This document shows positions 1 to 64,000 of a DNA stretch of 64,000 bases, in pieces. Each line of letters begins with the position of its first letter. Within the stretch, counting starts at the first letter, position 1. The translations under genes and the position numbers were made by a program. The notes below the pieces were generated by a model that searched no databases, was not told the origin of the DNA, and saw only the letters and a program-made list of their open reading frames with translations. The stretch is from an uncultured Halomicronema sp. GTDB taxonomy: Bacteria > Cyanobacteriota > Cyanobacteriia > Phormidesmidales > Phormidesmidaceae. Location: the NCBI GenBank assembly GCA_937899725.1, contig CALCCA010000040.1, positions 1 to 64,000 of the forward strand, given 5' to 3'.

Positions 1-181
1 CCTGCGAGTCATACAGTCCCGCGAGATTGTTGAGGCTGGTGGCGACAGCGGGATGGGACTCGCCCAATAGCGCTTTCCGCATCGTCAGCGCCTCTTGATA
101 GAGCGGTTCTGCCGCCTCGTAGCGACCCTGCGAGTCATACAGTCCCGCGAGATTGTTGAGGCTGGTGGCGACAGCGGGATG
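1..181 (-). repeat. 126-bp tandem TPR-coding repeat
   Basis: Bases 1-55 and 127-181 are essentially identical and lie exactly 126 bp (42 codons) apart, in the reading frame of the TPR region. Each unit encodes one kinesin-light-chain-type TPR. More units probably continue beyond position 1. Such near-identity at the DNA level points to recent repeat expansion or homogenisation. Confidence 0.85.
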
Positions 182-970
182 CGTTTCATCCAGGCGATCG
201 CGCGTCACTGTCAGACAGTCTTGATACCAGGGTTCCGCCTGTCCATAGGCTCCCTGCCCCTCATAAAATCGCGCTATCCCCAGAAAGGGCGAGATTAAGG
301 AGTCGTCTTCGACCCACCGTTGCCAGGTAGTAGCGGCCTCGGCGATGTGGGGGATGGCCGGGATCACCGCCAAAATCTGGTCGCGGGTGGGGGTTTGGGG
401 AATCGCTTGAGCCATCTGCACCATGGCCTGGCAGTAGTGCTGCTTCAGCACCTCGGCCTCGGCCCAATCCTCTAGCTTGCCGCGAAAGAACTCGCGAATC
501 AGCTGGTGTAGCTGCACGGTGTTGTCGCCCACTCGGGTCAGCAAACTACGGTTAATCAGCCCCTCATCCCGCCAGTCTTCCAGGTCATCGGGGTCGGTGC
601 CGTCGTACCAGTCCTCAATCCACTCCCAGTCAATGGGAGCCAGGGCAAACAGGCTTAGGCGATAGGCCAGCTCTCGCACCGGGGCATCCAGGTCTTGCCA
701 ACTCAACTCAAAGGCGGCGGCGATACTTTCGTGGGCGGCGGTCATGTCGGGTCGCCCTTGGCAGAGGGCTTTGGCGTCTAGGCGCTTGGCCTCTAGCCGC
801 TCCAGCAGTTTCGCCAGCGACCACCCTGGCTTGCGCTGCAAAAAGCGCCCCACCAGTTCCAGCCCCAAGGGCAGGTAGCCTAACCAATGGCAAAGGGCTT
901 TCGCGCTATCAGGTTCCCGGTTCACCCGGTTTGCACCCAGCAGCGACTCCAGCAGCTCTAAAGCGGCGAC
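1..970 (-). pseudogene. C-terminal part of trypsin/NB-ARC/TPR STAND protein, after an in-frame TAG (partial)
   Basis: Reading on past the TAG at 971-973 in the same frame, the strand stays open for 323 codons to the window edge. The first residues (VAALELLESLLG, then GYLPLGLELVGRFL) are the expected end of an NB-ARC ATPase module, including its GLPL-like motif. A winged-helix-like stretch follows (about YRLSLFALAPIDWEW to LHQLIREFF), and then kinesin-light-chain-type TPRs of 42 residues (NNLAGLYDSQGRYEAAEPLY). The sequence therefore belongs to the gene at 971-2119 and is not an independent gene. No obvious start codon with a ribosome site was found just after the stop. The C-terminus lies outside the window. 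It is either a nonsense-mutated gene, a read-through product, or a sequencing error. Confidence 0.75.
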
Positions 971-2119
971 CTAACTCAGCACCTCAATTTGCAACGATCG
1001 AATGGAAGCGCCTAGCTGCAGGCGAGTGGTCAGCAATACCCAAAAGCGGCTGCTTTGCGGCGGTAGGTAGGGTTGAATGGCGGTGTAGGCGGCGATGTCG
1101 TCGGGGCCACCTACATCATCAATCACCACCAGCACCTCCCCCGCCCCTGGCCACTGGCTCCAGCAAAACTGCGCCTGACGGGGCAAGTCGATATCCGTCG
1201 GCACCGTTAGCTGCAGGTAGTCGGTGGCGACGTTGACGATCTCGGTGCCCACGTTCTGGTCTTTCGCCTGCAGCCAGCAGATCCCCCCCAGATAGGTATT
1301 CTGGTCGCGGTGGTGCTGGGCATATTGCAGCGCCAGTTCCGTTTTACCAATGCCCCCCATGCCTTGAATGGCGGTAATTGCCAAGCGATCGGCCTGATGC
1401 AGTTGGCGATGCAGGTCGGCCAATTCACTCTCTCGTCCCACAAAGGCGACGGCACCACTGCGGGGCAGGTTATTGGGGCAAGTCGGCAAGGTGTTAACTT
1501 GACTGAGCAAATTTTGCCAACGCCGATCACGCTGATGAAAGGTTTGCTGCCACTCGATGAGGGCTGGCAACTGCTCTAAAATCACCGAGGCTTTGATGCC
1601 ACCGCCCCCCAGGTCGGTGTATTGGTCACGGGTGAGCTTGGCCATGGCGCAGACTTTGCCCGTGCGCCCATTCAGCAGGGCCGCGCCACTCATGCCCGGC
1701 TGCATTTGTCCCTGCTTCAGCAAAATCAGCGACAAGTCCGCTTCTTGAAACTCGCCTTCACAAACAAAACCGGCGGGCCGGCCATCGGGGTAATCGCGCT
1801 CGGGATAGCCAAAAAGGTCGAGTTCATCCCGCCGTTGGATGTCAGCATCGAGCATCACACAGGGGTGAGCCTCACGGGGCGGCGTAAACCGCAACAGCGC
1901 CAAATCATAGGCCGGTAACAGCTGTTCAATCTGCGCTTGAGCAAACTCAGGGTCTTGCTGCCACCGCAGGCTAATCGGCTCATCCCCAGCATTGCGCACG
2001 ACGTGCTCACAGGTCAGCACGTAGCCCGGTGCCACAAAAAAGCCCGTCCCGACCTCTCCGTTGGCCAGGGTCAGCTTAACTGTACATTCCTGCAACAACG
2101 CTTCCAGGTTTTGCGCCAC
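971..2119 (-). CDS. Trypsin-like protease fused to NB-ARC STAND NTPase, truncated by in-frame TAG
   Basis: Residues 1-190 form a trypsin-like serine protease with a readable triad: His39 (TCEHV), Asp72 (YDLALL) and Ser144 (GMSGAA). Residues about 225-382 begin an NB-ARC ATPase with the P-loop GMGGIGKT at 253-260, a Walker B strand LVVIDDV and the sensor-like WVLLTTR. The frame ends at TAG 971-973, but the same frame continues with the rest of NB-ARC and TPRs (1-970). The start is GTG, 3 bases after the stop of the small gene at 2123-2437, so the two are tightly coupled. STAND proteins with protease and TPR modules are proposed conflict/defence switches (known for the family); a defence role here is inference. 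If only this part is made, the protease would lack its TPR sensor. Confidence 0.85.
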   Translation of the reverse strand: MAQNLEALLQECTVKLTLANGEVGTGFFVAPGYVLTCEHVVRNAGDEPISLRWQQDPEFAQAQIEQLLPAYDLALLRFTPPREAHPCVMLDADIQRRDELDLFGYPERDYPDGRPAGFVCEGEFQEADLSLILLKQGQMQPGMSGAALLNGRTGKVCAMAKLTRDQYTDLGGGGIKASVILEQLPALIEWQQTFHQRDRRWQNLLSQVNTLPTCPNNLPRSGAVAFVGRESELADLHRQLHQADRLAITAIQGMGGIGKTELALQYAQHHRDQNTYLGGICWLQAKDQNVGTEIVNVATDYLQLTVPTDIDLPRQAQFCWSQWPGAGEVLVVIDDVGGPDDIAAYTAIQPYLPPQSSRFWVLLTTRLQLGASIRSLQIEVLS

Positions 2120-2122
2120 CGG

Positions 2123-2437
2123 CTACACCTTCGGTTCCCATTCCAGCGTGACTTCCAGGGTGGCGTTGCCACCGCCTTTCACCAACATGGCCGTGAGCTG
2201 ACCCGGTTCGACCGCCACATCAATGCCAAATTTCACCGTGGCCTTTGAGGGCATCGCCTTGTGGATAGGCGTGGCGACCGCCTCGACGATCCCTTCGATC
2301 GCCTTCCCCACATCCTTCAAGTTAGGAATTGCTCCCCCCGCGACATCTTGCCGTCCGCCTGTCGCCGCCACCTGCACCTTCACAATCGTGCCATCGTCCA
2401 GCTTTGCCGAAATAGCTTCAGTCCGTTCTGGGCTCAT
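2123..2437 (-). CDS. Small trypsin-co-occurring (TCO1-like, CU044_2847-type) protein
   Basis: This 104-residue, beta-rich, Gly/Val-rich protein has no membrane segment. Its pattern (AKLDDGTIVKVQVAATGG near the start, KATVKFGIDVAVEPG and LEVTLEWEPKV at the end) matches my recollection of the trypsin-co-occurring domain 1 family. That family is normally encoded beside trypsin-STAND proteins. The stop codon lies 3 bases before the GTG of the trypsin/NB-ARC gene, so they form one operon. An in-frame TTG 33 bases upstream is possible, but the ATG at 2437 starts the conserved-looking part. Its role is unknown; family authors have proposed a substrate or modulator of the protease. The family name is from memory and not searched. 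Confidence 0.7.
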   Translation of the reverse strand: MSPERTEAISAKLDDGTIVKVQVAATGGRQDVAGGAIPNLKDVGKAIEGIVEAVATPIHKAMPSKATVKFGIDVAVEPGQLTAMLVKGGGNATLEVTLEWEPKV

Positions 2438-2748
2438 AGTTTGAGACGTTGTTGAATAGGGTTCAATCAATTATTGAGGCAAACATCCTGGCTAGTGACC
2501 AACAGGCTAAAAAGGCCCGCATGCCATCACCCAAGACGCATCCTTACACCGCTGGTTTGACCTCAATCCTAGCCTCTGCCTTTAAGCCCAAAACAACCCA
2601 TTTCGGTCATTTCCCTGAAATTTCAGCCGGTCACTCACCACTGATGCCCACCCGGTTCAATACGGCCCCAAGCATCGCCCCCGCTGCAGCTTCAGTAACA
2701 GCTGTTTTTTTAGTGATGATTACAGTTATGCAGCACGAGCGAGCAGCC
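2438..2748. other. Intergenic, no clear feature
   Basis: This stretch lies upstream of the TCO1-like gene and downstream of the CPBP protease, both on the minus strand. It should hold the promoter of the protease-STAND operon, but no convincing -35/-10 pair was recognised. Open frames in it lack a ribosome site and a recognisable product. Confidence 0.5.
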
Positions 2749-3666
2749 TTAAAAGCCGTCATCAACGCTCGCCACAGCGCGATCGCCGTTAGCAAAGTAG
2801 GGGAGCGGGGCGCGAGTGACGGCCCAATTTTGTCGCAAAAAGCGGATTAAAAACGGCGTCGAAATGGCCAACAGCACCAGCCCAAACCAGATACTAGAGC
2901 GAAACTCCGTCAAGGATTGAGGTTCGCTGCTGCCGCCCAAGCTCAAAATGATTTCGAGACCGGCGGCGATCGCGTTGTTCAAACTGTGAATGATGATCAC
3001 CAGCCACAGATTGCTGCTACGCAGATACAGCAGAGCGAGGGCGAAGCCAAAGCCGGTGAGCCCAATCAGATTGGCGTGCAAGATGCCAAACAGCACCGAA
3101 GATAACAGCACGGCCACTCTCAGGTTCCACCGCGTGCCCCAGCGATGCAGCAAAAATCCCCGAAACAAAAATTCTTCGAGCACCGGCGCGGCGATGACGA
3201 GCACAATCAGCATCAGCAAGTTGTAGAGCCAGGGAATAGCCGTCTCGTCGGCACCGAGAAAGATCGAACTTTGCAGCGTGTCCTCCACCATTTGCGGCAG
3301 CAGATAGGAAAAGGCCGCAAAGGAAACTTGAAACGCCCCCAATGAAAACATAAAAAGCGTTACCCACAGCCCGAGCAAGGCAGGCCACTGCTGCCCTAAG
3401 GGCCAATCGCCCAACAGCTGCATCGGCTCAATATGATGGTGACGATATTGTTGCCAGAGCCAGAGGCTGCTGCCGCCAAACAAAACGATATAAAAAACCG
3501 GCGTCAGCAGGGGATCTTCCAAGTCAATCGTCCAGCTTTCCATCAACTCAACGACGATGAGCACGGCCACCATAGCGAGCCAAATCAGGCCAACTACCCC
3601 TAAAAACTGACGGAATTTGGGCACCTCAAACGGCTGAGTCGCCTTTGGTGTAGTGGTAGACCGCAA
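2749..3666 (-). CDS. CPBP family intramembrane glutamic endopeptidase (Abi/Rce1-like)
   Basis: This 305-residue protein has about seven hydrophobic helices. It carries the CPBP signature motifs in order: EEFLFRG with Glu164, Glu165 and Arg169; the second motif with His197 (ILHANL); and a third with His227 (HSLNN). These residues form the active site in the Rce1/CAAX-protease family, which cuts within or next to the membrane. Substrates of cyanobacterial members are unknown. The chosen start is TTG, preceded by GGGGA about 8 bases upstream; a later GTG within the first 20 codons is an alternative. It is probably transcribed alone. Confidence 0.88.
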   Translation of the reverse strand: MRSTTTPKATQPFEVPKFRQFLGVVGLIWLAMVAVLIVVELMESWTIDLEDPLLTPVFYIVLFGGSSLWLWQQYRHHHIEPMQLLGDWPLGQQWPALLGLWVTLFMFSLGAFQVSFAAFSYLLPQMVEDTLQSSIFLGADETAIPWLYNLLMLIVLVIAAPVLEEFLFRGFLLHRWGTRWNLRVAVLLSSVLFGILHANLIGLTGFGFALALLYLRSSNLWLVIIIHSLNNAIAAGLEIILSLGGSSEPQSLTEFRSSIWFGLVLLAISTPFLIRFLRQNWAVTRAPLPYFANGDRAVASVDDGF

Positions 3667-3786
3667 TTGTCACGTCCCCAAGTCTGATACGGCGGGCGAT
3701 CGCCTGCAAACACAGTTGAGTCACCGATTTGATCTTAGCTCTGATCCCAGCACTGGCATCCATGGCGCTGAGTCAAGGTCTGGGTC

Positions 3787-6700
3787 ATGCCGGAGGAGGG
3801 GCACGACCGGCGCCGGGTCACGAGGCTTTGGGTTACCGTAGCCACAGTTGACACTGCCATCGGTTGGCCCATGACTTTATCCGCTGGGACTGCTCTACTG
3901 TTGTGCGCGATCGCCTTTGCCGTCGGTAGCCTGCCCATCATTGACTGGCTGGTGCGCGGACTGACGCAGCAGCGCTTGGCTGAGTTGGGCACGGGGAATC
4001 TCAGCGTCTCAGCGGCGTTTTATCACGGCGGCACCAAGCTGGGGCTGCTGGCGGTCGCCTCAGAAGCCGCTAAGGGCATTGGCGTCGTGCTGCTGGCGCG
4101 ATCGCTCTTTGCCGACTCGGCCCCGTGGGAGCTGATCGCGCTGATCGCCCTGGTTTTAGGTCGCTATACGCTGGGTGGCAGTGCCGGCACAACGAATGTA
4201 GTTTGGGGCTATATTACCCATGACTGGGTGATTGCCCTGGCGACCTGGGTGCTGTCGGGCCTCTGGTTTGCGATCGTGCGGCGGCGGCAACCGGCGCGAC
4301 TCGGTGTGTTGGTGCTGCTGCCGCTGTTAGAGGCGCTGCGGCGTCCCGAGAGTCCGGCGACGATTGTCGCCGCCACCGGACTGAGCCTGCTGATCGCCGC
4401 CATCTATCAGCGCCTGCCCGATGATTTGGCCCTCACCCCGAGTCCACCTCAGTCCAATACTCGGCCAATGTTTCACTTTCTTCGAGGTCAGGATGTGATT
4501 GGGTCACTCAACGACAAACCGCAAGCGGCCCAAATGGGCAATAAAGCCGCCACGCTGGCGCAGCTCAGACGATGGGGCTACGCCGTGCCAGGGGGCTGGA
4601 TTTTGCCCCAGGGCAGCAGCGGGAGATCGCTCGTCACCCACCTCGAATCGGTCGAATCCGACCCCTGGCAGCAACCGTGGATCGTCCGTTCTTCCGCGCT
4701 GGATGAAGATGGGGCAGTCGTCTCTGGGGCGGGACAGTACGAGTCGATCGCCGACGTGGGCAGTGCCGCTGATTTAATCCAGGCGATTGACCACTGTCGC
4801 CAATCCTATGGCCAAGCCGCTGCGGCTCAATATCGCCGCGATCGCGGCCTGACTGACCAAACAGGCCTAGCCCTGCTGGTGCAAAAACAGGTGCCGGGCC
4901 TGTATTCCGGCGTGGCCTTTAGCCGCGACCCGGTTGAGCCGGGCGCTGCCGTGGTGGTCGAAGCCTTGGCAGGTGGGGCAGATCAGGTCGTTTCCGGTCA
5001 GGTCACCCCCGAACAGTATCGGCTGGAGGTCGATGACGCTCAGCTGAGTGAGGTGAGTCCTAGCGACCTCGCCCAGCTCGAGGCCGCGCCCGCCGCCGCG
5101 AGTGAAAACGGCGGGACGAGTTTGGACAGCGCCGCGAATCCCATTCCCCCCGCGCTGATCCAGCAGGTGGCGCAACTGGCGCGTCATTTAGAACTGCGCT
5201 ACCACGGCATTCCGCAAGATATTGAATGGAGCTTTGACGGCGAGACGCTGTGGCTGCTGCAGGCTCGCCCGATCACGACGCTGAGCCCCATTTGGACGCG
5301 CAAAATCGCCGCCGAGGTAATTCCCGGCGTGATTCGGCCCCTCACCTGGTCAATCAACCGACCGCTGACCTGTGGCGTATGGGGCGATATTTTTACGATT
5401 GTGCTGGGCGATCGCGCCGCCGGACTCGACTTTGGCAATACGGCGACGCTGCACTACTCACGGGCCTACTTTAATGCGACGCTGCTGGGCGCGACCTTTC
5501 GCCGCATGGGTTTGCCGCCCGAGAGTCTCGAATTTCTCACGTTGGGCAGCAAGTTCAGCAAACCGCCGATTGGCAGCACGCTGCAAAATGTGCCGGGCCT
5601 GCTGCGGCTACTGCGCCGCGAATGGCGATTACTACAAGATTTTGAGCAGGACGATCGCCAGCACTTTGCCCCGGTATTGACTCACCTGCGAGCAACCCCC
5701 GCCACGACGCTCACAGCGCCGGAGCTGCTGACCCGCATCGACACCATCCTGCAGCAGCTGCAACGGGCGACCTATTACAACATTTTAGGCCCGCTAAGTT
5801 TTGCGCTGCGGCGATCGCTGTTCAAAGTTCCCGAAACTGATCTGGACTCTCGCGATCAGCCGGAAATCGCTTCCCTGCAGTTGGTCAAAGCGCTGGCACG
5901 ATCGACCCGCGAGCAATATCCCGACTGGGTAGCGGCAACTTCAACCGCCGTTCCTACCAAGCAACTACTGGCACAGCTAGCCGACCTGCCCCAAGGCCAA
6001 ACTGTGCTGACAGCGCTGGATGAAATTTTGGAGCGCTACGGCTACCTCAGTGAAGTCGGCACCGACATCGCCGTACCCACCTGGCGCGAAGATCCGCAGC
6101 CCGTCCAGACGCTGTTTGCTCAGTTTTTGACCAATCCACCCCCAGAAGCGGCATCTTCAGAAGCAGCCGCGACGGATTCATCAGAGGACAGTTCAGCGCC
6201 ACCCACGGGCTGGCGTTATCGCCAGGTGCAGGCGCGGCTCAATCTTAAAGGACGAGTGGCGACGGTTTATCTCACCCTGCTGGCCGAACTGCGCTGGAGC
6301 CTGCTGGCCCTCATCGATCAGGCGATCGCGCAAAATCGCCTGCAGCAGCCGGAGGACGGCTTCTTTTTGACCGATGACGAGCTGCGGGCCAGTGTGGCAA
6401 CGCCGGCGGCACTCTCCAGTGAGGCTTTGCAGGCATTAGTGGCGGCGCGGCGATCGCAGTTCGAGCTGCACCAAGCACAAACCACGGTGCCCTTCATTGT
6501 GTATGGCGACGAGCCGCCCCCCACGCCCCTCGCCACCTCGCCCGTGCCCCCCCGCTCTGGGATTTTGCAGGGCATCGGAGCCAGCGCCGGCCAGGTGCAA
6601 GGCCCCGTGCGAGTGTTGACGACCCTGCAGCTGAGTGAGCCGATTGCCCCCGGCACCATCATCGTGGTGCCCTATACCGATGCTGGTTGGGGGCCGATTT

Positions 6701-6906
6701 TGGCCCAGGCGGCAGGCTTAGTGGCTGAGGTGGGGGGCAAACTATCCCACGGGGCGATCGTGGCGCGGGAGTATCAAATTCCGGCGGTGATGAATATTCC
6801 TGAGGCGACCCAACAGTTTCAAGACGGGCAAATGGTGCGCCTTGATGGCCGCGCCGGTACAGTCGAGCTGTTGACCGAAGCAACAGCAGCCGGGTCAATC
6901 ACTTGA
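3787..6906 (+). CDS. PlsY-like membrane domain fused to PEP synthase/pyruvate phosphate dikinase-like enzyme
   Basis: The 1039-residue product has two parts. Residues about 29-215 are hydrophobic and resemble the PlsY acyl-phosphate:glycerol-3-phosphate acyltransferase (VGSLP, LGTGNLSVSAAFYHGGTKLG, EAAKG). The usual GNPGATN loop and the GH motif are altered (GTGNLSVSAA, LGRYTLGG), so acyltransferase activity is doubtful. Residues about 235-520 are a PEP-synthase ATP-grasp domain (GNKAATLAQL, WIVRSSALDEDG, LLQARPI). After a middle region, the C-terminal 110 residues are a PEP-utiliser phosphohistidine domain with the His in VGGKLSHGAIVARE. This order resembles rifampin-phosphotransferase-like dikinases, with an added membrane anchor. 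The substrate is unknown. ATG 3787 has AAGG 8 bases upstream; ATG 3871 starts nearer the PlsY-like homology. Confidence 0.85.
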   Translation: MPEEGHDRRRVTRLWVTVATVDTAIGWPMTLSAGTALLLCAIAFAVGSLPIIDWLVRGLTQQRLAELGTGNLSVSAAFYHGGTKLGLLAVASEAAKGIGVVLLARSLFADSAPWELIALIALVLGRYTLGGSAGTTNVVWGYITHDWVIALATWVLSGLWFAIVRRRQPARLGVLVLLPLLEALRRPESPATIVAATGLSLLIAAIYQRLPDDLALTPSPPQSNTRPMFHFLRGQDVIGSLNDKPQAAQMGNKAATLAQLRRWGYAVPGGWILPQGSSGRSLVTHLESVESDPWQQPWIVRSSALDEDGAVVSGAGQYESIADVGSAADLIQAIDHCRQSYGQAAAAQYRRDRGLTDQTGLALLVQKQVPGLYSGVAFSRDPVEPGAAVVVEALAGGADQVVSGQVTPEQYRLEVDDAQLSEVSPSDLAQLEAAPAAASENGGTSLDSAANPIPPALIQQVAQLARHLELRYHGIPQDIEWSFDGETLWLLQARPITTLSPIWTRKIAAEVIPGVIRPLTWSINRPLTCGVWGDIFTIVLGDRAAGLDFGNTATLHYSRAYFNATLLGATFRRMGLPPESLEFLTLGSKFSKPPIGSTLQNVPGLLRLLRREWRLLQDFEQDDRQHFAPVLTHLRATPATTLTAPELLTRIDTILQQLQRATYYNILGPLSFALRRSLFKVPETDLDSRDQPEIASLQLVKALARSTREQYPDWVAATSTAVPTKQLLAQLADLPQGQTVLTALDEILERYGYLSEVGTDIAVPTWREDPQPVQTLFAQFLTNPPPEAASSEAAATDSSEDSSAPPTGWRYRQVQARLNLKGRVATVYLTLLAELRWSLLALIDQAIAQNRLQQPEDGFFLTDDELRASVATPAALSSEALQALVAARRSQFELHQAQTTVPFIVYGDEPPPTPLATSPVPPRSGILQGIGASAGQVQGPVRVLTTLQLSEPIAPGTIIVVPYTDAGWGPILAQAAGLVAEVGGKLSHGAIVAREYQIPAVMNIPEATQQFQDGQMVRLDGRAGTVELLTEATAAGSIT

Positions 6907-7246
6907 GGTGGTTTGGCTCAGTGTCGTGATTAGGACAACGAAGTCAGCGCATGGCCCCTATGGCCAGGCTCAACACAATTGGCTGTACACAGTCATCAAA
7001 AAGGTTGGTGATGTCGAGCGGCAATAGCAATGTCGGATCTTGATTTAGCCACGAGTTTCTTGTGGATGAATTTACCGTGACTTTAGACATGGGCTAATCG
7101 TGACTTATGGCTGATACTTTCTATTGGCAATTTTCTCTATTGTTTACGTAATCAGATGTTGTGAAACCTCAAGTTTCAGGTATCAAGAAACCCTTTAAAT
7201 GAGAGGTTCTCATGATGACGACTCTTTAGATTTTAGGAGCTGCAAA
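6907..7246. other. Intergenic region before the secretion/efflux island
   Basis: This stretch is AT-richer than its surroundings and has no open frame worth calling. It likely carries the promoter of the Pro-rich peptide gene, but no clear -35/-10 pair was recognised. The last bases hold the AGGAG ribosome site for the ATG at 7247. Confidence 0.5.
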
Positions 7247-7537
7247 ATGAAACTAAATCGAAAAGTCAAAGCCTTTGTAACCACAACGTTGGCGAGCGTT
7301 TCTTGCGCAGGCTTGATCACAGCGACAGCCGTTAGCGCACAAGCCTATGAGGTGGAGGGCAGACCGAACCGTGCTGTGTCTCAGAGAGTAGATAGGTCAG
7401 TGGCCCCACCGGCACCGCAACCAGCCCCCCGACCGGAGCCCCAGCCAGCCCCCCAACCAGCACCGCAACCAGCCCCCCAACCAGCTCAGGAACCGGCACC
7501 AAGGTCACCAGCCAAACTCACGATCACCATCGGCTAG
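7247..7537 (+). CDS. Small exported Pro/Gln/Ala-rich protein
   Basis: The 96-residue product starts at an ATG with AGGAG 7 bases upstream. It has a classic Sec signal peptide: KLNRKVK, a hydrophobic stretch, then AVSAQA. The mature part is short and low-complexity, dominated by repeated PAPQ units, and ends in KLTITIG. No catalytic domain is visible. Pro-rich repeats of this type often span or bind the cell wall, but the function is not recognised. It is the first gene of a run of exported proteins on the plus strand. Confidence 0.75.
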   Translation: MKLNRKVKAFVTTTLASVSCAGLITATAVSAQAYEVEGRPNRAVSQRVDRSVAPPAPQPAPRPEPQPAPQPAPQPAPQPAQEPAPRSPAKLTITIG

Positions 7538-7591
7538 CAGCCGGTGTTTATCGCCCCGCCAAATCATCCGCTACGTATCTGACCAAGCCAT

Positions 7592-7617
7592 AGGGCAAGA
7601 CTCTCTCTTCTTGCCCT
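7592..7617 (+). promoter_or_regulatory. Perfect 9-bp hairpin just before a lipoprotein start codon
   Basis: AGGGCAAGA (7592-7600) pairs perfectly with TCTTGCCCT (7609-7617) across an 8-base loop. It lies 54 bases after the previous stop and 10 bases before the ATG at 7628. There is no T-run after it, so it is a poor terminator. It may be a processing or stability stem, or may affect translation of the downstream lipoprotein, which lacks an obvious ribosome site. Confidence 0.5.
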
Positions 7618-7627
7618 GATAACTGCC

Positions 7628-8650
7628 ATGCCTCTAAAGCTGACCCCTCTCAGTTCTGTGATCACAGTCCTTTTGATGTCTCTCGCTTGTGCCCCAACTG
7701 CGCCGCTTGAGAGCACAGGCTCCGATGCGTCACCTACCGTCGATGCATCGGAGCCAATATCACCAGGGCTGAGTTCACCAGGTTCTATTACTCAGGGGTA
7801 TGCCCCGACAACCACAATAGAAAATTTGTTGGTTTGCTCGATGTCACGAGCCCGCGTCAGTGCTTTGGGCAGCATCACAGCAACTGACGGCACCGATTGG
7901 GTCGTGCCTGCAGCAAACAATTTTGAAATCGGCCCCAAAGCAGCTGATCTGTACAACGAGTGTACTCAAACGACCTATGAAAATATTCAAGCGGTCGATC
8001 TAGAGTCAATTCCTATTGTGGAAATTGATTCAGATGGTGAGATTATTACCGGCTATATCTTTGCCGATAATTATTTTGAGCTTTACGTCAATGGAGAGCT
8101 GGTTGCGGTTGATCCGGTGCCCTTTACGCCCTTTAATTCCAGTGTTGTTCGCTTCAAAGCCAAAGCACCCATCACCTATGCCGTTAAGCTCATTGACTGG
8201 GAAGAGAATCTCGGGTTAGGCACCGAAAGCAATCGAGGGACAGACTATCACCCAGGTGACGGGGGCTTTGTGGCTAGCTTTAGCGACGGCACTGTCACCG
8301 ATGCCAGTTGGAAAGCGCAGACCTTTTACATTGCACCACTGGAAAATCCAGAGAGCGTCAGAGAAAACGGACTTGTGCGCGATTCTTCCGCAGCCAACGC
8401 CAACAACCCTAGCTGTGATGAATCTTGCTATGCCCTGCATTATCCAGTCCCTGAAGACTGGTTTTCAGAGAGTTTTGATGCTGCTGGTTGGCCTGAGGCT
8501 GTGACCTATACCAATGCAGCGGTCAGCGTCGATAACAAACCGAGCTATACCAATTTTTCAGAGATTTTCATAGGGGCTGAAGCCAAATTCATCTGGTCTT
8601 CCAATCTAGTTTTGGACAATTTAGTGCTGGTCAAAAAAACCGTTGAGTAA
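7628..8650 (+). CDS. Exported lipoprotein of unknown function in YHYH gene cluster
   Basis: The 340-residue product has an N-terminal hydrophobic stretch and a lipobox ending at Cys21 (MSLAC), so it should be a lipoprotein. After an acidic Ser/Thr/Pro linker there is a beta-rich body (YFELYVNGELVAVDPVPF) and a C-terminal segment with paired cysteines (NPSCDESCYALHYPVP). It does not carry the YHYH motif. It directly precedes a YHYH-domain gene on the same strand. The function is not recognised; the layout resembles an extracytoplasmic ligand- or metal-binding protein (inference). Confidence 0.75.
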   Translation: MPLKLTPLSSVITVLLMSLACAPTAPLESTGSDASPTVDASEPISPGLSSPGSITQGYAPTTTIENLLVCSMSRARVSALGSITATDGTDWVVPAANNFEIGPKAADLYNECTQTTYENIQAVDLESIPIVEIDSDGEIITGYIFADNYFELYVNGELVAVDPVPFTPFNSSVVRFKAKAPITYAVKLIDWEENLGLGTESNRGTDYHPGDGGFVASFSDGTVTDASWKAQTFYIAPLENPESVRENGLVRDSSAANANNPSCDESCYALHYPVPEDWFSESFDAAGWPEAVTYTNAAVSVDNKPSYTNFSEIFIGAEAKFIWSSNLVLDNLVLVKKTVE

Positions 8651-8753
8651 TTTTTTGGTGGCGGTGAAACTGCTTAACAATTTGGCTGAAAATCACTCAT
8701 AAAACACAAGCTTATTTGCGCTATTTAGCATTTCTTTGACTGGAGCTATATCT

Positions 8754-10076
8754 ATGAAAAAAGTAGGACTAATCGTTCTGACATTGAGCGTTGCGATCGC
8801 GGTGATGGCATTCGGATTACATAGTCCAATGGCCCAGCAGGGTCACGAAAGTGTGCCTCAAGAGGTGGCCCAAGTCAGGCCAGAAGGTGGCCCACCCGCA
8901 GGCGGTTCACCCGGAGGCGGGCCGGGTGGCGATCGGCCAGCAGGTGACTTCGGGGAACCCATTGCCTCCACTGAGGCCGACACCTCGGGCGTCCTGTGCG
9001 ATGCCAGCACCAACGTGCTGAACGAGCAGTTGGGTCTGCAAAGTGAGGCCCAGTGGTCTTGTGCTGATGGGCAGCGGCAGCTAGTTGCCAACGGGGTCCC
9101 GCATCATCAAACGGGTGGACAGTTCGTGGGAGAGCGTAACCCCATTACGGCCCACGAGGTCAATGTCGCGCTGCCGCTGAATTCGGTTGCGCGTACGGGC
9201 GCTGGTCAGCGGAGTATAAACCCGGCCTATGCGCTGAACGGGGTGAAGTTTAACCCTGGGACGGGTGGGCGGTGTGCCTCCAATATCACCGATGTGTCTG
9301 AGTGCAGTTTGAGGCCCGGTAGCACTGGGGAGTGGACGATGGAAGCGCTCGGCCAATCAACCTTTGACTTTGGTGAAGATGCCAATCACGCCCATGTGCA
9401 GCGGGGTGGGGTCTATCACTATCACGGTATGCCCGAAGGCATGCTGTCAGAACAGAATTTGGCAGGCGAATCGATGCAGCTCATTGCTTGGGCGGTAGAT
9501 GGGTTTCCGCTCTATGCGCGCTATGGCTACAGCGCTCCCGAATCTAGCACCAGTGCCTTGCAGGCGATGGCACCGAGCTATCAATTGAAAGCCACGCCGG
9601 ATCCAGATCGTCCCAGTGTCGACCTCATACCCATGGGTACGTTTTCCCAAGACTATGAATATGTTGCAGGGTCTGGTGACCTTGACGAATGTAATGGCCG
9701 TTTTGCGGTGACGCCGGAATTCCCGCAAGGCGTCTATCACTACTACGTGACCGACGCTTACCCCTTCGTACAGCGCTGCGTGAAGGGAACGCCCGATCCG
9801 TCGGCCCGGCGCGGCCCAGCTGAGGATGGTGGGACTGAGGATGGTGGGCCGCCTGACGGTGATGGATCGCCTGGCGGGGGTGGCGGTTCACCTCAAGGGA
9901 ATGCACCACCCGATTTTTCTGAGGCCGCAGAGCAACTGGGCGTTTCTGAGGCGGCGCTTAGTCAGGCCATCCAAGCAGCGGGGGGACGCCAAGCCGATTT
10001 CTCCGAAGTCGCAGAGGCGTTAGGCATTGACGAAGCTGATTTGCGGGAGGCGCTGCCACCGAGGCCAAATCGATAG
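8754..10076 (+). CDS. Secreted YHYH-domain protein, copy 1
   Basis: The start is the ATG at 8754, with GGAG about 10 bases upstream. The 440-residue protein has a Sec signal peptide (MKKVGLIV onward, ending near MAQQ) and a Gly/Pro-rich linker. A YHYH domain follows with the motif YHYH at about 221-224 and the flanking pattern HAHVQRGG. Further family features are DGFPLYARYGY, a DLDECNG segment and VYHYYVTDAYPFVQRCVKGTPD. The C-terminus has two related helical units (DFSEAAEQLGVSEAALSQAI and DFSEVAEALGIDEADLREAL) after a Gly-rich spacer. YHYH proteins are exported and of unknown biochemistry; the clustered His, Asp and Cys residues suggest metal binding (inference). Confidence 0.85.
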   Translation: MKKVGLIVLTLSVAIAVMAFGLHSPMAQQGHESVPQEVAQVRPEGGPPAGGSPGGGPGGDRPAGDFGEPIASTEADTSGVLCDASTNVLNEQLGLQSEAQWSCADGQRQLVANGVPHHQTGGQFVGERNPITAHEVNVALPLNSVARTGAGQRSINPAYALNGVKFNPGTGGRCASNITDVSECSLRPGSTGEWTMEALGQSTFDFGEDANHAHVQRGGVYHYHGMPEGMLSEQNLAGESMQLIAWAVDGFPLYARYGYSAPESSTSALQAMAPSYQLKATPDPDRPSVDLIPMGTFSQDYEYVAGSGDLDECNGRFAVTPEFPQGVYHYYVTDAYPFVQRCVKGTPDPSARRGPAEDGGTEDGGPPDGDGSPGGGGGSPQGNAPPDFSEAAEQLGVSEAALSQAIQAAGGRQADFSEVAEALGIDEADLREALPPRPNR

Positions 10077-10393
10077 AGGGGGATACGACTCGGACAGATT
10101 GATGATGCCAACACGACACAACACACAAATAAACAGGGTTTTATGTGCCGCCCACGTAGAGAAGGTCATTTACCTGATTTAGGATCGGGAATTTAATAAT
10201 GTGCTAGTTTCTCCCCTCTCGGGAGGGGTGCCGTAGGCGGGGTGGGTTTGATCCCCAGCACTCATGGTCAACCCACCCCGCTGCCCCTCCCAGGAGGGGA
10301 AATGTGATTCCACTGTGCCTCAGGCCAAATTGTGGAATTTATATAATCCCTTGTTCCTTATGCCTAGATGAATGTCCTGTTTTAACAAGTACT
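10077..10393. other. Intergenic region with REP-like hairpin
   Basis: Apart from the long inverted repeat at 10212-10300, no gene is seen. A GTG at 10304 is open into the downstream CDF gene and has AGGAGGGG before it. However, that purine run is the arm of the hairpin, and the added residues (Cys-rich) do not look like the family, so ATG 10394 is preferred. Confidence 0.55.
10212..10300. repeat. Long imperfect inverted repeat, REP-like
   Basis: The left arm (10212-10248) and right arm (10270-10300) are reverse complements except for a short insertion in the left arm and a few mismatches. Each arm contains its own small C/G-rich hairpin (TCCCCTCTCGGGAGGGG and CCCCTCCCAGGAGGGG), and the inner halves pair as GCGGGGTGGGTT with AACCCACCCCGC. 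This architecture is like dispersed palindromic repeats common between cyanobacterial genes. Whether other copies exist in this genome cannot be seen from the window. Confidence 0.7.
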
Positions 10394-11434
10394 ATGACAC
10401 AACTTTTTAGTTCGATTGAGGTGCCTCAACTCACCAGACTCAAGGTAGAGCCTCACTCCCATCATCATGGCGATTCGACCCATACCCACGGGGTCATCGA
10501 TCCGGAAATCGCGAGTTCTGCCCTCGGCATCTGGGCGGTGAAATGGTCTTTGGTGGGCTTGCTACTCACGGCCATTGTCCAGGCGGGGATATTTTGGCTT
10601 TCGGGGAGTGTGGCGCTCCTGGCCGATATGATTCACAACGTCGGGGATGCCATGACCGCCGTACCTTTGGGGGTGGCGTTCCTCGTCTCCCGACGAAAGC
10701 CCACACCCAGATTTTCCTATGGCTTGGCTCGATTGGAAGACTTGGCCGGGGTCATGATTGTGGCAATTATCTTGTTGAGCGCCATCATTACCGCCTATGA
10801 GTCTATAGAACGGTTTTACCATCCTCAGCCCCTGCACCATTTGGGAGCCTTAGCCATCGCTGGCTTGGTCGGCTTCATCGGTAACGAAATTGTGGCTGTT
10901 TTCCGCGTTCGGGTAGGGCGGAAAATCAACAGTGCTGCCCTGATAGCCGATGGCTACCATGCGATGGCCGATGGTTTGGTCAGTCTGGCGGTGGTGCTCA
11001 GTGCCGTGGGTGTTAGTTTGGGCTATTCCTGGGCTGATCCGGTGATTGGTTTAGCGATCGCCGCCGTGTTGCTCAAAATTGTTTGGGAGTCGGGACAGAC
11101 GATTTTTAGTCGCTTGCTCGATGGCGTGGAACCAGAGGTACTAGACTCACTCCACCATGCGATCGCTCATGTACCTGAAACTGAAGCGTTCGCAGAGCGT
11201 GGCATTAGCCGTATCGCAAATCTGCGGACTCGCTGGCTCGGGCATCGGCTCCATGTAGAGATGGACATGATGCTACCGCCTCACCTTGCCCTCCAGGCAA
11301 CTCAAGAGATTACTCATACCGTAGAACAGCAACTGAAAGCCCAGGTGCCTTATCTCGGTTTAACCGTGGTCAGAGCCGTACCTGGCACTGGAGACAGCGA
11401 AGGAGAGAGCAGAGAGCAGGGCAAGGAAAACTAA
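10394..11434 (+). CDS. Cation diffusion facilitator (CDF) metal exporter with His-rich N-terminus
   Basis: The 346-residue protein has six hydrophobic helices and the two HxxxD metal sites of Zn/Cd-type CDF carriers: HNVGD in helix II and HAMAD in helix V. A His-rich tail precedes helix I (HSHHHGDSTHTHG). The cytoplasmic C-terminal domain is present (about residues 250-330). CDF proteins exchange divalent metal for protons across the inner membrane. It lies between two YHYH genes on the same strand, which suggests a shared metal theme. The exact metal (Zn, Cd, Co, Fe) cannot be fixed from the sequence. Confidence 0.9.
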   Translation: MTQLFSSIEVPQLTRLKVEPHSHHHGDSTHTHGVIDPEIASSALGIWAVKWSLVGLLLTAIVQAGIFWLSGSVALLADMIHNVGDAMTAVPLGVAFLVSRRKPTPRFSYGLARLEDLAGVMIVAIILLSAIITAYESIERFYHPQPLHHLGALAIAGLVGFIGNEIVAVFRVRVGRKINSAALIADGYHAMADGLVSLAVVLSAVGVSLGYSWADPVIGLAIAAVLLKIVWESGQTIFSRLLDGVEPEVLDSLHHAIAHVPETEAFAERGISRIANLRTRWLGHRLHVEMDMMLPPHLALQATQEITHTVEQQLKAQVPYLGLTVVRAVPGTGDSEGESREQGKEN

Positions 11435-11493
11435 CTGATCGAGCCAAAAAATTGGCTCATTGTGGCCCAGTACGTTGAGAAAGGAAATTGACA

Positions 11494-12591
11494 ATGCCAG
11501 TGCAACATAGCAAACAGATCGGTCGGGTCTTGCGCGCCGCTAAGCTGACCATAGCCATGGTGCTGCTGATCTGGGGCTGCTCTAATGTGGGGCAAAGTTT
11601 ACCCACCGACTTGGGGCAAAGTTTACCCACCGACTTGGCGCAAAGTTCGCCAACAGACTGCGCCACCGCTGAAGCGGCTTTTGAGTCACATCTCGATCCT
11701 GGGGCCACTAATTGTACGGCTGACTTCCTGGAGGTAACCGCTACCGGTCTGCCTGATTTGACGTCTGGCAGTAGCGAAGATCTCCCCATGGTCGGCATTC
11801 TGTCTTGGATCCAAAGAGTGGCGGTCCCCTACGATTACCGCTGGCGGATTCCCCTTACCCCTGCTTGGCTCACTGCACCCGTTGCAGCCAGCGCGCGTGG
11901 CCCCATCGCGGTGGCAGTTGATGGGGTGCCCATTTTCCATTACGAGCGCCGACCCGATGTTTCAACGTCACTCGCTAACTACGAGGAGCGTAATGACACT
12001 GTTGTTCAGGGCGAATTAGACCAGTGTGGGGGCCACTCAGGGCAAGGAGAAGACTATCACTACCATTACGCACCGCTTTGTTTGATGGATGAGCATAATC
12101 CTGAACTGCCGATCGCCTTTGGCCTTGACGGCGCTCCCGTCTATTTCGGTGAAGGGGGCGATGACTATTATGGCCGGGGGCGATACAGCGATCTGAGTTA
12201 CCTGCCGGATGAAGCACTGGATGAGTGCAACGCGCTGCAGTTACCAGAGGGGGGATTTGTCCATTTCACCACCAAAACCCCGCCTTATGTTGTCGGTTGC
12301 CATCACGGGTCTTTTGACCCTGAGCTGCAAATCGAACCGCCCCCCTTCGATGCCCTAGCGCAGCGCACCCCCAGCCCGCTGGGGGGTAGCTATGGTGAGC
12401 CAGTCTCCACGCTGCTCACAGATTTTGAAGAAAATGGAAATGGCGAATATCGGTTGGCTTTTGATTCTTTAACCACGCCTGGAGCAACGAGTGCAATTGT
12501 GTATCGCCAGACTTCAGCAGATTGTTGGGAGTTTGCATACCAACTCGTTGCGGGTGAAACAGGACAGACGACAGAAGCCTGCCGACATTAG
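11494..12591 (+). CDS. YHYH-domain lipoprotein, copy 2 (divergent)
   Basis: The ATG at 11494 has AAAGGAAA upstream; a TTG two codons earlier is less likely. The 365-residue protein has a lipobox ending at Cys29 (LLIWGC). A three-unit repeat GQSLPTDL follows, then a YHYH domain with YHYHY at about 188-192. Near it are FGLDGAPVYFG, a LDECN segment and FVHFTTKTPPYVVGCHHG, which correspond to the DGFP, DLDECNG and Y-YVT-YPYV-C-G features of the other copies. The extra C-terminal 90 residues are beta-rich with one Cys pair. It is more divergent than the other two copies. The biochemical role is unknown. Confidence 0.82.
   Translation: MPVQHSKQIGRVLRAAKLTIAMVLLIWGCSNVGQSLPTDLGQSLPTDLAQSSPTDCATAEAAFESHLDPGATNCTADFLEVTATGLPDLTSGSSEDLPMVGILSWIQRVAVPYDYRWRIPLTPAWLTAPVAASARGPIAVAVDGVPIFHYERRPDVSTSLANYEERNDTVVQGELDQCGGHSGQGEDYHYHYAPLCLMDEHNPELPIAFGLDGAPVYFGEGGDDYYGRGRYSDLSYLPDEALDECNALQLPEGGFVHFTTKTPPYVVGCHHGSFDPELQIEPPPFDALAQRTPSPLGGSYGEPVSTLLTDFEENGNGEYRLAFDSLTTPGATSAIVYRQTSADCWEFAYQLVAGETGQTTEACRH
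11589..11660 (+). repeat. Three tandem 24-bp units behind the lipobox
   Basis: Units 11589-11612 and 11613-11636 are identical, and 11637-11660 is a degenerate third copy. Each encodes eight residues (GQSLPTDL, GQSLPTDL, AQSSPTDC) in the linker just after the lipidated Cys of YHYH copy 2. Such units can change number by slippage and alter linker length. Confidence 0.9.
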
Positions 12592-12653
12592 CCATTACAT
12601 ATCAGATACAGCAGAATACCCTTTGGAAAGGGCCATGCCCTGACGAATTTTGG

Positions 12654-13304
12654 TTAGCTTAAACCGTTCTCTACCGCGTAGATAGCGGCCTGAGTGCGAT
12701 CGCGCAGATCTAGCCGCATCAAAATGTTAGAAACATGATTTTTGACCGTGCCCTCACTCACATAGAGGGCTTGAGCAATGCCTTTATTCGTAGTTCCTTT
12801 GGCGAGCAGTTTTAAGACCTCCAGTTCTCTCGCGGTCAGCGGTGTCTCGATTGGCGGTTTGGCCACAAACTCTGGTTTATGTTTGAGGGCTCCGATCAGT
12901 TTACCGGCGACCTCAGGGGCTAGCTGATAAACCCCGGCATGGGCCAGTTTAATGGCTTGAACCAGGTCTTGAGGCGGAATGTCCTTCATCAAGTAGCCAC
13001 AGGCTCCGGCGAGAAGCGACTGCACGATAAACTCTTCATCATCAAAGGTGGTGAGCATAATGATTTGGCAAGTGGGTAGGGCTTGCCTGATCTGGGCGGT
13101 GGCTTCCACGCCATTCATTTCCGGCATCCGCACGTCCATGAGAATGATGTGCGGTTTGAGGTCAAGGGCTTGAGCGATCGCCTCTTGACCATTACCGGCG
13201 ATACCCACGACTTCAACCGCTGCTTCCAGTTCTAGCAAAGAGGCAATGCCTTCTCGAATCAGGTACTGGTCATCGACCAGCAGAATGCGGATTTTTGCCG
13301 TCAT
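12654..13304 (-). CDS. NarL/FixJ-family response regulator
   Basis: The 216-residue protein has a receiver domain with the acidic pair Asp11-Asp12, phospho-acceptor Asp57 (ILMDVRMP) and the conserved Thr/Lys switch residues. A LuxR-type HTH follows (LTARELEVLKLLAKGTTNKG, VSEGTVKNHVSNIL). It overlaps the 3' end of the kinase gene by 4 bases, so the two are translationally coupled. It should bind DNA when phosphorylated. Likely targets are the flanking YHYH and efflux genes (inference from position). Confidence 0.93.
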   Translation of the reverse strand: MTAKIRILLVDDQYLIREGIASLLELEAAVEVVGIAGNGQEAIAQALDLKPHIILMDVRMPEMNGVEATAQIRQALPTCQIIMLTTFDDEEFIVQSLLAGACGYLMKDIPPQDLVQAIKLAHAGVYQLAPEVAGKLIGALKHKPEFVAKPPIETPLTARELEVLKLLAKGTTNKGIAQALYVSEGTVKNHVSNILMRLDLRDRTQAAIYAVENGLS

Positions 13305-14644
13305 GGGATTGATTCCGTATTTAAGCTAGCCAGAATATTGGTCTGAGAATGGGATTGAGGAATCTTGATCGTCAGCGTTGTCGCTTGGGGCTGACTGCTG
13401 ATATCAAGGGTGCCCCCCACCAAAGTGAGCCGTTCCTGCAAGCCAATTAATCCATGGGTGGTCTGTTCATTGCCGCTCGCTTTCCAAGCCGCAACATCAA
13501 ACCCCAAACCATTGTCTGTCAGGTCTAGCGTGGCGACTTGAGAATCGAAATTGAGCGCGATCGCGACGTGGCTGGCCTGGGCATGCTTATGCACATTGGT
13601 CAGCCCTTCTTGAATTACCCGGTACAGGGTCATCAGCTTGAGTCGGCTGTAGTGCGAGCTGTCTCCTGTTTGAGTCAGTTTCAACTCAAGTTCACTATGA
13701 CGCAGGCGGCGGAGTAAGTCGTCAAGAGCCTCTTGAAATAAGAAGGGTTCACTGTCTTGACGCAGACTGCCGACCGACTCCCGCACATCTTTTAAGGCCG
13801 CTTGGACAGTGCGTTGCGCATGATCTACCGCTTCATAGGCCCGGTTTGGGTCGCGTTCTCGGTAGGCATTAGCTTTTGCTAACTGAATATTAATTGCGGC
13901 CAGATGATGACCCAGACTATCGTGAATGTCACGTGCTAAGCGGTTCCGTTCTTCGGTGGCCGCTAAATCAGCCACCCGCGCGGCATAGTGCTGCAGTTGG
14001 GTGTGGGAGGCTTCGAGTGAGGTCAACAAACCCACCAACTTTTGCTGAGCTTGAGTCGCTTGGGATATCGCGCGGGCTAATAGCAACGTAAAAAACAGGG
14101 CGATGAGTGAGCCCATGCTTTCATCAATCAGTCGGCTCAAGGGCGGGGGCCGCCTCGGCGGTCTGCCATCCACTGCTGGCGGCGGCAAGAGTGATCCTCC
14201 CAGGTCACTAAAGTCAGAGGATTTGAGTCCTAAAAGAGTAACGACTGCCAGAATCGCGATGAAATAGCTCAAGCGTTTATCAACGGCTAAGTGGCTATAT
14301 AAAAGAATGGGTAAAAACAGGATCTGCGAGTAGGTCAGATCAGTGACTAAGCAAGCGCCGACAAATAAAAGTATGCGGATAAGAAAGGGCATCAGCTTAC
14401 CCCGCTTGGCCTGATTTGCCGAGGTAAAATCAGCCTGCCCCACGGCCTTTATTTCAAGCCCGATGAGCGCCAGCACCATCGCCACAAAAACCAAAAACCG
14501 ATACTGCTCGGGGGCGCTCACCAGCGATCGCGGCCCAATGCCGCCATAGATCCAATCGACGAAACCGGCCAACAGCACGGCGGTGTAAACCGCTAGAGCA
14601 ATCAAGCGGTAACGCTGATAAAGCAGGTTCAGTGCCTGAGCCAT
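13301..14644 (-). CDS. NarL-type sensor histidine kinase (HisKA_3)
   Basis: The 447-residue protein (ATG 14644; an upstream GTG is possible) starts with about five membrane helices joined by short loops. One loop is Pro/Arg-rich (GRPPRRPPPLS). A coiled stretch and a HisKA_3 dimerisation/phosphoacceptor segment follow, with the His in RLARDIHDSLGHH, and then an ATPase domain (NVHKHAQASHV, DNGLGFDV, GLIGLQERL). There is no large periplasmic sensor domain, so the signal is probably sensed in the membrane or through a partner protein. It is transcribed away from YHYH copy 3 (start 14826), and the 180 bases between them are a likely shared regulatory region. Confidence 0.92.
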   Translation of the reverse strand: MAQALNLLYQRYRLIALAVYTAVLLAGFVDWIYGGIGPRSLVSAPEQYRFLVFVAMVLALIGLEIKAVGQADFTSANQAKRGKLMPFLIRILLFVGACLVTDLTYSQILFLPILLYSHLAVDKRLSYFIAILAVVTLLGLKSSDFSDLGGSLLPPPAVDGRPPRRPPPLSRLIDESMGSLIALFFTLLLARAISQATQAQQKLVGLLTSLEASHTQLQHYAARVADLAATEERNRLARDIHDSLGHHLAAINIQLAKANAYRERDPNRAYEAVDHAQRTVQAALKDVRESVGSLRQDSEPFLFQEALDDLLRRLRHSELELKLTQTGDSSHYSRLKLMTLYRVIQEGLTNVHKHAQASHVAIALNFDSQVATLDLTDNGLGFDVAAWKASGNEQTTHGLIGLQERLTLVGGTLDISSQPQATTLTIKIPQSHSQTNILASLNTESIP

Positions 14645-14825
14645 TGAGGAAAACCTGGGTGTGAGGTTAACCCTATCAAAAAGCACAGCAGAATCTCAGA
14701 TCTAGGCTGAGGTTTAGCCAGAGGACCCATGACCTTTGGCCATCTCAATTTAACTATTTGGCACATGCTAAGACCCGGCAGCTGATTTTATTCTCAAACC
14801 ACAGATAGCTCAGGCGATTTGTCCG

Positions 14826-15887
14826 ATGAGAAATCATTTTTCTGCCATTCACTTATCGAAGCTCGAAGGTTTCTTAGGACTGCTGATTTTACTCCCGCTT
14901 GCGGCCTGTACGTATGCCTCATCTCCCCGTGATGTGGTGGGCATCGTCGTTGGGGTCGAAGATTTCAGCACAGGCAGAGTGAGCGATGTTGAGGTGATTG
15001 ATATTACGGGGACGACCCTGACGAGCCGGAGCCGCAACTGCGCGGATTATGTCGCAACCTACAACGCCGAAGCGATCGAGCTCCCCAGCAATACTGTTTT
15101 CATCGGTTCACTGACCATCAGCGTTGAGAATGACCACTGTATTTTTACGTCTAATGCCATCCCCAACCATGACATGAACGACGCCAATACCTTTGCGACA
15201 CCGGTATCAGAGCAGCACAAAGTTTATCGGGTGACGACCAGTCCCCAACCCAACCGCCAGGCCACGGCGCTCAGCCCGCAGTACGACAATGCCGTTTTGC
15301 TCAATGGCGTCAAAGTTGACTCATTATCGGGCGGGTGCTTTACCGTTCGCCTAGGCTGCCGTGACGCCACCATCCCGTGGCGATACAACGCGATATCACC
15401 CCTGAGTTTCTTAAAAACAGATGCTCACCATGCGCATACTCAACCCAACGGCGAGTATCACTATCACGGCAATCCTCATGCCTTGTTTGACGATAGCGAT
15501 AACAGCAAGGTCTCTCCCGTCATTGGCTTTGCTGCCGATGGGTTTCCCATTTTTGGTTCTTACTTTGATGACAACGGCAACATTCGCAAAGCGCTCTCCA
15601 GCTATCAGCTCAAAAGGGGAGAGCGGCCCTCGGGTGAGGGCAATCCCGGCGGTACTTACGACGGCGAATTCAATGACGATTACGAATATGTCGAGGGCGC
15701 TGGCGACCTGGATGACTGTAATGGCATGACGATTGATGGCATTTATGGTTACTACGTCACCGAGGACTATCCGTATGTCATCGTCTGCTATCGGGGCACG
15801 CCTGACAACTCTTTTCGGAAGACGGGTAGCGGTGGTCAATCGAGAAGCCCCTCTGGCGGGGGCGAGTTGCACGGCGGGAGTCAATAA
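14826..15887 (+). CDS. YHYH-domain lipoprotein, copy 3
   Basis: The 353-residue product has a lipobox ending at Cys28 (LPLAAC) and a YHYH domain with YHYH at 211-214, preceded by a His-rich HHAHTQPNGE. The full family pattern follows: FAADGFPIFGSYF, YEYVEGAGDLDDCNG, GYYVTEDYPYVIVCYRGTPD. An N-terminal beta-rich region (35-110) is extra. The gene is divergent from the two-component system and lies 47 bases before the MacA-like adaptor on the same strand. It may therefore head an operon with the efflux genes. The fold is unassigned; metal or ligand binding is inference. Confidence 0.85.
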   Translation: MRNHFSAIHLSKLEGFLGLLILLPLAACTYASSPRDVVGIVVGVEDFSTGRVSDVEVIDITGTTLTSRSRNCADYVATYNAEAIELPSNTVFIGSLTISVENDHCIFTSNAIPNHDMNDANTFATPVSEQHKVYRVTTSPQPNRQATALSPQYDNAVLLNGVKVDSLSGGCFTVRLGCRDATIPWRYNAISPLSFLKTDAHHAHTQPNGEYHYHGNPHALFDDSDNSKVSPVIGFAADGFPIFGSYFDDNGNIRKALSSYQLKRGERPSGEGNPGGTYDGEFNDDYEYVEGAGDLDDCNGMTIDGIYGYYVTEDYPYVIVCYRGTPDNSFRKTGSGGQSRSPSGGGELHGGSQ

Positions 15888-15934
15888 GATTTTTGACCAC
15901 GCTGGTCCCTCATGGCAGGAGTCCTTCCACAGAT

Positions 15935-17374
15935 ATGAATTCTATGAACTTGCGATCGCCCCAAACATCAGAGACGGTTTCCCCATCACCGGTAGCACTT
16001 GCTTTCAAGCAGCGTCAGAAACATCAACTCGCACAAGGTGTCGCGGGCCTCTGCCTTTGCGGTCTCCTGGCTGGTGGTGGCTATCTGCTCTATCGGCAGT
16101 TTGTGCTGTTGCCCCAGCAGCAGGAACAAGCCCAAACACAGACAGTTGAGGTTGAAACCGCCACCCTACCGATTACCGTGGCGGCCAATGGCACGGTGGA
16201 AGCGGAGCAACTGACCAATGTCAGCCCTAAAACTGCAGACCGCTTAGAGCGCGTGATCGTGGTCGAGGGTGATGCCGTCGAAGCCGGTCAAGTTTTAGCC
16301 TATATGGACGATTCTGACCTGCAGGGCCAACTGATTCAGGCCGAAGGGCAACTTGCCGAAACCCGTGCCAATCTGGCGATGCTCATCGCCGGTAACCGGC
16401 CCCAAGAAATCGCTCAAGCCGAGGCTAACCTGGCCAGAGCCGCAACCAGCTTCAGCCAGGCTGAGGAAGATTTGCGCCGCTATGAGGTGCTTTATGAGCA
16501 GGGGGCGGTCTCGGCCCAAGAAACGACGAGCTATCGTACCGCTCGCGATACGGCTCAGGCCGAGGTCAAAAGCGCGCAGCAGGCACTCAATCTCAGTCAA
16601 TCAGGTAGCCGTCAAGAGGAGATCGCCCAGGCCGCCGCCACCGTCACACAAGCGGAAGGGGCTTTGACCACGATCGCTACGCAGATGGCAGATACAGTGA
16701 TTCGGGCTCCTTTTGGTGGCATTGTGACGGCTCGCTATGCTGACCCCGGCGATTTTGTCTCGCCCTCAACGGCGGCCAGTGAAACTTCTTCTTCTTCGTC
16801 ATCTTCGATTCTCTCGTTAGCCTCTAACTATCAGGTGGTCGCTAACGTGGCCGAAACCGATATTGCGCAGATTCAAACCGGACAACTGGTCAATATCCAA
16901 GCCGATGCTTACCCCGATCAACAGTTTGAAGGCACCGTGGCCCAGGTGGCCGAGCAGGCTACCGTCAGCTCAAACGTGACCAGTTTTGAGGTGCGGGTCA
17001 ATCTAGCTGCCGCAGCGCAGTCACAGCTACGACCAGGGATGAATGTCGATGTCGAATTTCAAGCGGGTGAACTGACGAATGTGCTGGTGGTACCGACCGT
17101 TGCCGTCGTACGAGAGGAGCAGGGAGAGGGTGTTTTGGTGTTAACCGCCGATGGGACACCACAATTTCAGCCCATTGAAACGGGCTTAACGGTGAATGAT
17201 CAAACGGCCGTGATCGCCGGCCTAGGGGGAAATGAAAAGATTGTTTTAAGCGCGGCTCAGGGACTCCCGGAAAATCGACAAAATCGGGGCGGGCCGCCGC
17301 TACTACCAGGCGGCGACTCTGGGGGTAGCCCTAGCGGTGGCGGTGCCCCCGGAGGGGGCGGCTCCGATGGTTAA
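15935..17374 (+). CDS. HlyD/MacA-type periplasmic adaptor (membrane fusion) protein
   Basis: The 479-residue protein has one N-terminal membrane helix (about residues 35-55), a lipoyl-like half-motif (VIVVEGDAVEAGQVLAYMDD) and a long coiled-coil hairpin rich in Ala/Gln/Glu. The second lipoyl half follows (ADTVIRAPFGGIVTAR), then beta-barrel and membrane-proximal domains. The Gly/Ser-rich tail is unusual. Such adaptors join an inner-membrane pump to an outer-membrane channel. Starts at 15935 or 15944 are both possible. Its stop overlaps the start of the permease gene, consistent with one operon. Confidence 0.9.
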   Translation: MNSMNLRSPQTSETVSPSPVALAFKQRQKHQLAQGVAGLCLCGLLAGGGYLLYRQFVLLPQQQEQAQTQTVEVETATLPITVAANGTVEAEQLTNVSPKTADRLERVIVVEGDAVEAGQVLAYMDDSDLQGQLIQAEGQLAETRANLAMLIAGNRPQEIAQAEANLARAATSFSQAEEDLRRYEVLYEQGAVSAQETTSYRTARDTAQAEVKSAQQALNLSQSGSRQEEIAQAAATVTQAEGALTTIATQMADTVIRAPFGGIVTARYADPGDFVSPSTAASETSSSSSSSILSLASNYQVVANVAETDIAQIQTGQLVNIQADAYPDQQFEGTVAQVAEQATVSSNVTSFEVRVNLAAAAQSQLRPGMNVDVEFQAGELTNVLVVPTVAVVREEQGEGVLVLTADGTPQFQPIETGLTVNDQTAVIAGLGGNEKIVLSAAQGLPENRQNRGGPPLLPGGDSGGSPSGGGAPGGGGSDG

Positions 17375-18656
17375 GAGCCGGCAGCCAGAGCCACTAGCGG
17401 CCATCCAGTTGCCCGCGATTTCGGTGATGGAGATTTTGGCGATGGCGATCGCCGCCCTGTGGAGTAACAAACTGCGAACAGCCCTCACCATGTTGGGCGT
17501 CATCATTGGCATTACCGCTGTGATTGCCGTGACCTCTGTGGGGCAAGGCGTGCAGTCTGCCACAGCCGCGAATTTGCAGAACCTCGGCGCAGATTTGTTG
17601 CAGGTACGGGCTGGGGCGGCGAATACCGGTAACGTCAGCCAGGGCAGTGGGAGTGCCACGACGCTGACATGGAGTGATGCCCAAGCGATTGAATCGCAGG
17701 TGGCGGCAGCGGGGACAGTCACGGCCTATTTGCAGCAAACCACTCAAGTGGTTTATGCCGAGAACAATCTTTCCACGACCGTTTTAGGCACCGACACCAA
17801 CTACGCAGCGGTCAACAATATTACGCTACAATCGGGGCGTTTTTTCACCTCCGATGAACTGGCGGCAGCCCAGTCAGTGGCCGTATTAGGGCCGACGGTA
17901 CGAGCTGATTTATTCGGCAGCGATCGTGAGCCCATCGGTGAAAAAATTCGCCTGCAAGGACAGCGGTACACCGTGGTTGGCATTGCTAACGAGAAGGGGG
18001 CTCAAGGCCGAGAAAATCCGGATGAACAGATCTATGTGCCGCTCACCAATATGTCAGCTCGCTTGGTCGGCAACAACGCCCTGAGCGGCATTGCGGTTCA
18101 GGGCATTGCCGTCAAAGTGACCGAGCAAGCCCAGTTAGAAGCGGCTGATTTTCAAATTACCAATCTCCTGCGAGTACGCCACAACATTCACCCCGCCAGA
18201 GGTGATGAGGATGATTTTCGGATTGTGAGCGCGGCCAACCTCGTTGAAACCCTGACGAGTACCGTGGGACTTTTTACGATTATGGTGGTGGCGATCGCCG
18301 CCATCTCCCTCATCGTCGGCGGCATTGGCATCGCCAATATCATGCTGGTGTCGGTGGTCGAGCGCACCCGCGAAATTGGCATCCGGAAGGCGGTCGGGGC
18401 GACCGACCACGCGGTTTTGAGTCAGTTTTTGGCCGAAGCGATCGCTATTGCTGCGGCTGGCGGTGTTTTAGGTGTGGGGCTCGGCGTGGCGATCGCTCGG
18501 ATTGCCGCCACGCTATTCGACTTTCCGTTTGTGATTTCTCTCTGGGCGATCGCCCTGGGGGTGGGCCTCTCTTTTGCCATTGGCATCGTCGCCGGGGTGA
18601 TTCCGGCCCGCAGCGCCGCCAAATTAGACCCAATTATTGCCTTAAGAAGCGATTAG
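17367..18656 (+). CDS. MacB-like ABC transporter permease (FtsX domain)
   Basis: The 429-residue protein has the MacB layout: a first helix after residues SNKLRTALTMLGVIIGITAV, a large MacB periplasmic core (about residues 60-290), then three C-terminal helices of the FtsX family. These include the coupling segment VVERTREIGIRKAVGAT. Its ATG overlaps the stop of the adaptor gene by 8 bases. In the MacAB family such permeases do not move substrate across the inner membrane but drive export from the periplasm. The substrate here is unknown. Confidence 0.92.
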   Translation: MVKSRQPEPLAAIQLPAISVMEILAMAIAALWSNKLRTALTMLGVIIGITAVIAVTSVGQGVQSATAANLQNLGADLLQVRAGAANTGNVSQGSGSATTLTWSDAQAIESQVAAAGTVTAYLQQTTQVVYAENNLSTTVLGTDTNYAAVNNITLQSGRFFTSDELAAAQSVAVLGPTVRADLFGSDREPIGEKIRLQGQRYTVVGIANEKGAQGRENPDEQIYVPLTNMSARLVGNNALSGIAVQGIAVKVTEQAQLEAADFQITNLLRVRHNIHPARGDEDDFRIVSAANLVETLTSTVGLFTIMVVAIAAISLIVGGIGIANIMLVSVVERTREIGIRKAVGATDHAVLSQFLAEAIAIAAAGGVLGVGLGVAIARIAATLFDFPFVISLWAIALGVGLSFAIGIVAGVIPARSAAKLDPIIALRSD

Positions 18657-18755
18657 TCCTCTACGGCAGAAACGCTCAATTTCTTTGCCCTCTTGCTCCC
18701 TTGCGCTCGGCAATGGTTGATGCAATAACACCACAGTCTACTCACAGGACTCATT

Positions 18756-19463
18756 ATGGCCGCCATGATTTGGCTAGAAGGGATTCGTAAAACCTATCGC
18801 TTGGGCGAAGTCGATGTACCGGTCTTGAAGGGCATTGATCTGACCATCGCGGAAGGTGACTATGTCGCGATTATGGGCGCCTCCGGATCGGGCAAATCGA
18901 CCCTGATGAACATCATCGGTTGCCTCGATCGCCCTTCGACAGGTCACTATGTGCTCGAAGGACGCAACTTAACCACGCTGAGTAATGAAGGGCTGGCCTA
19001 CATTCGCAATCAGCGCATCGGCTTCGTGTTTCAACAGTTCAACTTGCTACCGCGCTCAACGGCCTTAGAAAACGTCATGCTACCCCTGGTTTATGCCGGC
19101 GCAACTCGTCGACAGCGACGCCAGCAGGCAGCAAGAGTTTTGACCCAGGTGGGGCTAGGCAATCGCCTGAGCAACCGACCCAGCCAACTTTCGGGGGGAC
19201 AACAGCAACGGGTGGCGATCGCCCGTGCCCTCGTCAATCGTCCGGCTTTAGTGTTGGCTGACGAACCGACGGGGGCGCTCGATACCCAAACCTCTCACGA
19301 AGTCATGGCCCTCTTTACCGAACTCAACCGCCAGGGCATTACCGTCATCATCGTGACCCATGAGCCTGACATTGCCGCCCAAACGCACCGGATCATTCAG
19401 GTTCAAGATGGCCTACTGCAAAGAGAGAAAGCACCCAGGGCGACCTCAATTAGACCTGATTAA
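18756..19463 (+). CDS. MacB/LolD-type ABC transporter ATPase
   Basis: The 235-residue ATPase has Walker [10 protein letters not shown], the signature [15 protein letters not shown], Walker [13 protein letters not shown] and the switch His in IIVTHEPD. Its length is typical of the LolD/MacB-type subfamily encoded apart from the permease. It follows the FtsX permease by 100 bases and completes a split MacAB pump with the adaptor at 15935. An outer-membrane channel is not encoded nearby and would have to be shared (TolC type). Confidence 0.95.
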
Positions 19464-19898
19464 GACATCGCAAATCGCGGTTAGGGCGTCGATGTAATAA
19501 GCCTGAAATCTATAGCCTGTGCGCATTGCTAACTCGACAAGATGTTCAGAGCTGTATGTCTGCTGCCATCTGGATCGAACCGGTCAGCTCATAGAACTTG
19601 TCAGTCCGAAGTGCCGATGAAATTTCTGCCTCGTCTGTTATCCAAGCCGTTGTCTGTACCAAGGTAATGAGCTGGGTCGGGGAATGAGGAAATCCCTGGG
19701 GTTGATTGATGTCCTTAATTTGAAGCGACAGCACCCCCGATCGCGACTAATAGAGGGAGGCCATGTCAGCGCAGATATATATCTGTCGGATTACTGTATT
19801 GAGTCTGATGATAGGTTCACCATTCTTTTCAAACTTCTAACATTCATATTCTCAGCAACATCGAGATATAGGCACAAGCAAAATTCGGAGATTTACTG
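19464..19898. other. Intergenic, no clear feature
   Basis: This 435-base stretch is less GC-rich toward 19780-19890 (ATATATATCTG, TCATATTCTCAG). It probably includes the promoter of the small acidic lipoprotein, but no convincing promoter hexamers or coding frame were identified. Confidence 0.5.
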
Positions 19899-20465
19899 AT
19901 GAAACACTTGATTCAGAATGTTCTGCCTACCAAAACGGCAAAGGTTGTAGGCACTTTAGCTCTCGCTTCGATGACACTGTTGACGGTAGCCTGTGCGCCG
20001 CAAGCGGAAGATCCCGGTGATGTCGGCGCTGACATTGAGGAACCTGGAGAACCAGCGGAAGTCCCTGAAGGCATGGAACTGAATGCTGCCGTACCTGATG
20101 ATGAGACCACAGCAGTTGATGAGGATGCACCGGTTCTCCCAGACATTGACGTTGACATTAGCGAGACTGACCTCACGGACCTGGTGGGTGAGACGGTCAC
20201 CGTCAGCACAGAAGTCACGGAAACTCTGTCTCCCAACGTCTTCACCGTCTACGATGTAGAGTCGTTTCGCGGAGAGGAAGTTCTAGCAGTGACTGATTTA
20301 CCAGCACCTGAAGCGGGCGACAACATTGAGGTCACTGGCGAAATCATGGAACTCGACGTCGTGGTGCTTGAGACTGACTACGGCATTACATTAGACCCGG
20401 ATATTGTCGCTGTGTATGATGGCAAGCCCTATCTAGCGGTTGAAGCGCTAGAGGTTGTGGACTAA
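19899..20465 (+). CDS. Small acidic lipoprotein, OB-like
   Basis: The 188-residue product has a lipobox ending at Cys32 (LLTVAC) and a very acidic linker (Asp/Glu/Pro-rich, residues 35-90). A beta-rich domain follows (VGETVTVSTEVTETLSPNVF, DNIEVTGEIMEL) that looks like an OB-type barrel, as in some bacterial lipoproteins with repeated GETVTV strands. No catalytic motif is seen. It is probably monocistronic, the last exported protein of the island. The function is not recognised. Confidence 0.78.
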   Translation: MKHLIQNVLPTKTAKVVGTLALASMTLLTVACAPQAEDPGDVGADIEEPGEPAEVPEGMELNAAVPDDETTAVDEDAPVLPDIDVDISETDLTDLVGETVTVSTEVTETLSPNVFTVYDVESFRGEEVLAVTDLPAPEAGDNIEVTGEIMELDVVVLETDYGITLDPDIVAVYDGKPYLAVEALEVVD

Positions 20466-20586
20466 TCGCCACAGCGCTTTTTGATCAACCGGTTCAAAGC
20501 CGCAGTTAGCGAGTTCACAAGATTAATACAGAAGCCACACACGGAGCAGATATCGCGCAGCTAGTGGCCTCGTCGGCTCAAAGCAG

Positions 20587-20621
20587 ATTGCCCCAAGCGC
20601 ACAGTTTGCACTTGGGGCAAT
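20587..20621. terminator. Strong hairpin between convergent genes
   Basis: ATTGCCCCAAGCGC (20587-20600) pairs with GCACTTGGGGCAAT (20608-20621), with a single mismatch and a 7-base loop. It lies between the converging lipoprotein and heme oxygenase genes. There is no T-run on either side, so it may act as a bidirectional 3' end or processing stem rather than a classical terminator. Confidence 0.5.
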
Positions 20622-20693
20622 ACCAGGAAAAGGATTAAGGACGACGGGCACGATCTCAATATTTTCGATGACGGCTGCGATCGCTAACGAAAA

Positions 20694-21410
20694 TTACTCA
20701 GCCGTGGCGAGTTCGGTGCTGCCGCGACGACGACGGTTCGCCAACGTATTAAACAGCATCTGACCGATCGCCTTCACCAAGTTGCCCTCAAGCTCTTGGA
20801 ACATTTCCATATTGAGGCCAAAGGCATCGTTGGCTTCTTCCACAATTTGGTCAGCCATGGCTTCACTCACGTCGATTGCATCGAGCGACTGCCGATAGGT
20901 GGCCTTAAACGCCTTCTCGTCATCGATGGCGTCAAATTCATAAAACGCGGTGCCTTCCCCCTCTGAGAGGTTCATGGCGCGCTGAGCAATACCCTTGAGA
21001 ATCTGCCCCCCAGACAAATCGCCTAAGTAGCGCGTGTAGGAATGCCCCACCAGCAGCTCCGGCTGATTATTGGCCACTTCGCGAATGCGATCGACGTACT
21101 TTTGCCCCGATGTAGACGGGCTGATTTGCTCTTGCCAGTTAGCCCCGTAGTAGTAATGCAAGTCTTGCTCTAGGGTCTGCTTGCGATGCAGCTCGGGGAA
21201 ATAGACCTTCGAGACGACGGGGTGGTCTTGGTGGCGCTCTAATTCTTCTTCCATTGCGGTGTAAGCAAAGTAGAAGTTAGCGACGAGTTTACGATAGGAA
21301 TTCTTTTCTACGACACCGCGTAGAAAGCATCGGACGAAGCCGACGTTTTCAGCCATCGTGTGGGCTTTCTTAGTGCCTTCTCGAAGCTGACTTGCTAAGT
21401 TACTGCTCAT
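20694..21410 (-). CDS. ho1: Heme oxygenase (biliverdin-producing)
   Basis: The 238-residue protein has the usual length and pattern of cyanobacterial heme oxygenase 1. The start is MSSNLASQLREGTKKAHTMA, with the proximal heme His in KKAHTMAEN, and the Gly-rich distal helix is in LGDLSGGQILKGIA. It cleaves heme to biliverdin, CO and iron using ferredoxin, the first step to phycobilin chromophores and iron recycling. The ATG at 21410 fits family starts better than the one three codons upstream. The C-terminal RRRRG tail is slightly extended. The gene stands alone. Confidence 0.97.
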   Translation of the reverse strand: MSSNLASQLREGTKKAHTMAENVGFVRCFLRGVVEKNSYRKLVANFYFAYTAMEEELERHQDHPVVSKVYFPELHRKQTLEQDLHYYYGANWQEQISPSTSGQKYVDRIREVANNQPELLVGHSYTRYLGDLSGGQILKGIAQRAMNLSEGEGTAFYEFDAIDDEKAFKATYRQSLDAIDVSEAMADQIVEEANDAFGLNMEMFQELEGNLVKAIGQMLFNTLANRRRRGSTELATAE

Positions 21411-21687
21411 GCTCAACATTCCAATGTGTATTTAAGCCGATATGGCGGCGGCGTCCTTAAATAAAGATTTAAAGCCATAACCGTTACAGTAAGGGGGATT
21501 GATGAGGGTTTTCATTACATTTTTTTACGCCCAGATACATATAGTTACCTAATCTCGTGTCTACGAGGCGGCGACGGTCACGCTTAGGGCTAAGACGGTA
21601 GCCCAACAGACGATTAGGCAGCCGCCAAATAAATCTGCTTGACGTTTGTTCACACCAGGCTAGGTCAAACTCAGTTAAGGGCGATCG

Positions 21688-22377
21688 CTATAAGAGCCAC
21701 GGCTCAACGGGCGGCTCGCTGCGACTGCGATCGCGATCAATCGCCGACAAAACTTGGTTGGTCGCCCGCTCTGACCGCAAACATTGAATCACCAAATCGG
21801 CCACATCCAGGCGGCTGATGCTACCCGCTGCCCACACCGCCGCCGTCAGGAGGCCATGACCACTCGCGGGCTCGTTGAGCAAACCACCGGGACGCACAAT
21901 CGTGAACGGCAACCCGCTCGCCATCAGATGTTCTTCCGCTTTGGCTTTGGCCAGCAGGGCCGGGCGGAGCGTATCAAGCACTGGGGCCGGTAGGGCGATC
22001 GCACTCTCCCGCACGCCAATGGAAGACACCAATAAGAAGCGCTCACATCGCAGCGGCTTGGCCGCATCGATCAAATGGCGATTGCCCAAATAATCGGAGC
22101 GGGGCTCGTCGCGGGTCATGCCTTTGCCGCCAATCGTAGTCACCAAGACAAAAGGGGTATCGCCAAAGCCCTGCAAGGCTGCCGTCATTTGCGCAGCATC
22201 GAGGGCATCGCCCAGCTGCACTTGAGCTCCCAAAGCTTCGAGGTGTGAGCGGGTATCGTCCGTTCTAATCAGTGCCGTGACGGGGTAGCCGTGAGCCCGG
22301 AGTCCCTTCACGACTTCAAAGCCGACGCCGCGACTGGCCCCGGCCACAAAACAATTCGGCAACGTGGATGGCGTCAT
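21688..22377 (-). CDS. NAD(P)-binding atypical short-chain dehydrogenase (NmrA/Ycf39-like)
   Basis: The 229-residue protein has the dinucleotide-binding GASRGVG near its start. Further features of atypical SDRs used as NAD(P)-dependent epimerase-like or regulatory proteins are LGDALDAAQMTAAL, a LLVSSIGV strand and FTIVRPGGLLN. The catalytic YxxxK is not clear, as in several atypical SDRs. The substrate is unknown. It is probably cytosolic. No operon partner on its strand is adjacent. Confidence 0.85.
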   Translation of the reverse strand: MTPSTLPNCFVAGASRGVGFEVVKGLRAHGYPVTALIRTDDTRSHLEALGAQVQLGDALDAAQMTAALQGFGDTPFVLVTTIGGKGMTRDEPRSDYLGNRHLIDAAKPLRCERFLLVSSIGVRESAIALPAPVLDTLRPALLAKAKAEEHLMASGLPFTIVRPGGLLNEPASGHGLLTAAVWAAGSISRLDVADLVIQCLRSERATNQVLSAIDRDRSRSEPPVEPWLL

Positions 22378-22559
22378 AACGGTCTCAATAGTGTCTGATG
22401 AGTAAGGCCTTGGGCCGGATAACGTCTTGGTCTAAGCTTAGCGGGGACTGATTGCTCGGGGCTACCACCGTTTGCGGGTGGGGTCGCGTTGCCAGTGCCA
22501 AGCTGCCCCATGCACCGCCCTTTCACGCTTGATGTCCGGTTGTGATGACGCCCCCTGCG

Positions 22560-23150
22560 ATGACGCTAATTATTTGCCCTGGCATGCATTCTGTAGCCTT
22601 GAGCGATCGCTTTATCACCGCCCTCCAGCGTCAGCTACAGGCACATTCCCCACGACTCGAACCGCCGCGCCCTCAGCCGGTGGGCCTGTTGCCGACGCAG
22701 CGCTATGCCCCTTTCAGCGGCTTCTCTGTCTGGTCATATCTGCAGACAGTAGCCGCTCCGCCCGTGCCCTTGGTGCTCATCGGCTTTAGCGCGGGCGTGG
22801 CCGGAGCGCTGGCCGCCGCGCAGCTATGGCAAGCGCAAGGGCGGACGGTGGCAGCGCTGATTGCGATCGATGGCTGGGGCGTGCCGCAACTAGGCGATTT
22901 TCCGTTGCACCGCATGAGTCATGACCATTTCACCCATTGGAGTTCAGCGCTGTTAGGGGCGGGCCATGACAGCTTCTACGCTGACCCACCCGTAGCGCAT
23001 TTAGACCTGTGGCAAGCCCCCGATCGCACATCGGGATGGTGGCGGTCGGACACGGCAGTGCCCTCATCGCCTGGGCGCACCACCGCGATTGCCTACATGG
23101 CTCAACGGCTGCAGCAATATGGCTGCGGCACTCAGCTAGAGCGCCTTTAG
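22560..23150 (+). CDS. Alpha/beta-hydrolase-like protein
   Basis: The 196-residue product starts MTLIICPGMHS, with a nucleophile-elbow-like GFSAGVAG at about residues 75-82 on a predicted strand-turn-helix. A Trp-rich middle (LIAIDGWGVPQL) and an RTTAIAYMAQRL end follow. The fold suggests a small esterase-like hydrolase, but the acid and His of a triad are not certain. Its stop lies 2 bases from the stop of the converging lipase gene. Earlier in-frame ATGs (22542 and 22545) are possible. Confidence 0.75.
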   Translation: MTLIICPGMHSVALSDRFITALQRQLQAHSPRLEPPRPQPVGLLPTQRYAPFSGFSVWSYLQTVAAPPVPLVLIGFSAGVAGALAAAQLWQAQGRTVAALIAIDGWGVPQLGDFPLHRMSHDHFTHWSSALLGAGHDSFYADPPVAHLDLWQAPDRTSGWWRSDTAVPSSPGRTTAIAYMAQRLQQYGCGTQLERL

Positions 23151-23152
23151 GG

Positions 23153-24139
23153 TTAGACAGCGGTGCGCTGAGGGGGCATCGTGGTCAGTTGGGTAGGCGG
23201 CGTCAGCAACTCGCGCTCGATCGCCTGAATGTAACTGGCGATCGCATGGGCCAAGGTGGTTTTGGGTTTACGCAGCCGCAAGGTGAGAAAAAATAAAATG
23301 GCATCTAAGTGCAGCAACAGAATAACGACCAGATCGTTGCGCATCTGCCGCTTACCAGAGACTCGACCGCGCACCGGATCGAAATAGACCAGCTGATCAA
23401 TGTGGGTGTAGTTGAACAGCGGCGGCACCCGTGGCACAATGTCGTCGCCGTGAACGCAGCGGTAGGAGCGATCGCGCAACACCGCCGTAATTTTTTGACT
23501 GAGGGGATGATTGACTACGCGGGGGCTGCCAAAGGTATAGAGATAAATGTCGGGGTGATAGGTCGCCGCATGGTAAGCCATTAGGGTCGCGATCGCGCCG
23601 CCTAAACTGTGCCCCGTCACAAATAACGGAATTTCTTGGCCGCAGATTTTATCCTGAATGACATCGCTGACGCCCCGTGGCCCCACCCATTCACTCTCAT
23701 TCATCTTGTCTTGAATCGCATGGGGCAGGGCCGAGCCCCAAATCGACTGAAACGCCTGCAAAAATCCGGCATGGGCAAACAGTGGCCCTTCGCCGTATTC
23801 CTTATCGGCCAAATCGGGCAGCTTGTTCCGCAAAATGATGATGTCAGTGAGGATATCGATGTAGTTTTTTTCTGTGCCGCGAAACGCCAGCGCCGCAAAC
23901 CGCTGACCGTTACCTGGATGCAGGGCCAAAAAGCCTTGCGTGCCGCGCATATCAAAGTAGTAAAGGCGATCAAACCCCGCCCGTTGCAGATTCGTCGCGA
24001 TATTCAGCTTCGAATCGTAGGCCAACCACGAACATTGGGCCAGCCACCAAGCGGTGTGCGGCTCATAATTCATGCTTTTAGTGGGCAGCGCGATGTTTTC
24101 AAAATGCGCAAAATAGGGGGGAGAAGAGGGAGTATTCAT
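23153..24139 (-). CDS. Class 3 lipase (fungal-lipase-type)
   Basis: The 328-residue protein has the class 3 lipase signature GHSLGGAIATL with nucleophile Ser, preceded by FAALAFRGTEKN and followed by LYTFGSPRVVNHPLS. The HGDDIVPRVPP segment carries the family Asp. No signal peptide is visible, so it would act in the cytosol or on membranes. Substrates are likely acylglycerols or galactolipids (family knowledge). It converges with the alpha/beta-hydrolase-like gene at 22560. Confidence 0.92.
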   Translation of the reverse strand: MNTPSSPPYFAHFENIALPTKSMNYEPHTAWWLAQCSWLAYDSKLNIATNLQRAGFDRLYYFDMRGTQGFLALHPGNGQRFAALAFRGTEKNYIDILTDIIILRNKLPDLADKEYGEGPLFAHAGFLQAFQSIWGSALPHAIQDKMNESEWVGPRGVSDVIQDKICGQEIPLFVTGHSLGGAIATLMAYHAATYHPDIYLYTFGSPRVVNHPLSQKITAVLRDRSYRCVHGDDIVPRVPPLFNYTHIDQLVYFDPVRGRVSGKRQMRNDLVVILLLHLDAILFFLTLRLRKPKTTLAHAIASYIQAIERELLTPPTQLTTMPPQRTAV

Positions 24140-24255
24140 GCGACAAGAACCGAGGTAGATGCGACCAAAACCAATAGCTCAAGCATAGGCGCGGGTGCCT
24201 CTCGCCATGGCAAAGTGTTGTAATCAGAAAAATAGATCTTGAGAGGTTTGGGCCG

Positions 24256-25332
24256 GTGGCAAGGGTTCCTTCATGGCTCCGCAGTCAGCGGCGATCGCGG
24301 GTTTTCCTAGGCGTTTGCAGTAGCCTGACGATCCTGCTGCTGTCATGGGCTCCGATTGCGATCGCCAACATGGCTTCCCCTTTCGTGGCCGGTGATATGC
24401 TCACCGAGCCCTGGGCCGATGTCAGCACTCTCGATATTCTCCACGAAGATTTAGTCTTCGATTTGCGCCCCCTCGCGGCACAAGAGCCCGCCCAAATCGC
24501 GGCGACGTATCAAATCAATAATCCTGGTGCTGCCACGGCGATCGAGCTGCTATTTGTTGCCCCAGGATTAGCCACTGGGCAAGTGATGTTGAACGATCAG
24601 CAGACGATTGCTGCCACCCGCATCGAAGCCCCTGAAATTTCCGCAGAGTGGAACATCGACAGCTTTCAGCCGGTAAACGGCCTCCAGTTTCAGGTGCCAT
24701 TGAGCCCTGGCGAACAGGCGATCACGGTGCAATATACCGGCCAGCCTGACAGCGACGATCGCGATATTTACCGGGTTTATGACCTGACCTATTGGCTATC
24801 GCCCGCCCGCCAATGGCGCTCTTTCGGCACGCTCACCGTTGATGTATTTGCCCCTGCCGGTTGGCAAGCCGAGTTTGCGCCCGACCTGCCAGCGATCGAT
24901 CAGCAGCATTGGCAAGCCACCTTCACCGGGCTACCCGCCGATCAGCTCACGTTAACCACCTATTTGACCCCGTCTCGATGGCTGAGCGGGCTGCGGTTAG
25001 CGTTGATCGGAGCCGGTGTACTGGCGGCAGCGGTGATGACTTGGCAAGCGTACTATTGGTTGGGCCGATTTTCTCAACGCGCCCAGTGGTCAGGCGGCTT
25101 GCTAGTGCTGGCCTGTTTGTTTTGGATTCCCCTCAGTATTCTGTTGGTCTGGGTCATTTCGGGATTAGGGGCCGGGGTGGCCGAGCAGCTGCTCGATCAG
25201 CGGCAGTTAGCCGGAGGTTACCGTTATGGTCGAGTCATTTTGTGGGTTGCGGTGGGGTTAATAGAAGCGTTGATCGCGCCCGTCATCGCCAGCCTGCGGT
25301 TCGCGGCCGGACGCCGGTCGGCGCAAAACTGA
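24256..25332 (+). CDS. Exported/membrane protein of unknown function
   Basis: The 358-residue product starts at GTG. It has an N-terminal signal or anchor helix (VFLGVCSSLTILLLSW), a beta-rich extracytoplasmic region (about 40-240, with repeated Thr/Ala/Gln-rich strands), and three C-terminal membrane helices (LALIGAGVLAAAVM; GLLVLACLFWIPLSILLVW; VILWVAVGLIEALIAPVI). No known catalytic motif was recognised. It is divergent from the lipase gene. The topology suggests a cell-envelope sensor or assembly factor, but this is not evidence of function. Confidence 0.7.
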   Translation: MARVPSWLRSQRRSRVFLGVCSSLTILLLSWAPIAIANMASPFVAGDMLTEPWADVSTLDILHEDLVFDLRPLAAQEPAQIAATYQINNPGAATAIELLFVAPGLATGQVMLNDQQTIAATRIEAPEISAEWNIDSFQPVNGLQFQVPLSPGEQAITVQYTGQPDSDDRDIYRVYDLTYWLSPARQWRSFGTLTVDVFAPAGWQAEFAPDLPAIDQQHWQATFTGLPADQLTLTTYLTPSRWLSGLRLALIGAGVLAAAVMTWQAYYWLGRFSQRAQWSGGLLVLACLFWIPLSILLVWVISGLGAGVAEQLLDQRQLAGGYRYGRVILWVAVGLIEALIAPVIASLRFAAGRRSAQN

Positions 25333-25608
25333 TCTCCAGGGATGATCCCATGGTCGCTCAAACCGATGGCCACGCTAGTCATTTGCAGGCAAATTAGGGC
25401 ATTCGGGTTTGGGCTGCGATCGCCCACCCCATGCCGAACAAATTTGTTGGCGAAAAAGAAATTCAGCGATCGGCCATCATCTCGCCAGCCGTGATCTACA
25501 ACACAAAAGCCGCAGAAAGTCTTGATCCCCCCTTGCCAATGGGGACTCACCATCACACACTGAAAGGTGTAAATCCAAGGGTAGTCACTGGCAGTTGCGA
25601 GGTTCCTG

Positions 25609-26898
25609 GTGAAAAGAGTTTTATCTATCATCCTTGGTGGAGGGGCCGGTACCCGCCTTTACCCACTCACCAAGTTTCGAGCAAAGCCAGCAGTGTCTCT
25701 GGCTGGTAAATATCGTTTAATTGATATTCCCGTTAGTAACTGCATTAATTCCGAAATTCACAAAATCTACGTTCTGACGCAATTCAATTCGGCGTCTTTG
25801 AATCGTCACATTTCGCGCACCTATCAATTTTCTCAATTTAGTGAGGGATTTGTTGAGGTGTTGGCCGCGCAGCAGACCCCCGATAGCCCCAGCTGGTTTC
25901 AGGGCACCGCTGACGCCGTGCGCAAGTATCTGTGGATGCTCAAAGACTGGGATGTCGATGAATTTCTCATTCTGTCAGGTGACCATCTGTATCGGATGGA
26001 TTACTCGCTGTTTATCGAGCGGCATCGCAGCACCAACGCGGACATGACCCTGTCGGTGGTACCCGTTACCGAAAAATTGGCCTCTAGCTTTGGCTTGATG
26101 AAAATCGATGCCGCTGGCCGTGTGATCGATTTTTCAGAAAAACCCAAAGGCGATGCCCTCAAGCAAATGCAGGTGGATACATCGACCCTCGGGTTGACGC
26201 CAGAACAGGCCAAAGAGAACCCCTACATTGCTTCTATGGGTATTTACGTCTTTAAAAAAGACGTGCTGATCGATTTGCTGCGCAACAACCCTGAGCAAAC
26301 CGACTTTGGCAAAGAGATTATTCCTCACTCGGCCAAAGACTACAACGTTCAGGCCTATCTGTTTGACGGCTATTGGGAAGATATTGGCACGATTGAGGCG
26401 TTTTATCACGCGAATTTAGCATTGACGATGCAGCCTCAGCCAGCCTTCAGCTTCTACCAAGAGAATGCGCCGATCTATACGCGATCGCGCTATTTGCCGC
26501 CCAGCAAACTGCTCGACTGCCACGTTACCGAATCCATCATTGGCGACGGCAGTATCTTAAAAGACTGCCGGGTCAATCACTCTGTCATCGGCTTACGGCA
26601 GCGGATACAGGGCAACTGCGTCATCGAAGAGGCCTTGCTGATGGGGGCTGATTTTTATGAGCCGCTGTCAGAAAGCAGCAAGCACCTGACTCGGGGCAAA
26701 ATACCTATTGGCATTGGTGAGGGCTCGGTTATCCGCAAGGCCATCATCGACAAAAACGCTCGCATTGGCCGCAATGTCCAAATTGTGAACAAAGAGGGCG
26801 TCGAAGAGTCGGAACGCGAAGATCTCGGTTTCTACATTCGCAGTGGCATCGTGGTCATTCTCAAAAATGCTGTGATTCCTGACGGCATGGTGATTTAA
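25609..26898 (+). CDS. glgC: Glucose-1-phosphate adenylyltransferase
   Basis: The 429-residue protein is full length for cyanobacterial ADP-glucose pyrophosphorylase. It has [20 protein letters not shown] (nucleotide loop), the NRHISRTY and GTADAVRKY segments, [21 protein letters not shown], and a C-terminal left-handed beta-helix ending [13 protein letters not shown]. It makes ADP-glucose for glycogen and is allosterically controlled by 3-phosphoglycerate and phosphate in this phylum. The start is GTG directly before [12 protein letters not shown] hairpin terminator follows at 26949. Confidence 0.97.
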
Positions 26899-26948
26899 GA
26901 CTGGGTCTTGCAACCAGCATGAGAGCAGCCTGAATAACGTGGTGATAG

Positions 26949-26996
26949 CGGCTATGTATTTGCTCTCTTGAGGCAGTGCATAGCCGTTGATTTTTT
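26949..26996 (+). terminator. Rho-independent terminator of glgC
   Basis: CGGCTATG (26949-26956) pairs perfectly with CATAGCCG (26979-26986) across a 22-base loop. It is followed by TTGATTTTTTG. It begins 50 bases after the glgC stop codon. The loop is large, which weakens the call. Confidence 0.6.
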
Positions 26997-27132
26997 GTGG
27001 CTTACTGCAATCACACCACCTGGCCGTGATGCATCATTGTCCCCCAGCGTTGCACGGCAATGTTATCCCACGTTTGGGATTCGAGTGTTGACATCGTGGA
27101 AACGCACCATCCCAAATCCTCAAACACCTGTC

Positions 27133-27274
27133 ATACCAGTTCTACAAATTACAGCGACACAGACAAGTCGGCTTTCTCCCAGTAGGAGACACTACGTGAA
27201 CGACTCCGCTCAGACGACGTTCCTTAAGCAGAGTCGAAAGGAAGATTTGTAATCCAGTTTCAGAGAATTGGTAT
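27133..27274. mobile_element. Candidate MITE with imperfect 11-bp terminal inverted repeats
   Basis: ATACCAGTTCT (27133-27143) and AGAATTGGTAT (27264-27274) are inverted repeats with one mismatch and bound about 142 bp without a gene. TA dinucleotides sit at both outer edges, as expected for insertions of the IS630/Tc1 type. Sub-terminal motifs (TACAAATTAC and GATTTGTAAT) and an internal near-palindrome (GACTCCGCT with AGCAGAGTC) add symmetry. No transposase is encoded, so it would move in trans if mobile. Copy number cannot be seen here. Confidence 0.5.
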
Positions 27275-27398
27275 TAGCGGTACGTTTGCCTGAAGGCAAC
27301 GCACCCAATACCCGTTGAGTTTGAATTGTCGTACAGTCTTGCAGGTTGCTGTCGAATCGCTCAAGCTCCGTCTGACGGGGACATAACTCGACCTCAAT

Positions 27399-28751
27399 TC
27401 ATGTCAGCAGCGTTTGGCAAAGGCGGCGGAAATGATCGCCGCGCACTTCAAAGTTGGGGTATTGGTCAAAGCTAGCGCAGGCCGGTGATAGCAATATCGT
27501 TTGAGCGCCGAGTTGGGGGGCGAGTTCGGCACTGCGGCGCACGGCCTGCTCCATCGTTTCGACAATTTCATACGACTCATAGCCGATCGCGGTCAGCCGT
27601 TGAGCAAAGGTCTCGGCGGCATTCCCAATCAGTAAAACACTCACGGCCTTCGCTTGAATCTCGCCGAGCCAAGCGCTATCGTCCCCCGCTTTGGCCTCAC
27701 CGCCCGCGATCAAAATAGCTGGAGCAGGCACGGCCTGCAGCCCCACCACGGCAGCATCATAGTTGGTCGCCTTGCTGTCATTGATATAGGCTGTACCCTG
27801 CCAGGTGCCCACCGCTTCCAAACGGTGGGGCACGCCAGGGAAGGTTTTTACCCCTTGCGCGATCGCGCTAGGCGCCAGTCCCGCTAGGTGGGCAGCGGCA
27901 ACGGCCATGAGTAAATTTTGTTGATTGTGTTCGCCGACCATGTTGAGCGCCGCCACAGCGACGATAGACGTGCCAGCCACCTTGACCCAGCCCGCTTCGA
28001 TATAGGCCAAGGGCGTTAGCGGGGCGATCACATCAGGGCCTTGCGTACTCGTCCAATAGGCGTTGGGAAACTGCGCGGCCGCCTGGGTGCGCAGGGTTGG
28101 ATCATCGCCGTTGAGCACCGCCCGCTTCGATTGATGCAGCAGCTTGGCTTTGATCTGAAAATAGTTGTCGAGGGTTTTGTGGCGAGCCAGATGATCGGGC
28201 GTAAAGGTCGTCCACAGACCGATGTCAGGTGCCAGGGTAGATGCGGCTTCGATTTGATAGCTGCTGAGTTCGGCGATCACCCAGTCGGGAGGGGTGGGCG
28301 CTAGGGCCAATTCACCAATCGCCTCGCCAATGTTGCCACAGGCGGGGGCGCTCAGCCCGGCAGCTTGAAAGATCGCGGCGGTCAGCGCCGTAACAGTCGT
28401 TTTGCCATTGGTGCCCGTGATGCCCACCCAGGGGCGATCGCGCAAATGACGCCAGGCCAGTTCCGCCTCCCCAATCACCTCAACCCCCTGCGCCCGAGCC
28501 GCCATCAGGGCGGGAATATCCCACGGCACGCCAGGGCTCACCACCACCAATTCAGCCGGATCTTTTTCCACTGAAAAGCTGTGGTCGAGGCCAACGGTGA
28601 TCCCTGCCGTTACCAGCGCCGGGATGATTTCCTGCATCAGCGGCTGAGCATTGCGATCGCTGAGCACAACGGCCCAACCGGCCTGCTGCAATAGCTTGGC
28701 CGCGGCAATGCCAGAGCGACCTAACCCAATTACATGAGCGCGTTTTTCCAT
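27399..28751 (-). CDS. murD: UDP-N-acetylmuramoyl-L-alanine--D-glutamate ligase
   Basis: The 450-residue Mur ligase has an N-terminal nucleotide-binding fold ([16 protein letters not shown]), the ATP loop [11 protein letters not shown] at 110-120, NGDDPTLR, the central PHRLEAV and [12 protein letters not shown] motifs, and a C-terminal [20 protein letters not shown]. It adds D-glutamate to the cytoplasmic peptidoglycan precursor. The length is normal. It lies 27 bases downstream of glyS on the same strand, so they may be co-transcribed. The pairing is not functionally obvious. Confidence 0.97.
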
Positions 28752-28778
28752 AAGTTCGGATAGTTCGGGTAGCCCTGA

Positions 28779-30935
28779 TTAGCCTTTGACGATCGCGCCA
28801 AACTCTGCCAGCACCCGCGCATGGTTGCGCAGCAGGCCCAGCAGATTTAATCGATTTTGCTGGATGGCGGCATCTTTGTCCATCACGAGGACGCTATCGG
28901 GGCCGTCAAAAAAGCGGCTGACAATCGGGGCAGCAGCTTCGAGTCCTGACACCAGCTGACGATAGTCGCGATCGCGCTGGGCGGCCACGGTTTGCGGCAG
29001 CAGCGCCTGCAACGCTGCCACAAAGGCCCGCTCCGACTCCTGCTGAAACCGCGTCGTATCGACCACGGTGGTCGGATCTAGAACGCTGGCCGCCAAGTCG
29101 CCCTGGGCGGCCAGTCGGGCCGCGCGATTGACCGTTTCATAGATGCGGGCGAGGGTGCCATCTTGCCGCAGACTCTGCAAAAAGACCGCGCGATCGCGCG
29201 TATCCAGCAGGTCATTCAACGCCCGCTGGGTATAGGCGGGGTCGTCGTCACCCACCACGGCATTCACTAAGTCATAGTCGATGGTTAACTCGTCCTGCAG
29301 CAGCGTTTGCACCCGCTGCTTAAAGAAATCCTGCAGCTGCGATCGCAGCGGCTCTGCTTGCTCAACCGTCAAATCCGGGTTTTGCACAAAGGCCGCCACC
29401 ACCTGATCGAGCAGCTCGTGCAGATTGATCGCTAAATCCGCGTCCCAGGTAACAGCGATGATGGCATTCGCCGCCCGGCGCAGCGCAAAGGGATCGGACG
29501 ACCCCGACGGCAACATGCCCAGGCTAAAAATGCCCACCAGGGTATCTAGCCGGTCGGCCATGCCCAAGAGCTGACCCACCAGGGTTTGCGGCAGGCTGTC
29601 GCTGGCACCGCGCGGTCGATAGTGCTCGGCGATCGCTACCGCGACAGCTTCGGGCTCACCACTGTGACGGGCATATTTTTCGCCCATGATGCCCTGCAGT
29701 TCGGGAAATTCCCCCACCATTTGGGTGACGAGGTCAGCCTTGCACAGCTGAGCGGCCCGCTGCAGCTCCTGTCGGGCGGTGGCATCGAGCGCTAATTGAC
29801 TGGCGATTAGCTCAGCGATCGCCCCCATCCGCTGTACCTTTGCCCCCATCGACCCCAGTCGTTCTTCAAAGGTGACGGCATCGAGCTTAGGCACAAAGGC
29901 CGCTAGCGGCTGGGCGCGATCGGCATCAAAAAAGAATTTGCCATCCGCCAGCCGGGCGCGAATGACGCGACCGTTACCCTCGGCAATCAGCGCCGACTTT
30001 TGCGGATCGCCATTTGACACCGTGATGAAGTAGGGCAGCAGTTCCGAGCTGGCGGCCCCCGCCAACACCGGAAAATATCGCTGATGACTTTCCATTTCCA
30101 TCATGGCAACTTCGGCGGGCAGCTCCAAGAAAGCGGGCTCGAACTCCCCCACCACCGCCGTCGGCCATTCCACTAAATTCGCCACCTCGCTCAGCAGATC
30201 TTCGCTCATGTGGGCTTGGCCTTGAACCGACTGCGCTGCCTGTGCCACCGCTGACCGGATGTCGGCCTGCCGCTGTTGACTATCGACCTCGACAAAGGCC
30301 GATCGCAGCTGGGTGGCATAGTCTTGAGCCTGGTTGAGGGTAATCGGCGCGGGATGCAGAACGCGATGGCCTTGAGAAACGCGATCGCTGACGCACCGTT
30401 CGGAGCCGTTCTCTAGCGTCAGGGGAATCAGCTGATCGTCCAGCAGCGTGACCAGCCAGCGAATCGGGCGCGGAAACTTGAGGTCGCCGTCGCCCCAGCG
30501 CATAAACCGCTTGCCCTCAAGTCCTAAAATCCACTGGGGAATCCACTCCTGCAGCAGATCGGTCGCCGCTCGACCGGGGATTTGATGCTGGACGTAGACG
30601 AAGGCACCTTTGTCAGTTTCACGAATTTCCAGATCGTCAACCGCGACATTTTTCGAGCGGGCAAACCCCTCGGCAGCTTTCGTCGGCTGACCGTCTCTAA
30701 AAGCCGCTTTTGCAGGCGGCCCTTTCGCTTCTTCTTCGCGGTCGGGCTGGCGGCTGGGCAAGTCAGTCAGCAGCAGCGCCAATCGTCGGGGCGTGCCGTA
30801 GTAGGCGATCGCGCCCGGCGTCAAATGGGCCTCGGCCAGCTCGGTGGGAATGCGATCGCGCCACTGCGCGAGGGCTTCTTGCACAAAGCTGGCAGGGAGT
30901 TCCTCAGTGCCGACTTCTAATAAAAACGTTGCCAT
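28779..30935 (-). CDS. glyS: Glycine--tRNA ligase beta subunit
   Basis: The 718-residue protein begins [20 protein letters not shown], diagnostic for the beta subunit of the bacterial alpha2beta2 enzyme. It has FKGMRWGDGD-type core sequence ([20 protein letters not shown]), the HD-like segment around [16 protein letters not shown] and a C-terminal tRNA-binding domain ending in [10 protein letters not shown]. It charges tRNA-Gly with the alpha subunit GlyQ, which is not in this window. Full length. Confidence 0.97.
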
Positions 30936-31254
30936 AACCTCGATGTCGTCTTCCTACAGTGGGATGTCTCTGGTCATTCAAGATCGGCGGGGGCGATCGC
31001 TCGACCACATTTAGCCTCAAAGCTCGGCACCAACTGGCCCATAAGTACCGGTCAGCAGGGGCCAGCCTGACTGAGTTAGCCGCTCGTCGCTTGGTCTCAG
31101 ACGCGCCGCACCGACGTCCTACCAGCGGCAGAAAATCAGCACTAGCTGAGAACTCACAGGCGATGCTCTCACCGCTCCTGAACCGGCTCAGACGATGTTC
31201 TCTGATGGGTCGCCAGACCTCAATCAGTGTATCGCGATGGCGGCGGGCTAACCC
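30936..31254. other. Intergenic, no clear feature
   Basis: This lies upstream of glyS and downstream of the cyclase gene, both on the minus strand. It probably holds the glyS promoter. No hairpin followed by a T-run and no supported coding frame were found. Confidence 0.5.
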
Positions 31255-32529
31255 TTAAAGCCGGCCAACCAGATAGTAAGTTTTCATCGGGCCTTTGCCT
31301 TTGATGGGAATCTCCGGGCCGGGCTGAAACTCAAAGCGATCGGCCAGACGGTGATGAGTCGTCTCGGTGACCTGGATTTTGCCCGGTTGGCCTTGCGATT
31401 CCATGCGGCTAGCCACATTGACCGTGTCGCCCCACAGGTCATAGCTAAACTTTTTAATACCAATCACGCCCGCGACTACACTGCCCGTATTGATGCCGAT
31501 GCGGAGCTGCAGAGGAGTGCGGTCATTGTGGCTAAACTCGCTGACCACCTCGTGCATCGCTAATGCCATATCGGCCACTGCCGCCGCATGACCCGGTCGC
31601 GCGACGGGCACGCCGCCCACCACCATGTAGGCGTCGCCGATGGTTTTGATTTTTTCTAAGTGATAGTGTTCGGCCAAGCGGTCAAAGGCGGAAAAGATTT
31701 GGTTGAGTAAGTTCACCAACTCTAAGGGACTGTACTGCGCCGCCAGCGGGGTGAAGTTAACGATATCGGCAAACAGCACCGTGGCATCGTCAAAGCGCTC
31801 TGCCAACGACCCTTGAAACTGTTTGAGCTGCTCAACCACCGCTTCTGGCAAGATATTGAGCAACAGCTTTTCGGATTTTTGCTGCTCTTGACGCAGGGCC
31901 AGTTCGGCCTCTTGGCGTTCATCAATTTCCTGCTGCAGGCGGTCATTCTGCTCTTTGAGCCGCAGGGTTTGCTGGTGCAGCGCTCGTTGCAGGTTGGCCA
32001 ACAGCGGTGACGGGCTGTGGTTGGCGATCATTTTTTGGGTGCGCGTCTGCAGCCGCTGCTGGGTTTCGCGGCGGGCGACCTGCAGTTTAATACGAGCCAC
32101 CACCTCGGCGGGCCAATAGGGTTTGGGAATATAGTCAGCGCCGCCAACGGCAAAGGCTTGCAGGCGATCGCCCTGAGCCTGCCCCTGCCCCCAAAATAAA
32201 ACGGGAATGGACTGGGTTTCGAGCCCTTGCTGCAGCTGTTGACAAAAGTCGAAACTGCTCGCCCCCAGCAAGGAGGCTTCGAGCAAAATCAGGTGCGGCA
32301 ATCGCCCGGTCAGGCAGGCCCACGCCGCCGTGACCGACCCCACGGTATAAACCACCAGCCCTTCAATGGCCAACGCTTGTAATAGCGCGGCCTGCTGATA
32401 GCCAGTGGGATCAACCAATAGGATGTAAAACCCCGTATCGACTGCGGGGGGAGTCATCGGGCTGGTAGAGTGCCAACGCGCCCGCCCCATTGCTGAAACA
32501 TCGTTGCACCTGGAATAAGTGGAATACAC
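31255..32529 (-). CDS. Adenylate cyclase with degenerate receiver domain
   Basis: The 424-residue protein starts at GTG with AAGGA 6 bases upstream. Residues 33-150 form a receiver-like domain in which the phospho-acceptor position is Glu84 (LILLEASL) instead of Asp; the usual Thr is also lost, but the PKPY Lys remains. A coiled coil (about 180-225) leads to a class III cyclase domain. Its metal Asp residues are Asp254 (FADIVNFT) and Asp299 (IGDAYM), its adenine-type Lys is in EKIKTIGD, and DLWGDTVNVASRMES follows. It should make cAMP. The Glu substitution may mimic constant phosphorylation (inference). A CRP-type site lies at 37152 in this window. Confidence 0.92.
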   Translation of the reverse strand: MYSTYSRCNDVSAMGRARWHSTSPMTPPAVDTGFYILLVDPTGYQQAALLQALAIEGLVVYTVGSVTAAWACLTGRLPHLILLEASLLGASSFDFCQQLQQGLETQSIPVLFWGQGQAQGDRLQAFAVGGADYIPKPYWPAEVVARIKLQVARRETQQRLQTRTQKMIANHSPSPLLANLQRALHQQTLRLKEQNDRLQQEIDERQEAELALRQEQQKSEKLLLNILPEAVVEQLKQFQGSLAERFDDATVLFADIVNFTPLAAQYSPLELVNLLNQIFSAFDRLAEHYHLEKIKTIGDAYMVVGGVPVARPGHAAAVADMALAMHEVVSEFSHNDRTPLQLRIGINTGSVVAGVIGIKKFSYDLWGDTVNVASRMESQGQPGKIQVTETTHHRLADRFEFQPGPEIPIKGKGPMKTYYLVGRL

Positions 32530-32804
32530 CGAGAATCCTTTATCTAAAACTCCTGACCAATCTTTACCGATGGTGTGATTTGTCGATGCCCCTAGCCCGA
32601 TGGCGTTGGGCCTAGTATGCCCATCGACTCCGCCCAGTGGCGATCACTCACCGACGACGGTCGCTCAGCGATCGCCGCAACAGGGGCCAACCGGTGACCC
32701 CACGGTCATCTCTACGAGTTCATGGCGGCCTTTTCCGGGAATGGTGCCGAACAGGGAACGTCGCCGCATAGCAGCGGCAGGAGCCAGAGTCACCACTTTA
32801 TGGC

Positions 32805-33485
32805 CTATGGGCGATCGCGCAAAACCATTTCCGCTAGGCTGAGATCTTCGGGTGTGGTGATTTTGAGATTGGTTTCTTCGCCCGGCACGATTTTGACCGG
32901 CAGACCGCATTTTTCAAACAGGGCGGCGTCATCGGTCACCGTCCATCCGGCAGCTTTACCTTGAGCGTGAGCGGCTTTGAGTTTGGCGACGTGGAAGCCC
33001 TGCGGAGTTTGCGCCGCCCATAAACAACTGCGATCGGGGGTCTGTTGAATGAGGCCATCATCCCCCACGACCTTGATGGTGTCTTTGACGGGCACCGCAG
33101 CAATCAGACCGGGGCAGGTTTGCAGCGCTTGAGAGCAGCGGTCAAACAGGTCAGGCGTGGCTAAACACCGCGCCCCATCGTGAATCAAGACTTGCTCAGC
33201 AGCTTCTGGCAGTGCCTGTAACCCGTTATACACCGACGCTTGACGAGTGCTACCACCAAGAATCAGGGTGACCGGTGTCTCCAGGGGGGTGACCTGCAAG
33301 ATCTGGAGAATGTCGAAGCGATCGTCGGGTTGGCAAATGATGCCAATCCAAGCGATGGTTGGGCTGGCGTTGGCCGCCTGCAGCGTCCAGGCCAGCAGGG
33401 GTTGGCCATGCAGGGTCAGCAACAGCTTGTTGCGATCGCTGCCCATGCGTCGCCCTACCCCAGCGGCAGGAATCAACAGATGCAT
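32805..33485 (-). CDS. ispD: 2-C-methyl-D-erythritol 4-phosphate cytidylyltransferase
   Basis: The 226-residue protein begins [20 protein letters not shown], the CTP-binding loop of IspD. It has [35 protein letters not shown] and the end [13 protein letters not shown]. It makes CDP-methylerythritol in the MEP isoprenoid pathway, which supplies carotenoid and chlorophyll precursors in cyanobacteria. Full length. It is divergent from the glycosyltransferase gene at 33654. Confidence 0.97.
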
Positions 33486-33653
33486 GGTGGGCCTCCTCTC
33501 GGCAATTTTCCTTTTTCACCCTACCGCGAATTTTTGCCGTCCCAGTGGCGCCACCTATTCAACGGTGAATTATTAAGAGTTTTGTTGGCAACAACGCATT
33601 CTTACGGCCCGCGTTCCTCTAGAATGTGGAACGGACAAGCAGGACAGATAGCT

Positions 33654-34619
33654 ATGCAAGTACTGGCTCTCGTTCCGGGTGGAGTTAGCGATCAGCTTCT
33701 TTTTTTCCCGACGCTTGAGACGCTCAAGCAATCATTTCCACAGGCCGAAATTTCGGTCGTCGTAGAGCCTACAGCAACGGCAGCTTATCGAGTATCGAAG
33801 ATCGTTGAAGCAACGATTCCGTATCCGTTTAGCAATAACAACAGTCCCGCTGACTGGGCTAACCTCTTGGGCATCGTGCGCGATCGCGAATACGAAGTCG
33901 TGATTACCGCCACTCAAGACTGGGCCACCGCGCTGATGCTCTGGCTTAGCGGCATTCCCACTCGCATTGGCTATCAGAGCAGCGCCAACAATCGGTTTCT
34001 GACAGCGACCGTGCCCTGCAAACCAGAACAGTACAAAGCCTTTCAATATCACGATCTGCTCGCCCCACTGGCGGACTCGGGGGCCTGTGCCGAGATCGCA
34101 ATCAATGTGCCTCAAAGCGACATTGGCTGGGTCGACAACCAAATCCAGGCTCAGGGCCTGGGCGAACAGGGCTACGTCTTGATGCATCCCGGTGCCGATG
34201 AGGGCAGTCCGAGCACTGCCTACCCCCCAGAAAACTGGGTAGCCATCGTGCAAGACTTTCAGAAGCGTCAGCCGGGCTTGCCCCTCGTGATGCTGCAGCG
34301 GCCAGAAACTGCGAATGCCGTCAAAATCATCACCCAGCAGGTGCCGAGCGTTAAGGTCGTGCGGCCTGACAACTTGGGGCAAACGGCGGCGCTGATCGCT
34401 GGGGCCAATCTCTTACTCACGACCGATAGCGACGTCTCAGAATTAGGAGTGGCCCTCAACGTGTTTACGCTGGTGCTCTTTGGGGCCAATCAGCCGGTCT
34501 ATCGTCTGCCGCCGGTCGAGGGCTCTGAGCAACGGTTCCTTAGCGTCACCTCGGCCAGCCAAACGCTAGCCGATATTCCCGTTGAAACTGTCCTCAAAAA
34601 AGTGTGGGGTGAAGCCTAA
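33654..34619 (+). CDS. Glycosyltransferase family 9 (heptosyltransferase-like)
   Basis: The 321-residue protein has a GT-B fold: N-terminal MQVLALVPGGVSDQLLFFP, a middle linker, and the C-terminal nucleotide-sugar half with VLMHPGADEG, PPENWVAIVQDF, DNLGQTAALIAGANLLLTTDSD and FGANQPVYRLPP. This is the GT9 pattern of ADP-heptose:LPS heptosyltransferases. The usual DTG is replaced by TDSD. The acceptor in this organism is unknown. ATG 33654 is preferred; an ATG at 33624 is also open. A small membrane protein follows 54 bases downstream. Confidence 0.88.
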   Translation: MQVLALVPGGVSDQLLFFPTLETLKQSFPQAEISVVVEPTATAAYRVSKIVEATIPYPFSNNNSPADWANLLGIVRDREYEVVITATQDWATALMLWLSGIPTRIGYQSSANNRFLTATVPCKPEQYKAFQYHDLLAPLADSGACAEIAINVPQSDIGWVDNQIQAQGLGEQGYVLMHPGADEGSPSTAYPPENWVAIVQDFQKRQPGLPLVMLQRPETANAVKIITQQVPSVKVVRPDNLGQTAALIAGANLLLTTDSDVSELGVALNVFTLVLFGANQPVYRLPPVEGSEQRFLSVTSASQTLADIPVETVLKKVWGEA

Positions 34620-34673
34620 TCGATCGCGCGATCGCCCCCTCAATATCACCGCCTGATTAAGGAGTCCAAACCC

Positions 34674-35180
34674 GTGGAGAAAATCAAAGGCCAAGCCAGT
34701 CGAGTTAGCGAGTTGGTGTTTGCCGCTGATACCGCAGCGACTTACCAAAGAGCCCTGGTGCTCACGTTAAACATCCTGCGAGAAACTGCAGTGCTGCTGT
34801 GGTTAGCCATTTGCTTGGTTTTTGTCGGGGGTGAATGGTTTTGGAAAAACTCCATCAGCCTAGGCCGCCGAGGCCGAGACTGGTACAACGATTTACAAGC
34901 CCCCAGCACCGAAGAGCCTAAATCAGCGACGGCGATCGGGCAGTCCGCCTTGACCGCGATCGGCACCAGCACCGAAACGCTACTCTACAAAGCGAAGCAG
35001 CAGCTCGGGATTGATGCCGAGCCACCGGCCCCCAAGCCAGTCACACCGACCGTCACCGCCACACCTGAGCCTGCTGCCCCAACACCCCCGCCAGCGCCTC
35101 AAGCGATAGCGGCACCCCCCACGGCAGAGGCCCTGTCAACTGACAGCGAAGGTTCAGAAGACGACGACAGCGAACTCTAG
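34674..35180 (+). CDS. Small membrane protein, acidic Pro-rich tail
   Basis: The 168-residue product starts at GTG with AAGGAG 9 bases upstream. One membrane helix spans about residues 38-53 (AVLLWLAICLVFVGGEW). The rest is a hydrophilic region and a low-complexity Pro/Ala/Thr tail ending in acidic residues (GSEDDDSEL). No enzyme domain is recognised. It lies 54 bases after the GT9 gene and is probably co-transcribed with it; a role in envelope glycan assembly would be inference. Confidence 0.75.
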   Translation: MEKIKGQASRVSELVFAADTAATYQRALVLTLNILRETAVLLWLAICLVFVGGEWFWKNSISLGRRGRDWYNDLQAPSTEEPKSATAIGQSALTAIGTSTETLLYKAKQQLGIDAEPPAPKPVTPTVTATPEPAAPTPPPAPQAIAAPPTAEALSTDSEGSEDDDSEL

Positions 35181-35669
35181 CTGTAAGCCGAGGCTTAGGA
35201 CGGCTTGACCGACTAGCAAACGCCATTAATCGGAATCGCCTTAAGCATCGGCATTGGCCGCGATCAACAGCACCCTGACCGTGAATCGCGGTGGGGGCGC
35301 TGTTAATAATGGACACTATTCCTAGTATTTGAATAGCGATAGGAGCTTCAGGAACTGAGGTAGCCCCGTCCACCTCAAGATAGAGGTTACTGGAGCACAA
35401 GATACAGAGATATCGCGGCCCCATCGAAGAAACTACAGCAAGCCGCAGTGCTCAGACAGCAGACGGAGTGCATTGCAAATAGCAGCACAGTAGCGCGTCA
35501 CAGGCCGATAATAAAGGGAAGCATTAAGCGTCGCAGCCGACAACATCAATCCCTTGCAAGTCGTACTCATAACGAGTATGATTTAATCAATGAGGAATGT
35601 TGAACCGTTGTACTGTATTGATGTTCCCCTGAACGATTTCCACTTACAGCATGCCTAAGGAGGCGACTC
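35181..35669. other. Region upstream of dps with promoter and operator-like palindrome
   Basis: The first 370 bases hold nothing recognisable. The promoter-like pair and short palindrome at 35554-35582, plus a long leader and strong ribosome site, belong to dps. Confidence 0.6.
35554..35582 (+). promoter_or_regulatory. Candidate dps promoter with overlapping TACTC-N5-GAGTA palindrome
   Basis: TTGCAA (35554-35559) and TATGAT (35577-35582) are separated by 17 bases, a close match to a sigma-70 promoter. A short perfect inverted repeat TACTC (35564-35568), ATAAC, GAGTA (35574-35578) overlaps the spacer and -10. This is a placement where a repressor such as a Fur/PerR-type protein could block RNA polymerase. 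The regulator is not identified. The transcript would have a leader of about 80 bases. Confidence 0.55.
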
Positions 35670-36194
35670 ATGGTTGCAACCCCGACTAAATCAACCGTTC
35701 GGTTTTACCCCACTCGCAACGACCTGCCTACCGATGTGCGAGAGCAGGTGGTCGCAATTTTGAATAAGAGCCTCGCAGCCACCTTGGATCTCAAGACGCA
35801 AACCAAGCAGGCTCACTGGAACGTCAAAGGCAAAGACTTTTATCAGCTACACGAGCTGTTTGATGAAATGTCCGGTGAAATGGAGGAATACGTTGATATG
35901 GTGGCCGAGCGAGTGACGGCACTCGGCGGTACCGCGCTTGGTACAGCTCGCATGGCTGCAGATGAGTCCATTCTGCCCGAGTATCCGGTTGATGCCATTG
36001 ATGGCAATGAGCATGTCATGGCCTTAGCCGATCGCTATGCGGCCTATGCCAAGCATGTTCGTGCAGCCATTGATGCCACTGATGCGGCCGGTGACGCTGA
36101 CACCGCTGATCTTTACACTGAAATCTCTCGCACCATTGACAAGCGTCTGTGGTTCCTAGAGTCCCATTTAATCAGTCGTGACAATCTCGCCTAA
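35670..36194 (+). CDS. dps: Dps-family ferritin-like DNA protection protein
   Basis: The 174-residue protein has an AAGGAGG ribosome site 7 bases before its ATG. The Dps ferroxidase motif is complete: KQAHWNVKGKDFYQLHELFDEM followed by EEYVDMVAER, with its His, His, Asp and Glu ligands at subunit interfaces. Dps forms 12-mers that oxidise and store iron with peroxide and can bind DNA. Full length. It is probably monocistronic, bounded by the promoter at 35554 and the hairpin at 36249. Confidence 0.95.
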   Translation: MVATPTKSTVRFYPTRNDLPTDVREQVVAILNKSLAATLDLKTQTKQAHWNVKGKDFYQLHELFDEMSGEMEEYVDMVAERVTALGGTALGTARMAADESILPEYPVDAIDGNEHVMALADRYAAYAKHVRAAIDATDAAGDADTADLYTEISRTIDKRLWFLESHLISRDNLA

Positions 36195-36847
36195 AAACGA
36201 CCGACTTGAAGCTTCTCTGGTTTGAAGTTTCTGTCTGGTTTCAACAAGCTGCTGGCTTTGATTCGCTATCGAATTGCAGCCAGCAGTTTTCTATTTTGGG
36301 CCATTCAAACAGGCAGAGGCAAAGTTCCAAGAAACCAATACAGTGTCGAAAAGTATTCTCAGCCCTCGATTAATCGCCGCCCGCTTAAGATTTCTGGCGA
36401 TTTCCGAGGAGTTCTGAGTGCTGTCTAGCACCAATCTCTCTACCCAGGGCGGTTCACCATGGCATCCTAAACTGTTGATCTCAAACCCCGTCATCGCGAA
36501 TAGTGAGGATATTTAGGCGGCACTCTACCAGCAGGCCATCCAACGCTGTCACCGCAGTAGCCCCACAGCGATTGCCTTGGTATGAGTAACGAAAATTCTT
36601 TTCAATAGATAATATATTGCCAACCACTCGCTCCCACTCTAAGCATCTCCTTGAAATCAGGATTTTGCCCTCAAAGTAGCGATACAGATAACCAAGCTTG
36701 CCTGACAGAAACAGTTGCTGCTGGTTTCAAAAGACACCAATCTCTCAATTGCAAGAATATTGAGCGATCGCTCTGATTGATACCGAGAAACATTGCTTCA
36801 AGACCATGCAACTGGTTCAGAGCGGTGAGATTTTATGAGAGATAAAC
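36195..36847. other. Region after dps: terminator, then no clear feature
   Basis: The dps terminator lies at 36249-36296. The remaining 550 bases have no supported gene. A 68-codon frame at 36222-36428 runs through the terminator and is rejected. Confidence 0.55.
36249..36296 (+). terminator. Rho-independent terminator of dps
   Basis: CTGCTGGCT (36249-36257) pairs perfectly with AGCCAGCAG (36278-36286), and inside it ATTCG pairs with CGAAT around CTAT. TTTTCTATTTT follows directly. It starts 55 bases after the dps stop codon. Confidence 0.85.
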
Positions 36848-37042
36848 CTAATAGCTAGAGACCAAACTAATTAGCCCAGAGTCCATTGATTCCATGAGTA
36901 ACTCTAAGGCTTCAGCATCGGTGTCAGGAAGATATCCCAAACGCGTCAACTCAGTGTTGATAGCGTTTTCTAGGTCAGGAGTGAGTCTGTGGATGGCGAT
37001 CGCCTGACTCACCAGCGATCTGATACTACTAGAGGGCTTCAT
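36848..37042 (-). CDS. Small protein of unknown function (64 residues)
   Basis: This ATG-started 64-residue frame is entirely hydrophilic, with helical-looking segments (ENAINTELTRLGYLPD and AEALELLMESMDSGLISLV). The DAEALELLMESMDSG pattern is like short conserved cyanobacterial proteins I have seen but cannot name. It is divergent from the STAS gene and shares the region with a CRP-like palindrome at 37152. The function is not recognised. Confidence 0.55.
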   Translation of the reverse strand: MKPSSSIRSLVSQAIAIHRLTPDLENAINTELTRLGYLPDTDAEALELLMESMDSGLISLVSSY

Positions 37043-37356
37043 AGTGCACGATAATCAGGGACAGTACTAGATTACTGGTCGATTATCGGTCATCCTCATC
37101 GATGTCTCTGTGATCCCGTTAAATCTTCCTTGTGATTTCAGGCGAGAATAGCGTGATTTAAATCACAATTGCTTTTGTAGCTGAAAATACCTTACGTAGA
37201 ATCACTTAACTGAAACTTTATATAGGCCGGACTCGGTATCAAGATTGTGAAAACTAGGCCGATTTGGATGGGCGAAGTCGAGCAACTGCTTTAACTTCGG
37301 AACATCGGTTTACACACCTTTATAAGCAAACGTACGAGATTTGGAGTGTATCAGCT
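37043..37356. promoter_or_regulatory. Divergent regulatory region
   Basis: This lies between the 64-residue gene (minus) and the STAS gene (plus). It contains a CRP-like palindrome at 37152-37167, a TAGAAT at 37197-37202 and a TATATA at 37219-37224 that could serve as -10 elements. It ends with TTTGGAG ahead of the STAS ATG. Confidence 0.5.
37152..37167. promoter_or_regulatory. CRP (cAMP receptor)-like site CGTGA-N6-TCACA
   Basis: CGTGATTTAAATCACA matches the TGTGA-N6-TCACA consensus of E. coli CRP and cyanobacterial SyCRP1 in nine of ten defined bases. The inner 14 bases (GTGATTTAAATCAC) are a perfect palindrome. It lies 190 bases upstream of the STAS ATG. No other site this close to the consensus was noticed in the window. 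Confidence 0.5.
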
Positions 37357-37677
37357 ATGCCAGGTATTCAATCAGCTTTGACTGTGGTTCAGCCCAGCGG
37401 TGCTTGGAACGCAGCCAACGCTTACGACTTACAATCTCAACTGTCTGAGTATATTTTCGCTGACACCTCTACCGGCCTCATGGTGGATATGAGTCGCGTT
37501 GAGTCGCTCGATAGCGCGGGCTTGGTTTCCTTGATTTCAGCCCTGCGCACGGCTCGCAATCTCAGCAAGCGCTTTTGTCTCTGCTCCGTGCCACCTTCCA
37601 TTCGCATCGTTTTTGAGCTAACCCAGCTTGACCAAGTGTTTGAGTTTGCGGATGAGCTCTCCGTACAAGCCGCTTAA
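37357..37677 (+). CDS. STAS-domain (anti-anti-sigma-like) protein
   Basis: The 106-residue protein is one STAS domain with the phospho-Ser loop ESLDSAGLVSLISAL and the TARNLSKRFCLCSVPPSIR helix-strand. Such proteins are switched by partner Ser kinases and PP2C phosphatases and bind anti-sigma-like proteins. No kinase or phosphatase is encoded next to it. ATG 37357 has GGAG about 11 bases upstream; an upstream in-frame start adds 31 unlikely residues. Confidence 0.9.
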   Translation: MPGIQSALTVVQPSGAWNAANAYDLQSQLSEYIFADTSTGLMVDMSRVESLDSAGLVSLISALRTARNLSKRFCLCSVPPSIRIVFELTQLDQVFEFADELSVQAA

Positions 37678-38061
37678 GTCGCATCGAAAACGCCTGCTCG
37701 TCAGTCTCGAGGCATGACCGCAGCACTCACAGCACTCTAGGAGGCATCGTTTGTGACTCCAGCAATAGAAAACAGTTTGGCTGACGGATAGCAACTCGCT
37801 GTCTGTCAGCCAAAATTCTTCTTTAGGCAGTTTCTCCATGAGGAGCCTGACACCGTCGCTGACGCGGGGTGGCCTGGTGACGCGTCCTCAGCCTGACAGG
37901 TGCTAGCCAGCACTCTCGCGATCGCAAACCGCAGTTAGATCAAGACACTCCAGATTGCTGCAGCCGTGATTTGATCAGCATCTCAATTCCGACCAGCATG
38001 CCAAATCCCGCAATATCTTGCGCAATGACCGGCAGTCAGCATCGTGAACTGACGCCACAGT
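37678..38061. other. Intergenic region with hairpin
   Basis: This gap between the converging STAS gene and the M16 peptidase contains the hairpin at 37777-37813. Nothing else was recognised. Confidence 0.55.
37777..37813. terminator. Likely bidirectional terminator between STAS and M16 genes
   Basis: TTGGCTGACGGATAGC (37777-37792) pairs with GCTGTCTGTCAGCCAA (37798-37813) with two mismatches and a 5-base loop. AATTCTTCTTT follows on the plus strand and GAAAACAG precedes it (reads as CTGTTTTC on the minus strand). Its position between convergent genes fits a terminator for both. Confidence 0.65.
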
Positions 38062-39378
38062 CTAGGGGGCTGGGTTGGGCGTGATGCGGAGAACGCCATA
38101 GGCCTGAGGTGAGAGGTAAGCTTGCGCTGCTGCTTGAATATCCGCTGGGGTGAACTGCTGCACCCGATTGGGATAATTCAGCGCCGCGTGGAGCTGGCCC
38201 GTCAGGGTTTGGTAATAGCCATACAGACCGGCGCGATCGCTGGGGCTCTCGCTGCCAAAAACATATCGGTTAGCGACCTGGGTTTGCACTCGCTGCAGTT
38301 CGCGATCGGTGACCGGCGCCTCGCAGATTTGGGTGATCTGTTCAACAATGGCGGCTTCCACTGCGGCCAGGTTGGCGGGTGGTAGCTGCGCCGAAATACT
38401 AAAGACGCCCTGCTGCCAGTAAGACATATTGCTAGCGGAGATGCCGGTCACGAGCTGCCGATCTTCTCGCAAGTCGCGCACGAGGCGAGACATGCGGCCT
38501 CGGCCCAAAATGGATGACAAGACATCGAGGGCGTCGGTTTCTTCGACCTCGGCCAGACCCGGCACTCGCCAGTTCAACACGAGGCGCGCCTGCTGCAAAG
38601 CCGGATCAACATACGCTTGACGCTGCACGCTGGTAAACGGCGCTTCGGGGGCCGAGCGATAAACGTTGGCATCGCCATAGCGCTGGGTGCTACTAGGCTG
38701 ACGGGCCGCCAAGGCCTGGTCAAAGCTATCCGCGACGGTTTGGATCAAGGTTTCGGTGGGCAAGTTGCCGATCGCCACGGCGGTCATGCGCTCTGGCTGA
38801 TACCAGTAGCGATGAAACGCCTGCATCTGTTCAGCCGTGAGCTGTTCGATCACGGCGGCGGGGCCTAACACGGGGCGACGGTAGGGCAAGCGCTCAAAGG
38901 CCAACGCCATCGAACGGTAGAACGTGCGTCGCCGGGGATTATCTTGGGCGCGTAAAATTTCTTCGAGGATGACCGGGCGCTCTCGCTCAAATTCCGCCTC
39001 TGACAAGAGCGGATTCATCACCAACTCGATTTGTAGCGGTGCTAGGGCAGCAAAATCTTGGGGTGCAGTCGTAATAAAAAATTGGGTGTAGTCCTGACTG
39101 GTTGCGGCGTTAGTCACCCCACCCTGGGCCTCGATGCGGCGTTCAAACTCGCCCATGGGCAACTGCGAGGTGCCCTTAAAAATCATGTGCTCTAAAAAGT
39201 GGGCCATGCCATTAATGGCATCGGACTCGACTGCCGACCCGACCCGGAGCCAAAGGCTTAGGTTAACGACGTCGACGGGCATCTGCTGGGCAATGATGGT
39301 CAGCCCATTGCTGAGCCGCTTCACCGTGGGGGCCGTTAGGGCAGCCGGAGAAGCATTAACGGCGATCGCGTGGGTCAT
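38062..39378 (-). CDS. M16-family zinc metallopeptidase (processing-peptidase-like)
   Basis: The 438-residue protein has the inverted zinc motif HFLEH in MAHFLEHMIFKG, with the third ligand Glu in PVILEEILRAQ, and the C-terminal M16 half (GRGRMSRLVRDLREDRQL). The family includes mitochondrial-type processing peptidase and bacterial insulinase-like peptidases. Bacterial members often work as pairs, but no second M16 gene is adjacent. No signal peptide is clear. ATG 39378 is chosen; an earlier start adds ten residues. Confidence 0.95.
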   Translation of the reverse strand: MTHAIAVNASPAALTAPTVKRLSNGLTIIAQQMPVDVVNLSLWLRVGSAVESDAINGMAHFLEHMIFKGTSQLPMGEFERRIEAQGGVTNAATSQDYTQFFITTAPQDFAALAPLQIELVMNPLLSEAEFERERPVILEEILRAQDNPRRRTFYRSMALAFERLPYRRPVLGPAAVIEQLTAEQMQAFHRYWYQPERMTAVAIGNLPTETLIQTVADSFDQALAARQPSSTQRYGDANVYRSAPEAPFTSVQRQAYVDPALQQARLVLNWRVPGLAEVEETDALDVLSSILGRGRMSRLVRDLREDRQLVTGISASNMSYWQQGVFSISAQLPPANLAAVEAAIVEQITQICEAPVTDRELQRVQTQVANRYVFGSESPSDRAGLYGYYQTLTGQLHAALNYPNRVQQFTPADIQAAAQAYLSPQAYGVLRITPNPAP

Positions 39379-39732
39379 GGCAGGCGGTTCCAGAGTCTTG
39401 GCCTTCACTTATCTTAACGGGTAGGTGAAATAAACCCTTATACTGCTCTAAGTTTTGCGAAGGAATTGCCCAAGATTGTGAAAAACGAGAGCGCTATTCC
39501 CGCCAAAATGCTCAATTAGCCGACGTCAGCCCAGAAAAATCCCGCAGAAGTAGACTTTTTCGAATTTTAGTGGATTTTTTCAGCGGGTTCCTGCACTACT
39601 CGCCAGGCATGTGAATTAAACTGGGGCAGCCAGTGGCGCTGATCGGTTGAGCGCTGTGGTCAGCCGATTGAGGATGTGGCTGTCGGTTACCCTTACCATT
39701 CATTTGGGCCACGCACGTCAGGGAGAATCTCC
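39379..39732. other. Divergent region between M16 peptidase and lysozyme genes
   Basis: This 354-base region should hold promoters for both strands. It contains a T-rich patch near 39550-39580, but no clear hexamer pair or hairpin was identified. Confidence 0.5.
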
Positions 39733-40437
39733 ATGGGTACCTGGATCAAGGAAACGAGTAAAGCGATATACCTGATGGAAGGGGGGTATTGGATTTCCAA
39801 ACTGTCCAAATATCCTTCTTCAACGAATCCCCAAGAGATGGTGTTGAACATCGCGGCGATTCGGTCTTGGTTTACCCGCGCTGACTATCCTCGGGCGATG
39901 ACGGTATCCCTCACCACCCACAGCGAACCGCCGCCCAAGCCCGCCGCACCGCCACCGCCACCGAGCTCCGGCACTGATCACATCAGTAGTGATGGCCTGA
40001 CGCTCGTCAAGCACTTCGAAGGGCGCGAGCTGCAGGCCTATCAAGATTCCGTCGGCGTGTGGACGATTGGCTATGGCCATACCTCGGCGGCTGGGCCCCC
40101 CACCGTGTATGCCGGTCAGACCATTAGCGAAGCTGAAGCCGAAAGCATTCTCCAAAAAGATTTAGAGCTATTTGAAAACGGCGTCCGCGATTTAGTCACG
40201 GTGCCGCTCAACGGCGATCAGTTTTCGGCGCTCGTCTCGTTTAGCTTCAACCTGGGACTCGGGGCTTTGGGCGGCTCAACCCTGCTGCGCAAGCTCAACT
40301 CAGGCGACTACCAAGGCGCGGCTAATGAGTTTCCGCGCTGGGTAAATGCGGGGGGGCAACCGTTACCAGGTTTGGTGCGGCGGCGCGATGCCGAACAGGC
40401 GCTTTTCCTCAGCCAAGATTACACCCGATTTTTGTGA
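39733..40437 (+). CDS. GH24 phage-type lysozyme with unusual N-terminal domain, copy A
   Basis: The 234-residue protein has a 60-residue N-terminal domain (MGTWIKETSKAIYLMEGGYW onward, ending near RAMTVS) and a Pro-rich linker. A T4-lysozyme-type GH24 domain follows with Glu96, Asp105 and Thr111 in EGRELQAYQDSVGVWT, at exactly the spacing of T4 Glu11/Asp20/Thr26. It should cleave the peptidoglycan backbone. There is no signal peptide or holin nearby. The N-terminal domain is unknown; it is repeated in copy B and rich in aromatic residues, so it may bind a wall or membrane component (inference). Confidence 0.9.
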   Translation: MGTWIKETSKAIYLMEGGYWISKLSKYPSSTNPQEMVLNIAAIRSWFTRADYPRAMTVSLTTHSEPPPKPAAPPPPPSSGTDHISSDGLTLVKHFEGRELQAYQDSVGVWTIGYGHTSAAGPPTVYAGQTISEAEAESILQKDLELFENGVRDLVTVPLNGDQFSALVSFSFNLGLGALGGSTLLRKLNSGDYQGAANEFPRWVNAGGQPLPGLVRRRDAEQALFLSQDYTRFL

Positions 40438-40530
40438 GGTTGAGGGAGGGGTTAGCCTCACCGCGCTGGCGCGATCGCTCCCCGACTTGACTAACGACTT
40501 GAGCTCCCTATTGACTGCAGGCATATCGAC

Positions 40531-41253
40531 ATGGGCACTTGGATTAAAGAAACCAGCAAAGCTATCTACCTCATGCAGGGCGGGTACTGGATTTCGCGAC
40601 TGACGAAATATCCCTCATCGACGAACCCGGCAGAGCAAGTCCTCAATGTGACCGCGATTCGCTCTTGGTTTACCCGTGAAGACTATCCCCGCGCCATGAC
40701 CGTGTCTCCCGAAGGGGCCGAACCGAACATGATTCCCGCGCCCCCGAAGCCGCCCACGCCCACCACACCCCCGCCCAGCGCCAGCACTGATCACATCAAC
40801 AGCGATGGGTTAATCATTGTGAAACGCTGTGAAGGGCGAGAGCTGCAGGCCTATCAAGATTCCGTCGGCGTGTGGACGATTGGTTATGGTCATACGTCTG
40901 CAGCGGGGCCACCCACGGTGTACGCCGGTCAGACGATTAGCGAAGCCGAGGCAGAGAGCATTCTCAAAACCGATTTAGAGCTGTTTGAAAACGGCGTGCG
41001 CGGCTTAGTGAAAGTGCCGGTTAATAGTGACCAGTTTTCGGCCCTCGTCTCGTTTAGCTTTAACCTGGGATTGGGCGCATTGGGTGACTCAACCCTGCTG
41101 CGAAAGCTCAATGCGGGTGATTATCAAGGCGCGGCTGATGAGTTTCCGCGCTGGGTCAAAGCGGGGGGACAAACCTTGCTCGGCTTAGTCAAACGCCGCG
41201 ATGCTGAGCGAGCCCTGTTTTTGAGTCAGCCCTATGCGCACTTCTTGCCGTAA
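40531..41253 (+). CDS. GH24 phage-type lysozyme with unusual N-terminal domain, copy B
   Basis: The 240-residue protein has the same layout as copy A, 93 bases downstream: the 60-residue domain (MGTWIKETSKAIYLMQGGYW), a longer Pro/Thr linker, and the GH24 domain with Glu101, Asp110 and Thr116. The catalytic segment is nearly identical to copy A at DNA level, whereas the linkers differ. Both catalytic triads are kept, which argues that both copies are under selection. Copy B has KRCEG where copy A has KHFEG. Confidence 0.9.
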   Translation: MGTWIKETSKAIYLMQGGYWISRLTKYPSSTNPAEQVLNVTAIRSWFTREDYPRAMTVSPEGAEPNMIPAPPKPPTPTTPPPSASTDHINSDGLIIVKRCEGRELQAYQDSVGVWTIGYGHTSAAGPPTVYAGQTISEAEAESILKTDLELFENGVRGLVKVPVNSDQFSALVSFSFNLGLGALGDSTLLRKLNAGDYQGAADEFPRWVKAGGQTLLGLVKRRDAERALFLSQPYAHFLP

Positions 41254-41360
41254 TCTGAGACTACTGGGTCAGTGGCCCACTGGCGGCGGGACGGGGGATG
41301 GCAGCGACGATGGTTCTCAAATTTTTCGACCCGCAGGTTTTTCGATCGAGGTTGCCCATC

Positions 41361-41759
41361 ATGTCTGATGCTCAAGATGTCTCTCTCCTCACAACAACGG
41401 AGGCGCTCTGTCAAGCCTATGGGGCGGGTCAGCGGGCGTTTTCGGGGTTGAGCCTCAACCAAGCGGATTTGCGCGAGCGTGATCTCAAGGGGGCCGACCT
41501 GAGCTACGCCGAACTCAGCGACGCTGACCTAACCCGTGCCAACCTGCGGGGAACTGATCTCAGCTATGCCTCTTTGCGATCGGCCAATCTCACCGAGACT
41601 GACTTAAGAGGCGCGATGCTGATTGGCACCGATTTGCGGCAGGCACTGCTGACCGGCACCCAACTGCATGATGCCGACTACGATCCGGCAGAAACGCTCT
41701 TTCCGAAAGGTTTTGACCCGGCCCAAGCCGGGATGAAGCAAGATCGCCAGCCGTCCTAA
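41361..41759 (+). CDS. Pentapeptide-repeat protein
   Basis: The 132-residue product starts at ATG 41361 and contains about ten A(D/N)LXX units (QADLRERDLKGADLSYAELS and following), which fold as a right-handed quadrilateral beta-helix. The first 40 residues and last 25 are outside the repeat. Function is not predictable from repeats alone. Its stop overlaps the stop of the converging zinc-ribbon gene by 4 bases. Confidence 0.9.
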   Translation: MSDAQDVSLLTTTEALCQAYGAGQRAFSGLSLNQADLRERDLKGADLSYAELSDADLTRANLRGTDLSYASLRSANLTETDLRGAMLIGTDLRQALLTGTQLHDADYDPAETLFPKGFDPAQAGMKQDRQPS

Positions 41760-42403
41760 CTTTGGAGCTGATGCCCGCAGTTCGCACAAAAGCGATCGCT
41801 CGGCTGTACTGCCGTGCCGCACTGGCTACAAAAGTTGGCCACTTTAGGGGCAGCATTGGCGGCTGGCAAAGGGCTCGACGGAGCCGCCGGCGGCGGGGTC
41901 TCGGCGGCGGCATTACCCATCTGCATTGCCATATTGCCCATGCGCATTTGCATCGGGTTGGCATTCATTTCCATGTTGCCCGTGGTCATCGGCGCTAGCG
42001 GCGGAATCGGGTCGATCGGCTGCATGGGCGGCATCGGCGGCATGGGATCCATCGACGGCATCGGCGGCATCGGCGGCATGGGCGGGGGACTATTGGGCAT
42101 CGAGGTGGCGATGCCCATCGGCATTTGCTGCGCGTTCCCCAAATTGGGGGTTTGGGCCATGCTGCCCAGTTGGTTGCCCTGCAGTTGAATGTGATGGTTG
42201 CCCTGGGCTGTCGTCAGCCGAATGACCATGCCTTGCACGGTGCGAAATAGCTCTGGCGGTGCCGTCCAGACGCCGGTGGTGAACTGACTGCCCGACTGCT
42301 GCTGTTGCCCAGCGCTACTTGTCGCCAGCGTGATGGTGGTTTGTTCGCCGACGTTGGCTAAAAAGACTCTTTGGCCAGAGCCCAAATCACAGGTATATGC
42401 CAT
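41756..42403 (-). CDS. Zinc-ribbon protein with Met/Pro-rich central region
   Basis: The 215-residue protein has an N-terminal beta-rich region (1-85), then a low-complexity stretch with repeated MPPMPP and MQMRMGNMAMQMGN. The C-terminal double zinc ribbon is FCSQCGTAVQPSDRFCANCG. The Met-rich region is unusual and may bind copper or be a flexible linker. The zinc ribbon suggests binding to protein or nucleic acid. It is not related to the converging pentapeptide gene. Function unknown. Confidence 0.75.
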   Translation of the reverse strand: MAYTCDLGSGQRVFLANVGEQTTITLATSSAGQQQQSGSQFTTGVWTAPPELFRTVQGMVIRLTTAQGNHHIQLQGNQLGSMAQTPNLGNAQQMPMGIATSMPNSPPPMPPMPPMPSMDPMPPMPPMQPIDPIPPLAPMTTGNMEMNANPMQMRMGNMAMQMGNAAAETPPPAAPSSPLPAANAAPKVANFCSQCGTAVQPSDRFCANCGHQLQS

Positions 42404-42583
42404 GGTAATAAGCTGTCACTATCCTTCCTTTGAAACATCGAGGCGGCTAAGAGCCGGATGACGTTGCGTTCACCCGTTCCTCACTCCTTGCTACGGAATT
42501 AGCAAACTCCGTTGCTCAGAAATCTATCCTAAAGGCATCTGCTCAAAGCTGAAAAATTTGTGGCTTTATCAGCGCCCAATCCT

Positions 42584-44425
42584 TTAGAAATCGCCATGGT
42601 TCGAGATCGCGCGGGTCAGCCGCGCCATCACTTCATCAACGGGAATGGCCCCCAGTTCACCCGCAGCGCGGGTGCGAATGCTGAGGGCGTTGGCTTCTTG
42701 CTCTTTGGCCCCGACGATCGCCATGACGGGGATTTTGCCCTTTTCGCCATTGCGGATCAGCTTGCCGAGGCGATCGCCGCTGGTATCGACTTCGGCACGA
42801 ATGCCTTGGGCTACCAGGCGATCGCACACCTGCTGGGCGTAGCCCATGAGTTCCGTGGTGACGGGCAACAGGCGAATCTGCTCTGGTGCTAGCCAAACGG
42901 GGAAATCGCCCGCATATTCCTCAATCAGAATGCCGATCAGGCGCTCTAGGGAGCCGAAGGGCGCGCGGTGAATCATGACGGGGCGCTGGCGGCTGCCGTC
43001 TTCGGTGACATATTCCAGCTCAAATCGTTCGGGCAGGTTGTAGTCGACCTGCACAGTGCCCAGCTGCCATTCGCGATCGAGCGCGTCGGTGAAAATGAAG
43101 TCAAGTTTGGGGCCGTAAAACGCCGCTTCGCCCACGCCCTCAAAGTAGTCCATACCCAGCGTTTCCACCGCGCGCCGAATGGCATTCTCCGACGTTTCCC
43201 ACACTTCATCAGAGCCGATGTATTTGTCAGAATCCGGATCGCGGAAGCTGAGTCGCGCCTTAAACTGCTTGAGCTGCAGGCTCTTAAACACGGTGAGGAT
43301 TAAATCCACCACTTTTAAGAACTCATCGTCTAGCTGCTCGGGCGTGACAAACAGGTGCGCATCATCGACGGTGAAGCCGCGCACGCGGGTCAGGCCACCC
43401 AACTCGCCCGACTGCTCGTAGCGATAAACGGTGCCAAATTCCGACAGCCGGATGGGCAGCTCCCGATAAGACCGCAGCTCACTCTTAAAAATTTGAATGT
43501 GGAACGGACAGTTCATCGGCTTCATGACAAAGCCCAATTCGTCGGCGCGATCGCTGTCGTCCTCAGCCATCATCGGGAACATGTCTTCTTTATACTTTTG
43601 CCAATGCCCCGAAGTTTTGAAGAGATCCGTGCGGGCGATATGAGGCGTGACGACGGGCAGATAGCCGCGCTTGAGCTGCTCCTGCTTGAGAAAGTCTTCT
43701 AGGGTCGATCGCAAGAGGGTGCCTTTGGGCGTCCACAAGGGCAACCCCGGCCCCACGATATCGGTGAAGATAAACAGCCCCAGCTCTTTACCCAGTTTGC
43801 GGTGGTCGCGGCGTTTAGCTTCTTCGCGGCGGCGCTTGTATTCGGCCAGCTGCTCAGGGGTTTCCCAGGCGGTGCCATAGATGCGCTGCAGCTGCGCCTT
43901 GTTGGAATCACCGCGCCAATAGGCCCCGGCTACCGATTCCAGGTCAAAGGCTTTGGGGTTGAGGTCTTTGGTCGTTTCGACATGCGGCCCGGCGCACAAA
44001 TCCCACCACTGATCGCCCAGGTGATACAGCGTGATCGGCGCTTCTAAATCGGCGAGGATTTCGAGTTTGTAGGGTTCATTAAGGGCTTTGATGCGGCGCT
44101 CGGCCTCTGCACGAGTCACTTCTTCGAGTTCGACTGACAAACCCTTATTGATGATTTTGATCATCTGCTTTTTGATCGCCTTGAGATCCTTTTCGGTAAA
44201 GGCGTCGGGGCTATCAAAGTCGTAATAAAAGCCGTAGTCAATCGACGGGCCGATCGTAACCTGCGCCTTGGGAAATAATGTCTGCACCGCCATGGCCATC
44301 ACGTGAGAAAAGGTGTGGCGAATGCGCTTAAGGCTATCGGATTCGTCAGTGCGGGGCAGATGAATCTTTTCGGGCAGGTCAGCGGCTTGATCCATAGTGA
44401 GCAGGGGAGGGGATGGCGAGGTCAC
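42584..44425 (-). CDS. thrS: Threonine--tRNA ligase (TGS-less cyanobacterial type)
   Basis: The 613-residue enzyme lacks the N-terminal TGS domain and starts near the editing domain (IRHTFSHVMAMAVQTLFPKAQ, with HxxxH and the later C-x-H). The class II core includes VTPHIARTDLFKTSGHW, MNCPFHIQIFKSELRSYREL and the C-terminal anticodon-binding domain (VWLAPEQIRLLPVT). It charges tRNA-Thr. Loss of TGS is typical for this phylum. The exact start (44425 or the ATG ten codons later) is uncertain. A GC-rich hairpin lies upstream at 44572. Confidence 0.96.
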   Translation of the reverse strand: MTSPSPPLLTMDQAADLPEKIHLPRTDESDSLKRIRHTFSHVMAMAVQTLFPKAQVTIGPSIDYGFYYDFDSPDAFTEKDLKAIKKQMIKIINKGLSVELEEVTRAEAERRIKALNEPYKLEILADLEAPITLYHLGDQWWDLCAGPHVETTKDLNPKAFDLESVAGAYWRGDSNKAQLQRIYGTAWETPEQLAEYKRRREEAKRRDHRKLGKELGLFIFTDIVGPGLPLWTPKGTLLRSTLEDFLKQEQLKRGYLPVVTPHIARTDLFKTSGHWQKYKEDMFPMMAEDDSDRADELGFVMKPMNCPFHIQIFKSELRSYRELPIRLSEFGTVYRYEQSGELGGLTRVRGFTVDDAHLFVTPEQLDDEFLKVVDLILTVFKSLQLKQFKARLSFRDPDSDKYIGSDEVWETSENAIRRAVETLGMDYFEGVGEAAFYGPKLDFIFTDALDREWQLGTVQVDYNLPERFELEYVTEDGSRQRPVMIHRAPFGSLERLIGILIEEYAGDFPVWLAPEQIRLLPVTTELMGYAQQVCDRLVAQGIRAEVDTSGDRLGKLIRNGEKGKIPVMAIVGAKEQEANALSIRTRAAGELGAIPVDEVMARLTRAISNHGDF

Positions 44426-44571
44426 AACAGATAGTCTACAAGGGAAGGCTAAAGTCCTACCGGGTTCTGCTGCTGCTTTTATCCTAATCGGTGCGATCGC
44501 GGTTGGGGGGAAGCGGAGTCAAGCGAGCAAGGGGGACAGAGAGGCAGAGGAGTAAGGGGAGCCACGCGGGC

Positions 44572-44591
44572 GGCACGGGATCTGCCGTGCC
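44572..44591. repeat. GC-rich hairpin GGCACGG-N6-CCGTGCC
   Basis: GGCACGG (44572-44578) and CCGTGCC (44585-44591) form a perfect 7-bp stem with a 6-base loop in the gap between thrS and the divergent transporter gene. There is no T-run, so it is more likely a repeat or regulatory stem than a terminator. Confidence 0.45.
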
Positions 44592-44702
44592 ACCTAACCA
44601 CTCAGCGCTGTGGGTAAAGCGCTGCTATCCTCGGAAAAGGATGTTGTTGCTGCCAGGAGCAACCAGGATTGAGGAGAAACCCCAAACCGTTTTAATCACT
44701 GC

Positions 44703-46892
44703 ATGACTCAAGATAGTACCCCCGTAATTGAGACCAAATCGACCGGGCTCGGAACGTTTGGCGGCGTTTATACCCCGTCAATTTTGACGATCTTGGGGGT
44801 AATCATGTACCTCCGCTTTGGTTGGGTAGTGGGCAACGTGGGCCTGTTTGGGGCTTGGCTAATTGTCACGCTCGCCGTGAGTATTACCTTTTTGACCGCG
44901 CTATCGATTTGCTCGATCGCGACTGATCGCGTGGTGCGGGTTGGCGGCGCGTACTTTATGATCAGTCGCTCTCTCGGCATTGAAACCGGTGGGGCGGTGG
45001 GCATTCCGCTATATTTTGCCCAAGCATTGTCAGTGGCGCTATACACCATCGGCTTTGCCGAGAGCGTAGTGAGTGCGTTTGGCCGCTTTGACCAAACCTA
45101 CATCGCGTTGATTGTCACCATCTTTGTGGCGGTGCTGGCGCTGACCTCTGCCGAACTGGCAATCAAAGCTCAATACGTCATTATGGCGGCGATCGTTCTG
45201 TCGCTGATTTCTCTGGCGTTTGGGTCGTCCTTAGAGCCCACCCAGTTAGAACCATGGGGCACGGAGGGAGGCGAATCGTTTTGGACAGTGTTTGCGGTCT
45301 TTTTCCCCGCCGTGACGGGCATCATGGCTGGGGTCAATATGTCTGGCGATTTGAGGGAACCGACCAAAGCGATTCCCACTGGTACGTTGGCTGCCGTCGG
45401 CACAGGCTACCTGATTTATATGGCGCTGCCGTTTTTTCTGGCGACGCGGGCCGATGCCAGTACCCTGGTCGAAGATCCACTAGTCATGCAGCAGATCGCC
45501 TTTTGGGGGCCCGCGATTTTACTGGGCGTGTGGGGGGCCACCTTGTCGAGCGCGATCGGCAGCCTTTTGGGAGCCCCGCGGATTCTGCAGGCGCTGGCGC
45601 GAGACGGCGTTTTACCGAGATGGCTGAGATTTTTGGGCCAGGGTAGTGGCGCCAACGATGAGCCGCGCCTTGGCACGAGCGTGACCCTCGGCGTCGTGAT
45701 GGTCGCCGTCGTGATCGGCGATTTGAATCTGATTGCGCCAGTGCTGACAATGTTCTTTCTGACCACTTACTTAGTGCTGAACATTGCCGCCGGAGTCGAA
45801 GGCTTTCTCGACAGTCCGTCCTTTAGACCGATATTTGCGGTGCATTGGTCGCTGTCACTGCTGGGCGCTTTGGGCTGTCTAGGGGTCATGTTTTTGATCA
45901 ATCCGGTGGCCACGGTAGTCGCTGGGCTAATTGTTGCCATAATTTTTTTGTGGATTCAGCGACGTGAACTGCAAAGCACTTGGGGCGATACTCGCCGGGG
46001 CATGTGGATGGTGCTGCTGCGCACGAGTTTGTTTCAACTGGGGCACCCTTCTGACCTCCGCAGCTGGCGGCCTCACATGCTGGTGCTTTCAGGATCACCA
46101 ATGCGCCGCTGGGGGTTGATTCAGCTGGCGGATAGTCTTAACCACAATCGTGGCCTGTTTACCATTGCCAGCGTCTTGCCAACCGGGTCGCGCAGTGTCC
46201 TGCAGCAGCAGGAAATGGAGAAAAGCATCAACAACTATCTGCGAGAGCGCGGGGTGCGGGCTTTGGTGCGAGTGCTGACGGCACCTGATGCCTATGCCGG
46301 GGTCGAGCGCTTAGTCGAAATCTACGGCTTGGGGCCAATCATGCCCGATACGGTGCTGATTGGCGACAATGCCTCAGCCACAAATCGCGATCGCTACTGT
46401 GCGCTCATTCAACAGCTGCATCAGGCTCGGCGCAACATTGTGATCTATCACGAATGCCCCGAGCCGCGCCCCGATCGCCATCGTCAGATTGATGTCTGGT
46501 GGGGGGGATTACATGAGAACGGGGCGTTCATGCTGATTTTGGCAGAGCTCTTGCGGGACGGCATTGACTGGCGAGAAGCCGAGATTCACCTAAAGCTGAT
46601 AGCGCCCGATGAGTCAGCCGCGACCATGGCTCAAACCAACATCGATAATTTGGTGCTCGACCTGCGTATTGATGCGGTTACTCAGGTGTTGGTAGCAAAC
46701 GGGCGATCGTTTGATGAAATCTTGCACCAATCTTCTCAACAGGCCGATCGCATCATCCTGGGCATGGCCACACCGACCGACGACTTTCAGACTTACTACG
46801 CGACCGTTCAAAAACGACTGCAAGGCTTGCCCTCAACCATATTGGTGTTGGCGGCTCCCAACTTTGAGTTTGTCAAAGTGCTAGAAAAATAA
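44703..46892 (+). CDS. SLC12-type cation-chloride cotransporter / amino acid permease-like protein
   Basis: The 729-residue protein has about 12 membrane helices with the APC-superfamily starts GTFGGVYTPSILTILGVIMYLRFG and FFPAVTGIMAGVNMSGDLREP, which are diagnostic of SLC12. A large C-terminal cytoplasmic domain follows (about residues 450-729, with DTVLIGDNAS and ILVLAAPNFEF). Eukaryotic SLC12 proteins move Na/K/Cl. In cyanobacteria the ions carried are not known to me. It stands alone after thrS, which is divergent. Confidence 0.92.
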   Translation: MTQDSTPVIETKSTGLGTFGGVYTPSILTILGVIMYLRFGWVVGNVGLFGAWLIVTLAVSITFLTALSICSIATDRVVRVGGAYFMISRSLGIETGGAVGIPLYFAQALSVALYTIGFAESVVSAFGRFDQTYIALIVTIFVAVLALTSAELAIKAQYVIMAAIVLSLISLAFGSSLEPTQLEPWGTEGGESFWTVFAVFFPAVTGIMAGVNMSGDLREPTKAIPTGTLAAVGTGYLIYMALPFFLATRADASTLVEDPLVMQQIAFWGPAILLGVWGATLSSAIGSLLGAPRILQALARDGVLPRWLRFLGQGSGANDEPRLGTSVTLGVVMVAVVIGDLNLIAPVLTMFFLTTYLVLNIAAGVEGFLDSPSFRPIFAVHWSLSLLGALGCLGVMFLINPVATVVAGLIVAIIFLWIQRRELQSTWGDTRRGMWMVLLRTSLFQLGHPSDLRSWRPHMLVLSGSPMRRWGLIQLADSLNHNRGLFTIASVLPTGSRSVLQQQEMEKSINNYLRERGVRALVRVLTAPDAYAGVERLVEIYGLGPIMPDTVLIGDNASATNRDRYCALIQQLHQARRNIVIYHECPEPRPDRHRQIDVWWGGLHENGAFMLILAELLRDGIDWREAEIHLKLIAPDESAATMAQTNIDNLVLDLRIDAVTQVLVANGRSFDEILHQSSQQADRIILGMATPTDDFQTYYATVQKRLQGLPSTILVLAAPNFEFVKVLEK

Positions 46893-47043
46893 GCCTCGGC
46901 CTCAGGCGGACAATGACCTGGCCGTGCTTGACACGACACCCCCAGCCCCGTAAGGTCTTAGCCTATCTCCTGAACTGCTAGATCTGGGGAGACAACCCGC
47001 TATCTTTACTTGCCCTTGCCCATCTCCAGGAACTTTTCCTTTT

Positions 47044-47340
47044 ATGCGTTGCACTATCATTAGCCGGGCCGGACAAGTTCTCGCTCACGGACGGTTGTTT
47101 ATCAGCCATGAAGAAGACGGCCTGCGACTCAATTTAGAAACCGATCGCGGTCTGATTTTGCCGGGTGGCCTGCTCGAAGACGATGGCGACATGACGATGG
47201 CGAGCGGGGTGTTGGCGGATCAGTTTTTTGATGTGTGGGGTATGAGCGACCTCACCCTGAGTATTCAATGCGGCCATCAGGGTGATGCGCCCAACGGCAT
47301 GTTGCCGCCCTCTGGCGATATCGATATGTCGCTGCTGTAG
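47044..47340 (+). CDS. Small conserved-looking protein of unknown function
   Basis: The 98-residue product starts MRCTIISRAGQVLAHGRLFI and contains an acidic core (LLEDDGDMTMASGVLADQFFDVWG). No membrane helix, signal or known motif is seen. It follows the transporter gene by 151 bases. The composition looks coding, but I do not recognise a family. Confidence 0.65.
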   Translation: MRCTIISRAGQVLAHGRLFISHEEDGLRLNLETDRGLILPGGLLEDDGDMTMASGVLADQFFDVWGMSDLTLSIQCGHQGDAPNGMLPPSGDIDMSLL

Positions 47341-47491
47341 ATGCATCAGATTTGAGTGACGGCGATCTCGGCGGCGCTGATCTTGCTCGGTAGCTGATAT
47401 TCTCGCAGTGGGCAAAAACATTGCGGCGATTTTGCCCAACCACCCCAGCCTTGAGCTACAACATTTTATAAATGCAGCGAGGGCAAGACTC

Positions 47492-47767
47492 ATGAATCAA
47501 AAGCTAGTTGAGTCTTTGGCGCAAATCATTTTGTCTTTGTCGGATGAAGAGCGGCACTTGCTAGAAAGCAAGGTAGAAAGGCCTGTTGTTTTAGACCCAG
47601 AAGTTGGTTTAGAAACCCGATTAAAAGGGTTTGAAGATAAATATCAGATGACTTCAGAGGATTTCTATCAGCGTTTTCAGGCTGGAGCGATCGGAGACTC
47701 AGCAGATTTCTTTGAGTGGAACACATACTACGAGATGTGGAACGCGGCTCAAGTCAAAGCTTCTTAG
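47492..47767 (+). CDS. Antitoxin-like partner of TumE-type toxin
   Basis: The 91-residue protein starts at ATG 47492 (GAGG about 12 bases upstream). It begins MNQKLVESLAQIILSLSDEERHLLESKV, a helical start seen in several cyanobacterial antitoxins. It continues with an acidic second half (YEMWNAAQVKAS end). The next gene starts 4 bases after its stop. Its order before a DUF6516 toxin makes the antitoxin role likely (inference). Confidence 0.7.
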   Translation: MNQKLVESLAQIILSLSDEERHLLESKVERPVVLDPEVGLETRLKGFEDKYQMTSEDFYQRFQAGAIGDSADFFEWNTYYEMWNAAQVKAS

Positions 47768-47771
47768 CCTA

Positions 47772-48155
47772 ATGAACTTGCAACAATACATCGCTGCTGT
47801 GCAAGAAAAACTCCACAGCAGCAGCATTATCGCCACGTTTGAGATTGTCGATGAGCGAATTTTTCTAAATCGGGGCTATCTCCGGGCACGTTTAACGCTG
47901 ACCAACGACGATTTTCTCGAAATTGCAGAATCTTTTGCTGTGGAGGAGAAGATCCTGATTACGCTTGACTATCGTTATCAGTGGATGAACTCGACCAAAG
48001 ACGTCCTTAAAAAGCGATGGGACAGCGTCAAACATTTTCCGAGACTTTCCAACTTCCCTCACCATGTTCACGTTGGCTCTGAATCCAATGTTGAGCCAGG
48101 ACAATCTCAAAATATTTTGGAGCTGATCGAACTGATTGAATCTACGTTTGACTGA
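47772..48155 (+). CDS. TumE/DUF6516-type toxin
   Basis: The 127-residue protein contains IATFEIVDERIFLNRGYLRA, RLTLTNDDFLEIAE and NFPHHVHVGSE, the signature of the TumE/DUF6516 toxin family. It follows the small antitoxin-like gene by 4 bases. The family is reported as the toxin of a type II pair; the toxic mechanism is not visible here. ATG 47772 fits; an upstream frame adds 20 unlikely residues. Confidence 0.85.
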   Translation: MNLQQYIAAVQEKLHSSSIIATFEIVDERIFLNRGYLRARLTLTNDDFLEIAESFAVEEKILITLDYRYQWMNSTKDVLKKRWDSVKHFPRLSNFPHHVHVGSESNVEPGQSQNILELIELIESTFD

Positions 48156-48413
48156 CCGGTCATTTTTGCCGATGAGCAGTAGATATTCTTGAGCAGGCGT
48201 GGACTGAGCTGGAGGCGCGTTTGCTCACGGTGTAGTTCTGTTGTGCCGTCGCCGCTGCGCCGATCGCTCAGGTTGGGAACAATCCTCTGCCGCGATCGCT
48301 CTACAGATGCAAGTAGGGTGAGCATCGCCACACGATTTGTTGTGTTGAGTCTTGATGGGGACTGACTACTCTACGCTGAGTGAGTGCCCCTTTATACTTA
48401 CTGCATTTATTTG

Positions 48414-49694
48414 ATGATTAACTTCAACGCTTTACGTCACCTGGCTAGCGGCCTGGCCCTTTCTCTCACTGTCGGGCTGGTGACCGGAACCGCCACCCCG
48501 AGCCCGAGTGAGGCGAACGAATTGCCGCCTCAACTGGCCCAAGCCACGGCGGCTTTTTCAGACATTAGCGGCAACCTTTATGAAGCCGAAATTATTCGAG
48601 CGGCACAGCTGGGCCTGATTGCTGGCCAGGGCGATGGCACCTTTCGCCCCAACAATACCGTGACCCGTGAACAAGCCGTGTCGATTATTTTGGCCTACGG
48701 CGGCGTCACCGATGCCGCGACCAGCGAGGCGACCAATCCCTTCACCGATGTGCCAGCGGGCCGTTGGAGCGCGGATAAAATTGCCTATGCGGCGCAAATC
48801 CGCATTGTGGCGGGCCGAGGCGATGGTCGCTTTGACCCGACGGCCACCGTCACCCGCGCCGAGCTGATGTCCATGCTCGACAATGCCCAAGATTTTTTTG
48901 AGCAGCCGCGCGAGCCCTTCCCCGAGCCTAACTTCACCTTCTCCGATATGACGGGGCACTGGGCAGCGGATACCGTGGCTTGGATGGCTCAGTTTTGTGG
49001 CGGGGTAGCCCGACCCCTCAACGAGTCGGGCACGGCGTTTGCTCCCGATGCCGGGGCGACCCGCGCTTACACAGCGGCGGCGGTGACTCGCTTGGCTGAC
49101 TGTGCGGACTACGAAAACGGCACGGCACCCTCGGGTGCGATCGCCCCGGAGGTGAGCCAGCCGCCACCGCCAGAGACGCCGCCGGTGGCCGGGGCGATCG
49201 ATCAAACGACGATTAATGCTCTGCTAGAGGCCCACAACCGCTACCGGGCTGAGGTGGGGGTGCCGTCGCTCACCTGGTCGCCAACTTTAGCGGCGGGTGC
49301 CCAGGCCTGGGCCGATGCCCTGGTGTTTGAACACAGCAGTGGTAGTGGCGTGGGCGAAAATCTGGCCGTCGATGTGGGCGCTGATGCCAGCCTGACGTCG
49401 ATTTTGGGGCTAGTCGATAACTGGGCCGTGGAAAAAAACAATAACTACATCCCCGGTATCTCCTTTAGTGAAGCGAGAACCCGAGCGTCTGGCGTGATTG
49501 GCCATTACACCCAAATGGTTTGGCGAGAGACGACGGAAGTCGGCTGCGGGGTGGCCCGAGGGGTACATCGTGATGGCAATGGCGGCGTGCTGTTCCCGAG
49601 TTTTGTCGATCAGGCGGGGAATCCGGTGCCGGGTAACTATTTGGTCTGCCGATATAGTCCCCAAGGCAACATCTTGAATCAAGTGCCGTACTAG
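48414..49694 (+). CDS. SLH-domain protein with CAP/SCP C-terminal domain
   Basis: The 426-residue product (ATG 48414) has a signal peptide. About three SLH units follow (FSDISGNLYEAEIIRAAQLG, GDGTFRPNNTVTREQAV; FTDVPAGRWSADKIAYAAQI; FSDMTGHWAADTVAWMAQ), then a Pro-rich linker and a CAP/SCP domain (LLEAHNRYRAEVGVPSLTWS, GVIGHYTQMVWRETTEVGCG). SLH domains anchor proteins to pyruvylated or other cell-wall polysaccharide. CAP domains are secreted modules of varied function. This should be a surface protein. A long inverted repeat follows at 49691. Confidence 0.93.
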   Translation: MINFNALRHLASGLALSLTVGLVTGTATPSPSEANELPPQLAQATAAFSDISGNLYEAEIIRAAQLGLIAGQGDGTFRPNNTVTREQAVSIILAYGGVTDAATSEATNPFTDVPAGRWSADKIAYAAQIRIVAGRGDGRFDPTATVTRAELMSMLDNAQDFFEQPREPFPEPNFTFSDMTGHWAADTVAWMAQFCGGVARPLNESGTAFAPDAGATRAYTAAAVTRLADCADYENGTAPSGAIAPEVSQPPPPETPPVAGAIDQTTINALLEAHNRYRAEVGVPSLTWSPTLAAGAQAWADALVFEHSSGSGVGENLAVDVGADASLTSILGLVDNWAVEKNNNYIPGISFSEARTRASGVIGHYTQMVWRETTEVGCGVARGVHRDGNGGVLFPSFVDQAGNPVPGNYLVCRYSPQGNILNQVPY

Positions 49695-49749
49695 GGGCTG
49701 TCATCAATTAGCGATTAAGTCCTAATGCTGAAAGCGGTTCAGCCCCTAG
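49691..49749 (+). terminator. Possible terminator: 10-bp inverted repeat around stop codon
   Basis: CTAGGGGCTG (49691-49700) is repeated inverted as CAGCCCCTAG (49740-49749), starting at the SLH-CAP stop codon and followed by CCAGTTTTAC. The 39-base loop makes it a weak terminator call; it could also be an inverted-repeat remnant. Confidence 0.4.
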
Positions 49750-49836
49750 CCAGTTTTACAGAGCGGGCGCGGTAATGCCTATACCGAAAGCATTCTGGGT
49801 TTAATTGATGACGCGCCCTAAGGGCAGGGGGCTGTT

Positions 49837-51480
49837 CTACAGGTTAAGGACCAGCTGATCAACCGGCGATGGCGACTGGGGCTGGCGTTTGCGCGCTTTG
49901 GGCGGCGTAATGTTGGTGTGGGCGACAAACCAGGTGCGGAGTGCCCTCGCCTGGGTGGTATCCAACGCGGCCAAATCGAGGGGCGGCGGAAACAGGGTTT
50001 CAGTGGGGGCGTTGGCCCAGGTGACGTCGCTGGCATAGCGATCGCTGCCAAAGGGGGTGACATCATCCGGCAGGGCGGCCAGATAGGGCACCACATTGGT
50101 TTGACTGAGGAAGCGACTGCGCTGGGTTTCGAGCTGCGCGACCCGCTTTTGCCGGGCGGCGGCATAGTCCAAAATCGGGGCAGGGTAGCCAGCCACTGGC
50201 GGCGGCGTGCCCAACTGTTGGGGCGAGAGGTGCGCCAGTTCCGGCACCCAGCGTTTGATAAAGTGGCCTTCGGGGTCGCAGCGATCGACCGCCACCTGAC
50301 CGGGATTGTAGATACGCGTCCACGACTTATCGAGGCAGTGGGTGACGCCCGACTGCATGGCCCACTGGTAATGGTCGATGGGGCAGTCGCCATCGATCAG
50401 GTGCCGCATAAAGTGCAGCGCCCCGAGTCGCCAGTCCATCCCCAGCAGATTGCCTAAAAAGCTGGCATAAATTGCCCGCGAGCGAAAATTGAGCGCTTGC
50501 CAACCGCCGGTCGCCTGCAGGCAGCGGGCCGCCGCATCCACGATGGGAAAGCCTGTCTGCCCCACCTGCCAGGCGCGATAGCGATCTTCGTCGAACTCCC
50601 AACCGTCCTCATCAAAGACGGTGTAGAGCGATCGCAGCTCTAACTGCGGCAGATAGCGAAAGCGTTGGGCAAAGCCGCTGCCCCAGCGCAGGCGGGCTAA
50701 CAGCTGCTGCTGACTGCGCTTGACGCGAAAGTCGCCGTGATCGGGCGCTTGCTGCAGGGTCTGCACACATTCCCGCACGGAGATCGCCCCAAACTTAATG
50801 TGCGGACTCAGCCCCGTCGTCGCCTCGGCACTGGGATAAGACAGCTGCCAATAGTAGCGATCGCTCTTGTCGGCAGAAAATTGCGCCAACAGCTCACGGG
50901 CCGCAGCGGTGCCCCCGGCAGGAATCAGCTTGTCGTCAGGCACGTGGGCTAAATCCGTGAGGGCAGGCAGGGGGTCGCTGGTGATTTCTGGGGGGACATT
51001 AAGGCGCGGCGGTGTCGGCACGGGGGTGGCGGCCATATCCCGCCACCAGCGTGATCGATAGCGCGGATAAGCCATCAAGTCGGGCCGGCTGGCCGGGGGC
51101 TCAAACCAGCGAATCTTCATGCCGCGATCGGCCAAGGCAGCGTTGAGGCGAGCGTCACGCACGCGGCCATAGATGCGCTCGCAATCGGTGTAAGCGTAGA
51201 TGCCTTCGGCCCCGGTAGCGGCAACCAAATCGGGGAGGAGCGTGACCGGATCGCCCGCTCGCAAAATCAGGCGTCCCCCACGACTTTGCAAATCGGCATC
51301 CAGCGAGGCCAGACAATCCAACATAAAGGCCACCCGCGCTGACCCCGTTTCTGGATGCCGCAGGAGCGAGCGATCAAAGACAAAGATGGGCACCACCAAA
51401 CCGCGCCGCGCCGCTCGAAACAGGGGCTCGTGGTCACAAATACGCAAATCTCGGCGAAACCAAACAATCGTGCGATTCAT
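49837..51480 (-). CDS. Photolyase/cryptochrome-family FAD protein (divergent)
   Basis: The 547-residue protein has an N-terminal photolyase Rossmann domain (MNRTIVWFRRDLRICDHEPL) and the C-terminal FAD-binding domain (TGFPIVDAAARCLQATGGW, WTRIYNPGQVAVDRCDPEGHF). Several usual FAD-pocket motifs are changed: the GWMHNRLRM segment reads GWQALNFRSRA, and the usual GGWQW area reads DHYQWAMQSG. It is thus a divergent member; whether it repairs pyrimidine dimers or is a photoreceptor cannot be told. It is divergent from the gene at 51702. Confidence 0.85.
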   Translation of the reverse strand: MNRTIVWFRRDLRICDHEPLFRAARRGLVVPIFVFDRSLLRHPETGSARVAFMLDCLASLDADLQSRGGRLILRAGDPVTLLPDLVAATGAEGIYAYTDCERIYGRVRDARLNAALADRGMKIRWFEPPASRPDLMAYPRYRSRWWRDMAATPVPTPPRLNVPPEITSDPLPALTDLAHVPDDKLIPAGGTAAARELLAQFSADKSDRYYWQLSYPSAEATTGLSPHIKFGAISVRECVQTLQQAPDHGDFRVKRSQQQLLARLRWGSGFAQRFRYLPQLELRSLYTVFDEDGWEFDEDRYRAWQVGQTGFPIVDAAARCLQATGGWQALNFRSRAIYASFLGNLLGMDWRLGALHFMRHLIDGDCPIDHYQWAMQSGVTHCLDKSWTRIYNPGQVAVDRCDPEGHFIKRWVPELAHLSPQQLGTPPPVAGYPAPILDYAAARQKRVAQLETQRSRFLSQTNVVPYLAALPDDVTPFGSDRYASDVTWANAPTETLFPPPLDLAALDTTQARALRTWFVAHTNITPPKARKRQPQSPSPVDQLVLNL

Positions 51481-51701
51481 GGTGACAGCGGCTGAACAGA
51501 CCGGAGAGATAGAGAAATACTCGTTTTGTCACCTTAGCAAATCTTCAAAATCGTGACCTCTTAGGCGAGCCCCTTTACTAGTTGAATACACTTGTACTAC
51601 TATTGACATAGATTCAATCATCGCTCTGAAATCGTTCCCTGAGTTTGCGACCCAGCGTTGACCGATTTAACGAGCTTCACCGTTGTTGAGGAGGGCAAAT
51701 C

Positions 51702-52280
51702 ATGACCCCACATCATCCTCGTAATCCCACCCGAGAGCAGTACACCAGCTATTTCCCAGACGCGCGAACATCGGGGGCTTACCCCACTGACTTCGCACCG
51801 CCTTCGCGCCCCACTAGCGTCATGCCCCGCCCCCCGGTGGCTCGTTCGCAGCCAGCCAGGGCGGCAACACCCCGGCGATCGCGCGCCGCTCAGCCGCCGC
51901 GGCGATCGCGCAATGCGTGGCTAGCGGGCGGGGGCATGTTAGCCCTCGCCGCCTTGGTGGTGGTGCCCAAGCCCAGCCTGCCGCAGGCTGAGCAATCGGC
52001 CAGTGCTAACGTCGTCTGTCAAGAGACGATCAAGTCTGAATCGGTGCTGTCGCGGGCGGAGCTGTCAAAACTGCTCGCCATCGCCGAACGGGCTCCAAAG
52101 GCCGACATTCAGGCCGTCATTGATGAGCCTTACTGCACCCTGCCCCCGGTCAATGTCAGAGCAGGGGTGGTCTCTAATCGCGAGGCCTATCCCCTAGAGT
52201 TCAATCCTCAAACCTGGTTCATCGTCCTCTACGAAGACGGAGAATATGCCGGGTTTGACTTTAGCTTCGAGCGCGACTAG
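51702..52280 (+). CDS. Membrane-anchored protein with basic Pro/Arg-rich N-terminus
   Basis: The 192-residue product has an Arg/Pro/Ala-rich cytoplasmic N-terminus (about 35-70). One membrane helix follows (LAGGGMLALAALVVV), then an exported C-terminal domain (VVCQETIKSESVLSRAELSK, YCTLPPVNVRAGV, TWFIVLYEDGEYAGFDFSF) with a Cys pair. I do not recognise the family, though the pattern looks like a conserved cyanobacterial one. It precedes a lipoprotein gene by 49 bases and is probably co-transcribed with it. Confidence 0.72.
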   Translation: MTPHHPRNPTREQYTSYFPDARTSGAYPTDFAPPSRPTSVMPRPPVARSQPARAATPRRSRAAQPPRRSRNAWLAGGGMLALAALVVVPKPSLPQAEQSASANVVCQETIKSESVLSRAELSKLLAIAERAPKADIQAVIDEPYCTLPPVNVRAGVVSNREAYPLEFNPQTWFIVLYEDGEYAGFDFSFERD

Positions 52281-52329
52281 TTCACCCGGTTGAACTGGTG
52301 AGTGAAATTTTGATCATGGCAGGTGACTT

Positions 52330-52797
52330 ATGAGATCGCGTCTACCGTTTAACCTGAAACCCTTCAAACTGGCGGGGCCACTGCTGCTGTTGGGGCTGAC
52401 TGCTTGCACCCTGACCCAAGCTCAAGTGCCGCCCCGCAACATTCCCATCCATCAAAATTGGGTGCTTCAGCCCGGCAGCAAAGTCGGCGACTTTTCGGTC
52501 GTGGGCAGTCTGGGCGATGTCTCCATCGATCTGGATGGTCATAAGATCAAAGCCCCCTTTGATGGCCAGGTGCAGCCCGCCGAGCATGACTGCATCGCCT
52601 TCACCAGTCCCGAAATTCCTGCCTATTTGTTTCGGCTGTGCGGCGTCACTCGCCCCCGTTTAGGCGACGTCAAAGCCGGTACGGTAATTGGCCGGGGGGA
52701 TGTCTTGCAGTTTGCCGCCATGCGCCGCCAGCCCGATGGCACCTGGGCCATGGTGGAACCCGCGATCGACGTGCTCGAAAAAACGTTTGCCAAGTAG
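52330..52797 (+). CDS. Small lipoprotein with barrel-like domain
   Basis: The 155-residue product has a lipobox ending at Cys26 (LGLTAC). A beta-rich body follows (VGDFSVVGSLGDVSIDLDGH, IKAPFDGQVQPAEHDCIAF, LGDVKAGTVIGRGDVLQF), in the style of lipoyl/M23-like barrels, with one Cys pair. No catalytic Zn ligands are seen. Likely envelope-located; function unknown. Confidence 0.75.
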   Translation: MRSRLPFNLKPFKLAGPLLLLGLTACTLTQAQVPPRNIPIHQNWVLQPGSKVGDFSVVGSLGDVSIDLDGHKIKAPFDGQVQPAEHDCIAFTSPEIPAYLFRLCGVTRPRLGDVKAGTVIGRGDVLQFAAMRRQPDGTWAMVEPAIDVLEKTFAK

Positions 52798-52898
52798 GGA
52801 TTTGGCAGTGCCAAACCCCTACAAAAATTTCCTATTTTAAAGACGCTACTCAAGCACGGCTCCCCAATGCTGCTGCTCTCCCTGATCGGATGGTGACG

Positions 52899-53711
52899 TT
52901 AGCCCCGCTGACGTTTCGATAGCTGGCTCACCGTGATGTAGGCCAAGATGATCATCGTGAAGGAAAACAGGGTCGTGAGCGTGCCGAGGGCATAGAGCGC
53001 AGGCGACGTCACATTGGTCGTCATGCCAAAAATTTCTAAGGGCAGCGTGTTGTACTGGCCCGAGACCAGCGACGTGCGCGTGAACTCGTCGTAGGAGAGG
53101 GTAAACGTCAGCAGGCTGACCCCGATTAGACTCGGCAAAATGAGCGGCAGCACAATTTCCCAAAAGGTTTTAGGGTCGTTGGCGCCCAAATCTTTCGCGG
53201 CCTCTTCATAGGTGGGGTTGAAACGGTTAAAAATGCCCAGCATGATCAGAAAGGCGATCGGCAGCGCCCAGGTGAGATGCGCCCCCAGCCCTGAAGTGAG
53301 CCAGCTAGTCGACCAGCCCAATAGCTGAAACATTACCCCCAAGCCGAGGGAAATCAGAATACTCGGCACAATCAGAGCGGCGATAGAGAGATAAAACAGC
53401 ACCGTTGACCCGCGAAACCGCTGCCGAAAGGCCATGGCGGCCAGGGTCGACATGCTGGCGACGAGGCCCGTAACGATCAGCCCCAGCACGATCGAGCGCT
53501 TAAACGGTTCCACAAAGTTGCCGACGCGCTGTTCTTGAAAGACTTGCCCCAGCCAGTAAAAGCCAAAGCTGCGAATGGGAAACGTCAGCGTGCCGTCTGG
53601 CCCCTGCAGCGACAGGATGAAAATCGTGATCATCGGGCCGTAGAGAAACAGCACAAATAGGGCGAAGAAGGCCGCCAGCAGATAAAAAGAGAGCGATCGC
53701 GATTTCATCAT
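52899..53711 (-). CDS. potC: Polyamine-type ABC transporter permease PotC
   Basis: The 270-residue protein has six membrane helices and the EAA-type loop of binding-protein-dependent permeases (EEAAKDLGANDPKTFWEIVLPL). The start MMKSRSLSFYLLAAFFALFV and the order at the end of the operon match PotC. It forms the inner-membrane channel with PotB. The substrate (spermidine, putrescine or a related amine) is family inference. Confidence 0.9.
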   Translation of the reverse strand: MMKSRSLSFYLLAAFFALFVLFLYGPMITIFILSLQGPDGTLTFPIRSFGFYWLGQVFQEQRVGNFVEPFKRSIVLGLIVTGLVASMSTLAAMAFRQRFRGSTVLFYLSIAALIVPSILISLGLGVMFQLLGWSTSWLTSGLGAHLTWALPIAFLIMLGIFNRFNPTYEEAAKDLGANDPKTFWEIVLPLILPSLIGVSLLTFTLSYDEFTRTSLVSGQYNTLPLEIFGMTTNVTSPALYALGTLTTLFSFTMIILAYITVSQLSKRQRG

Positions 53712-53739
53712 CGTTGAGCCAGCCCAGCAGGGGAACAGA

Positions 53740-54597
53740 TCAAAGTTCTTTGCGAATGTTGACTACCCGCAAAATCGAGAACACCACCACCAGCGTCACC
53801 GTCAACAAAATGATGGCGTTGGCCGCCGCCAGGGGATACTGCAAACTGCCAATTTGCGTTTGAATCAGCTTGCCAATGGAGGCCGCTTGGCCACCGCCCA
53901 TCAGTCGCACGGTCACAAACTCGCCCATCACCAGCGTCACGACAAAGATGGAGCCGATCGCGATGCCCGGGGCCGACAACGGCAGAATGATTTCTTTGAA
54001 GACATCAAATCCGGAAGCGCCCATATCTTCGGCAGCGGTAATTAAGGTGCGATCGATGCGCATCAGACTGTTGAAAATTGGCGCGATCATAAAAATGATG
54101 TAGAGGTGCACCATCCCCAACACCACCGCAAAGTCTGAATACAGCAAAAACTCTAGCGGCTGGTTGATCAGGCCAACCCCCATGAGTAGCTGATTAACCA
54201 GCCCCGCTTTACCAAGCAGCGGCACCCAAGAGATCATCCGAATAATGTTCGACGTCCAAAACGGAATAGTGCAGATCAGAAACAGCAGCACCTGCCACTT
54301 CAGCTTTTTAATGTGAAACGACAGAAAAAAGGCGACCGGATAGGCAATCAGCAGCGTCGCTAGCCAGACCAGCCCGACAAACTTAAAGGTATTGAGATAG
54401 GTCTTGAGGGTGACCTGAGAGGTAAAAATGCCGATGTAATTGTCCAGCGTAAAGGCTGGCGTCATGGAGTAGCCGTTGAACTCCCAGAAGCTGACGACCC
54501 CAATCAGCACAATCGGGAAGACCAAAAAAACGGCCAGGGCGATCGCTTGGGGAGCGGCCAGCAAATAGGGCTTGAAGACTGTCCAGGTTTTAGACAT
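53740..54597 (-). CDS. potB: Polyamine-type ABC transporter permease PotB
   Basis: The 285-residue permease has six helices and the EAA loop (TAAEDMGASGFDVFKEIILPLS). The periplasmic loop between helices 1 and 2 and the VTRMISW-like helix (NIIRMISWVPLLG) match PotB. It lies 28 bases upstream of potC and 175 bases downstream of the binding protein gene. Confidence 0.9.
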   Translation of the reverse strand: MSKTWTVFKPYLLAAPQAIALAVFLVFPIVLIGVVSFWEFNGYSMTPAFTLDNYIGIFTSQVTLKTYLNTFKFVGLVWLATLLIAYPVAFFLSFHIKKLKWQVLLFLICTIPFWTSNIIRMISWVPLLGKAGLVNQLLMGVGLINQPLEFLLYSDFAVVLGMVHLYIIFMIAPIFNSLMRIDRTLITAAEDMGASGFDVFKEIILPLSAPGIAIGSIFVVTLVMGEFVTVRLMGGGQAASIGKLIQTQIGSLQYPLAAANAIILLTVTLVVVFSILRVVNIRKEL

Positions 54598-54772
54598 ATA
54601 TAGTCAAATTTCTCCCACGGGGGAAGTCACTAAACTTGGTATCGGGAGAAATCGCCGGTGGGGTTTGACATTGCCCCACCCCTGAGAGCGGGACTATTTT
54701 GGGACAGTTCCCACCAACGACTCCTGCCATTCCTGAAACATCGAGTTTTAGGCAACTAGAACGACGGCAGTT

Positions 54773-56080
54773 CTAGGAGGCGATGAACTCATTCCACTTT
54801 TGGACGAGGTAGGTGTTCTCTTCCATCGTGGAGTTCCAGCAAACGATGTTGCCAAAGCGCTCCTTAAAGGCCCCGCCATCGCGAACGTTTCCTGACTTGG
54901 CCAGCGTCTTACCGAACGGATCCACCATGTCCTCAGAGGCCGGTTGGCCCTCATACCAGTAGGCCCATTCTGCCGCTGACATGTACTGCTTCGAATTCTC
55001 CGGTGCCGCGCTGTAATAGCCCTGACGACCCAAAAAGGCCCCCACCCAGCCCTCTAGCATCCAGTTCAGATACTCATAGGCGGCATCTAGCTGAATGCCT
55101 TCCAGATTCTTCGACAGGCCGACGCCGCCACCCCAGCCGCGATAGCCCTCTTTGAGCGGCGCGTAAACGCAGTCAATGCCCTGCGATTGCACCGCCGCCA
55201 CTGCTGGTGACCACATGGACTGCAAGATGACCTCACCCGAGGCCATCAGGTTGACCGACTCGTCGAAAGTCTTCCAAAAGGCGCGGAACTGACCAGCGGC
55301 CTTTTGCTCTTTGAGGATGCCGATAATCTGATCGATTTCGGCCTTGGTCATGTTGCCTTTGTCGGCAAACGTCATCAGACCCAACGACTCGGCCACCAGA
55401 GCAGCATCCATGATGCCAATTTGGGGAATGTCGAGAATCGACGTCTTGCCCCGAAACTCTTCGTTGAACAGCTCACCCCAGGTTTCGATTGGGCGGGTGA
55501 TGAGGTCGGGGCGATAGCCCAGCGTATCGGCGTTGTACTGGAAGGGAATCAGCGTCGCAAAGTCGGTGGGGGTATCCGAAAACTCGGTAGAATCTGGCCC
55601 GGTCAGGTACATCACCTTGTAGGGTGCCGTCCCCTGAGAAGCCTCAACGGGCATGCCCTCGTACTCGCCACTGGTGAAAAAGGAGACGATTTTGTCCCAG
55701 TCGCTGACCTTAGCAATCTCAATCGGTCGCAGATTGCCCGACGGCACCACCAGCGGCAGGCTGAAATATTCCCCATCAAAGATGTCGTACTGATCGGGCT
55801 GAGTAATGGCAATTTGGTTGTTTTCTTCGGTGCTCAGGGCACGCATGTCGAGACTGAAACCCAGATCTTCTTGGGCCTTATCGCGAATCTCGTTGATCTG
55901 AGAGACGCCGGTGCCGATCAGGCGCAGGGTGACATCTTTAATCTGGTTGGTATTGACCTCGGGTCCGGTCGCTGGATTGTTTGGCGTCCCTTCGGGAGCA
56001 CCGCCGCAGCGAGCAGCGGCCACGGCCGCCCCTGCTGCCAGTCCAGTTCGAAGCACGTAACGACGAGAAACATTAGCCAT
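54773..56080 (-). CDS. potD: Tat-exported polyamine-type substrate-binding lipoprotein
   Basis: The 435-residue protein (ATG 56080) starts MANVSRRYVLRTGLAAG: an SRR twin-arginine motif, a hydrophobic stretch and Cys in AAARCGG, so Tat export and probable lipidation. The body is a two-lobe solute-binding protein (DIFDGEYFSLPLVVPSG, SQGTAPYKVMYLTG, WGGGVGLSKNLEG). Tat instead of Sec export suggests folding or metal/cofactor-free assembly before export. Substrate inferred from operon order. Confidence 0.88.
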   Translation of the reverse strand: MANVSRRYVLRTGLAAGAAVAAARCGGAPEGTPNNPATGPEVNTNQIKDVTLRLIGTGVSQINEIRDKAQEDLGFSLDMRALSTEENNQIAITQPDQYDIFDGEYFSLPLVVPSGNLRPIEIAKVSDWDKIVSFFTSGEYEGMPVEASQGTAPYKVMYLTGPDSTEFSDTPTDFATLIPFQYNADTLGYRPDLITRPIETWGELFNEEFRGKTSILDIPQIGIMDAALVAESLGLMTFADKGNMTKAEIDQIIGILKEQKAAGQFRAFWKTFDESVNLMASGEVILQSMWSPAVAAVQSQGIDCVYAPLKEGYRGWGGGVGLSKNLEGIQLDAAYEYLNWMLEGWVGAFLGRQGYYSAAPENSKQYMSAAEWAYWYEGQPASEDMVDPFGKTLAKSGNVRDGGAFKERFGNIVCWNSTMEENTYLVQKWNEFIAS

Positions 56081-56160
56081 GAGAGCTCTCCTTGCAGAAT
56101 TGAGACGATTTAAGGGCAGATTAAGGCGATTCGTCAACAGTCCGATCAATCACAGTCCGA

Positions 56161-57345
56161 TCAATCGGCCAGAAACACGCAGTCGTGCGCCGACCAGCGC
56201 AGGGTAACCGCCTGACCTTCGCTGATACCAGCGTCCGCCCAGTCAGCCGTGCGCACTTTGTACAGCAGCTCTTGGCCAGTGGCTTCGGTTAGCAGCCCCA
56301 CGCGGGTGACGTAGCCGGTCAGCTCGACATCAACGACTCGGGCCGTCAGGTGATTCGCCTGGGGCGAAGGCGCGTCGGCCGCCGTTGACACGATGGTGAG
56401 CAAGTCAGGGCGCACTGAACAGGCCGCCGTTTGCCCCACCGAGGTGGCCTGCCCCCGACTAAAGATCGAGCCGAGGCCCGCCACCGCCAACTCGATCATG
56501 TCGAGGCCATCGCTATCGGGGACAGCGTTCAGCACGGTGCCTGCAAAAATGTTGTTGTCGCCAATAAATTTCGCCACAAATTTTGAAGCAGGTTTCGCAA
56601 ATAGGTCACTGGGGGTGGCGACTTGGTCAATATGTCCGTGATCCATCACGACAATTTGATCGGAGAGGGAGAAGGCTTCTTCCACATGGTGGGTGACCTG
56701 AATAAAGGTGAGGCCAAACTGCTTTTGAATATTGCGGAGTTCGCTGCGCATCCGCACTCGCAGGTTTTCATCGAGGGCGCTGAGGGGCTCATCCAACATC
56801 AATACCTGAGGGCGCGTGACCAAGGCGCGGGCCAAGGCGATGCGCTGCTGCTGCCCGCCGCTGAGCTGATCTGGCTTGCGATCGCTCGTTTGGCTTAAGC
56901 CCACCAGTTCCAAGATTTCGCCCACGCGAACGCGACGTTCGGCGGTGGGCACCCGCCGCATCCGCAACCCAAACTCAACGTTTTGCCACACCGTTTTGTG
57001 GGGAAACAGCGCGTAGTTTTGAAACATCATCGCCGTGTTGCGTTTGGCCGGTGGCAGCGCATTAACGCGGCGATCGCCGATATAAATGTCGCCACTCGTG
57101 ATCGACTCGTGACCGGCAATCATCCGCAACGTGGTGGTTTTGCCACAGCCGCTCGGCCCTAACAAACAACAATAAGAACCCGCCGGAATGTCTAGCAGGA
57201 GGTTTTCGACTGCGGTGAAGCTGCCGTATTTTTTGGTCACCGAGCGCAACGAGACGCCTGCGGCCCCCTGGGCCAGCACTTCCTGAATATTCTTTTCAGA
57301 CGCTGCGGCTGCAGGCTGAATCATATCTCGAGCATCTAATACCAT
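56161..57345 (-). CDS. potA: Polyamine-type ABC transporter ATPase PotA
   Basis: The 394-residue ATPase has Walker A GPSGCGKTTTLRMIAG, signature [15 protein letters not shown], Walker B VLMLDEPLSALDENLR and a C-terminal TOBE-type regulatory domain (about 280-394). A 30-residue N-terminal extension precedes the ABC domain (MVLDARDMIQPAAAASEKN). It is the first gene of the A-D-B-C operon, which likely moves polyamines into the cell. Confidence 0.93.
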   Translation of the reverse strand: MVLDARDMIQPAAAASEKNIQEVLAQGAAGVSLRSVTKKYGSFTAVENLLLDIPAGSYCCLLGPSGCGKTTTLRMIAGHESITSGDIYIGDRRVNALPPAKRNTAMMFQNYALFPHKTVWQNVEFGLRMRRVPTAERRVRVGEILELVGLSQTSDRKPDQLSGGQQQRIALARALVTRPQVLMLDEPLSALDENLRVRMRSELRNIQKQFGLTFIQVTHHVEEAFSLSDQIVVMDHGHIDQVATPSDLFAKPASKFVAKFIGDNNIFAGTVLNAVPDSDGLDMIELAVAGLGSIFSRGQATSVGQTAACSVRPDLLTIVSTAADAPSPQANHLTARVVDVELTGYVTRVGLLTEATGQELLYKVRTADWADAGISEGQAVTLRWSAHDCVFLAD

Positions 57346-57791
57346 TACGCTTCACAGATGATCGTTGCCAACTTACCAGAGCAGCCCGATAGAGCGACTA
57401 GAGCCCCTGTTCACGGGCTCACTGGGAGCCAATTTACTCCTATTTTGCCAGCTCGCTCAGCCAGCGAGTACCGTATCGACGCCTCGGACCTGATCGGTTG
57501 GTAACTAAAGCCCCGTTGAAGTCTGGCCAAAATCTGAATAACTTTGGAACATGTTTACTGTATGCATCTCGATCAGCGGCAAAGGTGTCGAACTATACCT
57601 TTTGGCGGAATGATTGCCGTCTGATTTTCGCGGCCCAGGTCAAAACCCGTTTTCGCGATTGGCTCGGCCCCTGCCCTTGACGATCGCCCACAAAAAATCC
57701 CCCCAATAAATTGGAGGGATAGAGTTCCTGAAAATCGTCACTGCCTTAATATCGGTGCTAAATCGCACAGTGACAAGAGGGGTACAACCCA
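57346..57791. other. Region with potA promoter side and gltA terminator
   Basis: This 446-base gap lies between the start of potA and the end of gltA, both minus strand. It contains the gltA terminator at 57691-57720. A -10/-35 for potA was not resolved. Confidence 0.55.
57691..57720 (-). terminator. Rho-independent terminator of gltA
   Basis: Read on the minus strand, ATCCCTCCAA, TTTA, TTGGGGGGAT forms a 10-bp stem with one G-U pair, followed directly by TTTTTTG. It lies about 70 bases after the gltA stop and is a textbook terminator. Confidence 0.9.
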
Positions 57792-58970
57792 TCACTGGTC
57801 ATGTCCGTTGGCCAGCGATCGATCCCAAATTTGAGGGCGCTCAGCCAAGGGCACATACTTTTGGCCATGGGAGCCGGTATAAATCTGGGTGGGTCGAAAG
57901 ATCCGGTTTGCTTTGATCTGCTCTTTCCAGTGCGCCAGCCAACCGGCCACGCGGGCGATCGCAAATACCGGGGTAAAGAGATCGGTAGGAATACCCAACC
58001 GCCGATACACCAGTCCCGAATAAAAATCGACGTTGGGATAAACGCCTTTGTCGCCTAAACGCTCTGTGACGACCTGCTCAAGTTCTAAGGCAATGTCGTA
58101 ATATTCATCACCACCAAATTTTTCAAACAGCTGTTCGGCTAACTTTTGCAGAATCTTCGCGCGCGGGTCTTTCACCTTATAGACGCGGTGACCAAAGCCC
58201 ATGATCTTTTTCTTGTGTTTGACACAATCGTCCACAAAGGGGCGCACGTTGTCGACGCTGCCAATCGCCTCCAGCATGGCAATCACCTCTTCGTTGGCGC
58301 CACCATGCAGCGGCCCCGCCAGCGTGCCCACGGCCGAGGCGATGACCGCATAGGGGTCAGTCAGCGTCGACGCCGTCACCATCGCTGAGAAGGTCGAAGC
58401 ATTGATGGTGTGTTCGGCATGCAGGGTCAAACAGATGTCAAAAATGCGGGCGGCCAACGGGTCGGGCTCTTGCTCATTGAGCATGTACAAAAAATTGGCG
58501 GCATAGTCCAAGTCATCACGCGGGCGTACAGGGTCGTTGCCCTGCCGCATCAGTTGAAAGGCCGCAACCATGGTGGGAATTTTGGCCAGCAGCCGCACCA
58601 CAGCCTTTTGAATGTAGAGGGGGTCGTTTAAGGCTCGTTTTGAGTAGAATAGCCCCAGAGCTGCGGCACAGGCCTGCAGGGCATCCATCGGATGGCCGCC
58701 CTCCGGGAAGCACTTCATCATGTCACGGATGCGATATTTCAACCGTCGATGGTTGCGAATCTCGTGTTCAAAATCTTCCAGGGCTTGTTTCGTCGGTAGC
58801 CCGCCCCAAATCAGCAGATAAGCCGATTCTAAGAATGTGCTCTGGTGGGCCAACTCTTCGACCCGAATGCCGCGATACTCTAAGACCCCCTGTTTGCCAT
58901 CGACGTGGCTAATCGCCGATTGGGTTGCCGGAATTCCCTCCAGACCGGGCTTGTAGTCACAAACTGTCAT
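57792..58970 (-). CDS. gltA: Citrate synthase
   Basis: The 392-residue protein is complete for type II-like citrate synthase. The catalytic His residues are in LHAEHTINAS, GPLHGGANE and GFGHRVYK, and the catalytic Asp in PNVDFYSGLVY. It condenses acetyl-CoA and oxaloacetate at the entry to the incomplete or cyanobacterial TCA pathway. It has its own terminator at 57691 and appears monocistronic. Confidence 0.97.
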   Translation of the reverse strand: MTVCDYKPGLEGIPATQSAISHVDGKQGVLEYRGIRVEELAHQSTFLESAYLLIWGGLPTKQALEDFEHEIRNHRRLKYRIRDMMKCFPEGGHPMDALQACAAALGLFYSKRALNDPLYIQKAVVRLLAKIPTMVAAFQLMRQGNDPVRPRDDLDYAANFLYMLNEQEPDPLAARIFDICLTLHAEHTINASTFSAMVTASTLTDPYAVIASAVGTLAGPLHGGANEEVIAMLEAIGSVDNVRPFVDDCVKHKKKIMGFGHRVYKVKDPRAKILQKLAEQLFEKFGGDEYYDIALELEQVVTERLGDKGVYPNVDFYSGLVYRRLGIPTDLFTPVFAIARVAGWLAHWKEQIKANRIFRPTQIYTGSHGQKYVPLAERPQIWDRSLANGHDQ

Positions 58971-59307
58971 CTTTGGATCGCTCCCCTATAGTTGATGTGC
59001 GCCGCTATTTGCCTGCCCCGCGATCTGTTTCTATGGCAAAGCACCTAGTCAGAGCCCCCAGCCGGACTCTGTTTGACTGGTATGCCCCTTAGAATACTGC
59101 GTGTCGCTGCCGGGGCGTGCCGGTGGGATTGGCTTAAGACTTTTCAATACCAGACTTTGGCTTGATCGTTCTGTACCGCAGGACGCCGCTACAGGAAGGA
59201 GCCTGTGGTCTAGCCGCCTGGAAGCATGGGCTCACCGCATTCCGCCTCACAGCAGCAATCGTTGGCTTGCAGCCTACCACTTAGGCAGCGGTTGCATCTA
59301 CTCATCC
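58971..59307. other. Intergenic, no clear feature
   Basis: This gap lies between the gltA start and the SixA 3' end. It should hold the gltA promoter. No clear -10/-35 or stem with T-run was seen. An antisense frame that overlaps SixA is rejected. Confidence 0.5.
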
Positions 59308-59832
59308 TCACAGCAACAGACGCGGGGGCGTGAGCCAAAACAGCTCGCTGTTGCCGATCGCCGTCTCTGCAGCGGGCACGTGCAGGCCAATCACGCCCGC
59401 TTTTTTGAGCCGCCAGCGATCGCTCACTTGCCCCGTGACCAACTGCTGTGCCCAATTGCTCAAGTCGGGTTCATGCCCCACTAGGGCCAGCCGTCCTGAA
59501 GACTGCGCCTGCCACTGGGCGAGCACTGGCAGCCAGTCTGCCAGCTTGCCACCGGGGGCAAGGGCAGCGCTGAGTTCAACGGTAGGAGCCAGCCCCACGT
59601 CTAAAAGGATCTCAGCCGTTTGCTGGGCTCGCACCAAAGAGCTAGTGAAAATCTTATCGGTCTGACAGCCCAAAGCAAGCAGCCGCAGCGCCACGGCTCG
59701 GGTGCGTGCTCTCCCGGCGTCGGTCAGGGGGCGGTCGTCATCCACGCGATAGGTGCCGCGCTCGGCGGCAATGCCATGACGGATCAGGTACAGCTCAGTC
59801 AGTGGCAATTTAGTCGGTGGAGATAAGGCCAT
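59308..59832 (-). CDS. sixA: SixA-type phosphohistidine phosphatase
   Basis: The 174-residue protein is a histidine-phosphatase-fold enzyme with the RHG motif at His19 (YLIRHGIAAERG), the second His in LVGHEPDL and the pattern FTSSLVRAQQTAEILLDVG. SixA family members dephosphorylate phospho-His on signalling or PTS proteins. Its start overlaps the end of the DHH gene by 23 bases, implying translational coupling. Confidence 0.93.
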   Translation of the reverse strand: MALSPPTKLPLTELYLIRHGIAAERGTYRVDDDRPLTDAGRARTRAVALRLLALGCQTDKIFTSSLVRAQQTAEILLDVGLAPTVELSAALAPGGKLADWLPVLAQWQAQSSGRLALVGHEPDLSNWAQQLVTGQVSDRWRLKKAGVIGLHVPAAETAIGNSELFWLTPPRLLL

Positions 59833-61102
59833 CTTCGGGGTTCACCAGTCGCCACAGCTTCTGTTTGACCTGGGTGTCAAAGACTTCCCACTTTAAGCGG
59901 TTGTAGTCGCCATTTTCATAAAAGCCAGAGAGAAAACCGATGGGAATCTCAAACCCGCCGGCGGTGGTGCGACCACCGCCAAAGAAGCGCCCTTCTGGAT
60001 CTTGACCAAAGGCTTCTTTAATAAATTCGTCGGGGTCGAGAGTGATTTTGCTGGTGCGCAGCGAGCCGATCACCACCTCTAACTCTTCGTCTTCATCGTG
60101 AACAATGCCGTAAACCACGGCGGTGTGCACGTTTTCTTCGGTAACTAAGAAGTCAGCCGCCTGGGGAATGGCGTCGCGGTCGTCATAGCGCAGATAGCCG
60201 ACCCCCGCAATCGACACGTTGTTTTGAACTTTGCGGTTGCGCAGCGATCGCTCGATCACATCCATCACTCGTTTCGACCGCGAGGCCCGCAAAATTGCAG
60301 CCAGCAGCTGCGGGTCGTAATAGTTACTCAGGTAAGTCGCCGCACCAAAGTCGGCCTCGCCCGCGTGCATCAAGTTGCTGGTGTCAGAGCGGATACCATG
60401 CATCAGCGCCGTGGCACATTTGACGTGGGTGCTGTTGCTTTTATCCAGCACCAGCAGCTGCTCGCTCTGCAAATACTGGGTCATAATCGTGGCCGTCGCG
60501 CGAATCTGGGGGCGCAGATCCACCAGATTGGCCTCGATTTCTTTTTGCGGGGCGTGGTGATCGACCACCAAAAACAGCGGGAGCTGAGAGGCTTCCACCG
60601 TGCGAATCAGCTGGCAAGTCGTACCCTGGGTGTCAAGCAGGACGTAGGCCTGATATTTGCTGAGGTCTGGCCCGGTTTTGGTTTGCGGATTCCACCGTCG
60701 TACCGGCAGTCCGGACAGGCGCACCAGGGTGATATTCTCCTGATGGCTGAGGGTGCCGCCATAATAAATGTCGCAGTCAATATTATAGTTTTTGCAAATC
60801 AGCTGATAGGCCCAAGCCGACGACAGGGCATCCGGGTCAGGAAAGTCTTGAATCAAGACCAGGTGGCGATCGCCCGACCGCTCTAGCAGCAGCTTTTCTA
60901 ATGCTGAGACGACGCTGGCATGGTCTGGCTGATACGTTCCCGCGATCGCTGGTTTGCCCATCAAGGAGGGAATCGCTTTGGCGGCTCCATGTTTTGAGGT
61001 GGGCAGAGGCTCTAAAGCAGCATTGGGTGAAGCGGTAGGGTCAGGCACAGGCAATTCAATAGCGTCTATTACTAAGATAGCTCTCCCCATAACCCCTGAC
61101 AC
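59810..61102 (-). CDS. DHH-family phosphoesterase (NrnA-like)
   Basis: The 430-residue protein has DFPDPDALSSAWA (first DHH metal motif), LLDTQGTT, the DHH motif VVDHHAPQ, and a C-terminal DHHA1-type domain with GGGRTTAGGFEIPIG. Such enzymes hydrolyse short oligonucleotides or nucleotide phosphates (NrnA, pAp phosphatase). An extra N-terminal segment of about 75 residues is present. Overlap with SixA implies an operon; a functional link is not known. Confidence 0.9.
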   Translation of the reverse strand: MSGVMGRAILVIDAIELPVPDPTASPNAALEPLPTSKHGAAKAIPSLMGKPAIAGTYQPDHASVVSALEKLLLERSGDRHLVLIQDFPDPDALSSAWAYQLICKNYNIDCDIYYGGTLSHQENITLVRLSGLPVRRWNPQTKTGPDLSKYQAYVLLDTQGTTCQLIRTVEASQLPLFLVVDHHAPQKEIEANLVDLRPQIRATATIMTQYLQSEQLLVLDKSNSTHVKCATALMHGIRSDTSNLMHAGEADFGAATYLSNYYDPQLLAAILRASRSKRVMDVIERSLRNRKVQNNVSIAGVGYLRYDDRDAIPQAADFLVTEENVHTAVVYGIVHDEDEELEVVIGSLRTSKITLDPDEFIKEAFGQDPEGRFFGGGRTTAGGFEIPIGFLSGFYENGDYNRLKWEVFDTQVKQKLWRLVNPEDGLISTD

Positions 61103-61779
61103 CTCTGTCTAGGGGGGCAGAAACCGCCCGCTCGGCGAGACATGAGTCACGCCTCGCTGAGCACTGCTAAGTGGGCAGGCACCATCTCTTGCCGACGGGT
61201 TGCGACTCCGCTCAACCCTCAACTTCCTAACTGGCCGGCAATCTCGCTGATTTCGACTCCACTCAATCAGCGACTGGGTTAACACTTAATTCGGCCCAGC
61301 GACTCATCGTCTCTGGCCATTCGCCAGCCGACACCACCGGGCTGAGAGATTGCGCCTAACCCGGCGGTTGGTGGGCGATGCGGTCACATCAACTCAGTGA
61401 CCAAAGGCAGGCTTACCCTGTCAAACTCTATCGACTGATAGATGACAATCGCTGACCAGCCGATATCTTGTTATATAGATGGACAGCTCGAACAACAAAA
61501 TACGGCTAACCGACTAACTTTTTGTCGTTGAATGCTGTTTCTTGTGTTATGTTGTGCAACTGGAAGCGAAATAAACAGCATTTCAATAGTTTCAGAAGCT
61601 GTTTAGAGAATTTTTGCCATCGTCGCGATTGGGGTATGACCCAGGGTTTTGAGCACAGCTATGCAGGTGCTGATGACCTTATTGGGCCTTGAGTGGCGAA
61701 AAAAGTTCTCTTTGGTCACTTCGTTTGATCAGCGCTTCGCTGTTTTTGTAATTTCTAAAGGTTTTTTAAAAACTTGAAT
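61103..61779. other. Long intergenic region with inverted repeats and a terminator-like hairpin
   Basis: TTGAATGCTGTTT (61528-61540) and AAACAGCATTTCAA (61573-61586) are inverted with one-base offset. Further on, CAGCG-CTT-CGCTG (61730-61742) is followed by TTTTTG, a short terminator-like hairpin 32 bases before the small protein start. No coding frame is supported. The pattern could end an untranslated RNA or be a leader attenuator. Confidence 0.45.
61730..61748 (+). terminator. Short terminator-like hairpin in leader
   Basis: CAGCG (61730-61734), CTT, CGCTG (61738-61742) followed by TTTTTG. The 5-bp stem is short, so strength is doubtful. It lies upstream of, not after, the neighbouring gene. 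Confidence 0.4.
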
Positions 61780-62013
61780 ATGAGCGAAACGACTATGAGC
61801 CAACAGGTTGCTCACCCGATGGCGAAGTTTCAACGGCAGGTACAATCACTCGTCAAGCGCAATGTCGTCAAGCCGAGCGATAGTATTTGGAAGATTGCGT
61901 TTTTGTTTGGCGATGAGTGGTCTCACTGGCGCAAAGAGCTGGAAGATTTTGAGTTTTCCACCAAAGATCCGATCAGCGACCTGCTCGCAGTCGACTGTTG
62001 GGAAGAAGATTAG
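61780..62013 (+). CDS. Small acidic-tailed protein of unknown function
   Basis: The 77-residue product (ATG 61780) has a basic middle (RQVQSLVKRNVVKPSDSIW) and an acidic end (DPISDLLAVDCWEED). The DxIxDLLAVxCWxxD ending looks like a small family of cyanobacterial proteins, but I cannot name it. No signal or membrane helix. A hairpin follows at 62025. Confidence 0.6.
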   Translation: MSETTMSQQVAHPMAKFQRQVQSLVKRNVVKPSDSIWKIAFLFGDEWSHWRKELEDFEFSTKDPISDLLAVDCWEED

Positions 62014-62024
62014 CTCAAGCGCGC

Positions 62025-62055
62025 GGCTGCTCTGCGGTTGAGCCTCAGAGCAGCC
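62025..62055 (+). terminator. Hairpin after small protein gene
   Basis: GGCTGCTCTG (62025-62034) pairs perfectly with CAGAGCAGCC (62046-62055) around an 11-base loop, 11 bases after the stop at 62013. It is followed by CCTAATTGG and has no T-run, so the terminator call is moderate. Confidence 0.5.
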
Positions 62056-62186
62056 CCTAATTGGCTGGGAGACGCATCGAGAGGGCGTTCCCGCTGCTGA
62101 GCCGGACTCGACGATCATAAAGGTGTTAGAGGGCGTCAAATTTGGAATCAGCGACAGGCTCCTAGGGCGATCGCCGGAGCCTGCGG

Positions 62187-63056
62187 TCAAGAAAACACGA
62201 CGGTACGGTTGCCATAGACTAGCACTCGGTTTTGCAAATGCAGCCGCACGCCGCGTGACAGCACAATTCTTTCTAAATCTTTGCCTTTGCGAATCAGGTC
62301 TTTGACATCATCGCGGTGGGTGATTCGCACCACATCCTGCTCAATGATCGGGCCAGCATCGAGTGCTTCGGTGACATAGTGAGCCGTGGCACCAATAATT
62401 TTGACACCTCGCTCGTGGGCGCGATGATAGGGTTGCGCCCCCATAAATGCAGGCAGAAATGAGTGGTGAATATTGACGACATTGGCAAATTGCTGCAAAA
62501 AGTCGCCGCTTAAAATTTGCATGTATTTAGCCAGGACGACTAAATCAATGTCGTATTGCTTGAGGAGGGCAAGCTGCTGCGCTTCTTGCTCAGCTCGAGT
62601 GGCCTTGCTGATCGGCACGTGGTGAAAGGCAATGTTGAACTGGTCGGCGATGGGCTTCAGGGTCTCGTGATTGCTGATGATGAGCGGAATTTCGGCGGCA
62701 AACTCCTGGGCCTGATGCCGCCACAGCAGATCTAGCAGGCAGTGATTTTGGCGACTGACCCAGATGGCCAGGCGCGGCATCGCGTCAGAAAAGCAGAGCC
62801 GCCAGTCAGCCTGCAAGGGCTGCGCGATCGCGTTAAAGGCTGGCCCAATTAAGTCACGGGGCAGATTGAAACCCGCCAGACTCCATTCAATGCGCGACAG
62901 AAATAGGCCGCTGGCCCCATCACGATGCTGATCGGCATGGATGATGTTGCCGCCATTAGAGTAGATAAAGTTGGCGATTTTAGCCACTAATCCCTGCTGG
63001 TCGGGGCAAGAAATCAGCAGCGTAGCAGCAGGATAAAGCGTTGGTGACGTCGTCAT
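62187..63056 (-). CDS. purU: Formyltetrahydrofolate deformylase
   Basis: The 289-residue protein has an N-terminal ACT domain (LLISCPDQQGLVAKIANFIY) and a C-terminal formyltransferase-fold domain with NIHHSFLPAFMGAQPYH and the catalytic Asp near GPIIEQD. It hydrolyses 10-formyl-THF to formate and THF, balancing one-carbon units. Full length. Confidence 0.96.
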   Translation of the reverse strand: MTTSPTLYPAATLLISCPDQQGLVAKIANFIYSNGGNIIHADQHRDGASGLFLSRIEWSLAGFNLPRDLIGPAFNAIAQPLQADWRLCFSDAMPRLAIWVSRQNHCLLDLLWRHQAQEFAAEIPLIISNHETLKPIADQFNIAFHHVPISKATRAEQEAQQLALLKQYDIDLVVLAKYMQILSGDFLQQFANVVNIHHSFLPAFMGAQPYHRAHERGVKIIGATAHYVTEALDAGPIIEQDVVRITHRDDVKDLIRKGKDLERIVLSRGVRLHLQNRVLVYGNRTVVFS

Positions 63057-63147
63057 AGCAATTGGACCAGTTGGGCCGGTTGAGCCCCTGAACAGCCATT
63101 AACCAGAGTACCTGCAAGCAGCTTTTTGGGCTCCTCTGCAGCTGGGT

Positions 63148-63897
63148 TTAAGAGTCGTCCGACTCGTCAGGGGGCGAGACATCGTCCGACTCAATGGCGT
63201 CATCTGGTTCCTCACCTGCCCCACCATCATCCGTGGGGGCGGCTTCGCTGTCAGGAGCGGCCCCCTCAGGATTAGTCGCGTCTGCAGGATCGGTCTCCTC
63301 CTCAGCGGCGGGCGCTGCGTCGATCACGGCCTGCCACTCTTCTAAAGGGCGATCGACGCCGTTGCGAATATTTTCTGTGACGATGGCGGCGTCGATGTCG
63401 CCGGTGGTTTCAGACAGCGGTAGAGTTTCAGGGTCGATCAGCGCGTAATAGTTACGACCACTAAAATCAGCCGCGCCTAGCACCAGCTGGTGAGTCGTTT
63501 CGTCCGCCAGGGTGAGAGCCACCGTGGCAAAGGGCGCGTCAAAGCCAAACTCGGCCGGGTCACTGGCATCAATTGTCGTAGTCTGTACCAAACCATCGGT
63601 TGTTAAACGACTGAGCAAAAAGGCGATCGCGGCTTCCTCGGCGGGCTGTTGCTGAGGTTGCGTCATCTGCCAAAAGCCTCCTTCGCCCCGCTCAAAGACG
63701 ACGATTTGATCCTGGGTTTCGATGCTCAACCCCACTACGTCGGCTTCTTCAAACTCAAATACTGGGGTCGCGGCGGCATTAGACTGCCCAGTGGTTGACC
63801 GAGTGGGGTTGCTCTGGCGGGCTTGCGTAAACAGCACCACGCCCCCCATCACTAGGGCAGTCGCCACCAAAATTATCGTGCTGCGCTGTAGTTTCAT
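63148..63897 (-). CDS. DUF4340-domain membrane protein (Gld-type ABC partner)
   Basis: The 249-residue protein has one N-terminal membrane helix (IILVATALVMGGVVLFTQ) and a DUF4340 beta-rich exported domain (about 45-200, FEFEEADVVGLSIETQDQIV, FGFDAPFATVALTLAD). A long acidic Asp/Glu/Pro tail follows. DUF4340 proteins are commonly encoded next to GldG-type ABC exporter genes. It starts 4 bases after the upstream gene's stop, implying translational coupling. Confidence 0.85.
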   Translation of the reverse strand: MKLQRSTIILVATALVMGGVVLFTQARQSNPTRSTTGQSNAAATPVFEFEEADVVGLSIETQDQIVVFERGEGGFWQMTQPQQQPAEEAAIAFLLSRLTTDGLVQTTTIDASDPAEFGFDAPFATVALTLADETTHQLVLGAADFSGRNYYALIDPETLPLSETTGDIDAAIVTENIRNGVDRPLEEWQAVIDAAPAAEEETDPADATNPEGAAPDSEAAPTDDGGAGEEPDDAIESDDVSPPDESDDS

Positions 63898-63901
63898 CGG
63901 T

Positions 63902-64000
63902 TTACCGTCGCCGCCAGGCCATCAAAATTGCCAATGCTAGCCCCGTTGCCGGCAGCACCAACAGCGAAAAAATGCTCAACCCCCAAGCCTGCTGCCCCGT
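63902..64000 (-). CDS. C-terminal end of membrane protein, probably GldG-like (partial)
   Basis: The last 33 codons of a gene enter from the right edge. They encode a final membrane helix and basic end (FSLLVLPATGLALAILMAWRRR). Sequence end and adjacency to DUF4340 fit a GldG-family ABC exporter component, but most of the gene is outside the window. The stop TAA is at 63902-63904. Confidence 0.55.
   Translation of the reverse strand, partial: TGQQAWGLSIFSLLVLPATGLALAILMAWRRR

Follow-up and report, generated by a model that had tools for sequence, protein, structure and literature searches.

Three YHYH-domain proteins on an inserted cyanobacterial block with a CDF exporter, a MacAB-type pump and a two-component system: a plausible role in metal handling at the cell surface

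Results

Gene content of the island

The window, a 64,000-nucleotide stretch of DNA from an uncultured Halomicronema sp. (genome G000), carries within 13 kb the YHYH, CDF, pump, two-component and lipoprotein genes listed here.

6869..20687, no strand: inserted block (island); flanking genes adjacent in G387 and G389
7199..7537, plus: small Pro-rich exported protein, start probably at 7247; no Pfam family
7628..8650, plus: lipoprotein lip7628; no Pfam family
8736..10076, plus: YH1, exported YHYH protein of the type I clade
10210..10300, no strand: palindromic repeat element in the YH1-CDF gap; matched 41 times genome-wide, counting this copy
10394..11434, plus: CDF cation exporter, His-rich N terminus, HxxxD twice (HNVGD, HAMAD)
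11488..12591, plus: YH2, YHYH lipoprotein of the YH2 clade
12654..13304, minus: response regulator of NarL/LuxR type (Response_reg and GerE)
13301..14686, minus: sensor kinase (HisKA_3 and HATPase_c)
14826..15887, plus: YH3, YHYH lipoprotein of the YH3 clade, first gene ahead of the pump genes
15893..17374, plus: periplasmic adaptor (membrane fusion) protein
17337..18656, plus: MacB-type permease without fused ATPase (MacB_PCD and FtsX)
18756..19463, plus: ABC ATPase, separate gene
19899..20465, plus: acidic lipoprotein of no family, right edge of the island

The initial annotation had described one exported and two lipid-anchored YHYH proteins, a His-rich CDF exporter, a split MacAB-type pump and a two-component system placed between YHYH copies, and each of these identifications was borne out. 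YH1, YH2 and YH3 score 205.9, 53.3 and 176.5 bits against PF14240 (Pfam gathering cut-off, 25 bits) and cover positions 4-193, 1-109 alone and 2-193 of the 193-position profile, respectively. Inspection by eye showed an ordinary signal peptide in YH1, together with C-terminal repeats of LGVSEAxLxxAL type, and the lipoboxes LIWGC in YH2 and PLAAC in YH3. The CDF exporter reaches 192.5 bits with TIGR01297 (cut-off 82.35) and 134.8 with Cation_efflux (cut-off 26.6), and its two HxxxD motifs may make it a Zn-type CDF, a type marked by HxxxD in TM2 and TM5. Its start at ATG 10394, and not GTG 10304, is the one backed by the orthologue in G442. The adaptor is of RND_mfp type (159.3 bits, cut-off 94.9), and its true start probably lies slightly 3' of 15893; the permease scores 157.4 bits with MacB_PCD and 77.3 with FtsX, and falls below the MacB equivalog PRK10535 (241.9 bits against 966). 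The acidic lipoprotein is possibly outside the system.

The kinase and regulator genes stand on the minus strand with YH2 on one side and YH3 on the other, the kinase and YH3 genes being divergent and separated by 139 bp. The N-terminal part of the kinase is hydrophobic and carries a Pro/Arg-rich loop, PPPAVDGRPPRRPPP. It resembles the MctS, UhpB, NarQ and LiaS kinases, each below its curated cut-off (65.1 bits for the LiaS equivalog, cut-off 450). Across seven intergenic stretches of the island no common operator was found, a single self-palindrome alone passing, and sites resembling promoters or terminators did not exceed their frequency in shuffled sequence. An OmpR-type two-component system lies near YH1 in G442 and G389.

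The block is an insertion with YHYH proteins of three clades

In two genomes of the same genus (G387 and G389), the gene at 3787-6906 (plus) and that at 20694-21419 (minus; heme-oxygenase-like by eye) lie about 0.3 kb apart, and homology to the window stops at 6866/6868 and 20688/20693. Sequence comparison thus identifies the 13.8-kb block as an insertion, because its flanking genes are adjacent in both genomes, and this spacing together with the homology breaks indicates that the grouping of the island genes exceeds chance proximity.

YHYH genes are rare in the phylum (6 of 386 genomes sampled) and in the family (7 of 63), G000 being counted in both; the genome has three PF14240 matches, all inside the island. 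According to sequence comparison the three belong to different YHYH clades, so that three separate lineages have been collected on one inserted block in one genome. YH1 nests among Sphingomonadales proteins, the Sphingomonadales-cyanobacterial group having 100/100 support in a tree from which 18 of 54 proteins with short profile matches were omitted, as were duplicates of listed loci; on this nesting, vertical descent of YH1 within cyanobacteria was rejected. Relatives of YH2 and YH3 were placed with a tree of 38 hand-picked rows. In that tree the YHYH domain of L221, a fusion of lip7628-like, PEBP and YHYH parts, is sister to YH2, and lip7628 itself shares 55% identity over 217 aa with the N-terminal portion of this fusion and is also related to proteins encoded beside YH2-like genes in L029 and L227.

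Subsets of the island genes differ among G000, G389, G442 and G420. Within the family, CDF-YH1 linkage was seen in G000 and G442 only, and the MacAB-type operon in G000 and G389 only, with an ATPase fragment in G420; this restriction of the CDF and MacAB links to a few cyanobacteria was counted against a metal-handling reading. CDF relatives are present in 27 of 60 family genomes, most of them without a YHYH match. The gene directly ahead of the pump is YH3 or YH1 depending on the genome, and G442 has overlapping reading frames for CDF and YH2. Each of the four family genomes found to carry YH1 has a relative of the Pro-rich protein ahead of that gene.

YHYH relatives adjoin N-terminal-histidine proteins

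A scan with the YH1 clade (type I) gave at least 576 confirmed stretches, of which the best 80 loci, related species included, were analyzed. Neither the adaptor nor the permease of the window matched in any of the 80 (E<=1e-8, in flanks of at most 10 kb and often less), and the CDF gave two partial, distant matches 7-8 kb away. Co-occurrence of YHYH, CDF and MacAB genes was not recovered in these loci, the CDF and MacAB of the window were rejected as general YHYH partners, and on these searches the three are not a conserved set.

A different partner lies directly downstream of the YHYH gene (same strand, less than 700 bp) in 59 loci; 19 have none and two are cut. Thirty-three partners carry a HupE/UreJ-2 domain and 26 do not, as assigned by similarity to the L028 and L096 partners, Pfam having been run on one (L028 partner, HupE_UreJ_2 E=5e-40). 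The mature protein would begin with His in 58 of the 59 (55 by script, three more by eye), with cleavage sites inferred from sequence and not with a trained predictor. Under a crude signal-peptide rule, residue +1 was His in 29 of 39 partners and in 6 of 180 background exported proteins of the same loci, two of the six sitting directly after a YHYH gene; this rule replaced a cruder one (22/37 against 6/150), and the pattern was already known when each of the two was drawn up. The YHYH proteins of the scan have N-terminal His in none of the eight called by rule. Kinases of one family also cluster near YHYH genes, with 14 matches within 3 kb (126 flanks of sufficient length) and one each at 3-6 kb (101 flanks) and 6-9 kb (90 flanks).

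Some genes of the other two clades have comparable neighbours. In the YH3-clade loci L214 and L225 the next gene encodes a HupE_UreJ_2 protein (E=2e-40 and 2e-43) with an N-terminal His by eye, in L225 also by rule. In the YH2-clade loci L084, L169 and L170 it encodes an exported protein with a likely N-terminal His, called by rule in L084 and by eye alone in L169 and L170, where the rule placed the cleavage site elsewhere. On a Deinococcus plasmid, genes annotated as YHYH, HupE/UreJ and kinase follow one another. With the partner N-terminal domain, phmmer against the solved Ang-1 structure returned nothing at E<=1, and a profile search gave nearly all EF-hand proteins among the 60 matches listed of 316. 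HupE_UreJ_2 has no match in G000, G389 or G442, and reading the island by eye turned up no N-terminal-histidine protein.

Most YHYH genes of randomly sampled genomes look solitary. YHYH occurs in 25 of 240 alphaproteobacterial genomes, and the 24 besides the centre have no N-terminal-histidine partner (weak matches in L123, L127, L128 and L129 lie inside the YHYH gene itself and were not counted); on this sample we rejected the idea that PF14240 proteins in general have such a partner. Among gammaproteobacteria YHYH occurs in 17 of 274 genomes, with an adjacent partner by eye in 3 of the 16 besides the centre (G766, G743 and G882), one of them called by the rule. The same rule applied to the random samples gave +1 His in 6 of 22 YHYH proteins and 1 of 17 neighbours. 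Besides the centres these samples held no clear type I members, and the type I rate therefore rests on the best 80 matches of one scan.

Conserved residues and predicted structure of YHYH

Residues H124, H220, H228, H230, D215, D255, D306 and D317 (YH1 numbering) are invariant in 74 alignment rows. Alignment A3 includes 68 of the 80 scan loci and omits L033, L040, L045, L049, L051, L058, L059, L070, L072, L079, L090 and L092. A structure model from the 74-row alignment has a pLDDT of 91.7; one from six rows (33.1) was discarded. Foldseek of the model against the PDB gave nothing with E below 2.9 and a VIA comparison no Z >= 2 among 114 chains; the predicted fold matches YHYH models of viral origin, with E down to 2.6e-17. 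L021 contains a sulfatase-YHYH fusion, and L211 and L222 have sulfatase-like neighbours by eye; such fusions or neighbours in some YH3-clade members were counted against a metal-handling reading.

Discussion

We tentatively read the island, at nearly an even chance, as a horizontally assembled extracytoplasmic metal-handling module in which the CDF exporter and the pump replace a permease. In YH1's Sphingomonadales relatives the YHYH gene stands upstream of a gene for an N-terminal-histidine protein, many of these fused to HupE/UreJ-2. The invariant His/Asp cluster of YHYH may bind a transition metal, which YHYH would hand on or buffer jointly with a second metal protein. Elsewhere this would be the N-terminal-histidine protein, often with HupE; it seems to be absent from the island, where the CDF exporter (cytoplasm to periplasm) and the MacAB-type pump would take its role, and the module would therefore probably export excess metal or a compound loaded with metal. 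On sensing metal or envelope stress, the two-component system would turn on YH3 and the pump, and perhaps YH1-CDF-YH2. More generally, YHYH could supply the extracytoplasmic half so far missing from a widespread bacterial metal relay that comprises an N-terminal-histidine anglerase-type protein, HupE/UreJ-2 and a dedicated sensor kinase, and that some cyanobacteria would have rebuilt with a CDF exporter and a MacAB-type pump; a transition metal would then travel between the cell surface and the permease by way of YHYH and the N-terminal-histidine protein. This wider proposal is possible, though we would lean against it.

The main alternative, which we consider unlikely, makes YHYH a metal-dependent enzyme outside the cytoplasm, a hydrolase or one of another kind, that acts on envelope or external polymers; the N-terminal-histidine and HupE partners would load or scavenge its cofactor, and the island would be an envelope-modifying kit with a stress sensor and pump. 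In the part of PMC7824862 available, YHYH was predicted in 2021 as a Zn-dependent hydrolase with a conserved His triad and Asp, and phage copies are fused to tail or lectin parts. The triad and Asp are present in our alignment, many other invariant residues are not typical metal ligands, and the confident model lacks a PDB match; the sulfatase associations and the baseplate or structural homologues of cyanophages also suit an enzyme. However, that part of the paper gives a prediction and no assay, no catalytic fold is recognisable in the model, and the adjoining HupE permeases and kinases indicate metal traffic. The description of YHYH proteins as lacking assigned biochemistry thus holds in that our literature search found no tested function, and needs amending for the 2021 prediction.

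Improbable in our judgment is a mosaic in which a MacAB-type efflux operon with a LiaRS/NarL-like sensor, acting on antimicrobial peptides, lipids or drugs, shares one mobile block with bystander YHYH, CDF and lipoprotein genes. The varying gene subsets, the frequency of CDF relatives without YHYH and the sub-threshold resemblances of the kinase would agree with it. Several linkages speak for more than bystanders: lip7628 and YH2 each match one part of the L221 fusion, YH3 or YH1 directly precedes the pump in different genomes, and the CDF and YH2 frames overlap in G442.

Of the metal and envelope system originally proposed, YHYH, CDF and MacAB find no support as a conserved set, and the metal reading gains from N-terminal-histidine neighbours of some members of all three YHYH clades and from same-family kinases within 3 kb. 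A role of YHYH in metal handling at the cell surface is plausible on genomic grounds, because YHYH relatives often adjoin proteins likely to capture copper or nickel. YHYH domains are spread through many bacteria, cyanophages and diatoms (the last in the available part of PMC11992049), and a conserved operon partner shaped like measured copper- and nickel-binding proteins narrows them to a testable hypothesis; the proposed surface metal role should be easily tested.

Comparison with known systems

The closest likeness is to the anglerases Ang-1/Ang-2 with the HupE/UreJ-2 permease (PMC12537917, 2025), whose plan of signal peptide, N-terminal His, extracytoplasmic domain of about 180 aa and C-terminal HupE_UreJ_2 is shared by 33 of the 59 YHYH partners. 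The available part of that paper reports binding of Cu2+ (Kd 74 nM) and Ni2+ (220 nM) by the Ang-1 domain; YHYH has no occurrence in its main text, and our literature search found no paper joining YHYH with CDF, MacAB or the other partners described here. Unlike anglerases, 26 of the 59 partners have no permease domain, and the window genome has no HupE_UreJ_2.

The regulators of the Synechocystis metal-resistance systems copMRS-copBAC and nrsRS-nrsBACD are of OmpR type, whereas that of the island is of NarL type. Like the island, both combine a two-component system with an export system that it controls; their exporters are HME-RND or MFS proteins, in contrast to the YHYH, CDF and MacAB-type ABC set found here (PMC4284471, as far as available). 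YHYH proteins of jumbo phages, cyanophages and pelagimyophages belong to the same domain family (available parts of PMC7824862 and PMC7029224); in phages several copies form part of baseplate or structural proteins, whereas those of the island are cellular and exported or lipid-anchored. Finally, the island pump has the adaptor, MacB_PCD/FtsX permease and ATPase of MacAB-TolC in common, and differs from E. coli MacB (PRK10535) in its score and in carrying the ATPase on a gene of its own.

Gene content and insertion of the island

The 7.0-Mb Halomicronema genome (G000) holds three matches to PF14240 (YHYH), every one of them inside the island at 6869-20687, whose genes run in the following order:

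7199-7537 (+), small exported protein
7628-8650 (+), lipoprotein lip7628
8736-10076 (+), YHYH protein YH1
between YH1 and YH2 (+), CDF exporter
11488-12591 (+), YHYH protein YH2
between YH2 and YH3 (-), regulator
between the regulator and YH3 (-), sensor kinase
14826-15887 (+), YHYH protein YH3
downstream of YH3 (+), adaptor
next (+), MacB-type permease
next (+), ABC ATPase
next (+), acidic lipoprotein

This content bears out the YHYH/CDF/MacAB/two-component island described in the initial annotation, including, by eye, its YHYH copies, of which one is exported and two are lipoproteins. The kinase and YH3 genes are divergent across a gap of 139 bp, which puts the YH3-pump genes first among the regulator's candidate targets.

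Sequence comparison indicates that the block is an insertion. Indeed, in G387 and G389, two genomes of the same genus, the island-flanking genes (3787-6906 and the heme-oxygenase-like 20694-21419) adjoin, about 0.3 kb apart, and homology to the window ends at 6866/6868 and resumes at 20688/20693. In G170, G388, G442 and G420 these two genes are widely separated or fall on separate contigs, so the empty site is supported by two genomes, G387 and G389. A further genome, G390, probably has or had the block, because an ATPase 96% identical to that of the window and a heme-oxygenase-like protein 99% identical lie together on one 4.3-kb contig; YHYH genes were not found in its fragmented assembly. 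No integrase or transposase was evident among the island genes in the gene list read by eye.

Several other features were observed. A palindromic repeat element with 41 matches in the genome lies between YH1 and the CDF gene (10210-10300); in G442 this gap is shorter, about 100 bp, and the element may be absent. A second CDF copy (G000:C7:71129-72085, 65% identity) contains an in-frame TGA and is possibly a pseudogene. The window also carries ORFs that we take by eye to be heme-oxygenase-like and GlgC-like, a gene content that fits a cyanobacterial genome. Outside the island lies a trypsin-like peptidase with an NB-ARC domain (974-2470, -) adjoining a Trypco1 (trypsin-co-occurring) protein, a pair resembling conflict or defence pairs; its PADLOC matches are weak, and most of them involve the peptidase portion. 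Short repeats of the LGVSEAxLxxAL type were seen by eye in or beside YHYH genes (YH1 C-terminus, L017:12962-13540, an ORF upstream in L218), their carriers including an exported G442 protein with a His cluster.

YHYH fold and invariant residues

The YH1 domain was modelled confidently (pLDDT 91.7, pTM 0.90), and the model has no match in the PDB at E ≤ 0.001, the best E value being 2.9, or at Z ≥ 2; viral YHYH proteins match it. Nine residues are invariant in 74 sequences (H124, H220, H228, H230, D215, D255, D306, D317 and C319, YH1 numbering), a set that fits the Zn site predicted earlier for YHYH (PMC7824862).

Gene subsets in the cyanobacterial family

The YH1 lineage occurs in four family genomes with four different gene subsets; in all four, YH1 is preceded by a relative of the small exported protein and by lip7628 or at least a part of it. 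In G442, YH1-CDF-YH2 (84-89% identity) lies next to a two-component system of the OmpR type; in G389, adaptor, permease and ATPase (80-86%) directly follow YH1, with an OmpR-type system adjoining; G420 has YH1 and a disrupted YH2 and, some 8 kb off, fragments of an ATPase and a kinase that are joined to each other, beside a full-length regulator 94% identical to that of the window. Across G000, G442, G389 and G420, YH1, YH2, CDF, pump and sensor thus occur in varying combinations. The fragment join of G420 (L019/L177) looks like the trace of a deletion of the YH3-pump part. The remaining YHYH-bearing family genomes (G394, G402, G438) have other YHYH types, and one protein from a family genome (L021:2399-4645) combines sulfatase and YHYH domains. 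At E ≤ 1e-40, a CDF of the window's kind is found in 27 of the 60 family genomes; its identity is usually 58-71%, and the majority of these genomes lack a YHYH match.

Neighbours and sensor kinases of YHYH genes

Other genomes were surveyed through 80 loci, the best 80 of at least 576 from one genome-contig scan with a YH1-type alignment, and neighbours were sought at E ≤ 1e-8 in flanks that reached 10 kb at most and were often shorter. At this threshold, no locus matched the window adaptor or permease (0/80). A partial CDF match lay 7-8 kb off in two close relatives (L050, L051), six loci had weak ATPase matches, and two had window-type regulator matches, one also with a kinase match. In randomly sampled alpha- and gammaproteobacterial loci, with about 1.5 kb per side, there was no CDF, adaptor or permease match, and one ATPase, two kinase and one regulator match. 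The initial annotation counted a lack of such co-occurrence in other genomes among the results that would refute its reading, and for CDF and MacAB this is thus what was seen outside this cyanobacterial family. A TonB-dependent-receptor-like protein of one family was seen near YHYH and its partner in 4/80 loci (L050, L051, L077, L082).

Sensor kinases of one OmpR-linked family (>150 bits, 80 loci) concentrate close to YHYH, with 14 matches at 0-3 kb (126 flanks of that length), one at 3-6 kb (101) and one at 6-9 kb (90). Kinase and regulator both lie within 6 kb in 14/80 loci, and a single member of the pair does so in three others. At least three consecutive prolines occur in the N-terminal part of 13 of these 16 kinases, a count that covers kinases beside YHYH genes only, and such kinases include those of L028, L029, L030, L031, L033, L044, L072 and L073. 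By eye, proline runs of this kind are also present in the window's NarL-type kinase, which is of a different type, and in the G442 kinase.

A partner with N-terminal histidine

Neighbour clustering over the 80 loci gave one dominant partner, encoded directly downstream of YHYH in 59 loci (33 with HupE/UreJ-2, 26 without), a rate inflated by related species such as ten Pseudoalteromonas records; 19 loci have no partner and two are cut by a contig end. The one protein scanned of the 33, that of L028, matches Pfam HupE_UreJ_2 at E=5e-40. The inferred mature N-terminus is His (AQA|HLM and similar) in 58 of 59 partners, 55 by pattern and three by eye, and Tyr in one. A crude signal-peptide rule, which postdates the pattern and is thus a description and not a blind test, placed His at +1 in 29/39 partners versus 6/180 other exported proteins of the same loci, and two of these six (L043, L084) directly follow a YHYH gene. 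One EF-hand-like loop is present in the partner as well. On plasmid unnamed7 of Deinococcus sp. KNUC1210, a YHYH protein, a HupE/UreJ family protein (N-terminus ASA|HLM by eye) and a kinase-type protein are annotated; the partner is missing beside both of two other plasmid YHYH genes examined.

Within the clade that bears the partner, YH1 sits in a group of Sphingomonadales (100/100) beside L028 (67% identity), a placement that makes these bacteria its most likely source. In a second tree of 38 hand-picked rows, the YH1, YH2 and YH3 clades stand apart (100/100, 100/99, 100/99). YHYH is present in 25/240 random alphaproteobacterial and 17/274 gammaproteobacterial genomes, mostly as genes that look solitary within 1.5 kb each side. 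Besides the centre, the partner occurs in 0/24 alphaproteobacterial YHYH genomes, four weak matches inside YHYH genes not being counted, and an adjacent N-terminal-His partner was seen by eye in 3/16 gammaproteobacterial ones (L207 in G766, L214 in G743, L225 in G882); among these three, L225 alone was also picked up by the rule. Because these samples hold no clear type I (YH1-clade) member besides the centres, the 59/80 rate holds for the type I clade only. In a 13-row clade of Bacteroidota, Marinimicrobia and Gammaproteobacteria no partner was counted, L080 being cut by a contig end, and L043 has an N-terminal-His neighbour.

Comparable neighbours occur in the other clades. Among eight YH3-like loci of the gammaproteobacterial sample (L209, L211-L215, L222, L225), the next protein has HupE_UreJ_2 in L214 and L225 (E=2e-40 and 2e-43), with N-terminal His by eye in both and also by rule in L225; in L211 and L222, a neighbour was read by eye as sulfatase-like. 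In the YH2 clade, an exported protein with likely N-terminal His follows in L084 (by rule) and, judged by eye, in L169 and L170, for which an earlier form of the rule put cleavage at another site, and the YHYH protein itself likely has one in L226, L227 and L026 (rule) and in Loktanella L234 (by eye). Furthermore, L221 is a single reading frame with lip7628-like, PEBP and YHYH domains, the latter sister to YH2; its N-terminal part is 55% identical to window lip7628 over 217 aa, and less similar relatives stand next to YH2-like genes in L029 and L227 or are fused in L218, which ties lip7628 to YH2. PEBP/YbhB (phosphatidylethanolamine-binding) domains lie next to or are fused with YH2-like YHYH in L026, L169 (by eye), L221 and L234.

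Proposed function and comparison with known systems

An N-terminal His domain joined to HupE/UreJ-2 is the plan of the anglerases (PMC12537917, 2025), whose Ang-1 domain binds Cu2+ (Kd ~74 nM) and Ni2+ (220 nM); as this plan, with its measured binding, matches that of the partners with HupE/UreJ-2, it points to metal. Sequence searches established no homology between the partner N-terminal domain and the solved Ang-1 structure. In a Sphingobium strain, nickel up-regulates both a gene resembling HupE/UreJ and a metal-sensor pair whose regulator is of the OmpR family (PMC5557971). The main text of PMC12537917 has no mention of YHYH, and no link from YHYH to HupE/UreJ-2 was found in a search of open-licence PMC papers.

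We propose that, outside the cytoplasm, YHYH proteins would hold a transition metal that they give to, or receive from, a second metal protein, which in most type I loci seen would be the N-terminal-His protein, with or without HupE. G000 has no match to HupE_UreJ_2. In this cyanobacterium the CDF exporter and MacAB-type pump would fill the partner's place, so that metal would probably flow outward, with the kinase and regulator as the likely switch. The chief rival takes YHYH for a metal-dependent enzyme whose cofactor the partner serves, and under a third reading the island would be a mosaic with an ordinary efflux operon at its core. If YHYH holds metal as proposed, that metal may be copper or nickel, judging from the published proteins that the partner resembles, or zinc, judging from the HxxxD sites of the CDF, such sites being indicative of zinc.

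Among known systems, copMRS-copBAC and nrsRS-nrsBACD are comparable cyanobacterial designs that couple a sensor pair to an export system (PMC4284471), and the YHYH partners and the anglerases are alike in architecture, N-terminal His and permease family.
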